A DNA stretch of 46,418 nucleotides from Deltaproteobacteria bacterium (lineage in GTDB: Bacteria > Myxococcota > XYA12-FULL-58-9 > JABJBS01), in the NCBI GenBank assembly GCA_018668695.1, contig JABJBS010000368.1, forward strand, positions 1 to 46,418, read 5' to 3'. Made by a program: the position numbers and the translations under genes. Within the stretch, counting starts at the first letter, position 1. Each line of letters opens with the position of its first letter. This document shows, piece after piece, positions 1-46,418 of this stretch. A model generated the notes under the pieces. It was not told the origin of the DNA. It saw nothing but the letters and a program-made list of their open reading frames with translations, and searched no databases.

Positions 1-10
1 GTCGCTCGAA

Positions 11-3000
11 TTATTCCATCAAGCCCATCGCCTGTAGAACCTTTTCAAAGTTCTCGCGCCGCTCAAGACCGCCATCGAGAGGTCCCGTGCCACAAGGTGG
101 GTTATGGCAACCCCGGTTGACGATGCCGGAGACTGAGTCGATAAATGCATTACCGCTGAACCCGCCATCCACATAGCTTTTGAGTTCGTCTTCATAAACC
201 CAGCCACTTTCGCTGTAAGTTTGTACTTCGCTCATCCAATAGAAAAGGCCAGCAATCCACTTAAGCTCAGGGTGCTTCGTAGAGGTGCACACAAGCTCGG
301 GGTTGGTACAGAAATCAAGGTCTGGGTAGAGAAGTTCCGATGGAATAGGAAAGTTAGTCCGAACCGCAGCGTCTGTAATATCTAAATGAGAACGCCCCAA
401 GTAGTGATTCAAAAGACCGAAATTGTAGCGACCGGTTGTTTGAATAACACCTCGGCCCCACCAGACACATCCTTCAAGTGAACCCGCAGAGCCATCAAAC
501 ACATAACCACCGGCTTTTTGACCCGCATAAGCTTGGCAAGCTTGTCGCTGATAAGCTTGACCGGCACCCGATGTTTCCGGGATTTCAGTGCACTGTGAGC
601 CGTTGTGATTCCAGTAACCGCTGCTGCCATCCGTAGAGACGCCCGCATAAATCATCGCAGAATCAGGAGCTGCGAAAAGAGGTCCCGGTGCTCCGTACCA
701 ACGAGCATTGGTCACTGCCGTAATTTCTGCTTTCGGTGTTTTAGGACAAGACTCAATGCGCTCATTGCCGTCGCCGTCCAAACCATAACCTTCATAATCC
801 TGACCAAGCTGACCACAGGCACTGGTCATTGGATAATAAGTGTCCCCTTCCCAGTGCTCGGGATAAGACCAATTGTTTTCGTCACAGGCATCATACTTAA
901 TGGTTTCCTTCATACCTTGGGCTAGGAAAGCCGCGATATTCACAAGGCCATAGTGAGCACGCTTCACAGCGTCAGCCTCTTCGTCAGCCGTACCGCCCAA
1001 CCAATACTTATAGTCAGCACCAATACCTTCGATATGCATTTTCTTAAGTGCCACGAGAAAATCTTCCCAGCGGTAAACCGATGAAGGTGCCCATGTGGTA
1101 TCGGACTGCTCAGCCAAGAACACTTCAGTATTAAAGGTCGTGTTTACTGCTTCACCGATGAGCTTGGTATCCAGTTCGGTATTACCGCTGATTTCGGTGC
1201 CTACCCCGGTATCGCCGCCGCCCGTGGCTGGACCATTGGTAATCTTCATGCATCCGTAATTGTAATAAGCTTGGATCCTCTCGACCAACCAGCCGTCGTC
1301 GTCGCCGCTTGTGCCAATGTCCACAACAGAAGTTGTGCTGCCGCCTCCCCAAAGAATCGCAAATGCGTTGCTAGCAGCTGCTTGTCGAAGCCTCTGCTTA
1401 CCCCAATCAAAAGTTGGGTCTTCATTGAGAAGCTCTTGTACATTCGTTGCTCCATTATAGAGAACCTCTGGCAACTCCGTGGCCAAGAGCGCGCTATCAA
1501 TTTGCGTGGTATCGGTTCCAATGAGCTTATCGCCCATAAAGTATGGACCGCCCGTTCCACCATGCGCATTCACATCGTAGTTGGTTAACGACTCACCGGT
1601 GGTTGGCATGTGACCGCCCGGGATCTGCCAAAGTAATGCAGGCTTTTCGTAGTGGTCAGTAACTTGTTTTACAAACGCCAAATAATTGTCCCAATCCAAA
1701 CTGTTGTAAGCGTAGCCCACGCCACGTGCCTGGTTGCCCAAACCGTCTCGCTCATACTTATCAAAGGTCACGAAATCAGGGGCCCAATCACCCGAGTACA
1801 CTCCCAAAGTGTCGAAGAAACTCGTCACGGTGCTTGATACAGTTTCCCACAGCTCTTGCTGACCTGAATATCGATTGTGAATCCACAGCGATGAACCTGG
1901 AGCCCAGAGGTTGATCTGCCAACCAAATGTTACATCTGGAGCATACTGACGAATCAAAAAGTTTTGCGACTGCACAAATCCAGTAACGTCTTCTAAGATG
2001 CTACTGGGTATCGATGCAGGGTCAAACGCAGTGGCACCATCGTTGGCCTGTACCCAATCAATCGCATCTTGAATCGCTTGCTTAATAACAATGGTTCGAA
2101 AAGTGCCATCTTCATTGCGATAGTTTGTGTTGAACTGAGTTTCTTCGTTTTGCTGCCAAGCACCCATCAAGTCGGGGTTCAAGACAATGGAACCTGGTGA
2201 TGGGTGAGCGTCGTCTTTCGCGGCTTGAAGCGTTTTCGCAATACGAATCAAGTTGATATAATGCTTCTTCAAGTTTTCTGAATTTGGAGTCGGCGTAACA
2301 CCTGCCTCTGCTTCACCTGTGTAAATAATGTCAAATTCCGCAGCACCGCCGCCGCTTGCTTCCGCTGTATAAACGACCATAACGGGAAGAACCGTCCGTG
2401 TATTTCCGGTCAGTTCTTCAACCGATCGTGCCTGCGCAATGGTCGCTACCGTTTGCGATGGCTCAACGATTTGGCCTCGGTCACCGTTGCCGCCAGGTCC
2501 CGCGTATTTATAGATTACGCTGGCCATAGAATCCGCCAAGGCCTGGTTAATTGTGTTCGAACCATTGGATACAGTTCCCATGGCCAAGCAATTGCCCCAA
2601 CCAGGCACATATAAGTCCACCGGATCTGCGAGTACGGGAGGTAAAGAACCAGCACCACCGGCGCCAGCAACTGGCTCTGCCTCAACTGAAACAACCGCAT
2701 AAGCAGAAAGCTCAACAAGCTCCGCGGGGCTAAATTTAAGCTGAAACGACTGACCGTTGTCTAAGGTCGAATCGACCCAGTCATCCTCACCAAGCTCGTA
2801 AATAACCTCAACACTGTACTGACCATCTGAAGCAGAGCTCGAAGCTGAAAATGTTGGGCCACTGGTTGACTCACTCACAGCCCCTCCCCAAACCGACGAG
2901 AGGGAAAATGGGCTGGTAAACGTGATTTTTGCATTTCTCATATTGAGAGATGGCGTACCCGTGTAGGTTAGGAGAATGGTCACGGTACCCCAACCTGGAC

Positions 3001-4441
3001 TGGCCCCATCCTGAGTGATCGTAATATCAAAATCCTCTACCGAATTGCTCACCGGCGCGGTGACGGTCAAGGCATGGTTACCAACCACACCACTGGAATC
3101 ATTGGCCGTAGCCATAATGGTAACTGACCCGGCACCAACACCGGAAACAGTTCCATTGCTGCTTACTGTTGCTATGGCCGTATTACTGCTGGACCATGTT
3201 ACGCTGTTGTTCGTTGCGCTCGATGGCTGAATATCTGCCGAAATAACCGTGCTGCCCGTAACTTCTAAACTGCTTGCACCGCTTAACGTTATGCTTGTGA
3301 CCAATACAGGAGCTGCTGTTGTCGTTATGACATGGCCAGTCGAAACACCGCTGCCATCGTTGGCCGTGGCCGTAATGGTAGCACTGCCCTCGGCTACCGC
3401 CATGACAGAGCCTGCGCCATCAACACTTACAACCGATGAATCACTGCTCGACCATGTTACGCTGGTATCTGCAGCATTTTCAGGTGTTGCTGTTACCGTA
3501 AGCACGGCACTGCTGCCAACCTCTAAGCTACCCGGACCAGTGATTTCCAAGTTCGTAACAACGATAGGCAATTCGGTGACAGTAAATCCGTGAGCGCCGC
3601 TCACACCACTTGAGTCGTTGGCGCTTGCCGTAATCGCAACGACACCGGCGCTTACACCCAAAACAAGACCCGTGCTGTCTACCGTAGCCACGGCTGGGTC
3701 ACTGCTTGACCATGTTAGTGTTGTATCACTCGCGTTGGCAGGAGTGACCTCTGCACTTAGCGCAACACTGTTTCCAATATCCACACTGCCTGCACCCGTA
3801 ACACTGATTTCAGTCACCAAAATCGCTTCGTCGCTTACGCTCATCGCATGGGTGGCGGTAACGCCGCTGCCATCATTGGCCATAGCTGAAATCGCAACCA
3901 CACCCGCGCCCACACCGGTCACTTCTCCATCAGCATCAACCGTGGCAACCGCTTCATTGCTGCTCGACCAGTTCAGGCTGGTGTCGGTTGCGTTAATCGG
4001 CGTCACGGCTACTTCTAAAGTCACCTTTGTCGATATTTGCATCGTATCAGGCCCTGTAATGCTGATCCCGCTGATGGCAATCGGTGCATCGCTTACCGTG
4101 ATACCATGGGTGCCGGTCACACCGCTGCCATCGTTAGCCTTGGCCGTAATTGCAACCGCACCAGCCGAGATGCCTCTCACCACACCGGCACTATCGACAG
4201 TAGCCACCGCAGTATCGCTGCTTGACCAAGTCACAGTTTGATCTGTCGCATCGGCAGGACTGACCAACGCTCTAACCGTCGTCGTTTCACCTACTAAAAG
4301 ATTGGAGTCACCGCTGACCGTAACAATCACCGCCGGAATCGTATCCGGCTCGTCATCCCCACAACCACCCGCGGTAAAAGCAGTGGCCGCAAGTAAAGCA
4401 ATCACAAGGTGACGCTTAAAAAAGGTTCCCAGGCTTGGCAT
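11..4441 (-). CDS. Multidomain GH19 chitinase-like lipoprotein with five Big_2 domains
   Basis: This 1476-aa protein is probably an outer-surface or secreted polysaccharide hydrolase. The signal peptide ends in a lipobox (TAGGC, lipid-anchored Cys27). Residues 30-460 are five Ig-like Big_2 repeats of about 85 aa, each with the WSSS motif and a GxATVD-type strand. Residues about 465-600 look like a beta-sandwich, possibly carbohydrate binding. Residues about 610-1065 have the pattern of a TIM-barrel glycosidase (WQINLWAPGSS, DFVTFDKYERD, LLWQIPGG), family not recognised. Residues about 1080-1476 match GH19 chitinases: FLAQGMKET places the likely catalytic acid at Glu1179, and GRGVIQTTGRYNFG is the GH19 substrate-cleft motif. 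Family knowledge gives cleavage of beta-1,4-GlcNAc polymers; the second catalytic domain is inference. It stands alone and diverges from darP. Confidence 0.8.
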   Translation of the reverse strand: MPSLGTFFKRHLVIALLAATAFTAGGCGDDEPDTIPAVIVTVSGDSNLLVGETTTVRALVSPADATDQTVTWSSSDTAVATVDSAGVVRGISAGAVAITAKANDGSGVTGTHGITVSDAPIAISGISITGPDTMQISTKVTLEVAVTPINATDTSLNWSSSNEAVATVDADGEVTGVGAGVVAISAMANDGSGVTATHAMSVSDEAILVTEISVTGAGSVDIGNSVALSAEVTPANASDTTLTWSSSDPAVATVDSTGLVLGVSAGVVAITASANDSSGVSGAHGFTVTELPIVVTNLEITGPGSLEVGSSAVLTVTATPENAADTSVTWSSSDSSVVSVDGAGSVMAVAEGSATITATANDGSGVSTGHVITTTAAPVLVTSITLSGASSLEVTGSTVISADIQPSSATNNSVTWSSSNTAIATVSSNGTVSGVGAGSVTIMATANDSSGVVGNHALTVTAPVSNSVEDFDITITQDGASPGWGTVTILLTYTGTPSLNMRNAKITFTSPFSLSSVWGGAVSESTSGPTFSASSSASDGQYSVEVIYELGEDDWVDSTLDNGQSFQLKFSPAELVELSAYAVVSVEAEPVAGAGGAGSLPPVLADPVDLYVPGWGNCLAMGTVSNGSNTINQALADSMASVIYKYAGPGGNGDRGQIVEPSQTVATIAQARSVEELTGNTRTVLPVMVVYTAEASGGGAAEFDIIYTGEAEAGVTPTPNSENLKKHYINLIRIAKTLQAAKDDAHPSPGSIVLNPDLMGAWQQNEETQFNTNYRNEDGTFRTIVIKQAIQDAIDWVQANDGATAFDPASIPSSILEDVTGFVQSQNFLIRQYAPDVTFGWQINLWAPGSSLWIHNRYSGQQELWETVSSTVTSFFDTLGVYSGDWAPDFVTFDKYERDGLGNQARGVGYAYNSLDWDNYLAFVKQVTDHYEKPALLWQIPGGHMPTTGESLTNYDVNAHGGTGGPYFMGDKLIGTDTTQIDSALLATELPEVLYNGATNVQELLNEDPTFDWGKQRLRQAAASNAFAILWGGGSTTSVVDIGTSGDDDGWLVERIQAYYNYGCMKITNGPATGGGDTGVGTEISGNTELDTKLIGEAVNTTFNTEVFLAEQSDTTWAPSSVYRWEDFLVALKKMHIEGIGADYKYWLGGTADEEADAVKRAHYGLVNIAAFLAQGMKETIKYDACDENNWSYPEHWEGDTYYPMTSACGQLGQDYEGYGLDGDGNERIESCPKTPKAEITAVTNARWYGAPGPLFAAPDSAMIYAGVSTDGSSGYWNHNGSQCTEIPETSGAGQAYQRQACQAYAGQKAGGYVFDGSAGSLEGCVWWGRGVIQTTGRYNFGLLNHYLGRSHLDITDAAVRTNFPIPSELLYPDLDFCTNPELVCTSTKHPELKWIAGLFYWMSEVQTYSESGWVYEDELKSYVDGGFSGNAFIDSVSGIVNRGCHNPPCGTGPLDGGLERRENFEKVLQAMGLME
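3070..4355 (-). repeat. Five tandem Big_2 (Ig-like) coding repeats, period about 255 bp
   Basis: The 5' third of the chitinase-like gene encodes five successive Ig-like modules of about 85 residues. Each has a recognisable TWSSS core and a conserved end motif of the form ITAxANDGSGV. The repeats are diverged at DNA level, so they are an established domain array rather than a fresh duplication. Confidence 0.8.
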
Positions 4442-4741
4442 AACAACTCCTGAAGTCTCGTAAGACTCATTTTCGGTTTCAAACGGTAGTTCGCAGACAA
4501 AGCTCGTTATCTCGACAATTTCGGTGATTTGTCCTGGAAGTTAACGTAAACCGGAGAGCCCTGCGTCGCAATTGAAATTGAGTGTATTGCCAAAAACCAT
4601 TTCATAACCGTGGCGAAATCAGATCTACTCATGCCCAATCGCTTAAATACAACCAAGTCGGTAGTCTTGTCTGCGAGATCCACCTCTAGGTGCTTGACAA
4701 GAGAGCCCTGGGCCTCCATGGACCGCCTGAGGAGTTTGGCC
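4442..4741. other. Intergenic region between divergent genes
   Basis: This 300-bp stretch separates the start codons of the chitinase-like lipoprotein (minus) and darP (plus) and must hold both promoters. I see no convincing -35/-10 pair. A Shine-Dalgarno sequence TGAGGAG at 4728-4734 lies 7 nt before the darP ATG. An open frame extends upstream to 4610 but has no ribosome site and a sequence unlike the family, so I do not count it as coding. Confidence 0.5.
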
Positions 4742-5302
4742 ATGAATGAGGAAGAAAACGAATACGACTATGACGCCTTCGGAACCGAGGAAGAGGTCGA
4801 TCCCGATGCTCAACGGGACAGCAAGGTACTCAAGCGCGAGAAAACCCTCGAAGCAGATACGATTGAGAAAATGGCCTGGCGCTTGATGGACCTCGGGGCT
4901 CATGAATTACCGGGCATTCCACTTGATGAGCGTGTCCGCGACGAGCTCTCAATCGCCCGCAACATGAAGCCCTCAAAATCTCGCAATCGTCAGGTTCGGT
5001 TTATTGCCAAGCTCATGCGCGGCGCAGATCTTGACGATATCGAAGAAAGCCTGGGCAGCCTCAAGCTTACCCAGGCCAGCTGGGAAATGATGCTCAAGCG
5101 CTGCGAATATTGGCGCACGAAGCTGCTGAGCGAGGGAGACTCAGCGCTCCAAGGCCTGATGGAAGTCTGTCCCCAAGCAGACCGGCAAGCCATCCGGCAA
5201 CTGGTGCGACGCGCTCAAAAAGAGCAGGCGGCAGAAAAGCCACCGAAACTCGTCAAAGAGCTCTTTCAGGTTCTCAAAGACCTCGCTCCAGACTCCCCAT
5301 AA
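4742..5302 (+). CDS. darP: Ribosome biogenesis factor DarP/YjgA (DUF615) homologue
   Basis: The product (186 aa) resembles E. coli YjgA/DarP, which associates with late 50S precursors and helps 23S rRNA peptidyl-transferase-centre maturation. The family pattern is clear: an acidic N-terminus, then LGAHELPGIPLDERVRDEL, then a basic helix with RNRQVRFIAKLMR, then a helical C-terminus with YWRTKLL and a conserved segment around residues 140-165 containing DRQAIRQLVRRA. The ATG at 4742 is chosen because TGAGGAG lies 7 nt upstream; a longer frame from 4610 adds residues absent from the family. The DAHP synthase gene follows after 66 bp on the same strand, possibly co-transcribed. DarP is best known from Beta- and Gammaproteobacteria. 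Confidence 0.85.
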   Translation: MNEEENEYDYDAFGTEEEVDPDAQRDSKVLKREKTLEADTIEKMAWRLMDLGAHELPGIPLDERVRDELSIARNMKPSKSRNRQVRFIAKLMRGADLDDIEESLGSLKLTQASWEMMLKRCEYWRTKLLSEGDSALQGLMEVCPQADRQAIRQLVRRAQKEQAAEKPPKLVKELFQVLKDLAPDSP

Positions 5303-5368
5303 GAGCGAAGTCCGCTGCTGGCCACAGAAAAGCTTGCCAAGCCTGCTAAGGCCCATTACCCTCCCTCA

Positions 5369-6421
5369 ATGACTTCCAAGAGCACACCAGAGACAAGAAA
5401 CGTCCGAGTATCCGGATTTGAGACACTCATCACGCCCGCTGAAGCGGCTAAAGAGTTCCCACTTTCCGACCTTGCGAGTAAAACGGTTTTACAAGGCCGT
5501 CACGAACTCAATGAAGCACTCGCTGGCCAGGATAAACGGATGGTCGTCATTTCAGGCCCCTGCTCCATCCATGATCCTGAAAGTGCTCTAGAATACGCCA
5601 AGAGTCTTGCGGCGCTCAAAGAAGAACTCGCTGACCAAATCATCGTCGTGATGCGCGTATACTTCGAAAAGCCAAGAACCACGGTTGGATGGAAAGGCTA
5701 TATCTACGACCCGGGCTGTGATGAAAGTCATGATATGAACCGAGGGCTTCGAGGCGCTCGTGAAATTCTACTCAAAATCAATGAACTCGGACTGCCCTGC
5801 GCCACCGAATTTCTCGATCCCATTGTACCGCAATATACCTCAGATCTCGTCGCATGGGCCGCCATTGGTGCCCGCACCACCGAAAGCCAAACACATCGCC
5901 AAATGGCAAGTGGGCTATCCATGCCCGTAGGCTTTAAAAACGCCACAGATGGAGCGCTCCAAGTTGCCATTGACGCTATGGCTTCAGCAGCCCACGGCCA
6001 AGCCTTCCTCGGCATCGATAACAATGGCCAGACCTGTATTGTGCGAACCCGCGGCAACCCAAATATTCACTTGGTACTTCGCGGCGGAGGCGGCCAGTCC
6101 AACTATTCAAAAGCACACGTAGCTTTTGCCAAGGTACGCCTCGAGGAAACCAACGCGCAGCCTCGCAGCATCATGATTGATTGCAGCCACGCCAACAGTG
6201 AAAAAGACTACAGCAAACAACCTGCCGTTTTTCGCGAGGTCCTCAAACAGGTCAATGAAGGACAACCCAGTATTCTCGGGGTGATGCTTGAAAGTCATCT
6301 CGTAGAAGGCAAGCAGTCTCTGGGCGGCGAGCTCACCTACGGTCAGAGTATTACCGATGGCTGTATTTCATGGACCGAAACTGAAAAACTTTTACGGGAA
6401 GCCCACAACATACTCGATTAA
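5369..6421 (+). CDS. 3-deoxy-7-phosphoheptulonate (DAHP) synthase, class I alpha
   Basis: This 350-aa cytoplasmic enzyme condenses phosphoenolpyruvate and erythrose 4-phosphate to DAHP, the first step of the shikimate pathway. It matches the AroF/AroG/AroH type throughout: ISGPCSIHDPESALEYA near residues 60-75, VVMRVYFEKPRTTVGWKG, PCATEFLDPI, ARTTESQTHRQ, the IDCSHANS motif and a C-terminal GVMLESHL segment. The length equals the enterobacterial isozymes (about 350 aa), including the N-terminal extension that carries aromatic-amino-acid feedback sites in that family. I cannot tell from sequence which amino acid inhibits it, so I give no aroF/G/H symbol. It follows darP by 66 bp. Confidence 0.95.
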   Translation: MTSKSTPETRNVRVSGFETLITPAEAAKEFPLSDLASKTVLQGRHELNEALAGQDKRMVVISGPCSIHDPESALEYAKSLAALKEELADQIIVVMRVYFEKPRTTVGWKGYIYDPGCDESHDMNRGLRGAREILLKINELGLPCATEFLDPIVPQYTSDLVAWAAIGARTTESQTHRQMASGLSMPVGFKNATDGALQVAIDAMASAAHGQAFLGIDNNGQTCIVRTRGNPNIHLVLRGGGGQSNYSKAHVAFAKVRLEETNAQPRSIMIDCSHANSEKDYSKQPAVFREVLKQVNEGQPSILGVMLESHLVEGKQSLGGELTYGQSITDGCISWTETEKLLREAHNILD

Positions 6422-6505
6422 CCGGGCATGACTTGGCACCATATTGATTAAGCCTGAAGCAAAATGTTATTGGTTCTGGGCTTTGATTCTTGGGGGGAGA
6501 AAAAT

Positions 6506-8089
6506 ATGAAATCCATAATCAATTTATTTATTCTGGTCGGCTCTGCACTCATGATGCTCACAGGCTGCAACGCAGATGAAGAATGCGCATCGGACTGTTA
6601 CGGCGAGTGTGTTGTTCTAGAAAAAATTGGCGACGGCACTTGCGACTCTGAATACGCATGCGCCGATCTGGAATACGATGGTGGTGATTGTGGTGAAGCG
6701 CCTACACCCGATCCAGGTACGGGCGGAACTGGTGGTACAGGCGGAACTGGTGATGGACCTTGCGGCGGCGACTGCGGGCCGGAAAATGCGAAATACTCAG
6801 AATGTACCTGCGGCGCTGATGATCCATGCGGATGGCTCAACGACCAATACTGCGATGACTACTGCTCAGAGAACTACGACTCAGTATTCGACGATGCCGA
6901 CGATTGCCCAGAGTGCGGCAATGGCGGAGTCAATGGCGATGAAGAATGCGACACTCAGGGTGAATCTGCGACATGCGATGACGACTGCACCAATGTTGTA
7001 TGCGGCGATGGCAATGCAAACGAAGCTGCCGGAGAAGCCTGCGATGATGGCGAAGAATCGGAAACATGCAACGAAGACTGCAGTGTTTCTAGCTGCGGTG
7101 ACGGCATTGTGAATGCGGCAGCCGGCGAGACCTGCGATCAGGGCGAGCTTAACTCCGATACAGAACCAGACGCATGCCGAACCAACTGTCTACTTGCAGC
7201 TTGCGGCGACGGCGTCATCGATGAAGACGAAGTATGCGACGACAGCGATGCTCAAGATTGTGGGGCTTGCAACGCAGATTGCAGCGACGAAGGTACCGGG
7301 GTCGAATGCGAAGAAGAAGAGCCTGAGGCTGAATGCGGCAACGGCGTCATCGAAGCCGGCGAAACCTGTGACGGTGACTGCCCTCTAGAGTGCGCCGACA
7401 CAGATGCCTGTACTGCTGATTTACAAACCGGCAGCCCAGAAACCTGCGACATGGCATGCTCCAATGAACTCATCACCGCTTGTATCAGTGATGATGGCTG
7501 CTGCGCGGCAGGATGCAACGCCAACGACGATAACGATTGCGTTGCCAGTTGCGGTAACGGCGTCGTTGAAGCAGGAGAAATCTGCGACGACGGTTACACC
7601 GATGCCTGTGGCACATGTAACGCCGATTGCACCAACGTCGGCGGCGGCGCGACCTGCGGCGATGGAGAGTTCTGCCCTCAGTTTGAATCCTGCGACGATG
7701 GCGACGTTCTAGCCTGCGGCGAATGCAATGCTGACTGCTCCGGCGAAGGTACCGGCGAATGCCCACCCGACCCGACCTGCGCGGCTGACTGGGCAGAGTG
7801 CGCAGAAAGTGACTACGAAGACATGACCGCTCAAGATGGTCCCATTGCCATCCAAGTCAATCCATTTAGCTCCTACACACCCAAGTGCATCATCGCCCAG
7901 GTGGGTCAAAGCGTGAGTATTGGCGTAACCAGCACCCACCCGGTCGTGGCTGCATGCTCCGAGCCAGGACAAGGTGATTTGGTCGCGGGCAGCGAAACCT
8001 CCACCGTAACGTTCACTGAACCCGGGTACTACAACTACCAGTGTGGAAACCACGCAGATATGGTTGGCAACATTAAGGTTATCCCTTAA
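6506..8089 (+). CDS. Cys-rich lipoprotein with LNR motifs and C-terminal cupredoxin domain
   Basis: The ATG at 6506 is preceded by GGGGGGAGA at 6492-6500, so the 527-aa form is preferred over the frame from 6464. The signal peptide ends in a lipobox (MLTGC, Cys21). Residues about 25-55 contain GDGTCDSEYACADLEYDGGDC-like spacing typical of Lin-12/Notch repeats, and a second looser copy follows. Residues about 120-430 are DUF4215-like Cys repeats (CGNGVVEAGEICDDG). Residues about 440-527 form a plastocyanin-like domain: His478, then Cys513-X2-His516-X2-Met519, the amicyanin-type spacing of a type 1 copper site. I infer a surface-anchored electron carrier or copper binder; the redox partner is unknown. 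Confidence 0.75.
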   Translation: MKSIINLFILVGSALMMLTGCNADEECASDCYGECVVLEKIGDGTCDSEYACADLEYDGGDCGEAPTPDPGTGGTGGTGGTGDGPCGGDCGPENAKYSECTCGADDPCGWLNDQYCDDYCSENYDSVFDDADDCPECGNGGVNGDEECDTQGESATCDDDCTNVVCGDGNANEAAGEACDDGEESETCNEDCSVSSCGDGIVNAAAGETCDQGELNSDTEPDACRTNCLLAACGDGVIDEDEVCDDSDAQDCGACNADCSDEGTGVECEEEEPEAECGNGVIEAGETCDGDCPLECADTDACTADLQTGSPETCDMACSNELITACISDDGCCAAGCNANDDNDCVASCGNGVVEAGEICDDGYTDACGTCNADCTNVGGGATCGDGEFCPQFESCDDGDVLACGECNADCSGEGTGECPPDPTCAADWAECAESDYEDMTAQDGPIAIQVNPFSSYTPKCIIAQVGQSVSIGVTSTHPVVAACSEPGQGDLVAGSETSTVTFTEPGYYNYQCGNHADMVGNIKVIP

Positions 8090-8141
8090 TCGAAGCTGAT
8101 TTAGGGTCGACTCCACCACAACAAACCCGTAAGGGAGCGGT

Positions 8142-8936
8142 ATGAATCCGCCGCTCCTTTTAGCCCTGCACCCCGATACTGAATCCTATCAAGGAGAAAT
8201 ACCGGACGTCTCCTACGGCGGGGTTTGTCCTGATACTGGAGAATTTCTAAATATCTCTCCCAATAGAAGAGCCATTGCAGAAGCTCAGCGCCTGATGGGC
8301 GAGCTTGATAATCTGCGCGGCGCAGTAGAGCCCTTCTCCACCGATTGTCTTTATGCGCCCAAAATTGGGAAAATGTTTGGCGTTCTGGTTTGTGAAACAC
8401 GCGATGGTCACACCGGTGTTCTACGCGCCTTCTCCGGTATGTATGAAGGTGCTTGGTCTCTTCCCGGCTTCGTCCCACCCACCTCACAGGTTCACCTTTT
8501 TGATGAACTCAGACTGGAAACTGAAGCCAAGGTGAAAGTACTCACGGACCAAATCAAAGAGCTTGAATCTCGCTCTCCTGCACCGGGCCGGGAACAAGCT
8601 ATTTTAGATCTGAAATTCAAACGCAAAGAACTAAGCTGGCATATCACCGATGTCATTCATGCAGCCTACACACTCGTGAATGTTCGGGGCGAGTCACGCA
8701 AGCAACTTGATGTATGGAATCAAGATAAAAGACCACCTACAGGAATGGGAGACTGCTGCGCGCCCAAGCTTCTGCAATATGCATCCACCCACTCACTCAA
8801 GCCGCTCGGGCTCGCAGAGTTTTGGTGGGGCAACTCTCCGCCGGTTCACCCACGTATCGAGCGAACATTCTACAGCGCATGCGAGCGTAAGTGTCATCCT
8901 ATTTTGGGATTTATGCTACAGGGAATCGAGGGTTAA
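8142..8936 (+). CDS. Free-standing RluA-associated accessory domain protein
   Basis: The 264-aa product resembles the N-terminal half of long RluA-family pseudouridine synthases found in Shewanella, Vibrio and relatives. The diagnostic part is C-terminal: a helical segment with KFKRKELS, then VNVRGESRKQLD, GMGDCCAPKLL, LAEFWWGNSPP, FYSACERKCHPIL and FMLQGIEG. In the fused proteins the catalytic RluA domain starts just after this point; here a stop codon follows and no RluA catalytic motif is visible downstream, where recQ converges 8 bp later. The start has an AGGGAG ribosome site at 8132-8137. The conserved Cys and Trp residues suggest RNA or metal binding, but that is inference. Confidence 0.6.
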   Translation: MNPPLLLALHPDTESYQGEIPDVSYGGVCPDTGEFLNISPNRRAIAEAQRLMGELDNLRGAVEPFSTDCLYAPKIGKMFGVLVCETRDGHTGVLRAFSGMYEGAWSLPGFVPPTSQVHLFDELRLETEAKVKVLTDQIKELESRSPAPGREQAILDLKFKRKELSWHITDVIHAAYTLVNVRGESRKQLDVWNQDKRPPTGMGDCCAPKLLQYASTHSLKPLGLAEFWWGNSPPVHPRIERTFYSACERKCHPILGFMLQGIEG

Positions 8937-8944
8937 GCAGAAAC

Positions 8945-10828
8945 TTAGTCTTCGCTGTAGCGGTCGACCATGTCGATAATGTCTTGCCCAAATCGGCTTA
9001 TCTTCGCCGGACCCAGCCCACGAATATACTCTAACTCATACAAGGTACGGGGCTTAGCTTCTGCAATGGCATCGATGACCTTCTTTTGAAACACCATGTA
9101 GGCCTTCCAGCCAAGCGCTCTGGCCTGCCTAGTTCGGTAATTGGTGAGCTGCCGTGCTAACGTTGAGCCGAGCTTACGCCTAGACGAAACACGCCCAGTT
9201 CCTGTTACCGAATTCTTTTTCTCACGAATAGGGCGCCCTTTAAGCCATACCGTGGGGTACTTGCGCCCGCGCTCCTCAAGGCCGCCAGATTTCAGCAGCT
9301 CTTCAATGGCCGCCACCAAGGAAACCTCTGAGTGATGATGGAGGGCCCCGTGTTGCTCAAGCTTTAAGAGGCCACCCTTGCGTAGTGTTTTTGCACGGCT
9401 TCCACGCAGCGCTTTAGCGAGGTTGGTTTTGCCCACCGGGCGCGTTAAACCTGCCGCTGCATTAAGAATGATGTCTTTATCGTCATGACCAACGGGCTCT
9501 GGCTTTTCTTTTTTCCGCCCACCGCTGCGCTCTTCAAACTGCTCGAAAGCATCAACAACACTTCCTGAATCCGTACAAACATCGCAAGAACCGCATGGCT
9601 CTTTAGGTTTTTGCCCTGTGAAATACTCACAGATGACTTGCTGACGACACTCTTCAGAGCGAGCGTAAGACTCAATGGCTTCTAAGGCACTTGCCTTGCG
9701 CTTGTTGAGGGCATGGCTGCTGCTGCGACCAATCTGGCGCTGAGTCATTAAATCGCTGACACCAAAATAAAGATGACACTCACCGGGTAAACCATCTCGG
9801 CCTGCTCTGCCCGCCTCTTGGTAATAGGCCTCAAGAGATCCCGGAGTTTGAAAGTGAACAATCAGGCGAACATCTGGATTATCTATGCCCATACCAAAAG
9901 CATTCGTCGCTACCAGAATGGGCGTTCGCCCAAGCTCATAAGACTTATGCGCCATGGCCCGCGCCTTGTCGGTGCGCCCAGCGTGATAGGAAGCCACAGG
10001 AAACCCGGCGCCCTTCAATGCGCTGTGCACAGCATCTACCTTTTTACGAGTCGCGCAGTAAACAATACACCGGCCAGCACCATGGCTGCGGAAACCCATA
10101 TCGGTAAGACTGTGAATCAAAGATTCCATGCGTTCGATATCACGCGAAAGCGGCTTCACTCGAAAGCTGAGGTTGGGCCGTCGAAAATCTCCGCGAACGA
10201 CATGGGGCTCGTCCAGATGGAGATGCTTGATGATTTCCTCCATGACCGTGGAGGTGGCGGTTGCCGTGAGCGCAATCATCGGCGCTTCTACTTCAGCGCG
10301 CAGAGCATCGAGCTGTGTGTACTCTGGACGAAAATCATGGCCCCACTGGCTAATACAATGCGCTTCATCCACAGCAATCAAAGCAGGCTGCGCCATCTTC
10401 GCTGCGCTATGAAAACTCTTTAAGGAGGCGCGCTCCGGGGAAACGTAGAGGAAATCGATTTCTCCAGCCACAAACTGGCTCAGGACATCCCGGTTCACCC
10501 CATCGGACTTCTGGCTATGCACCGCCGCAGCGGGAATCCCGCGCCCGTTGAGTGCTTCGACCTGGTCTTCCATCAAAGCAATCAATGGGGAGACCACGAT
10601 GGTTGGGCCATACCCAAGGCAACGCATGGTGATCCCCGGCACTTGAAAGCAAAGTGATTTACCACCACCGGTAGGAAGCAGCACCAGAGCATCATGCCCG
10701 GCCATCACCGCATCGATGGCTTCTTCTTGCCCTGTGCGAAACTCCGAATAGCCAAAATAATGCCCCAACACACCAGTTGGCGTGAGCAATTCATCGGGAT
10801 CAACATATTCGGCTGCATCTGTGGACAT
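8945..10828 (-). CDS. recQ: ATP-dependent DNA helicase RecQ
   Basis: This 627-aa 3'-5' superfamily 2 helicase acts in recombination and replication-fork repair. Visible landmarks are the Q-motif region FRTGQEEAI near residue 30, Walker A TGGGKS (53-58), DEAH box (154-157) followed by the RecQ aromatic loop CISQWGHDFRPEY, helicase motif VI QEAGRAGRDG (337-346), and a zinc site with Cys394, Cys400, Cys412 and Cys415. A winged-helix RQC region (about 440-520) and a C-terminal HRDC domain (about 550-620, LEYIRGLGPAKISRFG) complete the full bacterial architecture. The gene converges on the RluA-associated gene with an 8-bp gap and is preceded by the yheU-like gene on the same strand. Confidence 0.95.
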   Translation of the reverse strand: MSTDAAEYVDPDELLTPTGVLGHYFGYSEFRTGQEEAIDAVMAGHDALVLLPTGGGKSLCFQVPGITMRCLGYGPTIVVSPLIALMEDQVEALNGRGIPAAAVHSQKSDGVNRDVLSQFVAGEIDFLYVSPERASLKSFHSAAKMAQPALIAVDEAHCISQWGHDFRPEYTQLDALRAEVEAPMIALTATATSTVMEEIIKHLHLDEPHVVRGDFRRPNLSFRVKPLSRDIERMESLIHSLTDMGFRSHGAGRCIVYCATRKKVDAVHSALKGAGFPVASYHAGRTDKARAMAHKSYELGRTPILVATNAFGMGIDNPDVRLIVHFQTPGSLEAYYQEAGRAGRDGLPGECHLYFGVSDLMTQRQIGRSSSHALNKRKASALEAIESYARSEECRQQVICEYFTGQKPKEPCGSCDVCTDSGSVVDAFEQFEERSGGRKKEKPEPVGHDDKDIILNAAAGLTRPVGKTNLAKALRGSRAKTLRKGGLLKLEQHGALHHHSEVSLVAAIEELLKSGGLEERGRKYPTVWLKGRPIREKKNSVTGTGRVSSRRKLGSTLARQLTNYRTRQARALGWKAYMVFQKKVIDAIAEAKPRTLYELEYIRGLGPAKISRFGQDIIDMVDRYSED

Positions 10829-10866
10829 GTGCTTTTAGTAGCACAGGAGGCTGACAAGCTAAGCGC

Positions 10867-11091
10867 TTACTCTTTGGAGATAATATGGGTGGTCTGGGTT
10901 TCAGGGTCGAAGGTAATCGTTGCCTTTTTCGCCTTCAATTGCTCAACGACCTGATTCACCTTCGTCGATAAGCCAACTTCAGTCTCGCCGTATTCTGTAC
11001 CCTCTCGAGAAACGAATTCCTCCACCAACTTATGGAGAATATCTTTTTCAAGTTGTTCCCAAGGGACCTCAACCGCTGCTGAATCTTCCAC
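10867..11091 (-). CDS. YheU-family (UPF0270) small protein
   Basis: The 74-aa product matches the E. coli YheU family along its length: VPWEQLEKDILHKLVEEFV, then REGTEYGETEVGL, then KVNQVVEQLKAKKATITFD. E. coli YheU is 72 aa and its function is unknown. The start codon is GTG at 11091, supported by AAGAGG about 7 nt upstream; no ATG is available. The ribosome site overlaps the stop codon of the upstream serine-hydrolase gene (10-bp gap), which implies translational coupling. recQ begins 38 bp downstream on the same strand. Confidence 0.85.
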   Translation of the reverse strand: MEDSAAVEVPWEQLEKDILHKLVEEFVSREGTEYGETEVGLSTKVNQVVEQLKAKKATITFDPETQTTHIISKE

Positions 11092-11101
11092 GCAGTACCT
11101 C

Positions 11102-12346
11102 TTATTTATTCAAAGGGTTATCGTTAATCGCTTCAAAAATTGGTGCTAGAAAGTCACTATCATCCCACTCTGACGGCTCAGGTGTATCGTGATAACTTCC
11201 ACCAATCACCCTGTAATCTTCCGGGTCTCCGCGCTTGTCATAAATCCCATTGCGCAAAATCACCAGATCAAAATACGGAAACACCCAAATCGACTGATTA
11301 CGAGCGCCCAGGGCTGCGTAATAAAGTCCGTTATCGAAGGACCACCAGTGGAGCCCGTAAGCCATATCAGTGCCGACGGGCGTCGTGGATTCAGCAATCC
11401 AGGCAGCCGGTACCACTTCACTCCCTGCCCAATCACCACTTCTTGAAAAGAGCAGTCCGAAACGGGCAAAGTCTCGGGCCGTGGCATCTAGGCAACAATA
11501 GCCCAACGCATTACCCACCGAGTCGGTCCACCATTTTGCATCAATTCCAAGAGGTTCAAGTAAGACCTCACTGGCGTAATCGATAAAAGGCGAGCCAAGC
11601 GCAGCCTCTAAGCCTCGTGAAACAAGCATCGAGTCGCCATTTTGATAGGCCCAAGTGCCACCCGGTGCCTCTGCTACATCTCGCTCAATGCCATACGCGA
11701 GCTGATCGGTTTGGATGTAGATATTGTCGGGCATGTGCTCTTGAAGACCCGACCGCATCTGCAGCGCATGCCGGAAGGTGATGGATTCTTTGTCTGTGCC
11801 TTGAAACTCAGGGATATAGGTCGCCAAAGGCTCATCAATACTCGGTAAGTCGCCTCTTGAGACCGCGATGCCAACCACTGCACTCAAAAAGCTTTTGGCC
11901 ACAGACCAGCTCGTTACATGGTCGTCTTTGGTTTTTCCATCTGCATACCATTCTGCAACAATGGCTCCATTGCGAATAACCACCACCGATTGCGTATTAC
12001 GGCCCGGAGCAAACGCATAATCGTAAGCACCTTGAAGTTTCACACTGTCGATATTCTGAACTTCAGGGCATGTGGTTTCCCAATCGGCCACTGGCCAAGC
12101 TCGATAAGATGAATCGACGACCGCTTCCGTGCAAGGAAGTTCGGCAGTCTCACTCGGATCGCTGCTCTCACTCGCATCAGAAGCGTCAGATACATCAGAG
12201 GCGTCCGTTGCATCGGAACTATCCGCCGCATCAGAAACAGGCGAACTGGGCTCACTCGTATCCGGAGCTTCATCACTCCCACAAGCGCCAATCATAAGCG
12301 TTAAAAAAAACAAGGCAGTAGGTGCGGACAACCGTCTATAAAGCAT
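11102..12346 (-). CDS. Serine hydrolase lipoprotein, beta-lactamase/NylB-like fold
   Basis: The product (414 aa) is a penicillin-binding-protein-fold hydrolase. The signal peptide ends in a lipobox (MIGAC, Cys22), followed by a low-complexity Ser/Asp-rich linker (residues 23-70) that probably spans the envelope. Catalytic motifs are SVAK (nucleophile Ser148, general base Lys151) and YQN (Tyr234-Asn236). The block ARDFARFGLLFSRSGDW and the YGLHWW segment resemble 6-aminohexanoate-dimer hydrolases and EstB-type esterases more than true class C beta-lactamases, so I do not predict antibiotic resistance. The ATG at 12346 has AGGA upstream; an upstream extension would overlap the divergent SDR gene and lacks a signal peptide. 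The substrate is unknown. Confidence 0.8.
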   Translation of the reverse strand: MLYRRLSAPTALFFLTLMIGACGSDEAPDTSEPSSPVSDAADSSDATDASDVSDASDASESSDPSETAELPCTEAVVDSSYRAWPVADWETTCPEVQNIDSVKLQGAYDYAFAPGRNTQSVVVIRNGAIVAEWYADGKTKDDHVTSWSVAKSFLSAVVGIAVSRGDLPSIDEPLATYIPEFQGTDKESITFRHALQMRSGLQEHMPDNIYIQTDQLAYGIERDVAEAPGGTWAYQNGDSMLVSRGLEAALGSPFIDYASEVLLEPLGIDAKWWTDSVGNALGYCCLDATARDFARFGLLFSRSGDWAGSEVVPAAWIAESTTPVGTDMAYGLHWWSFDNGLYYAALGARNQSIWVFPYFDLVILRNGIYDKRGDPEDYRVIGGSYHDTPEPSEWDDSDFLAPIFEAINDNPLNK

Positions 12347-12452
12347 GAAGCTATTCCTAATGAGTGAGACAAGAGCTGAAGTCTGGCATAGGGAATTTAG
12401 CTTGTCGAGTCGCCTACTTGCTCGCTCCAGAACAGCCTGACATATTCTATTC

Positions 12453-13439
12453 ATGTCAAACTCCGCTCTTATCCTCGTCACCGGTGCCTCTGGGTTCATC
12501 GGCCAGAAATGCGTCACAGCCCTGCTGGAACAAGGACACGCTGTGCGCGCTTTCGTTTTGCCACACGAAGATGTTTCCCAAACCTTTAATAACAAAGTTG
12601 AAATTATTCGCGGGGACATCAGCAACAAAGAGGATGTTTGCAAAGCTGCGGAGGGCATCAGCGGGGCCATTCACCTCGCCGCTGTCGTTGGCGATGCGGG
12701 CACCGATGAGCTTCACCAAAAAGTTACCGTAGGCGGCACTCGGCATCTGTTTGAGGCAGTACCCCAAGAGCTACGTGTCGTCCTCATCTCGAGCATCGTC
12801 TATTACGGTAATCACTTAAAAACCCATACCTGTCATGAACAGACCCCACCTGGTGAACCCGTCGGCGTTTACAGCCGTGCCAAGCAAGCTCAAGAACAAG
12901 TTGCCTGGGACAAAATTATGTCGGGAGCGAATATCTCTATTGTTCGTCCCGCCAATGTCTATGGTCCCAAGAGCGGCCCTTGGGTTAATGATGCGTGTGA
13001 GCTCTTAAAGGCAGGCATGCCGGCTTTGGTAGATGGTGGCCACGGCAACGCCGGACTTGTTTATGTAGACAATGTGGTCGACATCATTCTCGCGGCGCTC
13101 CAACAAGACGCAGCCTCTGGCCGGGCCTACAACGCCTGCGATGAACTCGACGTTACCTGGAAAACATATTTCTCGGAGCTAGCTCGAATCGTGGGTGCAC
13201 CGAAACCGCGCTCCATACCCAGCTGGGCGGCAAAGACCGGTGCGAATATTTGTGAAACCATTTGGGCCAAAGCCAGATTTAAGTCCCGCCCTCTACTGAC
13301 CCACGAGGCCCTGAACCTCATTGGCAGTGACCACCGAATACCCGGCAAGCGCGCACGCGATGAATTAGGTGTGAGACCAAGCGTTAGCTTCACTCAAGGC
13401 ATGGCAGAAGTAAGGCGTTATCTTTTAAGTCGCCAATGA
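12453..13439 (+). CDS. Extended SDR, NAD-dependent epimerase/dehydratase family
   Basis: This 328-aa cytoplasmic oxidoreductase has the dinucleotide-binding motif TGASGFIG (residues 10-17) and the catalytic pair Tyr140-X3-Lys144 (YSRAK). Between them lie the family segments HLAAVVGDAGT and ISSIVYYG. The part after residue 150 (RPANVYGPKSG, YVDNVVDIILAAL) is the substrate half. The substrate cannot be read from sequence; sugar nucleotide, sterol-like and 3-ketoacyl substrates are all possible. It diverges from the serine-hydrolase gene across 106 bp. It resembles the SDR at 34384 only at the level of family motifs. Confidence 0.8.
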   Translation: MSNSALILVTGASGFIGQKCVTALLEQGHAVRAFVLPHEDVSQTFNNKVEIIRGDISNKEDVCKAAEGISGAIHLAAVVGDAGTDELHQKVTVGGTRHLFEAVPQELRVVLISSIVYYGNHLKTHTCHEQTPPGEPVGVYSRAKQAQEQVAWDKIMSGANISIVRPANVYGPKSGPWVNDACELLKAGMPALVDGGHGNAGLVYVDNVVDIILAALQQDAASGRAYNACDELDVTWKTYFSELARIVGAPKPRSIPSWAAKTGANICETIWAKARFKSRPLLTHEALNLIGSDHRIPGKRARDELGVRPSVSFTQGMAEVRRYLLSRQ

Positions 13440-13531
13440 TGCGTTGGAGGGAAGCGTTTACCTACGCGGGGGTGGCGCTCTTGGTTAATTAAGCGACTTG
13501 TTTTTCACCCTAAAATTTTGGCGCCGATCTT

Positions 13532-13630
13532 ATCCGATTGGTCTTACCTTTTCGGATTATATCGATTTCACCCTCTATTTTCCGAACATGAGGGTTAAAA
13601 CCTTACAACTTTACCGAATATTACTCGGAT
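13532..13630. promoter_or_regulatory. Cluster of five CCGA/TCGG elements
   Basis: Five copies of an A/T-flanked CCGA core occur in 99 bp: ATCCGATT at 13532, TTCGGATT at 13551, TTCCGAAC at 13580, ACCGAAT at 13613 and CTCGGAT at 13624. The last two form an imperfect palindrome (CCGA-N7-TCGG). Such spacing is typical of a multi-site operator, but no regulator is identifiable here. Confidence 0.35.
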
Positions 13631-13643
13631 AACTTAATAATGT

Positions 13644-13721
13644 GACGCGCCAAAATTAATTTGGTGCGCCAGTATGTTATCCTACACCTGCCTACATACA
13701 CCGACATAAACCTACTGGCGC
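13644..13721. repeat. Nested inverted repeats around GGCGC
   Basis: Two overlapping dyads lie here. CGCGCCA at 13646-13652 can pair with TGGTGCG at 13662-13668 (one G-T wobble). GCGCCAGTA at 13666-13674 is the exact reverse complement of TACTGGCGC at 13713-13721. The two pairings share bases at 13666-13668, so they would compete if transcribed. Confidence 0.4.
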
Positions 13722-13745
13722 GTTTATAAATATGGAGCCCCTGAA

Positions 13746-13781
13746 TCATTTCAACCACTTAGGGAAATGACGCAAAGTGGT
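13746..13781 (+). ncRNA. Possible H-type pseudoknot in mRNA leader
   Basis: TCATTTC (13746-13752) pairs with GAAATGA (13764-13770), and ACCACTT (13754-13760) pairs with AAGTGGT (13775-13781). Both stems are perfect 7-bp helices and they interleave, giving an H-type pseudoknot with loops of 1, 3 and 4 nt. This is 131 nt before the start codon. No known riboswitch class fits; GACGCAAAG is reminiscent of the c-di-GMP-I core, but the rest of that consensus is missing. The structure is inferred from pairing only. Confidence 0.35.
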
Positions 13782-13826
13782 ACGAAAAGTGCACATAAGC
13801 GGACGAACTTTCAGGCTCGGCTGAGT

Positions 13827-13886
13827 CGGTATCTAGGGACAGTATACCGGCAAAACATCAATCGAGTACGAGCCAGCCCCTGGCTC
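13827..13886 (+). promoter_or_regulatory. Leader hairpins close to the ribosome site
   Basis: CGGTAT (13827-13832) pairs with ATACCG (13844-13849), and GAGCCAG (13870-13876) pairs perfectly with CTGGCTC (13880-13886) around a 3-nt loop, ending 12 nt before the GAGGGA ribosome site. GGCTCG at 13814-13819 could instead pair with CGAGCC at 13869-13874, so the second hairpin has an alternative partner. This would allow translational control, which is inference. Confidence 0.35.
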
Positions 13887-13911
13887 ACTGGGACAACGAG
13901 GGAAACCTAAA

Positions 13912-16900
13912 ATGACATCGACTAAGATTCTTACAATCGCAGTGGCTGTATCCGCACTTACACTCAGCGCATGCTCAAAAGACTTCAGTGACGTTCAGCT
14001 GGACGAAGCTCAAATGACTGCTACCGGCGCGATGGCCTGGAGCAACGCTGACCGACCACAAATTGTGGATCTGGATAACAGCTACAACTACAAGTTCGCA
14101 GAGCTCCCAACAACAGGCGAAGCTACTAAGGTACCTTGGGCCAGTGATTACTGGAGCACTTTTAAGGACAGTATCAACCAAAAGGTTGTTGGTGAGACTT
14201 TGTCACCTGCGGCTAAGTTTGGCGCAGCATTCGGCAAAGAAAACCTCGAAGACGGTGTGTCCGTAAACTACGGTGTAGATGCTCGCCCAACAGCGGATAT
14301 GTGTACCAGCAACGATGACTGTGAAGCAGTAAATGGTGTTGCTAAGGTATGTGCAAAACGCGACGGCAAAGACACTGGTTATTGCATGGAAACCTGGACC
14401 GGTATTTGCCACGCATGGGCACCGGCAGCCATCCTGGAGCGTGAGCCTGAGCACAGCGTGACGAAGAATGGCGTTGAGTTCACGGTTATGGACATCAAAG
14501 GTCTCATCACTCTCGCTTATGACAAAGGCTCACAGTCAAAGTTCGTAGGAACTCGCTGTAACCAAGATTTAGGTGCGACCGACGAAGACAGCATCGAATT
14601 CGACGAATTTGGTCGTCCAATCGGCTGTGAAGATACCAACCCAGGAACGCTTCACCTCGTACTTGCTAACTTGATTGGTATTCAGGGCGAGACACTCGTT
14701 GAAGACCGCACCATTGATTATCAGGTGTGGAACCAGCCTATCCGCGGATACGAAGTGCTCGTAAATGAGGAAATCACTGAACTTCAGGCCAATGAATTGA
14801 TTCAGGTTTATGAAGGCCAGCGTAATGAAGAAGAAGAAGGTGACCTTGTAAAGGATGCATGGGCACACTTCGATGCATACACAGTAGTCGAAGGTGAAAC
14901 TGTAGCGGTTGAAATGACCGGTAACGGCGATGCTGACCTCTATGTAAAGTTTGGCAGCCAGCCAACGACTTCTGACTACGATTGTCGTCCTTACGCAAAT
15001 GGAAGCACTGAAAACTGCAACCTTACTGCAGCCGCGGGTCAGACTCAGGTATTCGTAAGCGTCTTCGCATACGCAACACCTGCAGACGAAGACCTCAAGT
15101 ACACGATTGCAACTCGACTTGGCGGTGCATTGGCAACTGAGTACAAGTTCAACGATGATGCGGTTGCATTCCGTAAAATCCAAACGAAGGTAAGCTGGAT
15201 TACTGAAGCATACGCCAGCAAGGCCAGCGACAACGGTAACCTCGCCAACACAATTGACAACTACACCAAGACTGACACTTACAACTACGTTCTTGAGCTC
15301 AATGCTGACGGCGAAATCATCGGCGGCGAGTGGTTTGGCGTATCCAAGAAAGACCACCCTGACTTTCTCTGGCTACCAACCATCAAGAATGAATTTGAAG
15401 TTGCGACTGTTCCAGAATGGCACATTAACGAAGACGTAACCGTAACTGCTGGTGAGTGGAAAGATTATGGTAGCTTCGATGTAGAAGCAGGTCAGAAAAT
15501 CAGCTTCACACTCAACGGTGACGGCGATGCTGACCTTTACGTTGGTATCGGAAGTGCTCCATCTGACAGCTACAACGCATGCAGCGGCACAATCAACACT
15601 GCTGATGACTTCAAGTCCAAGCAGGTATGTGCTGGAACAGTGAGCAGCGGCTGGAACAAAGTTTATGTGAAAGTTAAGGGCGTCGCTGAAACCAGCGATG
15701 TTCGAGTTCGTGTAAATACACAAACAGCTGGTACCGGCATTACTTGGGCAGAAGTTCAAGAATTGCTTGAAGCATCTCTTAATGTTGACCCATGTGAAAC
15801 AGACAACGGCGGATGTAACGCTGACTTCTTTACTTGCAACAACAACAATGGCGTTGCTGAGTGTGTAGACGTTAACGAATGTTTAACCAACAACGGTGGA
15901 TGCGGTGATTCAGCATTCACAACTTGCGCAAACAACTCAGGCGCTGCAGTAACATGCACAGACATCAACGAGTGTGCAACAAGCAACGGTGGATGCGGAA
16001 ACGCGGCTTACACAACTTGTACAAACAACGCTGGTGCTGCTGCTACATGCACTGACATCAACGAATGTGCGACAAACAACGGTGGATGTGGAAGCGCAAC
16101 TTACACAACTTGCACAAACAACACTGGCGCTGCGGCAACATGCACAGACATCAATGAGTGTGCAACAAACAACGGTGGATGCGGAAGCGCAACTTACATC
16201 ACTTGCACAAACAATGCTGGAACTGCGGCAACATGCACAGACATCAATGAGTGTGCAACGAACAACGGCGGATGTGCTAGCGGCGAAACCTGTGTAAACA
16301 ATAACGGAGTAGCTCCTACCTGCCAGCCTGACAACAACGGCGGCGACAATGGTAACGGCGGAGACAACGGCAACGGTGGTGACAATGGTAACGGCGGCGA
16401 CAACGGCGACGGCGGCTTCAACTGGGGCAGCGCTTGCGAAAGCGGTAGCGGCGAATTCAACCAGCCTATCTCATTCCGAGACACAGTGGTTGTAGGCACC
16501 ATTCCTGCTGATAAAGCTGACGTTTACATCGAACTATTGAGCGACGAAGACGTTGACGTTCAAATCATCGATGAAGAAACAGGAACTGAAATCATTGCTT
16601 GGCCAAACGGACTCGTCAACGGTGCTGGTGAATCCTGCACAACTTACCAAGGCGTTGAGTACTGCTACAGCGGTTACAATGGCGACGGAAGTAACCTCGG
16701 ACATGAGTGGATTCGTGTAAACGGAACCACCAACCGAAACGTCATCATGAAAGCTTACGGTTACAAAGCCGGTGATGCACTGGTTAACTACAGCTGGGAA
16801 GCACCAGAAGACTGTGTTGACCAAGGCAGCGGCGAGTTCAATCAACCGATTGCTGATAAAGCAACTGTGACTGTGGGTAACATCCCTGCAGGTAAAGAGT

Positions 16901-17208
16901 ATGTTTACATCAAGCTTACCAGCGACAAGGACGTTGATGTTCAAATCATCGACCAAGCAACTGGTACTGAAATCATTGCCTGGCCAAACGGCCTACTGAG
17001 CGGCGCAACTGAAGGATGCACAACCTATCAAGGTGTTGAGTATTGCTACAGCGGTTACAATGGTGACCAGACGTCAAACGGTAAAGGCAACGAGTGGATT
17101 CGTGTAAACGGCACCACCAACCGTGAACTCATCATGCGCGCCTATGGCTACCAAGCCGGCAATGCGCTGGTAGAGTACTCCTGGGGCGACGCAACTGCGG
17201 GCCAATAA
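13912..17208 (+). CDS. Secreted lipoprotein: TGase-elicitor-like domain, PPC and EGF repeats
   Basis: The 1098-aa product has a lipobox (LSAC, Cys21). Residues about 30-310 resemble the transglutaminase-elicitor family known from Phytophthora and some marine bacteria: WTGICHAWAPAA (candidate nucleophile Cys166), FTVMDIKGLITLAYD and a conserved GTRCN. If active it would form Gln-Lys crosslinks. Two PPC-like beta domains (about 314-408 and 515-605, each with GDADLYV) follow, then six EGF-like repeats (626-805, DINECATNNGGC), a GGDNGN linker (806-838) and two tandem copies of a roughly 125-aa C-terminal domain (840-1098) containing EIIAWPNG. The domain set suggests a cell-surface protein that binds or modifies other proteins. 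It has its own long leader and a terminator. Confidence 0.7.
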   Translation: MTSTKILTIAVAVSALTLSACSKDFSDVQLDEAQMTATGAMAWSNADRPQIVDLDNSYNYKFAELPTTGEATKVPWASDYWSTFKDSINQKVVGETLSPAAKFGAAFGKENLEDGVSVNYGVDARPTADMCTSNDDCEAVNGVAKVCAKRDGKDTGYCMETWTGICHAWAPAAILEREPEHSVTKNGVEFTVMDIKGLITLAYDKGSQSKFVGTRCNQDLGATDEDSIEFDEFGRPIGCEDTNPGTLHLVLANLIGIQGETLVEDRTIDYQVWNQPIRGYEVLVNEEITELQANELIQVYEGQRNEEEEGDLVKDAWAHFDAYTVVEGETVAVEMTGNGDADLYVKFGSQPTTSDYDCRPYANGSTENCNLTAAAGQTQVFVSVFAYATPADEDLKYTIATRLGGALATEYKFNDDAVAFRKIQTKVSWITEAYASKASDNGNLANTIDNYTKTDTYNYVLELNADGEIIGGEWFGVSKKDHPDFLWLPTIKNEFEVATVPEWHINEDVTVTAGEWKDYGSFDVEAGQKISFTLNGDGDADLYVGIGSAPSDSYNACSGTINTADDFKSKQVCAGTVSSGWNKVYVKVKGVAETSDVRVRVNTQTAGTGITWAEVQELLEASLNVDPCETDNGGCNADFFTCNNNNGVAECVDVNECLTNNGGCGDSAFTTCANNSGAAVTCTDINECATSNGGCGNAAYTTCTNNAGAAATCTDINECATNNGGCGSATYTTCTNNTGAAATCTDINECATNNGGCGSATYITCTNNAGTAATCTDINECATNNGGCASGETCVNNNGVAPTCQPDNNGGDNGNGGDNGNGGDNGNGGDNGDGGFNWGSACESGSGEFNQPISFRDTVVVGTIPADKADVYIELLSDEDVDVQIIDEETGTEIIAWPNGLVNGAGESCTTYQGVEYCYSGYNGDGSNLGHEWIRVNGTTNRNVIMKAYGYKAGDALVNYSWEAPEDCVDQGSGEFNQPIADKATVTVGNIPAGKEYVYIKLTSDKDVDVQIIDQATGTEIIAWPNGLLSGATEGCTTYQGVEYCYSGYNGDQTSNGKGNEWIRVNGTTNRELIMRAYGYQAGNALVEYSWGDATAGQ
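15868..16332 (+). repeat. EGF-like coding repeats with exact 93-bp period
   Basis: The units begin at 15868, 15961, 16054, 16147 and 16240, each starting GAC(A/G)T(C/T)AA(C/T)GA and encoding a 31-residue D(I/V)NEC...NGGC module. The central units are nearly identical at DNA level, indicating recent expansion or gene conversion. A sixth, more diverged unit precedes them at about 15787. Confidence 0.85.
16337..16413 (+). repeat. 18-bp tandem repeat encoding a GGDNGN linker
   Basis: About four copies of an 18-bp unit encode Gly-Gly-Asp-Asn-Gly-Asn and join the EGF array to the C-terminal domains. The unit is low in complexity and prone to length change. Confidence 0.75.
16434..17199 (+). repeat. 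Duplicated C-terminal domain of about 125 residues
   Basis: Two tandem copies share SGEFNQPI, DVDVQIID, TGTEIIAWPNGL, TTYQGVEYCYSGYNGD and EWIRVNGTTNR. The paired Cys residues (CTTYQGVEYC) are conserved. I do not recognise the domain; its pattern resembles a PPC-like beta sandwich. Confidence 0.7.
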
Positions 17209-17261
17209 TCAACCCGCTGTCGGGGCTGCACTCAGATTGCTTGTAGCCTGCCAGGAACATT

Positions 17262-17309
17262 AAAAAAGGCCCTCTGTCCGCATTCCGTCGCGACAGAGGG
17301 CCTTTTTTT
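17262..17309. terminator. Strong bidirectional rho-independent terminator
   Basis: GGCCCTCTGTC (17268-17278) pairs perfectly with GACAGAGGGCC (17292-17302). It is flanked by an A-run on the left (17262-17267) and a T7 run on the right (17303-17309). It lies between convergent genes and can serve the TGase-elicitor-like gene and the response-regulator gene. Confidence 0.9.
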
Positions 17310-17336
17310 GTTTTCAATTTGAGAATGATTAAGAGG

Positions 17337-17741
17337 TTAAAGTTCCAACACTTTGTAGATGGTTTCAATAATCATCTTAGTATCATCAGCCGTTGGCTTA
17401 CCGCCCTCGCCCTTAGGCTTTTCTAAAACCTCATCAGCACCTTGCCGTCTCGCAGCATCGCCAATGGGACGAAGCGCACCGCCGACCTTGCCAGAGAGCA
17501 CCACAACTTTGCCCTGGAAATTAGAACGATAATGCCTCAGAAAACCCATGCCATCCCACTCGGGCATCTCTAAATCGAGAAGAACCAAATCGGGAGACAA
17601 TGCATCAACCTGCTTTACCGCCTGCATACCATCGTTGGCGAAACCACAAACTTCCAGATTATCATCTGCATTTACGATTTCTGCCATGATGTTGCGCATC
17701 ATTTCCTGGTCATCGACCACCAGAATTTTCTTTTTCGTCAT
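17337..17741 (-). CDS. Single-domain response regulator (CheY-like receiver)
   Basis: The 134-aa product is a receiver domain with no output domain. Conserved positions are the acidic pair Asp10-Asp11, phosphoacceptor Asp56 (LVLLDLEMP), Ser83 (VVVLSGK) and Lys108 (LEKPKG). The sequence around DLVLLDLEMPEWDGMGFLRH resembles the receiver of CheB. The ATG at 17741 begins the canonical MTKKKILVVDD; an upstream extension to 17819 overlaps a terminator and is rejected. No histidine kinase or methylesterase domain is adjacent, so its partner is encoded elsewhere. It lies 63 bp downstream of the lipoprotein terminator. Confidence 0.88.
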   Translation of the reverse strand: MTKKKILVVDDQEMMRNIMAEIVNADDNLEVCGFANDGMQAVKQVDALSPDLVLLDLEMPEWDGMGFLRHYRSNFQGKVVVLSGKVGGALRPIGDAARRQGADEVLEKPKGEGGKPTADDTKMIIETIYKVLEL

Positions 17742-17803
17742 ACGAAGCAGAATAAAAGGAAGCGGAGTTAGGCTCAACACCCAAATGCACGTAAAATAAA
17801 AAC

Positions 17804-17826
17804 AAAAAAAAGGGGCCATAAGCCCC
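17804..17826 (-). terminator. Rho-independent terminator after the 209-aa lipoprotein gene
   Basis: On the minus strand GGGGC (17826-17822) and GCCCC (17816-17812) form a 5-bp stem with a 5-nt loop, followed by a run of T (17811-17804). It ends the lipoprotein transcript before the response-regulator gene. Confidence 0.75.
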
Positions 17827-17850
17827 TGATTTAATTAAAAAAACTGAGTT

Positions 17851-18480
17851 CTACTGACAGGCCACTGGCATTGAAAATCCCGGCATCCCCATCGAAAGTG
17901 GCTCTACGGTCATACGAACCATCGGTAAAGCCTCCACACAGGCGGCATCGTCCATGCCTGAAATCTCGATTTTAAACTGACAAGTGGCTCCACCTGCCTG
18001 ACAAAAAACGGTTGCAAGTGCAGCGTGGCAATCTAGTAACTTCTGACAACTGCCCGGCACCACAACAACTGGCGACGCTGAAACCTGAATATTCACATTC
18101 ACCGCGGGAGCGGAAGCCGGAGCCGGAGCTGCAACCGCTGTTGCTTTTTTGAGCCATTCGTAAGCCTTCTGAGACGCAGCCTGCATGCGTGCACCTACTT
18201 CATGCTCTGGAACCTTGCCATCCTGAACCATGACACCAATTAGAATATTCGGCCCTCCCGTAAACTCTGGATCCGCCACGTATTGAATCTCTGTGGCCGT
18301 ATCGAAAGCAATGTGCAGCCGATCTCCATTGGACTGAACCTGGTAACCCTCTTGCGACGCCAGAGGCCCAATATTACCAAAGACGGTCACTGCTTGGGTA
18401 ATTGGTACATTGGTCGGATAGGTGGCCGTAGCACACGCACTTAAGAACAACACCCCCAATAAGACTCCAATTTTTTTCAT
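17851..18480 (-). CDS. Lipoprotein of unknown function, 209 aa
   Basis: A short signal peptide ends in the lipobox FLSAC (Cys16), so the protein is membrane anchored. The first half (residues 17-120) contains FGNIGPLASQEGYQV and DRLHIAFDTATEIQYV, beta-rich and not recognised. An Ala/Pro-rich linker (about 118-130) follows. The C-terminal part has four or five Cys (SCQKLLDCHAAL, VFCQAGGATC), suggesting disulfides, and ends in MPVACQ. It is a single-gene transcript with its own terminator and diverges from the desaturase gene at 18670. Confidence 0.7.
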   Translation of the reverse strand: MKKIGVLLGVLFLSACATATYPTNVPITQAVTVFGNIGPLASQEGYQVQSNGDRLHIAFDTATEIQYVADPEFTGGPNILIGVMVQDGKVPEHEVGARMQAASQKAYEWLKKATAVAAPAPASAPAVNVNIQVSASPVVVVPGSCQKLLDCHAALATVFCQAGGATCQFKIEISGMDDAACVEALPMVRMTVEPLSMGMPGFSMPVACQ

Positions 18481-18630
18481 TTAAACTGTTCCTTTCTTCG
18501 AGGGTAGAACCATCGATGACTATTTTGAGAGATATCATGTCATGTTTCTTAGAGTGGAACCACTGCCCCATCTTTCAGAAAAGAACCCACTTCTTTCACT
18601 TTACCGATGACAATGCACCGTGTTAAGTCG

Positions 18631-18653
18631 TGGTCTAATATTCAGGACCAATT
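18631..18653. promoter_or_regulatory. Candidate operator with TGGTC/GACCA dyad upstream of desaturase
   Basis: TGGTC at 18631 and GACCA at 18646 form an inverted repeat with 10-nt spacing, 20 nt before the desaturase start codon. The right arm extended, TCAGGACCAATT (18642-18653), is the exact reverse complement of a 12-mer at 34326-34337 upstream of the FAAL gene. The half-site recalls FadR-type operators, but no regulator is identified. Confidence 0.45.
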
Positions 18654-18669
18654 TAATCCGGGGTAAAAT

Positions 18670-19617
18670 ATGTTTAAGCTGCGTTATAAAGCGGACCGCC
18701 GCACGCTGGGGTTTGTAGGCTTTTATTTCTTCCTACTGATTTTCCAATGGATCACGGTGCCCACCAATCCCTGGATAGCCGTTCCCCTCTTTATCGCCAC
18801 CTGCATCTGGTCGTGGTTTTGCGCAATCATCACCCACAACACGATTCACTGCCCCATTTTCAAGAACAAGAAAATGAATAGCTGGTTTCAAATCATCCTG
18901 AGTTTAACCTACGGCAACCCTGTAAGCTCTTATGTTTCGGGGCATAATTTGAGCCACCACCGCTATACGCAAAAGCCTAAAGACATCATGAGAACAACCA
19001 AGGTTCGGTTCTCTTGGAATTTTCTGAATCTCTTGTTCTTTTTTCCCGCGGTTATCCCCGCAATTGTCTCCAACGACTTCCAATTCTCAAAGATGATGAA
19101 GAATCGCCGGCCACGCTGGTACCGTCAGTTCATGCTGGAGAGCGCCGTCTTCTACACCGTATCGGCTACCCTGCTCGTCTTAGATTGGCGTAAATTCCTC
19201 GTCTACTGGTTCGTTCCACATATTTGGGCTGCCTGGGGAATCGTCAGTATTAACTTTTTGCAGCACGATGGTTGCGACGAAGATTCAGAGTTCAACCACA
19301 GCCGCAACTTTGTTGGAAAAACCTTCGGCTGGTTTACCTTCAACAATGGTTTTCACACCATCCACCATATCAAGCCAGGCCTCCATTGGAGCTTACTGCG
19401 CGAGATTCATGACCGTGATGTTGTGCCCCATATGCACCCGTCCCTCAATCAAGCCTCTATATTTCAATATAGCTTTCACGCCTTCATTCTGCCTGGCCGC
19501 CGTACCCGCTTCGATGGCGAGGCTTTGGTCATACCAAAATCAGAAAAAGACCAGGATTGGTTCCCCAAACTCGGTGAGTCCATCAATCCAGGCGATCTTG
19601 GGGCCGAAGACGCCTGA
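18670..19617 (+). CDS. Membrane fatty-acid desaturase
   Basis: This 315-aa integral membrane protein has the three histidine boxes of the di-iron desaturase/hydroxylase superfamily: HNTIH (HxxxH, near residue 58), HNLSHHR (HxxHH, near 98) and HTIHH (HxxHH, near 235). Hydrophobic segments lie around residues 14-55, 115-135 and 160-200. The family introduces a double bond or hydroxyl into an acyl chain using O2 and reduced electron carriers. The position on the chain cannot be deduced. The start is the ATG at 18670. Its upstream region shares a 12-bp motif with the FAAL/PKS operon, so a role in the same lipid is plausible but unproven. Confidence 0.88.
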   Translation: MFKLRYKADRRTLGFVGFYFFLLIFQWITVPTNPWIAVPLFIATCIWSWFCAIITHNTIHCPIFKNKKMNSWFQIILSLTYGNPVSSYVSGHNLSHHRYTQKPKDIMRTTKVRFSWNFLNLLFFFPAVIPAIVSNDFQFSKMMKNRRPRWYRQFMLESAVFYTVSATLLVLDWRKFLVYWFVPHIWAAWGIVSINFLQHDGCDEDSEFNHSRNFVGKTFGWFTFNNGFHTIHHIKPGLHWSLLREIHDRDVVPHMHPSLNQASIFQYSFHAFILPGRRTRFDGEALVIPKSEKDQDWFPKLGESINPGDLGAEDA

Positions 19618-19751
19618 AAAAACCCCGCTTACCTCATTTTACACTTGTCGGATCGTGAACCGGGCGCTTAAGGTACGCTTTCAAAAGACCAATGTGGGCT
19701 CCGGGGGTACCTGGGCTTACATCGACTGCCAGATTGTCCGGGGGGACATAT

Positions 19752-21701
19752 ATGAAAACCGTATCGACTTTAGTTGCGTTCGCAATGCTTATGGGCTGTT
19801 CTGCTGAAGAAATTCAGACACCAGAAATCACCAACACCCGTCATTACACTTATAAATCGATTGCTGGAGTCAGCATGGGCGGCGGAGCAGCAGCTTACCT
19901 CGCCCTCTCCCAACCCGAGAAATGGGACTCCATCGGTATCCTTGGCGCACCCCTTATCGACCAGACTTCCATGAACCGAATGATTCAGAGAAGCTGGTTG
20001 GGCGGATTTTGCAGCTACGAAACCATGACCGAGTTTCTCGAGGCGGGTAAAAGCCTCAACAGCGAAGAGACCTACTGTGGAATCTACTCGGAGCAGCCGG
20101 GAGCCAACCTCCTCGCAGAGCGAGCCATGGTGCCAGCAGACATCGTCACCCAAGACATGGACAGACCCATGGAATTTATTTCGGACTACAACAATTGGTG
20201 GCGTGGTCCCAACGGCGGCCGAGGTGGTTCGTTTAACCGCATTAGCTTGATGCAGGCGCTCTTGGATATTCAAAAAGGCTTTGGCAACACACTCTACGAA
20301 ACCAATGCCGATGTGGCCTGGGCAGCTCCCGGTGTCACTGAAGAATGGCTCGCGCAATCCCATGAAGAAAAATGCGCAAATCCAGTCGTTCTAGAAAACT
20401 ACTTCAATGCCGAATTCAATCCAGAAGGCACCTTCCCCGTTATCACTTTTTGTGAAGGTGAAGAGAGCGACGACAACGCAACGCTTGAGGGTAAACTTGG
20501 TCGCATCACTCCAGAAAGCAATCGCTGGTACTCCATGCCAGGTCTACTGGCTGTAGACTACAACGGTAACGGTGTCCGTGATTACAGCGAACCCGTTATT
20601 GTGAACGCCCGTGAGCGTTTCGACGACTTTGGCACAGACGCACTTCCAGACGATCTAGAAGAAGGCTACGACGCCATTACCAACCCTGATCCTGCAGGCG
20701 ACAACTACGACTACTTTCGTAACCCCAGCGGAACCGAAAATAATTACCAGTATGATGGCGGCGAACCCTTTGCTGACTTTGGTCTCGACGGCGTTGCAGA
20801 TACCGGTGACCACGGCGAAGACGATGATGCCTTTAGTCAATCACAGGCAGTCGAGCACTCCATCGCTTACGACCCGCGCCACCTTCTAAACCAGCTCACT
20901 GCCGATGAACTTGGAAGACTCAATATTTATATGGATGCGGGCATTCGCGATTTTCTCAATACGGCTGTCGGCAGCAACGCGTTTTTTGCACATTTAAAAA
21001 CCAAAGTTCCCCAAGACTACTCAAGCACCTACAACGAGTTCAGCGAGCTGGCTCAAGACGGCGAAGACTTTGACCCATCTATGGTCCCAGCAGAAAAAGT
21101 GAACCAGTACACTTATATCCGGTACGGAAATCTTGAAGCTTCTGCATTCGATATCGCGCAAGGTGATGGTAACCATGTTGGCACAGCGAACCAGGTCATC
21201 GACCGGATGTTGTCTGCCATGAGTATTGCTCAGCAGCAGTGGCCCAACGCCAACCTCTCCACGAAACCGTCCAACCCAATTGGCGATCCGGCCTACGCAA
21301 ATAGCGATAGCTACGAAAGCGCCACACTCGGCAAAACGAAGGAATTTAGCTATCTCTTGCCACCAGGATACTTCGACCCAGAAAATGCAGACGAGACATA
21401 CCCCGTATTTTTCTTTCTTCACGGGCAAGGTCAAAAACACAGGGATCTTCTAGGAGCGTCACTCATCATGCTATCCAACATGGTGGAGTCGCAAAGTGTG
21501 GGCGTCTCAAAATGGGCTAAATTCATCACTATCTTTCCAGACGGAAAGTGTGAGTCCGGTATTTGCGACAAAGGAAACTTCTGGGTCGACTTCGCAAGCG
21601 GGAAATCGGATGAGCGTTTCTACACTGATTTTTACGAATTGGTGGATGTGGTCGATGCGCGCTTTAGAACGCGTTCACCTGAGGAAGTGGAAGTACCCTA
21701 A
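19752..21701 (+). CDS. Esterase-like lipoprotein with permuted alpha/beta-hydrolase halves
   Basis: The ATG at 19752 follows GGGGGGA at 19740-19746. The 649-aa protein has a lipobox (LMGC, Cys16). Residues 36-70 carry the nucleophile elbow GVSMGG (Ser41), which normally lies in the middle of an esterase. The usual first half of the fold, with YLLPPGYFDP, the oxyanion segment YPVFFFLHGQGQ (near residue 557) and IFPDGKC, is at the C-terminus and ends in DARFRTRSPEEVEVP, the segment that normally leads into the nucleophile elbow. The roughly 480 residues between include ITFCEGE, a calcium-binding-like DYNGNGVRDYSEP, and GDGNHVG with a candidate catalytic His near 474. The substrate is unknown. 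It follows the desaturase by 134 bp. Confidence 0.65.
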   Translation: MKTVSTLVAFAMLMGCSAEEIQTPEITNTRHYTYKSIAGVSMGGGAAAYLALSQPEKWDSIGILGAPLIDQTSMNRMIQRSWLGGFCSYETMTEFLEAGKSLNSEETYCGIYSEQPGANLLAERAMVPADIVTQDMDRPMEFISDYNNWWRGPNGGRGGSFNRISLMQALLDIQKGFGNTLYETNADVAWAAPGVTEEWLAQSHEEKCANPVVLENYFNAEFNPEGTFPVITFCEGEESDDNATLEGKLGRITPESNRWYSMPGLLAVDYNGNGVRDYSEPVIVNARERFDDFGTDALPDDLEEGYDAITNPDPAGDNYDYFRNPSGTENNYQYDGGEPFADFGLDGVADTGDHGEDDDAFSQSQAVEHSIAYDPRHLLNQLTADELGRLNIYMDAGIRDFLNTAVGSNAFFAHLKTKVPQDYSSTYNEFSELAQDGEDFDPSMVPAEKVNQYTYIRYGNLEASAFDIAQGDGNHVGTANQVIDRMLSAMSIAQQQWPNANLSTKPSNPIGDPAYANSDSYESATLGKTKEFSYLLPPGYFDPENADETYPVFFFLHGQGQKHRDLLGASLIMLSNMVESQSVGVSKWAKFITIFPDGKCESGICDKGNFWVDFASGKSDERFYTDFYELVDVVDARFRTRSPEEVEVP

Positions 21702-21722
21702 ACCGGTCAAACTTGTTTGAAT

Positions 21723-22652
21723 CTACGCCGAGCGTGGCTTTAAACGACGCTCATCTGAACCGTCGTCAGCCAAACAGCCAAGCCATTCATATGGGTTCTC
21801 AAGCACACGATTCACTGTTGCCATTCCGTAACTCGCCGTAAGGCCATCATCAATTCGCTCGTCGTAAGTCCAGCGAATATGAAGTTGCTTTTGTACCTTC
21901 ACTTCACCGTCTACAACCACTGGCTTCTCTTCAACGCGGCCAACCATCATAAAGAGCGGGCAATTGCCCCACTCAAACAAGTGGTGAAAACCTGCACGCA
22001 TATTCAGACTGCCTAAGTTGGCAATAAAAATACTCGTAAACATGCCATCGTTTTCAATGAAGCTCTTTGGCAAAAGGTTGTAATAGTCGAGCTTGAAAAA
22101 CATTCGTACCGCCGCCTCAAGAACCGCGCGCGGAATCAGTGCAAACAAACCAAGTTCTTTATCAGCGTAAGTTTTCTTGCCTGAGCGCTCGACCTTGATT
22201 TGGCCGTTCACCCGATCACACAGATCTTTAAAAGTCTCGCCTTGGTCCATCTTCATCTTAACGGCCGACAGCTTCGCTTCTTTATTCAGCTTCTCACGCT
22301 TCATACTGAAGGTAAGGTAAGCCCCTTTTCGCTTGTAAAGGCGACGCCCCGAAACAAACTGATTCATCTTCGGGTTTTCAGCCATCGCCACCGCGCAGGC
22401 AGCAACCAAACAATGAGTCATGTTGGCGTTGAATTTGCCTTTGGCTTTTTCGAGGTAGCCAAGAAGATCCTCCACGTTGACGTATTCATCATAATACACC
22501 ACGGATCCGTTTCGTGACGGCATGATGTAACCCAGCATTTTACGGTAGGGATGAATCTTGGTGACCACGTCACCATCTGGTCGCGAAGATTTCGCATTGG
22601 CCAATAGCCAAACCAAAACCAATCCAATCAAACTCCACTCGAGGTTACCCAT
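21723..22652 (-). CDS. CAT/E2-like acyltransferase with altered catalytic motif
   Basis: The 309-aa product resembles the catalytic domain of 2-oxoacid dehydrogenase E2 acyltransferases and chloramphenicol acetyltransferase. It has no lipoyl or peripheral-subunit-binding domain and instead begins with a hydrophobic helix (residues 7-19). Supporting segments are FNANMTHCLVAACAVAM (74-90), FIANLGSLNM and the C-terminal active-site region. The canonical DHRxxDG motif reads DERIDDG (264-270), with Glu265 where the catalytic His should be. GGAGAGAG precedes the ATG. It converges with the esterase-like gene (21-bp gap) and diverges from the desaturase at 22842. Activity is uncertain; acyl binding or a different reaction are options. 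Confidence 0.65.
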   Translation of the reverse strand: MGNLEWSLIGLVLVWLLANAKSSRPDGDVVTKIHPYRKMLGYIMPSRNGSVVYYDEYVNVEDLLGYLEKAKGKFNANMTHCLVAACAVAMAENPKMNQFVSGRRLYKRKGAYLTFSMKREKLNKEAKLSAVKMKMDQGETFKDLCDRVNGQIKVERSGKKTYADKELGLFALIPRAVLEAAVRMFFKLDYYNLLPKSFIENDGMFTSIFIANLGSLNMRAGFHHLFEWGNCPLFMMVGRVEEKPVVVDGEVKVQKQLHIRWTYDERIDDGLTASYGMATVNRVLENPYEWLGCLADDGSDERRLKPRSA

Positions 22653-22729
22653 GGTCTCTCTCCATTGTGTCCAGGATCATACTGGCCGAGGTGGTATCAT
22701 CAAGTGTCCCAGTTGTCAGCAATCAATTA

Positions 22730-22757
22730 AAATTGGTCTGCTATCTACTTTCCAATT
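22730..22757. promoter_or_regulatory. Candidate operator with AATTGG/CCAATT dyad
   Basis: AATTGG (22731-22736) and CCAATT (22752-22757) form an inverted repeat with a 15-nt spacer in the divergent promoter region of the acyltransferase and desaturase genes. The 10-mer AAATTGGTCT (22730-22739) recurs exactly at 34273-34282 upstream of the FAAL gene. Confidence 0.45.
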
Positions 22758-22841
22758 CAAGACCCCTAGGCTATAAGCCGAGCATTCGAAGGGGCCATTC
22801 TTGCCCTTTGTTGCAACCGATTTAACGAGGACAGTTTCCGG

Positions 22842-23822
22842 ATGAGCGGCGAAACCAGAACAGGGCGGGACCTGATCAGCGCTACCCGAAAATACGCGAA
22901 AGAAGATAAAGCTAAGAGCTGGTGGTATACCTTATCCACTTTTGGGCTCTGGGCGACTTGCAGCCTACTCGCAGCGATTCTACCGACTTGGCCGGCCCAA
23001 ACAGCTGCCGCCATTATTGCTGGGATGATTTTCGTACGCGCATTTATTCTCTACCATGACCATGTTCACGGAGCTCTTTTGAGCCGTAGTAAAAGCGCGA
23101 AGCTCCTCTTCTCTCTGCACGGCCTCTACCAAATGACGCCCCGGACTGTTTGGAAAGAGACGCATAACTATCATCACGCGCATACCGCTAAGATTGCCGG
23201 TTCGCATATCGGTTCCTACATGATGGTCACCACACGCATGTGGAACATGATGACGCCGATGCAAAAGCTGAAGTACAAATTCAGCCGCCATCCTCTGACG
23301 ATTCTCTTTGGTATTTTTACGGTGTTTGTCCTTGGCATGCTTGTCAGTTCACTTGTGCGGGATCCGAAGAAAAATTGGGACTCCTTCGCCTCACTTATTC
23401 TGCATACCTGCTTGGCAACTGCTGTACCCTACTTCTTTGGCTGGAATGCATACTTCTTCGGCATCTTCTTGCCATTGGCAATTACCTGCGCAAGCGGAGC
23501 ATACCTCTTTTACACCCAGCACAATTTCCCAGGAATCCACATCGTGGAACGAAAAGACTGGGAATACACGCGCGCTGCCTTAGAGTCATCGAGCTTCTTT
23601 GACTTAAGTCCAATGATGCACTGGTTTACCGGAAACATCGGCTACCACCATATCCATCACTTAAACCCATCGATTCCGTTTTACCGCTTACCTGAGGTAA
23701 TGCGCGATATGCCGGAAACGCAAAACCCTGTTCGGGTTCAACTCACGTTAAAGTCTATGATTGAGTGCTTCAAGCTCAAGCTTTGGGATCCCAAGCAAGG
23801 TAAAATGGTCGGTTATCCGTAG
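22842..23822 (+). CDS. Membrane fatty-acid desaturase, DesA-like
   Basis: The 326-aa integral membrane di-iron protein has three histidine boxes: HDHVHG (HxxxH, near residue 72), HNYHHAHT (HxxHH, near 108) and GYHHIHH (HxxHH, near 272). Its architecture resembles bacterial omega-6/delta-12 or beta-carotene-ketolase-like desaturases, with hydrophobic segments around residues 35-75, 150-175 and 190-225. Regiospecificity cannot be inferred. It converges on the PKS gene with a 39-bp gap and no obvious terminator. Together with the desaturase at 18670 it places two acyl-chain modifying enzymes beside the lipid-assembly operon. Confidence 0.88.
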   Translation: MSGETRTGRDLISATRKYAKEDKAKSWWYTLSTFGLWATCSLLAAILPTWPAQTAAAIIAGMIFVRAFILYHDHVHGALLSRSKSAKLLFSLHGLYQMTPRTVWKETHNYHHAHTAKIAGSHIGSYMMVTTRMWNMMTPMQKLKYKFSRHPLTILFGIFTVFVLGMLVSSLVRDPKKNWDSFASLILHTCLATAVPYFFGWNAYFFGIFLPLAITCASGAYLFYTQHNFPGIHIVERKDWEYTRAALESSSFFDLSPMMHWFTGNIGYHHIHHLNPSIPFYRLPEVMRDMPETQNPVRVQLTLKSMIECFKLKLWDPKQGKMVGYP

Positions 23823-23861
23823 ACGCCGACTCCATTCTTTTTTCAAACTGAATCAAACACA

Positions 23862-26800
23862 CTAGACTCGCGGACTCTCACTCATTGAGGGCTCAAGTAC
23901 CTCAAGGGCTCGAAGCTCTTGTGCCAAGGTGTCGGCCGTAAACCGCAGCTGATCTTCAGTGTGTAGAGAGCTTAGGAAAAACCGCAAGCGTGCCGCATCT
24001 TCATCCACCGCAGGGTAAACAATTGGCTGCACGTTGATGCCCTTCACTCTTAGGCTCTCTGAGAGCTGCAAAGACTTCATAGAATTGCCTACGATACACG
24101 GAACAACCGCAGAGCCTTCACTAAAGCCCGTGTCGATACCGTGTGCCTTAAGTGCCTTCAGGAAGAACTCCGAATTGTGCTGCAAGCGCTTCACATTCTC
24201 GGGTTCCTGATTCATCAAGCGAATTGCTTCCAAAGCCGCGGCTGAGTTGGCCGGGCTAATCCCCGCCGAGAACACAAAGCCTGGCGTGGTATATTTTAAG
24301 TACTCAACCAACGCTGCGCTTGCGCCGATATAACCACCGCAACTAGCAAAAGACTTCGAGAGCGTACCCATCCAGATATCCACCTGATCGCCGCGTGTTC
24401 CAAAATGCTCACGAATACCGCCTCCGGTCCCGCCGAGAACACCAGCACTGTGCGCTTCATCTACGAAGAGAAGACACTTGTACTTATCACGCATCTCAAT
24501 GAACCTCGGCAGGTTCGCGATATCACCATCCATAGAGTAAACACCCTCGATGGCAATCACACACTTTTCAAAGTGGGGACGAAGCTGTGAGAGAATCTTA
24601 TCGAGTTCTTCCCAATCATCGTGATGGAATGGCCGGCGCTTGGCACCGCTTAAGAGCGCGCCTTGCATGATCGAGTTGTGGGCCAGCGAATCGTGAACAA
24701 TCAAATCCTTCTCGCCAAACAAATGACCAATCACCGATTCATTGGTGTGGTGTCCGCTGGAGAAAATAAGCGCCGATTCTACCTGCAAGAGTTTCGCAAG
24801 TTCTTCTTCAAGCTGACCGTGTAAAGGTCTTTCGCCCGATGCTACGCGGCTTGCAGATACCGATGTGCCATATCTTGCAATCGCATCTTGGGCTGCCTGC
24901 ACCACTTGAGGGTGGCCTGAGTAACCAAGATAATTGTAGCTTGAAAAGTTCACCATTTCATGGCCCGCTACAACCGAAACATCCCGCGCCGTGCCCTCAT
25001 GTACACTGAAGAATGGGTTTTGGAGGCCCATGGCTTCGGTCATCTTGAGGCGTTCCGCAAATGCTTGAACCTCGGGAAAAGCTTCTACCTTATAATGCTG
25101 ATCCTGAACTTCACTCACCGAGTCGTCGGCCTCTGAAGTACTCTCTTGGGAGGCAGACTCAAAAACCTGCGCTTCTACATTTTCTAATATCGCGAACAAA
25201 TCACCGTTAGCATCGGTGTATCGAATCGAACCGGTGAAAGACGAATCTCCGACTTCAACAGAGACCACGTGGCAATAAATCGTATCACCCGAGAAAGGCT
25301 TTACATGAATGAACCGTCCGAATCCTACTGGAAACGCTGCCTTCTTATGAAAGTGCCACATCCAATAGGCAACCAACTGAAAACTCCCATCAACAACCAA
25401 GGGGTCTACAGCCCAGGCGCTGCGTATAGACATCGGTACCCAGTCAGATGGCTTTGATGTTTTCACCAAGCCCTTCACCCCGTGTTGGTCCATGGCCGTA
25501 ATCGACTCAACGCCATGTAAGAGCGGTCCATGAAAAGTATGCTCAGCATAAAAGTCTTCGAGCGCGAGCGGCAATTCAGGAAGAACCGATGGTTGAACCG
25601 CAAAGGTTTCACCCTCCTCTTGCCAATCGGCCATAGACTCGATTTGCGCCTTATATGCGAGCGCCTTCTTACCATCCTCTACCGTCTGCTTAAGCTCCCA
25701 CGTCGCCTTCAGTACACCATCAACATCGTGACGTGATGAGGATGTTTCACCTTCCAATAAAACCGGAGAATTGGCCACCACCCCTTGGTAGAGTTTAAGA
25801 TCTCGAACCTCGTGCACGCCATTATCACATAGCTCGAGAGCAACCTGACAAACCTGGTCTAACGCTACTGCAAGAGGCATGACCGGCTCACCTTTTAAGC
25901 GGTGGTCTTCCAAGTATGGGTGCGTAAGCGTGGAAAGCACTTCCGAAGTAGCCAAAGAGCTGGTCTCCAACGCCACCCGTCCCCCAACCAGAACTTCCCC
26001 TCTTGTCCCGCTGGACAACACTTCGTCTAGTAATTCAAATCCTTCATCGTCTTGTAGAAACCGAACGCCCTGGCTTTCCATGGCTTTACGGACCGGCGAG
26101 GGAATCGTCTGAGCCATCGACGAATCTTCCCAAGGCGGCCACATCACCGACGTCACACAGAGGTCTTTTCGTTCACGCCCGACAAAGGTAAGAGCACGGT
26201 TCAGCCACTCGTTTGCAGCGCTGTAATCAGTTTGTCCAACATTCCCAAAACGTCCCGACCATGATGAGTAACCCACCATAAACCGCAAAGGTTCATGTTC
26301 GAGGGCCTGCATCGTATTCAAAAGGCCCAAAGCTTTGGTGTTAAAAACCGTCCGCAAATCTGAAATCGTCTTATCTTCGATGCGCTTATCCCGGATGACA
26401 CCGGCACAATGAATCACTCCTGTCACCGGCCCCAACGACTTCACGGCGTCTAGCTGATCCGCGCTCATCACTGCCTGAACATCCCAGCGAATATAAGTAG
26501 CGCGTGAACCCAAGGATTCAATGTCTGCCAATGTCTTGGTGATATCCTGAGCATCGTTCGAATCAGAGCGCCCTGTGAGTACCAAACCGCACTGGTATTT
26601 TTTCGCGAAGTGAAGAGCCGTCTTCGCACCAAGGCCGCGTCCGCCACCGGTAATAACAATGACATCATCTTTGCCAATCGTATGACCATCTGCCGAGACA
26701 TCCGCCACTGGCTCAAGTGAAACCACTTGCCTTCTGCCACCCGTAAACCCAACCTCAACTTCACGATCTGCACAAAAAAGCTCTGCAGTGATTTGCTCGG

Positions 26801-29800
26801 CTAAACCTGCATCGGAAGGATCAATATCGATAGCTTTAACCAACGCGTGCGGCCATTCCTTAGCCAGCGCCTTGGTAAAACCGACGAGTCCAGATTGCTG
26901 CAAAACACGTTCAGCGTAATCGCCTGGTTCAAGGCCGAAGTGACCACCCAACCCGGTTAGGCAAACAAATGCCTTTGCAGAATTGGGCGCAGTTTTGTGC
27001 AAGCCTGAAGCCAGCTTATAAGCCACTTCAATAGATGAGCTCAGATCAGACTTAGAACCGCCTGACTCCAGCAGCTTCGCGCAGGCATCAAGACCCGCAA
27101 AGTGAAGCACAGAATCGGGCAGTAATTGGTGCTTACCGAGCGTCTCAAAAAGTGCATCAACACTCGTCGGGTTAAGCTGCCAATGAAGAATATCTTCACT
27201 AAGTGGTCCTTCAGCATCCCCTGGCGTTCCCATGGAATCAATCAATACTACCTGTAACCCAAAATCCTTAAGAACCAGCGCTGTTGCGTCCGCAACACCA
27301 CCACTGTCGCGGGTGAGTAGTACCAAATCTCCCAAACGTTCTGGAGATGCCGGCAACAAACTAATTGGGCGTGCAGACAACACGGGTTGATACCGCATCA
27401 ACACATCGTTGATCACTTCATCACCCGCTGAATCTGATTGATTCAGAACCTGAGTAAGATGCGCTGCAATGTCTTCAATCGAGGTCTGCTCACTCATCAG
27501 TGACTGCGGAATACCGCCTTCTAGCTCCTTAAACCGTGCATCGACTTTCGAACTCAACTCCACGAACATCAGTGAATCAAAACCAAGGTCTGCAGACAAA
27601 CGTTGCGTTGGTTTAAGAGCGCTCGCAGGAAATGCGCTTACATCCGACACCAGCTCAGAGACAATCTTAAGCACTGCATCCAAGGCCCACTCGTTAAGCT
27701 CCGTTGTTACCGGCGCAGCTTGCTTGGCAACTGGCTCGGTTTCAACGATTGATTCCTGGTTAGGCGTTACCGCAACCTTGTTTAGGTTCTGCCGTGCAGC
27801 TGCGAAATCAACTTCGCCGGTACCGCCGGAAAGAATCGCTGTTTGCTGTGCTAGAATTTCGGCATGCGTCGCTAAGATACTTGCTTGCTCCCGAAACAAT
27901 TCGACAAGCTGCGCCTGTTCTCCCGTTGCCTTAGATTCAGCAGCCGGAGCAGCCAGATCGTCTTCGGTCACATTGGCTGGGCGAAGCGCGATGACCTTTT
28001 CCTGAACCACCCAATAGGGTTCTTTTTCGAGAAGCGTCTCGGGCAGCGTCACCAATGTGTTCGTTTCGCTTGGATACAACGCCTCCCACTGAATATCACA
28101 ACCCAAACTAAAAAGTTGGCCCAGCGCTCGCATGAGCGTTCTTTCGCCATCGTGTTTAGAATGATGAAGTTGAACCACATGGGCTCGGTCGCTTAGGGTA
28201 CCCTTCGCAAATGATGTGAGAGTTTTACCTGCGCCGACTTCGAGAAAAACATTCGCACCTTCTTCAAGAGCGGTTTCTAAACAGCCTACAAAATCTACGG
28301 GCGCAGTCGCGTGCCGACTGAAGACACTTTGAATGGAGTCCTCACCCTGAGCCGCATTATAGGGGTTTGCAGTAATCGCGGAGACTACAACCTTGTCCGC
28401 ACCGAGGATTTCAAGCTCCTCGATCAACTGATCTACATCACCGGTTACGCCCTCAACCACGGGGGAATGAAATGCATGGGATACTCGTAAAAGCTTCGCC
28501 GCAATCTTGGCAGCCTTGAGTTCCTCAACCGCACGTTCCACAGCCGCAGTGGTCCCAGAGATGACCGTTTGTCTTGGATGATTAATATTCGCAACCTCAA
28601 CGCCGTCAATTTTAGCAATGACTGCTTCAGTCTCGCTCCGGCCAGCCATCGAAGCGGCCATCGCGCCGAAATCATTAAGCTCAAGTTCAGCCATAAGTTT
28701 GCCGCGTTTAGCAACAAACTGAAGAGTTTGGCTCTCACTAAGAATTCCCCCGGATGCTGCAGCGACAAATTCACCAAGGCTATGACCCAGCGTGATCTCA
28801 GCATCGATGCCAAGACTTTCTAGAAACTGTCCCAAAGCGAGACCCAGTGCCGCCATCGTGGGCTGGCAAACCTGAGTGGCTTTCAGCGCATCCTCGGCTG
28901 CCTCTAAAGATTCCTTTGTGCCATCTAGCTCGGGATAAAGGTAAGTCAGAAGTGGCTTGGGCAGAATGCTCTCTACCGCTTGTGCCAATGAATCGAGTGT
29001 TTCTTTAAATTGAGCCGAGCGCTCATACAGGCCACGCAATAAGCCTACGCGCTGAGCCCCTTGTCCCGGGAACATCCATGCAAGTCTCGGAGTTTTCTTT
29101 TGGGCTTCATGGTCAACCAGCACGAGGTCCGGGCCTAGAATCCCAGGAACCACGCCATTGCTTGCATGCGCTGAAAGTTCTTGTAACTGCGTAACAAACT
29201 CATCTCGGTTTGCTGCCACGATCACAGCTCGAAATCGTTCAAACTTTCGTGTCGTGTTCAACGTGCCCGCGATATCTTCGATTGACCCATGCTTAGCGAA
29301 CCCCACCTGAACCGCCTCCGCCAATTCAAGTGCGTGCTGACCCAGAAGATCTAATGAAGGTCCCGTCACAACGAGTGCATGCGCCGGCGAAACGTCTTGT
29401 GTCCATCCTGAGACATAAACAGCAGGGCGACTCTTCGCGGGCGTAGCTTCTTCCAGAACGACGTGGCAGTTGGTGCCACCAAAGCCGAACGAACTCACAG
29501 CGGCGCGGCGCGGCGTATTCCCGCGCACCCAAGGTGTCTGTTCACGAGCGATATCGAATGGAGTATCATCTAGCCCAAGCTTAGGATGAGGATTCTCAAA
29601 AGCGGCTTGAGGTGGTATCACCCCGTGTTTCATCACCATCACCGCTTTAATCAAACCTGCGATGCCTGCCGCGCTCATAGTATGACCGATATTTGCCTTA
29701 ACTGAAGACAGCCATACCTTCTCTGGAGCTGACGCGTCTTTGCACATTGCCTGCTCAAGTGCTCCCACTTCGACGGGATCACCGACCGGGGTTGCTGTAC

Positions 29801-30893
29801 CGTGGCATTCGACAAATTCAATCGTAGCAGGATCGAAACCCGCATCTTCGTGTGCTTTTTGAATGGCCGAGAGCTGCCCTGCTGGGCTCGGCGCCATAGG
29901 GCCGGGACTCCCATTACCATCGTTATTGATGCCCACTCCTCGAATCACAGCATGAACACGGTCACCATCTTCAAGAGCGGTGGAGAGGCGTTTTAAAACA
30001 ATAATCCCGGAGCCATCACCCTGTAGGAATCCATCAGCTTGTGCATCAAACGGCCTGCACCGACCTTGTTTTGAAATTGCACCGATCCGCGAAAAACAAA
30101 CGAGATTGAGTGGTGTCAAATTGAGATAAGCACCACCTGCAACCGCGCTATCGCAAAGACCTGCCCGAAGATACGTCACAGCATCGGTAACGGCGACCAA
30201 TGCAGAAGCACAAGCAGCATCAATACTAAAGGCGGGACCACCAAGTCCCCACTGATGAGCTATACTGGCTGCTGCCATATTGAGAAGCGTGCCTGGCATC
30301 GAGAAGGCAGATAGAGGCGCCAAATTTTCAACAGAGTCTAAAAGTGGCTTTAAGGCCGCTTGGTCTGGTTTATTACCCCAGATGCCCGAAGCCATGCCCA
30401 AGGCCATCGTTCGCATACCGAGGATATCCCGATATTCCGATGAACTTAGACCGAGAAAGGTTCCCATTCGGTCTGGATTAAAACCCGCGCCGTTTTCAAA
30501 ACCCGTTTCGAAATCGAAACGTTCAAGGCCAGCGTCTTGTAGAGCGGCTCGTGCCGTATCCATCAAAAGCCGGTGCTGTGGGTCCATTCCCTGTACACGC
30601 TTGGGAGCAATCCCATAGTGCATAGCAGCGAAGTCACGAACGTTTTCGATAAACGCTCCTTTTTGAACGTAAGTTTTATCTAGGTTCCGTGGCACCGGAG
30701 AATAAAAGGCATCATTGTCCCAACGGTCTTTTGGAATCTCGCTAAAACACTCTTTACCCGCAACAATATTTTGCCAAAAAGCATCCACATTAGGCGCCTG
30801 GGCAAAGCGACAGGCCATACCAACGATAGCAATATCTTGGTCTGGGTTTAAGTCGCTCGAGTTCTCTAAATCGTGGGGGTATGAATTCGCCAT
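23862..30893 (-). CDS. Polyketide synthase fused to alpha-oxoamine synthase (KS-AT-ACP-KR-DH-AOS)
   Basis: The 2343-aa start at 30893 has GAGAGCGG upstream. Domains: KS 20-440 (Cys228, His364, His404); AT 600-930 (Ser705 in GHSLGE; HAFH at 806-809, typical of malonyl-CoA specificity); ACP 1070-1150 (Ser1107 in LGFDSL); KR 1180-1595 (GGGRGLG 1416-1422, catalytic Tyr1557); DH 1650-1915 (His1664 in HRLKGEPVMP, Asp1835); PLP oxoamine synthase 1950-2335 (VDEAHSAGV, Schiff-base Lys2180 in GTLSKSF). The KS-AT-ACP-KR-DH order recalls PfaA of PUFA synthases. There is no ER and no thioesterase, so the enoyl chain should be released by decarboxylative condensation with an amino acid, as in serine palmitoyltransferase. 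All active residues are present. It is the last gene of the FAAL-MT-ACP-PKS run. Amino acid choice and number of rounds are not readable. Confidence 0.9.
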   Translation of the reverse strand: MANSYPHDLENSSDLNPDQDIAIVGMACRFAQAPNVDAFWQNIVAGKECFSEIPKDRWDNDAFYSPVPRNLDKTYVQKGAFIENVRDFAAMHYGIAPKRVQGMDPQHRLLMDTARAALQDAGLERFDFETGFENGAGFNPDRMGTFLGLSSSEYRDILGMRTMALGMASGIWGNKPDQAALKPLLDSVENLAPLSAFSMPGTLLNMAAASIAHQWGLGGPAFSIDAACASALVAVTDAVTYLRAGLCDSAVAGGAYLNLTPLNLVCFSRIGAISKQGRCRPFDAQADGFLQGDGSGIIVLKRLSTALEDGDRVHAVIRGVGINNDGNGSPGPMAPSPAGQLSAIQKAHEDAGFDPATIEFVECHGTATPVGDPVEVGALEQAMCKDASAPEKVWLSSVKANIGHTMSAAGIAGLIKAVMVMKHGVIPPQAAFENPHPKLGLDDTPFDIAREQTPWVRGNTPRRAAVSSFGFGGTNCHVVLEEATPAKSRPAVYVSGWTQDVSPAHALVVTGPSLDLLGQHALELAEAVQVGFAKHGSIEDIAGTLNTTRKFERFRAVIVAANRDEFVTQLQELSAHASNGVVPGILGPDLVLVDHEAQKKTPRLAWMFPGQGAQRVGLLRGLYERSAQFKETLDSLAQAVESILPKPLLTYLYPELDGTKESLEAAEDALKATQVCQPTMAALGLALGQFLESLGIDAEITLGHSLGEFVAAASGGILSESQTLQFVAKRGKLMAELELNDFGAMAASMAGRSETEAVIAKIDGVEVANINHPRQTVISGTTAAVERAVEELKAAKIAAKLLRVSHAFHSPVVEGVTGDVDQLIEELEILGADKVVVSAITANPYNAAQGEDSIQSVFSRHATAPVDFVGCLETALEEGANVFLEVGAGKTLTSFAKGTLSDRAHVVQLHHSKHDGERTLMRALGQLFSLGCDIQWEALYPSETNTLVTLPETLLEKEPYWVVQEKVIALRPANVTEDDLAAPAAESKATGEQAQLVELFREQASILATHAEILAQQTAILSGGTGEVDFAAARQNLNKVAVTPNQESIVETEPVAKQAAPVTTELNEWALDAVLKIVSELVSDVSAFPASALKPTQRLSADLGFDSLMFVELSSKVDARFKELEGGIPQSLMSEQTSIEDIAAHLTQVLNQSDSAGDEVINDVLMRYQPVLSARPISLLPASPERLGDLVLLTRDSGGVADATALVLKDFGLQVVLIDSMGTPGDAEGPLSEDILHWQLNPTSVDALFETLGKHQLLPDSVLHFAGLDACAKLLESGGSKSDLSSSIEVAYKLASGLHKTAPNSAKAFVCLTGLGGHFGLEPGDYAERVLQQSGLVGFTKALAKEWPHALVKAIDIDPSDAGLAEQITAELFCADREVEVGFTGGRRQVVSLEPVADVSADGHTIGKDDVIVITGGGRGLGAKTALHFAKKYQCGLVLTGRSDSNDAQDITKTLADIESLGSRATYIRWDVQAVMSADQLDAVKSLGPVTGVIHCAGVIRDKRIEDKTISDLRTVFNTKALGLLNTMQALEHEPLRFMVGYSSWSGRFGNVGQTDYSAANEWLNRALTFVGRERKDLCVTSVMWPPWEDSSMAQTIPSPVRKAMESQGVRFLQDDEGFELLDEVLSSGTRGEVLVGGRVALETSSLATSEVLSTLTHPYLEDHRLKGEPVMPLAVALDQVCQVALELCDNGVHEVRDLKLYQGVVANSPVLLEGETSSSRHDVDGVLKATWELKQTVEDGKKALAYKAQIESMADWQEEGETFAVQPSVLPELPLALEDFYAEHTFHGPLLHGVESITAMDQHGVKGLVKTSKPSDWVPMSIRSAWAVDPLVVDGSFQLVAYWMWHFHKKAAFPVGFGRFIHVKPFSGDTIYCHVVSVEVGDSSFTGSIRYTDANGDLFAILENVEAQVFESASQESTSEADDSVSEVQDQHYKVEAFPEVQAFAERLKMTEAMGLQNPFFSVHEGTARDVSVVAGHEMVNFSSYNYLGYSGHPQVVQAAQDAIARYGTSVSASRVASGERPLHGQLEEELAKLLQVESALIFSSGHHTNESVIGHLFGEKDLIVHDSLAHNSIMQGALLSGAKRRPFHHDDWEELDKILSQLRPHFEKCVIAIEGVYSMDGDIANLPRFIEMRDKYKCLLFVDEAHSAGVLGGTGGGIREHFGTRGDQVDIWMGTLSKSFASCGGYIGASAALVEYLKYTTPGFVFSAGISPANSAAALEAIRLMNQEPENVKRLQHNSEFFLKALKAHGIDTGFSEGSAVVPCIVGNSMKSLQLSESLRVKGINVQPIVYPAVDEDAARLRFFLSSLHTEDQLRFTADTLAQELRALEVLEPSMSESPRV

Positions 30894-30958
30894 TTTACCG
30901 CTCTCAAAATGCATATGCAGTTGATTATTTGGAATTCGCTGGAAAACATAAACTCAGC

Positions 30959-30991
30959 AAAAACGAAGAAGGCGGCCAACGGCCGCCTTCT
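30959..30991 (-). terminator. Strong hairpin between ACP and PKS genes, possible attenuator
   Basis: AGAAGGCGGCC (30967-30977) and GGCCGCCTTCT (30981-30991) form a perfect 11-bp stem with a 3-nt loop. On the minus strand it is followed after 3 nt by five T (30963-30959). It lies 20 nt after the ACP stop codon and about 65 nt before the PKS start. It may partly terminate or stabilise the ACP transcript, lowering PKS relative to ACP; this is inference. Confidence 0.6.
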
Positions 30992-31010
30992 AAATCATTC
31001 GCTGAAACGC

Positions 31011-31286
31011 TTACGCGCTCGCTCGCGCTTCGGATACCAAAGCATCCGGCGCTACCGACTGAATCACATTTGACAAGTCTGCCAGTGTTTGAACGCGTGC
31101 AATCTTTTCATCTGGAAGGTGAATTTCTAATTCCTCTTCAATAAAGCCAATCACTTCCAACATCGCCACTGAGTCAATACCAAGTTCACTGATTTTTTGC
31201 TCAACGTTGAGGCTATCATACTTTTTGCGCGCCACTTCCCAGGCTGCCTTTTCAAAAAGAGATACTACTTTTGCTTCTGCTGTCAT
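31011..31286 (-). CDS. Free-standing acyl carrier protein
   Basis: The 91-aa product has the acyl-carrier motif LGIDSV with the phosphopantetheine serine at Ser39, followed by the acidic helix IGFIEEELEIHLPDE. The start is the ATG at 31286 (TGGAG ribosome site 6 nt upstream); the frame could extend 4 codons but that start lacks a site. It sits between the CFA-type methyltransferase (52-bp gap) and the PKS. With a FAAL in the same operon it is the probable acceptor of the activated fatty acid, passing it to the KS of the PKS. The position equals that of the dedicated ACP in bacterial ceramide loci. Confidence 0.88.
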   Translation of the reverse strand: MTAEAKVVSLFEKAAWEVARKKYDSLNVEQKISELGIDSVAMLEVIGFIEEELEIHLPDEKIARVQTLADLSNVIQSVAPDALVSEARASA

Positions 31287-31338
31287 TGGATACTCCATTT
31301 TTCGTTTGTTCGTATTTGTTAAACAAGTCGTCAGGTAT

Positions 31339-32187
31339 TTAGTCGATTCGCTTCAATTGCCACTGAGCGAGAGACTGATAGTGCATTTCGAATGCGCGAA
31401 CACATGTGCTGAGATAACGGTCGTAATCTTCAAACACTTGCGAGCCCCACTTTTCACGAATGAAATCTTCGCTTCGCTTAAGGCCTTCAAGCCAATGTGC
31501 ACACGTCTTCTGATAGTCGACGCGTCGCGTAGTCACTTGCTTCACTTCCCAGTATGGATTAACCGCAATAACGATATCTTCGAGACGCGGTGTGATGCCT
31601 CCTGGGAAAATTTCATAAGTCATCCAGCCAATGTCTTGGATATCCTTACGGTTACGAGGTGCTCGGTTTCGCAAAATAGTCTGGAGCGCAAAGTGTGCCC
31701 CAGGCTTTGTCCATTCATGCGCTAGACGAAAATAATTTCGATAGAGATCGATATGCTCTCCAGCGCGTGCCTGCTCAGGAGTGACCACATGCTCAATCAT
31801 GCAGATTGAGATAACTGCGTCAAAAAGGCGGTCCGGCTTATAATCCAGGTAGTTCACACAATGTGCAGTGACATTTGGAATCTTCCGAGCATTAATTTCT
31901 TCAAACTGTGCTGGACTAAGCGTAATTCCATGAACGTCCTTAACGCCTTTGTCCTGAGCCAAAAATTCAATATTGGCACCCCATCCGCAACCGATATCTA
32001 AAATTGAGCCCTCAGGCGTAATTTTGGATTGGTCGTGAAGGAAATTAAGCTTTGCAATCTGTGCTTCATCCAAGTCATCGGTTTCATCGTAAATACCGCA
32101 AGTGTAATTCATGCGCTTATCCAGCCAAAGCCGGAAAAACTCGTTACCTACATCATATGAAACCTGAACTTCTGCCTGTGTCGACAT
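31339..32187 (-). CDS. SAM-dependent methyltransferase, cyclopropane-fatty-acid-synthase family
   Basis: The 282-aa product has the CFA/mycolic-acid methyltransferase pattern: YDVGNEFFRLWLD and MNYTCGIYDE near residues 11-36, SAM motif I ILDIGCGWG (63-71), GITLSPAQFE and SICMIEHV with the conserved Glu-His. Family members transfer a methyl group to an alkene of a lipid chain, giving cyclopropane or methyl-branched products. AAGGAAGAG precedes the ATG, 24 bp after the FAAL stop, so co-expression is likely. By family analogy the fungal sphingolipid C9-methyltransferase belongs here, which fits the sphingoid-lipid reading of the operon, but the substrate is inference. Confidence 0.85.
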   Translation of the reverse strand: MSTQAEVQVSYDVGNEFFRLWLDKRMNYTCGIYDETDDLDEAQIAKLNFLHDQSKITPEGSILDIGCGWGANIEFLAQDKGVKDVHGITLSPAQFEEINARKIPNVTAHCVNYLDYKPDRLFDAVISICMIEHVVTPEQARAGEHIDLYRNYFRLAHEWTKPGAHFALQTILRNRAPRNRKDIQDIGWMTYEIFPGGITPRLEDIVIAVNPYWEVKQVTTRRVDYQKTCAHWLEGLKRSEDFIREKWGSQVFEDYDRYLSTCVRAFEMHYQSLAQWQLKRID

Positions 32188-32211
32188 GTCTCTTCCTTGG
32201 TTACACCACGC

Positions 32212-34110
32212 TTAAACGCGTGGTCGAATTCTTTTTGTGATTGAGTCTTGAATCCGGCCAACGACCGGTATGGCTACAGCACGCTCTTTCACCGTGTACT
32301 TAACGCGGCTCATAAGCGAACGGACCATATGTCTCGCTACGGTTATTGTTTCACCTCGACTACCCATTGCTCGGGAGCCGCCAGTGGCGATTGTTTTGTC
32401 GATGTAATGTTGTCTTGTTTTGGAACGCTGTAATTTTCCGCTGGAAGTCTTTGATAGACCACCGGGAACCAAGAGGACAACATCCTCAACATTCAAAAAT
32501 AATTCGCCGCGCACCGCATCTTTAACTTGCTGTTTCAGGCTCTCTTCGTCGAGCCCAGGGCGGCATTCAGCCACAACGATTAAGTCTTCACTCTGCTCAC
32601 CCAAAATAGAAAACGCGATGACGTTACCTTTTCGGATTCCCTCAAGATCTGCCACAGCCCACTCAATGGTTTGTGGATCGTAGTTGCGACCGTTTAGAAT
32701 GATGATGTCTTTTTTGCGACCCGTGACGTAAAGTTCACCCGCAACAGTGTAGCCCAAATCACCGGTCCGAAGACCCCACGGCTTAAAGACGTCTGCTGTT
32801 GCTTCTGGATTTTTATAATAACCTGCCGCAATACTGGGTCCGTCAAATACCACTTCGCCTAATGTTCGGTCCGGAAGTACAGTTCCATCCTCAGAACAAA
32901 TCTTCACGGTGTGTCCGTCTAAAGCCCAACCACAGGTAACATAGTCAAGCTGTCCGCTTGGAGAGTCCATGGTTGAACCCGGTGCATGAGCAACCGTTAC
33001 GGCACGACCCTCATCTGCGTAAAGCTGGCTATCAACTTGGTCGACTCGAATGGGGTCCTGAAGACGTGAGAAGCTCATCGCCAACGTAGCCTCAGCCATG
33101 CCGTAAACAGGGAGCATTGCCTCTGGCTTGAGCCCTGCAGGTGCAAAATGATTAACAAATTTCTCGAGGGTTTCGGGATGATTGGGTTCAGCACCACAGC
33201 CCACAATTCGCAACGAACTGAGGTCTAGCTTTGCGAGCTTTTTCTCGGTCGTTCGGCGAACCGCAATGGCGTAAGCAAAGTTGGGTGCAAACGTAGTGGT
33301 TCCCTTGTATTTGGTCACTGTCTCTAGCCAAATTGAAGGATGTTTCACAAATGTCAGAGTAGGAATAAAAACACCACTGCAACCCCAAATCAGAGGTGCG
33401 AGCATCATACCTATTAAACCCATGTCGTGATAAAGCGGCAGCCAGCTAACGGTGACATCTTTACCAGGCACCATTTCTAGACCCGGTCCCATAATGGAAT
33501 AAAGGTTAGCGGCGAGTGTTTTGTGTGTCACCACCACGCCTTTGGGCAGCGCTGTGGATCCTGAAGTAAACTGAAGAAAGACAGTGTCATCCGCCTCAAC
33601 TTTGGCTTCAGGGAAATCCTTCCGAGCTGGGCCTTCTAGCTTATCAATCGTAAGAATTCGCTCGAGAGTTGGAACCTTGTCCACCAAACTCCACAAAATG
33701 GTCTGAACTCGGTTATCGGTAAGTAATACAGTAGCATCCGAAGCGCCTAGAATGTTTTCGGCAGTATCAACGTAGCTATCGAGCTTGCCGAACCCCAGCG
33801 GTGGATACATTGGCACTGGTACAATACCGACGGTGGTTGCTGCGACGAATGTGAGAATGAATTCTTCAGGATCAGGAATGACAAGCGCCAGCTTATCGCC
33901 CTTGCTTAGTCCCAAGGCTTGTAAATGATTTGCTCGCCGCTTTGCTTCAGCCTGTATGTCCTTAAAACTGTAGAACTTTTCAGTACGATCTGGCTGAATA
34001 AAGGTAAAGCCGCGGTCCGTGCCTTTCGAGAGTGAAACCACCTCGTCCAGGGCTCGGCCTACGGTCCAATTTGGCTCAAATTCCTTACGTACGCACTTGG
34101 ATTTTGGCAT
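32212..34110 (-). CDS. Fatty-acyl-AMP ligase (FAAL)
   Basis: The 632-aa product belongs to the adenylate-forming superfamily. Motifs are FTSGSTALPKG (181-191, ATP binding), WLPLYHDMGLIG (223-234), YGMAEATLAMS, LRTGDLGY, GRKKDIIILNGRNYDP and the C-terminal SKTSSGKLQRSKTR with the catalytic-type Lys. The FAAL hallmarks (YHDMGLI, long N-domain without CoA motif, RNYDP) indicate acyl-AMP formation and transfer to an ACP rather than to CoA. The ACP two genes downstream is the likely acceptor. GGGGAG lies 8 nt before the ATG, and a 273-bp leader with stem-loops precedes it. It is the first gene of the closely spaced FAAL-MT-ACP-PKS unit. Confidence 0.92.
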   Translation of the reverse strand: MPKSKCVRKEFEPNWTVGRALDEVVSLSKGTDRGFTFIQPDRTEKFYSFKDIQAEAKRRANHLQALGLSKGDKLALVIPDPEEFILTFVAATTVGIVPVPMYPPLGFGKLDSYVDTAENILGASDATVLLTDNRVQTILWSLVDKVPTLERILTIDKLEGPARKDFPEAKVEADDTVFLQFTSGSTALPKGVVVTHKTLAANLYSIMGPGLEMVPGKDVTVSWLPLYHDMGLIGMMLAPLIWGCSGVFIPTLTFVKHPSIWLETVTKYKGTTTFAPNFAYAIAVRRTTEKKLAKLDLSSLRIVGCGAEPNHPETLEKFVNHFAPAGLKPEAMLPVYGMAEATLAMSFSRLQDPIRVDQVDSQLYADEGRAVTVAHAPGSTMDSPSGQLDYVTCGWALDGHTVKICSEDGTVLPDRTLGEVVFDGPSIAAGYYKNPEATADVFKPWGLRTGDLGYTVAGELYVTGRKKDIIILNGRNYDPQTIEWAVADLEGIRKGNVIAFSILGEQSEDLIVVAECRPGLDEESLKQQVKDAVRGELFLNVEDVVLLVPGGLSKTSSGKLQRSKTRQHYIDKTIATGGSRAMGSRGETITVARHMVRSLMSRVKYTVKERAVAIPVVGRIQDSITKRIRPRV

Positions 34111-34383
34111 CCTTGAGTCTCCCCAGTTCTCGTTGGAACTCCCTCAAAAAGGGTGCCCAGAAGACATAGTGGTCTTCGGGCTTAAGGCCGGACTATCAAC
34201 TCAGTGCACGCAATGTGTCAATATCAAAGCCGATTGGTATTGGATTTATGCCCAATTAACTTTTGGAGGGACAAATTGGTCTACTGGTATGATTTTATTG
34301 ACCAAAAACTGCGAATGTCGCGCGCAATTGGTCCTGACTTACATCACCGGAGGCTATCTTAAGTACGGAATAGGCCTAAAGGA
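34111..34383 (-). promoter_or_regulatory. Upstream region of the FAAL operon with repeated TTGGTC sites and leader stem-loops
   Basis: This 273-bp region probably holds the operon promoter. TTGGTC (34276-34281) and GACCAA (34300-34305) form an inverted repeat. AATTGGTCCTGA (34326-34337) matches the desaturase operator at 18642 in reverse, and AAATTGGTCT (34273-34282) matches 22730-22739. Nearer the start are three short stem-loops: AGTTC/GAACT (34125-34140), CCCT/AGGG (34141-34153) and CCC-GAAGAC/GTCTTC-GGG (34156-34180). A FadR-like regulator is a guess from the half-site. Confidence 0.45.
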
Positions 34384-35361
34384 TCAATTTGGGCTTAGTC
34401 GGCCGGTCTCACGGAGCCACTCAAGGGTCGGCACCAGCGCATCGGCGGCGCTGCGAAATTCAACGCCCAATTCTTCCCTAGCCTTGCGATTATCCACGAA
34501 CCAATAACGGGTAGCATATGGAATGACCAAGGGGTTGTAGGGAAGCGGAATCTTCAAAGTTGTGGCCACGGAAGTTATGGCCTTCAGGACTGGGTTGGGG
34601 ACCGTGATGATGCTGTTTTTCTTCTCAAGCAGACGCAGAGAGAGCTCAGCCAGCTCACGCACTGTTAGGTTATCGCCGCCGAGGATATAGCGCTCGCCGC
34701 TGCGACCCTTTTCCAGTGCTCGAATGATGCCCAAAGCAACATCATCGACAAAGACAACACTCGTACCGCCGTTACAAACCAAGACTGGGTTGCTCTGCGC
34801 GAAATCGATGAGGTTACCGGCCGTGACCATTGCCTCATCCTTGGGTCCATACACTTCAGCCGGGTTCACAATGACAACCTCTTGGCCGGCAGCAGAAGCC
34901 TCCAGGCACAAGTTCTCAGCTCGGTGCTTACATTGTGCATAAACCAACCGCTCGTCGGTAAGCTGAAATGCCGTTTTCTCGTCGAAAATTTCCGGCTGCA
35001 TAGAGCCGTTTACTGCAATGATGCTTGAACAGAACACAATACGCTTCACACCAGCCTGCTTGGCTGCTTCCAGTACATTGGCCGTTCCCTTAACAACAAC
35101 TTCTTCCATCACCGGTGAGTTGATGTCGTCCCATGATGAAGGGCTTGCTAGGTGTAACACGCCATCGCAACCTTGCATTCCTTTTTTGAGACACTCAACA
35201 TCTCGAACATCGCCCTCGAATCGCTCCCATGACAATCCATCGATTCGGGAAGTATCGCTGGTAGGACGAACCAAACAACGAACAGAGTAATCTTGGTCCA
35301 ATAATTGGCGCACAACACTGGAACCAATGAACCCATGACCACCGGTAACAAATACCCGCAT
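34384..35361 (-). CDS. Extended SDR, candidate 3-keto-sphingoid reductase (CerR-like)
   Basis: The 325-aa start at 35361 has GGAG 6 nt upstream; the longer form would use a TTG inside that site. TGGHGFIG (6-13) binds the nucleotide and Tyr141-X3-Lys145 (YAQCK) is the catalytic pair. The family (atypical extended SDR, NAD-dependent epimerase-like) includes the CerR ceramide reductase of Caulobacter as well as dihydroflavonol reductases and 3beta-HSD enzymes. Its place next to a FAAL, ACP and oxoamine synthase suggests that it reduces the 3-keto group of the condensation product. That is inference from context; sequence alone gives only the family. It is 273 bp upstream of FAAL and 100 bp downstream of infA on the same strand. 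Confidence 0.78.
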   Translation of the reverse strand: MRVFVTGGHGFIGSSVVRQLLDQDYSVRCLVRPTSDTSRIDGLSWERFEGDVRDVECLKKGMQGCDGVLHLASPSSWDDINSPVMEEVVVKGTANVLEAAKQAGVKRIVFCSSIIAVNGSMQPEIFDEKTAFQLTDERLVYAQCKHRAENLCLEASAAGQEVVIVNPAEVYGPKDEAMVTAGNLIDFAQSNPVLVCNGGTSVVFVDDVALGIIRALEKGRSGERYILGGDNLTVRELAELSLRLLEKKNSIITVPNPVLKAITSVATTLKIPLPYNPLVIPYATRYWFVDNRKAREELGVEFRSAADALVPTLEWLRETGRLSPN

Positions 35362-35461
35362 GACAATCTCCAAGGAATTGAGCGAGGTCTTAGCGACCCC
35401 GAATTTATGACAGCTTATTTATCAAGTGACGGGGCAAAGGCCGCACCGCCTAACTGATAGA

Positions 35462-35722
35462 CTATTTGTGACGGTATACGATTCGACCACGGGTCAGATC
35501 GTAAGGAGACAATGCAACCACGACGCGGTCACCAGGCATAATACGGATGCGAAACTTTCGCATCTTTCCTGAAGTATGAGCCAAAGCCATGTGGCCGTTG
35601 CCAAGATCAACGCGAAATGTTGCGTTCCGAAGCTGCTCTATAACATGCCCTTCAACTTCAATTGCGTCTTCACTGGATCCTGACTGCTCTTCTTCAGCAT
35701 TGTTGCCTTCGTCTTTGGCCAT
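35462..35722 (-). CDS. infA: Translation initiation factor IF-1
   Basis: The 86-aa product carries the S1/OB fold of IF-1, which binds the ribosomal A site during initiation. Diagnostic segments are [42 protein letters not shown], and [16 protein letters not shown]. The start is the ATG at 35722 with AGAAGG upstream. Compared with the usual 72 residues it has an extra acidic N-terminal stretch ([18 protein letters not shown]). A longer start at 35776 is rejected. The neighbours are not ribosomal-protein genes, so this is not the spc/alpha-operon setting. Confidence 0.95.
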
Positions 35723-36265
35723 AATACTCGCCTTCTTTATCTCGGGTTTCGCCCGGACATTATTCACATAACCCAAGGGTCATCGTTTCTGCGCTCTTGA
35801 TAACGCATTTAGCGGCCAACGCAAACATGTATTGCCGCCGTCCATCTCTTTGGAAGGCCGGTCTATAGGGGATACAACCAATTGTCCACCGCCTCAGTTG
35901 GCATGTTTATGAACAAATCTTGGACCATCACGTAGCCGCGTCACTCGCGATAAGAAAGCTTAGCGCTGCCCACTGCCCCGCTCGCACAATTATCCAACGA
36001 GAGGCATAAACCCTCGTAATCAAATGTTCTTTTAAAGTAAGAGGTCCGGTACCGGCTCACTTGGTGGTTTTTACCTTCTTCGGCTCTCGGCAGCTTTCGG
36101 CGAAATCAAAGGCAGCTGCCAAATCCAGGTTAAGTCAGGTTTAGGTTAGACAATCTGCTGAACCGCATCACTTGAACAGCTATCAATCCCGCGAGAGCCA
36201 TGTGACAACACGTGAGTGCCTAACCAAGTATACGGTCAGTTAAGGTCGTCTGAATTTTGGAATGA
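35723..36265. other. Intergenic region, 543 bp, no gene recognised
   Basis: Nothing in this region looks coding or like a tRNA. It should contain the infA promoter on the minus strand. Two perfect 10-bp palindromes are present, CCGGTACCGG at 36046-36055 and GGCAGCTGCC at 36111-36120, and AGGTTA occurs repeatedly between 36127 and 36149. None matches a regulatory element I know. Confidence 0.5.
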
Positions 36266-36595
36266 TTAAGATTTACGGCTGAATAAACGAGCGAGTCTTC
36301 CGAGAGTCTTCTTCTCGTAAGCCCAAAAGAAGCTAAATTGCCCGAGCAGCAGAGCGTAAACCAGGAGTAGGACCTGATAAATCGGGAAGATCGCCAAGAT
36401 GTAGACGGTCCACTTGACCCACGTGCTGGTTTCTTGAGTTAAACCAATGAGTTGAAAGAATGGTTCTTTGACTACAACAACGCTCATGCCGGTCAGACTG
36501 AATACCAAGAGCACCATTAAGACCTGAAAAACACTTTCAAGTCCCCAGCGTGCTCGAAGCCTCTGGATCCAGTGTGGGGTCGTGGTGTCGCTCAT
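36266..36595 (-). CDS. Small membrane protein, DUF6787-like
   Basis: The 109-aa product begins at the ATG at 36595 (GGAAGAG site about 5 nt upstream; a start 9 codons earlier lacks one). It has a basic N-terminal segment WIQRLRARWG and two hydrophobic segments (about 22-42 and 60-85). The C-terminal YALLLGQFSFFWAYEKK with a basic tail resembles the DUF6787 family as I recall it. Its function is unknown. It lies 105 bp downstream of the CNC-motif gene on the same strand. Confidence 0.55.
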   Translation of the reverse strand: MSDTTTPHWIQRLRARWGLESVFQVLMVLLVFSLTGMSVVVVKEPFFQLIGLTQETSTWVKWTVYILAIFPIYQVLLLVYALLLGQFSFFWAYEKKTLGRLARLFSRKS

Positions 36596-36700
36596 ATTCT
36601 CTTCCGGCTTATTAGCATGCATCTGGCAAAATCCATGGGTATTGGAAATTACAGACCGCGCATAGCACCCGAAGCGCCTTCGCGTCGACCCCCATTTGCC

Positions 36701-37180
36701 TTAAGCAGCTTCTTCTTTGGATACTTGAGCCTTTTGAGTTTTGGGCTCACCCGCCGGCGGCTCTTCGAGCTGCGACTCCAGTAAGTCCGCCCATACAGTG
36801 AGGTATGTGATCACATCGTCGCGATTGTTGTGCTTCAGGCTGCGTTGCTGAGCAGGTAGCTGCGCCAGGACTTTACGGTCGGTTAGGTTCTCTAAGCTTT
36901 CAATATCATTGAGGTTAAGCCCAACATCGAGCATGGCTCCGATGATATCATCAATGGGCAGACCGCTGGTTTCGCAGTACTGGGCCGACACATCTCCCCA
37001 ATCACCAACTCTCTTTAGAGCCTCGGCGTGAATCTCGCCTTTGCTTTTCAGAGTAAGCGTTTGAGCTAAGTGCCCGCAGTTACACGATCCAAGGTGCCCC
37101 CACTGATAAGGAGCTCCTGAACGTAAACGCACGGCAGTTTTTCGTAGAGCATAAATTAATTCTAGGGAGGCTTTTGCCAT
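36701..37180 (-). CDS. Unrecognised 159-aa protein with GSCNCGH motif
   Basis: The start is the ATG at 37180, with AAGGA 9 nt upstream; a GTG two codons earlier sits too close to that site. The product is soluble and mostly helical. YQWGHLGSCNCGHLAQ (residues 25-40) carries Cys33 and Cys35, His29 and His37, and QYCETSGLPIDD near residue 70 adds another Cys, together a plausible metal or redox site. KHNNRDDVITYLTVWADLLE near 118-138 looks like a well-conserved helix pair. The C-terminus is charged and probably disordered. I do not recognise the family. It diverges from the acyltransferase gene at 37294. Confidence 0.65.
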   Translation of the reverse strand: MAKASLELIYALRKTAVRLRSGAPYQWGHLGSCNCGHLAQTLTLKSKGEIHAEALKRVGDWGDVSAQYCETSGLPIDDIIGAMLDVGLNLNDIESLENLTDRKVLAQLPAQQRSLKHNNRDDVITYLTVWADLLESQLEEPPAGEPKTQKAQVSKEEAA

Positions 37181-37293
37181 TTTCACAGATCCTTACAAAC
37201 ACATTTCACATAAGTGGTGAATCTTGGCATAGAATAACAAGGAGTAGTTCATCTGACACGCTAATTTAGAGAAAATTTAAGGCCCTGAACATT

Positions 37294-38151
37294 GTGATTG
37301 CCCAAAAACAAATCGAAGCTTTCCGCCGCGTAATGAAAACGCCTGCAGATCCTGACAACATCGACAGTATCGATTGGGATTTCTGTGACGTGATGGCTCC
37401 CCTTATGCAGAGCTTCACCAATTATTACTTTCGGTTGGAAGTCGAGGGCCTTGAGCAAGTGCCTCATGGTCCTGCATTGGTGGTTGGAAACCATAACTCA
37501 GGTGTTGGATTTTTCGAAGCACTCGGGGTGGGCGCCCACTGGTATCTGAACCGGGGCCGCAAGGATATCATGCACGGACTCGGTCACGATGCAGTGGTAA
37601 GTACACCCTACTTAAGCCGTATCGCTGTTCGCATGGGCATTGTTCGCGCCTCCCATGAAAACGCCAACGCTCTCTTTGCCGCCGGCCGCAAAGTGATGGT
37701 CTTCCCAGGTGGCAACCGTGAAGCTTTCCGGCCCTATAAAGAGCGGCATAAAATCGCCTTCGGAGACCGCCGAGGCTTTATCCGCCTTGCTCTCAAGCAC
37801 AGTGTACCCATCATCCCCGTGGTCTATATCGGCGGGCACGAAGGCTTTTTTATCCTTCACGATGGTCAGTTCATCGCTAAGCTTCTTAAGCTAGATCGCA
37901 TTTTGCGAACAGATACGTGGCCTCTTATGTTTGCGATGCCCTGGGGCTTAACCCTTGGACCTTGGATGCACATGCCACTGCCGACGAAGTGTAAGACCCG
38001 CTACCTCGAGCCCATCAGCCTGGAAAACTACAGCCCCGAGGATGTGGACAACCCACAAGCGCTTGATGAGATCTACGACAAAGTGACCACTGCCATGCAA
38101 ATCGCCATGGATGATATGGCAACTGAACGAACTTTACCTATTTTAGGCTAA
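37294..38151 (+). CDS. Lysophospholipid-acyltransferase-like (LPLAT/PlsC superfamily) protein
   Basis: The 285-aa product has the LPLAT pattern: VVGNHNSGVGFFEAL around residues 63-78 (motif I), MGIVRASHENANALF, FPGGNREAFRPYK around 137-149 (motif III), and VPIIPVVYIGGHEGFF (motif IV). The family transfers acyl groups from acyl-CoA or acyl-ACP to lysolipids at the membrane. Motif I lacks an Asp at the usual HX4D distance; a Glu lies eight residues after the His, close to the NHSGxxPxD variants of DGAT-like members. The start is a GTG with no strong ribosome site, so it may begin a few codons later. It precedes uup by 60 bp. A role in acylating the lipid made upstream is possible but unproven. 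Confidence 0.75.
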   Translation: MIAQKQIEAFRRVMKTPADPDNIDSIDWDFCDVMAPLMQSFTNYYFRLEVEGLEQVPHGPALVVGNHNSGVGFFEALGVGAHWYLNRGRKDIMHGLGHDAVVSTPYLSRIAVRMGIVRASHENANALFAAGRKVMVFPGGNREAFRPYKERHKIAFGDRRGFIRLALKHSVPIIPVVYIGGHEGFFILHDGQFIAKLLKLDRILRTDTWPLMFAMPWGLTLGPWMHMPLPTKCKTRYLEPISLENYSPEDVDNPQALDEIYDKVTTAMQIAMDDMATERTLPILG

Positions 38152-38211
38152 ATCGTACCCCCTGCCCTGGTTGAACTTCCCCAATCTCCGAAATTCCCAT
38201 ATGAGCGGCTT

Positions 38212-40101
38212 ATGGCGCTTATTTCTTTACGTAATATCACAGTCGGTTTCAGCGGTCCTCCAGTGCTAGACGATGTCGAGCTCACCATCGAGCGAGGCGA
38301 ACGAGTCAGTATGGTGGGGCGTAACGGCCAAGGGAAAAGTACTCTGATGAAAGTCATCACGGGTACCCTCACTCAAGACTCTGGCCAAATTGCAGTAGAA
38401 GATGGGGCCAAGATAGCTTACCTGCCCCAAGATGTGCCGCAAGGAATCGCCGGTACCATTTATGAAGTGGTTGCACAGGGCCTCGGTAATACCGCAAACC
38501 TCCTCGCGCGCTATCAAGAGCTCACTGATAAACTTGCCGACTGCCAAAGTGATGAGACACTTGAGGAATTTGAATCCCTTCAACAAGCTCTCGATGCATG
38601 TAATGGTTGGACGCTTCAACAGCAGGTTGAAGATGTACTGGGTAAACTCCAGCTTCCAGGCGACATCACATTCGATACATTGAGCGGCGGGCAAAAAAGA
38701 CGCACCCTTCTCGCTCAGGCTCTGGTGGGTAAACCAGATCTACTTATTCTAGATGAGCCAACCAACCATCTCGATATATCCACCATCACCTGGCTAGAAA
38801 AAGAATTGATGCATGCCGCTGGATCCCTACTCTTCGTCACTCACGATAGAGCTTTTCTTCGTAGCCTCGCCACTCGGATCATCGATTTGGACCGCGGACA
38901 ACTCAAAAGCTATCAAGGAACTTGGGAAAACTACCTCGAGAAAAAGGCTGCAGACCTGCACGCTGAAGACAAAGCCTGGGAAAACGAAGACAAAGTCCTC
39001 GCGAAGGAAGAAACTTGGATTCGTCAAGGTATCAAAGCAAGGCGCACTCGCAATGAAGGGCGCGTTAGAGCTTTGAAGCAACTGCGCGTAGAGCGTAAAG
39101 CCCGGCGAGAACGTGTGGGCAATGTCAATTTAAAAATTCAAGACAAAAAGAAATCAGGTCACGAAGTCATCGAAGCAGTCGACTTGAGCTTTGAATGGGA
39201 TAACCAAAAAGTCGTTCGAGACTTCTCCCTGAATGTCACCCGAGGTGACCGTATTGGAATCATCGGACCCAACGGCTGCGGTAAAACCACACTTATTAAA
39301 CTCCTTCTTGGGTCATTAGAACCCCAAAAAGGTGAGGTGCATCAAGGGACAAAACTCGAAGTCTGCTACTTTGATCAGCTACGAGGCCAGCTCGACGAGA
39401 ACAAAACCGTACAAGACAACTTGTGTGATGGCGGCGATACCGTGGGTGTGGACGGAGAACGACGCCACGTCATTGGCTATTTAAAAGACTTTCTATTCTC
39501 CGCAGACCGAGCCCGCCAACCGGTTCGCGTACTCTCTGGTGGTGAACGCAACCGTTTGCTACTCGCCAAACTCTTTACACAACCTGCCAATATGCTGGTC
39601 ATGGATGAGCCTACCAATGACCTTGATAGCGAAACCTTGGAGCTTCTCGAAGTACTCTTGCTCAACTTCAAAGGCACTCTATTATTAGTCAGTCACGACC
39701 GAGAGTTTTTAAACAACGTTGTCACGAGCACCATCGTATTTGACCACGATGGCGAAGTACGAAATTACGTTGGCGGCTATGATGACTGGCTTCGTCAGCG
39801 ACCCGTCGAATCTGAAAAAAAGGTTGTCAAAACCGAGAACAAACCTCAGGAAAAACCGCAACAAGAAAAAGCCCGTAAGCTTAACTTCAAAGAGAAGAAA
39901 GAGCTGGAAGCATTGCCTGTTCAAATTGAAAATCTCGAAAATGAACAAGCACAACTGCACGAGAAAATTGCAGACCCTGCATTTTATCAGCAACCAGCGG
40001 ACGAGGTCACCGCAGTGACCCAAAGACTCTCATCTCTTGAAAAAGAGCTAGAAGACGTCTACGAGCGGTGGTCTGAACTCGATGCCATTGCCTCAGCTTG
40101 A
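38212..40101 (+). CDS. uup: ABC-F ATPase Uup
   Basis: The 629-aa soluble protein has two ABC cassettes without membrane segments. The first has Walker A GRNGQGKST (near 37-45), signature LSGGQKRR and Walker B LLILDEPTNHLD; the second has GPNGCGKTT (near 352), signature LSGGERNR and LVMDEPTNDLD. A linker rich in charged residues lies between them, and a C-terminal coiled coil (about 560-625, KEKKELEALPVQIENLE) is the Uup/EttA-family DNA- or ribosome-binding tail. E. coli Uup affects precise excision of transposons and ribosome function. Its stop is separated by 3 bp from the stop of the convergent giant gene. Confidence 0.92.
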   Translation: MALISLRNITVGFSGPPVLDDVELTIERGERVSMVGRNGQGKSTLMKVITGTLTQDSGQIAVEDGAKIAYLPQDVPQGIAGTIYEVVAQGLGNTANLLARYQELTDKLADCQSDETLEEFESLQQALDACNGWTLQQQVEDVLGKLQLPGDITFDTLSGGQKRRTLLAQALVGKPDLLILDEPTNHLDISTITWLEKELMHAAGSLLFVTHDRAFLRSLATRIIDLDRGQLKSYQGTWENYLEKKAADLHAEDKAWENEDKVLAKEETWIRQGIKARRTRNEGRVRALKQLRVERKARRERVGNVNLKIQDKKKSGHEVIEAVDLSFEWDNQKVVRDFSLNVTRGDRIGIIGPNGCGKTTLIKLLLGSLEPQKGEVHQGTKLEVCYFDQLRGQLDENKTVQDNLCDGGDTVGVDGERRHVIGYLKDFLFSADRARQPVRVLSGGERNRLLLAKLFTQPANMLVMDEPTNDLDSETLELLEVLLLNFKGTLLLVSHDREFLNNVVTSTIVFDHDGEVRNYVGGYDDWLRQRPVESEKKVVKTENKPQEKPQQEKARKLNFKEKKELEALPVQIENLENEQAQLHEKIADPAFYQQPADEVTAVTQRLSSLEKELEDVYERWSELDAIASA

Positions 40102-40104
40102 AGC

Positions 40105-43100
40105 TTAAGCACCTTCTGCAGTACAGACATAAACTGTGCCTGTTTCTGAACTGATCCCTGCACAAGTAGAGTTCTGCGTGGTGCACATCGACACATCGGC
40201 ACTCCCCTCTGCATTCGTACAGGAAGGTAAACAAATGGTACCACTGTTTCCGTTAGGCCCAGCCATCTCTTTACAATAACCCAGCGCGCCGTTTTCGTTG
40301 GTTGGCACACATTGAGTTCCCTGCATTGCTGTACCCGGTACATCACCGGATGAACAAGCCGAAAGACTCGGAGTTAAACAAACATTGGAAGCGCTATCAC
40401 AGCCGACAAAAGAATAGACCGAGCAATCTGAATCAGACGAGCAGCCAGCGTCCGGGTTTAAACAAGCCTTGTAATCTGCCCGGGCACCATCTGTGCTTCC
40501 GGTTGTCATGTATTGCGTATATGCACCCATTCCAACCAAATCGAGATGCTGGCAAAAAGACATGTTGCTATCGGTCGAATCCGAAGCAACACAACTGTTG
40601 CTTGAACAATCTGGCAAACAAATCGAGCCGTCCCCATTATTCACACAACGACCAGCCTCATTTGCATCTTCAACCCCATCTAAATCGGAATCCACGGTAC
40701 ATGCAGTACCCGTAGGGGCAAATACTTGCTGCCCTTCCTCAATGGTCTCGCAAGCACTCTTAGATGGCACCATACATTGGCCGGCGCTACCACATCCAAA
40801 GCTAGTGGCTGGGCAGGATGCATCCGGAGAAGTGGTTGCTCCTACAACGGAACATGTAAGCGGTGTAGGCAAACATACACCAATTGTTTGTGTATCAGCG
40901 ATGATACCAAATGGCTGGCAAACGCTGTTGGCATTCGTGCACACCTCTCTGTTACCAGCACTGTAGAAGTTCTCTAGACCCTGGCTACCACAAGTTGCCA
41001 TGCAGCCTCCATTTACACAGATACCGTTCAAGAACATCCCAGCCCAATCATAACTGCAGCCTTCTCCATCATTCGAGCCGCCGCATGAGTAGTTACTTGG
41101 CGGCACACAACGGTAACCTTCTTCACCGAGGTCGACTTCATGACTGCCTGTAGGGCATTGGTTATCAATCGGAAATGTATCGTTGGCGACACACACATAA
41201 GCCGTTGACTCCGCGCCAATATTACCCGTTGGCAGACAGACAGAATTCGCGTTTTCACAGTTTGCCGACTCGTCGCAGGTTGCAAGACAGGAGCCGTCAT
41301 AACATTTACCATTTAAACCGCTGTCACCCGAAACAAAGAAACAATGGCTTGTATCTGGCTGACCGTTGCATACATCAGCACTTGGATCGGCACATTCATA
41401 CATACCATCGCCAAGGCTGATTTCATGGTCACCTGATTCACACATATCGTCTTGTATATAGGCAAGACACCGACCTGAATTCTGAAGATCACAGATTCCA
41501 GACACGCAATCCCCGTTGGAGCTACAGGTTGATGTTTCGTTACTCAGTTTACAAACCTGCTCTTCGCAAAGCGTCGCACGGAAGTTGTTCTGATTTGAGT
41601 AAGTGGCTGTACAAGCAGCTGTCGTGCACACACTGCAATCTTCATCAATCCAGCAAGCCTGACTCTTAATACAGCCGCCGCAATCCGGGCCACCGCAGTC
41701 TACATCGGTCTCCTTGCCATTTTTCAAACTATCGTTGCACGTGTTCGCTGTACAAATGTTTTCAGCACAACGTCCAGACTGGCAATCAGAGTCACCGCTA
41801 CAGGTTTTTCCATTGATACAAGAGACGCAACTTCCACCGCAATCTGTATCTGTTTCAGACCCTGCATCCGTCGAACCGTTCAAGCAACTTGAGGCGTATG
41901 GTAGGCAATTTTTTAAATCGATTTCACACTGAGAGGTGCAGCTGAGAGTCGAGCCCGCCATGCCAAAATCCTCGCACGTCATACCACGGAAATTGGGCGA
42001 AGGCGAAAGGGGAATACCCGGGTCGCAAGCTTCAGAATAAACAACTTGAGGCACGCTATGATTACCCGAAATATAGGAGGTATCGATGTTACCATTGCCA
42101 CAAGGATTTTGCTGGCAGAAGTCCATACGAAGCCGGCAGTTATCCTCACAGCCTGGCGAATTGCTCATGTTGTCCATACCCAAGCGAGCACCACCTGCGA
42201 TGCCCTCCCATACAGACCGGCAACTGATCATATCCTCGGAGCCATCACAGGCTTCCTCCGGATGGTCTTTTTCATGATTGCCGCAACGGTACCCATAAGC
42301 ACATTGCGAATAATCAAAACGACAATCGTTTCCACACGTCACGGAGCCGCTTCCCAAACCGAAGTTTTGGCACTGGTCAGCGTTGGGCGACACACCTCCG
42401 TCGCACTCCTCACCGGCTGAAGCCTGAACCATACCATCTCCGCAAGAAGGCTGAGGCACACATTGAGAATCATCAAATACGCAGCCGCTGGTGCAGCCGA
42501 GGGTACCACCGACATAGCCAAAGCTGGCGCAGGTATGGTCTCTACCGTCTACCCGGTCTGCGTTATAAACCCAGACCCTATCCGTCACTTCACCACCGGT
42601 TTCACCGCCGAACATGAATATTCCGCCGTCGCCAGACCCCAGAAGCATATTGCCAACATTCGCGCTTGGCCCGGAGCAACCCGTGCCGCTCCCACACTCG
42701 TGAGACCAGAGCCAAGCTTCTGTGGATGGGTTCATCTCCAAGCGCCAAAGAGCATCTGATGGGCCGTTGGTACCTTGGCCGCCCATGATATAAAAGAGCG
42801 GGGCTCCTGATTCTGAGCTACCTGCTGACATGCCGGCATCGCGTACACCGGGAGCACCCGTGCAACCAGAGTTACCACCGCAAAGTAGTTGCCAGCCGTC
42901 CTCACTGTAATTCCAGAACTCATCACTGTAGGAGCCATCCTCAAGCTGGCCACCAAACATATAAAAGGTTGATGAATTCATTCCGAAAAATGCTGCCCCT
43001 GCACGAGCACTCGGGCAGGTTCCTTGGCATTCCAGTTGTTGCCATGACGCCGCGTTGGCATCGAGAGGTCGCGTCCAAAGCCAATGGTCACTGAGTTTGT

Positions 43101-46100
43101 TGCCATTGGCGTCTTCACCGCCGAAGACCATCGCATTCACTGGCTCAGGAGTCGTTGGCCCAGCAAAGATCATGTTCTCTCGCGGCTCCGGGATGAACGA
43201 AACAAATACAAAGTCTTTTCTCGCCGAAGGACCACTGCAGCCGCTGTTGCCGCCACATAGCTGTGTCCACTGCGTATAGTCGGTATCGAGTGTCCAAAGT
43301 TCGTCAGAGAGACTTCCTGATTCCACAGCCTGACCACCGAAAAGTAGATACCCTGAGAGATTGTTACTGCTCCCAAAACCGTGGCCTCTGCGTCTATCAG
43401 GCGCCGAGTTCAGACAAGTGCTTGAAGTACAAACTGAGCGCCTTAAAAAGTCACCATCATTAGAATAAGTAATGAAAATGAGGTCGTCCCCACCACCATC
43501 ACCGCCGCTCATCAACAATCCTTGATAACCAAAGGTAAATCTCGCATGAGCACGGCTTACACCCAAGCAACTGGTTCCGAGGCCGCAGTTAAGATCCCAA
43601 CCTTTGCTAACATTCAAACAAGTTTCGGTTTCTTCCAAAATAAAATCGGAATCGCATGCCCACACACAATTTCCCTCAGTTGGTTGCCCACCATTGCTGT
43701 TGTCAATTGAGACATTCTCTGAACAAACATAACCCTCTGCACAAAAATTACTGCCGTCATCAAAGCATTCCGCCTCAGCATAATAAGCCACTCCAGAGTC
43801 AGATTGTCCGTCGTCATTCTCAACGGTTACAATCAACGGAACGCCGCCAATGGCATCGCCTGCTTGCCGATCACTTACTGCTGGTAAGGTTATCGGTGGA
43901 ACAATCACTGAGAGCTGCGTTGAAGACGAGTAGGCTTGCTGAATCACCAACGGCGTACCGTTCGCCGTCACCACCGAGGATGCATCGCCTGCATTCGGAG
44001 CAAAGTTTGAACCCTTGAGCACAATGACGCCGCCCATTTGAGAGGGAACCGAGGACGGTGTGATCATTGTGATCACAGGACCCGCACCAGTATCGTCATA
44101 GCTTTCGCCGTGACACACATAGAAAACCTGATCCACTTCGCCAGCGTCCAAAGCCCCATCGCCTGCAGTCGCTCCCCCGGCTCCATCGTCAAGCCCGATG
44201 GAAATGGCATATCCGCCATAAGCACAGTTGGCACCTTCAGCTTCAGCTGCGGTGTTCATCAACGAACTGATGCCCGCAGGTCCATTACAGACGGTCTGAG
44301 AACTCACCACTTCACCAGGTACCTCTAAAGTGCCGTTCGCATTCGTATCCACACCACTGTGAACGACCACTCCACCGGTTGCACAGTTTTGACTGTCTAC
44401 CTCAAGCACAATCAAGCTGGCTGCTCCGGTGTCGCCCTGAACGCCATTACAAACCGTGGCGACTGACCATTCAGCCTCATCCAGGGTTCCGTTACCATCT
44501 GCATCAACACCGTAGTAAATATTCGAGCCACCGGTCGTGCATTCGTCGCCAGCTTCAACCACATCCACAATGGTACTCGTTCCCGTAGCGCCATTGCAGA
44601 TATAGGTCACAGTCGGGTTCTCATCTTGCTCTAAGATACCGTTACCGTTGGCGTCCAAACCCGTCTCAACCTTTTGACCGCCCGTCAAACATTGATCCCC
44701 AGGACTCTCTTCGGTCACGAAAATTAGACTGTTCAAACCAGGAGTACCCTGCGCAGCATTACAAATCGTAAACGACTGAGTTTCACCCCCATCGGCAACA
44801 CCGTTGCCGTTAGCGTCAACACCCGTGGTGATCTCAATACCACCTAGCGGACATTGTTCAGAAGGCCCCACCGGTGCATTGCTAACCAAAGCACTTGAAC
44901 CATCATCGCCCTGACAAATGTGGTCCGTGGTCGAAACCTCATCCGCGTTCAAGGTCCCGTCTCCGTTCACATCCAAGCCGGTCTCAATCTTAAAGCCGGC
45001 CACAGAACACGGCTCAGCGTTTACGGGGGTTGTTTTAATCAGGCTCGATAAACCCGCAACACCTACAGGCCCGTTACAAATTGCCTGCTCACCGGTAATT
45101 TCGCTGTTTTCTAGTAAACCAGAACCATTTGTATCGCGCCCAACTTGAACCAAGACACCGCCAGCAGAACATACTGCGGGATCTTCCCCAAGTGGCGTCG
45201 CCGTGATTAGGGAGTCATGTCCTTCACAAATCCACTGGGAAGAATCGACTTCATCTTCGGATAAATCTCCAGAAGCATTGTCATCTTGACCCGTCTTGAT
45301 TTCGACGCCGCCCTGTGGGCACTGAACAGAGTTGGTGATTGAACCTGTTTCCACGAGGACGTTTAATCCATCTGCGCCATTGCACACATACGAGATATCA
45401 AACTCTTCACCTGCATCGATAATCTCGTTGCCATTATTATCACCGGCCAAAATCAGCTTGTGGCCGCCAAAGGAACAATTATCTCCTGCGAGCTCCACAG
45501 ATATTTCGGCCAAAATGGAAATACCATCAACGCCGTGACAGACGTTCCAAGAATGCTGGTATTCAGCTGGCTGCAAGCCGGCCTCACCGTTTGTGTCTAA
45601 ACCCGAGTAGACGACATGTCCGCCGTTGGCACAGGCCTCGCCAGGGTCCAGTGTCTGCGTCTCTAAAAGCGACGCGTCGCCCTTCTCACCGTGACAAATC
45701 ATTTGCACCTGAGTTGGGTCACCGTCCATCACTTGGTCACCATCTTCATCGTATCCAATGCGAATCTCGACGCCGCCAAAAGTTGTGCAATTTTCAGATT
45801 CACCTGGACCTAGGTTTTCAGTTTCCACCACTGCGGAAAGTCCATCTTCGCCGTCGAGGGCGTCCACGCCGTTACACAGTGTATAGAAACCAATCGTAAT
45901 ATCGCTCTCATCAAGGTCGCGGTCATTGTCTACATCCCAGCCGTAATCCACGCGGTAACCGCCGTTTGCACAGTCTTCTTCGCCGGGTAAAAGCTCCGAC
46001 GGAACACCAAGGCCAGCATAACCATTCACGCCGGGCGCACCGTTGCAAATATGACTGGCCGATGGCGCAGGTTCGTCTGCCTGCGTAAGTTCACCGTCCT

Positions 46101-46418
46101 CGTCGCTATCAAATCCTGTTAATAATTCGTAACCACCGTAAGGACACAGTTCCCCTGGTTCCAGTATTGCTGAAGTGACCAAGGCCGTGAGGCCATTGGA
46201 GCCGTCCACCCCTTGACCACCATTACAAACATTACGAACAATGAGTGTTTCGGCAGATTCATCACTCAGAGTACCGTAAGGGTCTGTATCCAAACCTGTG
46301 GTAATCTTGTGACCGCCAGCAAGCCCGCAATCACCCGTTTCACTGCTTTCGATGTCTTCGATTTCAACAAGACTATTAAGCCCTGGAGCAGGCGTACAAA
46401 CATACGAAATATTCAAAA
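40105..46418 (-). CDS. Giant Cys-rich surface protein with DUF7151-like, IPT and Kelch-like repeats (5' end outside window)
   Basis: At least 2103 residues are encoded and the frame is open at the right edge, so the signal peptide is not visible. From the visible N-terminal end: 14 repeats of about 52 residues with pattern GLxSLI-EPGxxCxxGGxxIxxGxDxNxxGxLDxxE-xxxCNG, matching the domain I know as DUF7151; an IPT/TIG-like domain (ITMITPSSVPSQMGG); about five Kelch-like blades with (L/V/I)xFGG and SDELW; then several hundred residues of DUF4215-like and other Cys-rich repeats (CGDGMVQASAGEECDGG, CGGPDCGGC). It is probably secreted or surface anchored, for adhesion; the ligand is unknown. No catalytic motif is seen. 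Confidence 0.75.
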   Translation of the reverse strand, partial: LNISYVCTPAPGLNSLVEIEDIESSETGDCGLAGGHKITTGLDTDPYGTLSDESAETLIVRNVCNGGQGVDGSNGLTALVTSAILEPGELCPYGGYELLTGFDSDEDGELTQADEPAPSASHICNGAPGVNGYAGLGVPSELLPGEEDCANGGYRVDYGWDVDNDRDLDESDITIGFYTLCNGVDALDGEDGLSAVVETENLGPGESENCTTFGGVEIRIGYDEDGDQVMDGDPTQVQMICHGEKGDASLLETQTLDPGEACANGGHVVYSGLDTNGEAGLQPAEYQHSWNVCHGVDGISILAEISVELAGDNCSFGGHKLILAGDNNGNEIIDAGEEFDISYVCNGADGLNVLVETGSITNSVQCPQGGVEIKTGQDDNASGDLSEDEVDSSQWICEGHDSLITATPLGEDPAVCSAGGVLVQVGRDTNGSGLLENSEITGEQAICNGPVGVAGLSSLIKTTPVNAEPCSVAGFKIETGLDVNGDGTLNADEVSTTDHICQGDDGSSALVSNAPVGPSEQCPLGGIEITTGVDANGNGVADGGETQSFTICNAAQGTPGLNSLIFVTEESPGDQCLTGGQKVETGLDANGNGILEQDENPTVTYICNGATGTSTIVDVVEAGDECTTGGSNIYYGVDADGNGTLDEAEWSVATVCNGVQGDTGAASLIVLEVDSQNCATGGVVVHSGVDTNANGTLEVPGEVVSSQTVCNGPAGISSLMNTAAEAEGANCAYGGYAISIGLDDGAGGATAGDGALDAGEVDQVFYVCHGESYDDTGAGPVITMITPSSVPSQMGGVIVLKGSNFAPNAGDASSVVTANGTPLVIQQAYSSSTQLSVIVPPITLPAVSDRQAGDAIGGVPLIVTVENDDGQSDSGVAYYAEAECFDDGSNFCAEGYVCSENVSIDNSNGGQPTEGNCVWACDSDFILEETETCLNVSKGWDLNCGLGTSCLGVSRAHARFTFGYQGLLMSGGDGGGDDLIFITYSNDGDFLRRSVCTSSTCLNSAPDRRRGHGFGSSNNLSGYLLFGGQAVESGSLSDELWTLDTDYTQWTQLCGGNSGCSGPSARKDFVFVSFIPEPRENMIFAGPTTPEPVNAMVFGGEDANGNKLSDHWLWTRPLDANAASWQQLECQGTCPSARAGAAFFGMNSSTFYMFGGQLEDGSYSDEFWNYSEDGWQLLCGGNSGCTGAPGVRDAGMSAGSSESGAPLFYIMGGQGTNGPSDALWRLEMNPSTEAWLWSHECGSGTGCSGPSANVGNMLLGSGDGGIFMFGGETGGEVTDRVWVYNADRVDGRDHTCASFGYVGGTLGCTSGCVFDDSQCVPQPSCGDGMVQASAGEECDGGVSPNADQCQNFGLGSGSVTCGNDCRFDYSQCAYGYRCGNHEKDHPEEACDGSEDMISCRSVWEGIAGGARLGMDNMSNSPGCEDNCRLRMDFCQQNPCGNGNIDTSYISGNHSVPQVVYSEACDPGIPLSPSPNFRGMTCEDFGMAGSTLSCTSQCEIDLKNCLPYASSCLNGSTDAGSETDTDCGGSCVSCINGKTCSGDSDCQSGRCAENICTANTCNDSLKNGKETDVDCGGPDCGGCIKSQACWIDEDCSVCTTAACTATYSNQNNFRATLCEEQVCKLSNETSTCSSNGDCVSGICDLQNSGRCLAYIQDDMCESGDHEISLGDGMYECADPSADVCNGQPDTSHCFFVSGDSGLNGKCYDGSCLATCDESANCENANSVCLPTGNIGAESTAYVCVANDTFPIDNQCPTGSHEVDLGEEGYRCVPPSNYSCGGSNDGEGCSYDWAGMFLNGICVNGGCMATCGSQGLENFYSAGNREVCTNANSVCQPFGIIADTQTIGVCLPTPLTCSVVGATTSPDASCPATSFGCGSAGQCMVPSKSACETIEEGQQVFAPTGTACTVDSDLDGVEDANEAGRCVNNGDGSICLPDCSSNSCVASDSTDSNMSFCQHLDLVGMGAYTQYMTTGSTDGARADYKACLNPDAGCSSDSDCSVYSFVGCDSASNVCLTPSLSACSSGDVPGTAMQGTQCVPTNENGALGYCKEMAGPNGNSGTICLPSCTNAEGSADVSMCTTQNSTCAGISSETGTVYVCTAEGA
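42570..43560 (-). repeat. Kelch-like repeat region
   Basis: Five blade-like motifs of the type YLLFGGQ, AMVFGGE, YMFGGQ, YIMGGQ and IFMFGGE are each followed by SDxxW about 10 residues later, in keeping with a Kelch-type beta propeller. Interspersed CGGNSGCSGPS segments suggest disulfides or a low-complexity insertion. Confidence 0.65.
44095..46418 (-). repeat. Fourteen DUF7151-like coding repeats, about 156 bp each
   Basis: Each unit of about 52 residues has two Cys (GxxCxxGG and xxxCNG) separated by a DxNGNGxLDxxE segment like a calcium-binding loop. Units differ considerably in sequence and the array runs past the right edge of the window. Confidence 0.75.

Follow-up and report, generated by a model that had tools for sequence, protein, structure and literature searches.

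The DNA analysed here (the window) is the whole of contig JABJBS010000368.1 (G000:C368 in our numbering; 46,418 bp), one of the 424 contigs of a 5.87 Mb Deltaproteobacteria bacterium genome (GCA_018668695.1). Five ORFs on its minus strand were identified from the ORF list and by Pfam and NCBIfam searches as encoding, in the order of transcription, an extended SDR, a fatty acyl-AMP ligase (FAAL), a CFA-type methyltransferase, an ACP and a polyketide synthase fused to an oxoamine synthase (PKS-AOS). The original prediction of five genes reading in one direction at this place is thereby confirmed in all its structural points (Table 1). The ATG at 35361, with GGAG upstream, fits best as the SDR start, and the ACP possibly begins at an internal ATG and not at 31298. 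A strong terminator-like hairpin occupies the gap between the ACP and PKS-AOS genes, so the five genes need not form a single transcript; a scan for sigma-70 promoters gave no more sites than were present in shuffled sequences. The DesA-like desaturase gene that converges on the cluster was rejected as a core member, as no homologue lies beside any related locus.

Table 1. Features of the PKS-AOS cluster and its convergent neighbour, in window coordinates
Feature	Position	Strand	Evidence
PKS-AOS fusion, 2350 aa, KS-AT-ACP-KR-DH-AOS, no enoylreductase	23862..30914	-	ORF, Pfam, alignment
KS domain, Cys/His/His present	29598..30839	-	Pfam, alignment, KS tree
AT domain, GHSLGE and HAFH (malonyl type)	28116..29078	-	Pfam, alignment
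Internal ACP, LGFDSLM including phosphopantetheine Ser	27456..27662	-	Pfam, alignment
KR domain, Rossmann motif, Ser/Tyr, xxD (B-type-like) motif	26124..26660	-	Pfam, alignment
DH domain, double hotdog, H1671 (HxxxGxxxxP), D1842 (DxxxQ)	25146..25991	-	Pfam, alignment, predicted fold
AOS (SPT-like) domain, PLP Lys (TLSKSF), DEAHS, HNS, Arg (RLRFF)	23943..24959	-	Pfam, alignment, trees, fold
Terminator-like hairpin between ACP and PKS-AOS	30967..30991	-	11 pairs, then T-rich
Discrete ACP, probable true start 31286 (internal ATG)	31011..31298	-	ORF, Pfam PP-binding
CFA/CMAS-type SAM methyltransferase	31339..32187	-	Pfam CMAS, alignment
Fatty acyl-AMP ligase (FAAL)	32212..34110	-	Pfam AMP-binding, NCBIfam
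Extended SDR, putative 3-keto reductase	34384..35361	-	Pfam Epimerase
Acyl-lipid desaturase (DesA-like), convergent, membership uncertain	22842..23822	+	Pfam, NCBIfam

Pfam places all the domains of the PKS-AOS protein in one 2350-aa frame, as follows: KS at residues 26-439, AT at 613-933, ACP at 1085-1153, KR at 1419-1597, DH at 1642-1923 and Aminotran_1_2 at 1986-2324. The DH call is weak in Pfam (two models, E about 1e-7), and the AlphaFold model of this domain has the repeated helix and long-strand pattern expected of a double hotdog. An alignment of 13 proteins showed that the catalytic residues checked are present in the window protein and kept in 12 relatives save one incomplete sequence. 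These are the KS Cys/His/His (the Cys region is absent from an incomplete relative), the AT GHSLGE and malonyl-type HAFH (HGFH in one relative), the ACP Ser, the KR Ser/Tyr and xxD motif, the DH His (HxxxGxxxxP) and Asp (DxxxQ), and the AOS His, DEAHS, PLP Lys and Arg. Pfam scanning of the window PKS-AOS and of the myxobacterial fusions scanned found no enoylreductase domain. The condensing enzyme is thus fused to a KS-AT-ACP-KR-DH polyketide synthase as had been predicted, and by Pfam and alignment its elongating and dehydrating domains are intact. The structure that the DH-AOS model resembles most, in its AOS part, is SPT with L-serine (3a2b); taken alone, this fold similarity does not discriminate between SPT and Kbl, BioF or ALAS. 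As read from its sequence, the cluster contains all the parts for fatty-acid loading, malonate extension, reduction, dehydration and PLP-dependent amino-acid condensation.

The ligase is best matched by the NCBIfam model "fatty acyl-AMP ligase" (NF006624; 486 bits against a cut-off of 600, the best of 104), and it is 34% identical to AasR of E. coli B. Residues C139, E239, H266, I268 and Y317 of E. coli Cfa form what we take to be the bicarbonate site; the C, E, I and Y are kept in the window methyltransferase, and H266 corresponds to Q169, which is Gln in every relative aligned. The methyltransferase is likely to act on an olefin in a fatty chain; the fungal sphingolipid C9-methyltransferases, members of this superfamily, may offer a parallel. 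The SDR had been called CerR-type, and the likeness is a distant one that stands at the superfamily level: it is 30% identical to the SDR of the E. coli B ceramide locus (epi) over 177 aa, and its best NCBIfam model is HpnA, below that model's cut-off. Members of the window's SDR family at 50% identity or above were found in 5 further relatives, of which 4 have the AOS clade described below (hypergeometric p 0.0055). A member of the family (61% identical) lies upstream of FAAL in genome G011, and in a Flavobacteriales MAG another (51%) adjoins a stand-alone AOS of the same clade. At other sister loci a second extended-SDR family takes the place of the window's, and an SDR from sister loci is closer to epi (130 bits).

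How widely does this gene set occur? In our MAG-heavy genome sampling the AOS clade is present in 13/58 relatives and in 50/195 Myxococcota genomes, and the DH-AOS model is matched over essentially its whole length in 36 of the latter 195 (counted from the listed coordinates). Sister loci with enough sequence usually have FAAL and ACP directly upstream of PKS-AOS (G051 is one of the exceptions). The window genome is one of 18 in which the CFA-type methyltransferase gene adjoins PKS-AOS, mostly on the downstream side; the gene is absent from the loci of some relatives. A search for the same gene order had been suggested with the original prediction: the order FAAL-MT-ACP-PKS-AOS is identical in genome G059 (methyltransferase 66% identical), and in G119 the methyltransferase (70% identical) is upstream of ACP to give MT-ACP-PKS. 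No further gene family is widely conserved beside the sister loci. The association of these genes is far beyond chance, since they are neighbours again in other genomes. We weighed, and regard as most improbable, the explanation that these genes are neighbours that serve separate pathways, the ligase, methyltransferase and ACP modifying fatty acids for some other purpose. The hairpin between ACP and PKS would fit that explanation, as would the location of the methyltransferase gene after PKS in most relatives and its absence from others, but the genes stay together across the families of the phylum despite their varying order, and the arrangements in G059 and G119 are those of the window.

A tree of 80 rows places the window AOS in a 56-row clade (support 100/99) together with SgaB-like proteins and RkpG, and the same clade also takes in FAAL-ACP-AOS and KS-AT-ACP-AOS proteins. 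In a 26-row set, in which the deep branching order of the AOS families is without resolution, forcing the window AOS into the BioF/Kbl/ALAS group was rejected (p-AU 4.9e-8), as was forcing it into the bacterial SPT clade of Sphingobacterium, Sphingomonas, Prevotella, E. coli B and myxobacterial enzymes (p-AU 2.8e-8). PfSgaB of Pseudomonas fluorescens is represented in these trees by near relatives, PfSgaB and CqsA themselves not being among the rows. One such representative is locus L090 of Pseudomonas putida, where the start of the PKS matches the published sgaA primer at 22/22 positions and its C-terminal end is nearly that encoded by the published reverse primer, so L090 is an SgaAB locus and its AOS neighbour stands for SgaB. 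Identification of the window domain as BioF, Kbl or ALAS was also rejected because all its scores are below the NCBIfam cut-offs, and identification as the autoinducer synthase CqsA was rejected from its score of 167 bits with PRK07179 (cut-off 428). The phylogenetic check proposed at the outset, for which firm clustering with BioF was to count against a lipid pathway, thus sets the AOS apart from BioF, Kbl and ALAS, but it places it outside the canonical bacterial SPT clade as well.

The KS tree gives a different grouping. The window KS is found with those of the myxobacterial fusions and of the Streptomyces KS-AT-ACP-AOS proteins (98/96), apart from the KSs of SgaA, RkpA and the planctomycete and cyanobacterial PKSs, and orthology of the window genes to SgaAB is rejected by this tree and by the domain order. 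Since the KS lies in another clade than that of SgaA and the AOS clade is shared, the sequences indicate that one AOS clade is joined to different acyl suppliers, and that the window represents a second PKS design.

Which amino acid would such an AOS use? PfSgaB condenses serine with long acyl-CoA in vitro to give 3-ketosphinganines, with virtually no use of Ala or Gly (PMC12134224). Its serine specificity as an SPT is proven, a PKS supplies its acyl chain, and sphingoid bases made through a PKS thus have a precedent. It makes serine the likely partner of the window AOS as well, though less surely for an AOS that is outside the canonical SPT clade in a tree with poorly resolved deep branches. 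We consider it quite unlikely that this AOS takes glycine, alanine or another amino acid to make 1-deoxy-type bases or some other amino ketone. The amino acid does vary among AOS families, and the exclusion of this clade from canonical SPT (p-AU 3e-8) would suit such an enzyme; against it, close relatives of the almost exclusively serine-specific PfSgaB are in the same clade as the window AOS, and the residues at the AOS PLP-site motifs agree with those of the SgaB-like proteins.

On balance we think that the cluster probably encodes a sphingoid-base pathway in which the PKS makes the acyl donor and the base is 4,5-unsaturated. Gene context and PfSgaB together suggest the sphingoid output; the substrates, the single extension, the use of serine, the product and the methyltransferase step are those that we infer in the following scheme. 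FAAL would convert a long fatty acid into its acyl-AMP and load it onto the discrete ACP, and the CFA-type methyltransferase would act on an acyl chain with a double bond, methylating or cyclopropanating it, perhaps while this ACP carries the chain. The KS would then accept the chain and, with malonyl units supplied through the AT, lengthen it by two carbons, most simply once, iteration being unnecessary when a ready-made fatty acid is supplied. On the internal ACP, the beta-keto product would be reduced by KR and dehydrated by DH to the trans-2-enoyl thioester, and this double bond should be retained because the DH is intact and there is no enoylreductase. Condensation of the enoyl chain with serine by the fused AOS, with loss of CO2, would give a 2-amino-1-hydroxy-4-en-3-one of the 3-ketosphingosine type, and the SDR would reduce its 3-keto group to a sphingosine-type 3-hydroxy 4-ene base. 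Dehydration on the PKS would then be the source of sphingosine's 4,5-trans double bond, with no desaturase required, since the bond would already be present in the chain that the AOS condenses.

The intact active sites, the lack of an ER, the AOS clade, the conservation of the cluster, the co-occurrence of the SDR family with that clade and the fold match were counted in favor of this sphingoid-base scheme, as was the resemblance of the gene set to the E. coli B ceramide locus. Counted against it were the position of the AOS outside the canonical SPT clade, the terminator-like hairpin between ACP and PKS, the absence of the window's SDR from most sister loci or the presence of the other SDR family there, and, for the N-acylation step, the fact that the genome's one match to a YghO-type N-acyltransferase (bCerS) is partial and weak (E 9e-11) and lies away from the cluster. 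A FemAB-like protein of the genome was rejected as a ceramide synthase for having no similarity to YghO.

Two other fates of the acyl chain were considered. In one, the pathway is the same except that a trans-acting enoylreductase, such as a housekeeping enzyme of FabI type, saturates the chain, so that the product is an ordinary long-chain sphinganine like those of SgaAB. Reductases that act in trans on PKSs are known in general, and the SgaAB products are indeed saturated C24-28 sphinganines (PMC12134224), but we judge this outcome unlikely: the SgaA relative has its own ER, the Pfam-scanned myxobacterial fusions have none and keep an intact DH, and the loci have no further conserved gene family beside them, which leaves no conserved ER gene there either. 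In the other, the PKS is iterative and its lack of ER leads to a conjugated polyene; what the AOS then releases is a polyene amine that serves as a pigment or antibiotic and is not a membrane lipid. This is a single-module PKS with KR and DH and without ER, and its KS-AT-ACP-KR-DH order recalls that of the iterative enediyne and polyene synthases. The dedicated FAAL and ACP, which would bring in a ready-made fatty acid in the manner of the ceramide locus of E. coli B, and the lack of any other gene family widely conserved beside the cluster make a polyene product very unlikely in our view.

Returning to the unsaturated sphingoid base, we advance tentatively, and would not yet call probable, the more specific proposal that in Myxococcota a 4E-sphingosine-type base is made through dehydration by the PKS DH before serine condensation, without a desaturase and with a chain that is probably methyl-branched or cyclopropane-containing, by a system assembled apart from SgaAB from the same AOS module and a KS of another clade. 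Our literature search found no paper on a fused KS-AT-ACP-KR-DH-AOS system and, for myxobacterial sphingolipids, nothing on biosynthesis. The view that no characterised example existed therefore stands for the exact gene set, which is new, but not for the general idea, which was already known from SgaAB; PKS-derived sphingolipids as such have been known since 2025. If the scheme is true, it is a second, separately built bacterial polyketide route to sphingoid bases, and a eukaryote-like 4,5-trans double bond could form without a desaturase. Genome surveys that rely on canonical SPT would then miss sphingolipid producers, because this AOS clade, although rejected from the SPT clade, contains near kin of an enzyme proven to be an SPT. 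At least four designs of acyl supply (fully reducing PKS, KR-DH PKS, KS-AT only and FAAL-ACP) appear to be joined to the AOS module, so it is well suited to the study of recombination among lipid and polyketide enzymes and is a potential tool for making sphingoid analogues.

How does the window cluster compare with known systems? In SgaAB of P. fluorescens, as in the window, a type I PKS feeds an SPT-like AOS and the AOS domains are in one clade. Deletion of sgaA or sgaB in P. fluorescens MYb115 abolishes the C24-28 sphinganines, and an SDR is proposed as the 3-keto reductase (PMC12134224), as we propose for the window. The SgaA relatives have the order KS-AT-DH-ER-KR-ACP with the AOS as a separate gene and their KS in a different clade, whereas the window protein has its ACP before KR-DH, lacks ER and is fused to the AOS; the window additionally has FAAL, a discrete ACP and the CFA-type methyltransferase, and its SDR is of the extended type. 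A second known set, for which we take RkpA, RkpG and RkpH to be the gene names assigned to the rkp-1 locus of Sinorhizobium meliloti, likewise combines PKS, AOS and SDR in the layout of SgaABC, and RkpG is in the same AOS clade. RkpA has the DH-ER-KR-ACP order (KS-AT-DH-ER-KR-ACP) and lies within a capsule locus to which the synthesis of a lipid carrier is ascribed, and neither FAAL nor methyltransferase was seen within the stretch of that locus examined.

The ceramide loci (Caulobacter CC_1162-1165/1154 and E. coli B yghO-aasR-epi-acpR-spt) share with the window a dedicated ligase, a dedicated ACP, an extended SDR and a PLP-dependent condensing enzyme that are adjacent to one another. The parallel drawn in the original prediction is borne out in E. 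coli BL21, where yghO and the genes for the FAAL-annotated ligase, SDR, ACP and SPT adjoin, and in E. coli B this ligase loads the dedicated ACP for SPT (PMC9386255). The window differs in having a PKS-AOS of another clade in place of SPT (its AOS is 32.7% identical to E. coli B SPT), in its added CFA-type methyltransferase, and in that no YghO-type acyltransferase adjoins the cluster. The FAAL-ACP-AOS fusion proteins of Planctomycetota and the FAAL-AOS fusions of reduced-genome Myxococcota (for the two kinds together, loci L065, L054 and L055) have the AOS clade and the ligase/carrier logic of the window without any PKS part, so no elongation or dehydration would occur there. Finally, the Streptomyces KS-AT-ACP-AOS proteins have a KS in the window's clade (98/96) and an AOS in the same large clade, but they are without KR and DH, so that a beta-keto acyl chain would reach their AOS.

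The oxoamine synthase (AOS) domain is also found fused to the ligase without any PKS. Planctomycetota carry FAAL-ACP-AOS in single proteins of about 1150 aa (loci L065, L068, L082 and many further loci), each of which unites three ceramide-route components (ligase, carrier and SPT-like enzyme) in one fused chain. Small 1.8 Mb genomes of Myxococcota (G046 and G035; loci L054 and L055) keep both a 992-aa FAAL-AOS fusion and a window-type SDR (55-56%), which suggests that the lipid is retained there despite genome reduction. Other architectures are as follows: Streptomyces and Kibdelosporangium (L086, L112, L153, L100) have KS-AT-ACP-AOS proteins without KR or DH, whose KS belongs to the window's KS clade and whose predicted products are amino beta-diketones, and a single 1801-aa ORF of genome G045 (L056, 6140-11542) has two tandem AOS domains (39% and 46% to the window).

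Other features of the window.
Feature	Position	Remark
Protein with transglutaminase elicitor (PF16683) and PPC domains	13912-17208	large
Acyl-lipid desaturase gene	18670-19617	near cluster
Acyl-lipid desaturase gene	22842-23822	near cluster
Strong hairpin	30967-30991	between ACP and PKS-AOS genes
Protein with about ten DUF7151 repeats, kelch and TIG domains	40105-46416	giant

The hairpin is terminator-like and may act as a terminator or attenuator. Conservation of the second desaturase beside related loci was checked and not found. The PF16683 family is known mainly from oomycetes, and the DUF7151-repeat protein runs up to the contig end.

Capsule loci on a Pseudomonas plasmid and in Caballeronia (L151, L152) also contain SgaB-like AOS genes. 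The SgaA-SgaB-SgaC architecture is matched by RkpA-RkpG-RkpH of Sinorhizobium meliloti pSymB (L149, 4325-14088), and PKS-made sphinganine may be the lipid carrier that has been ascribed to the rkp-1 region (PMC4881576).
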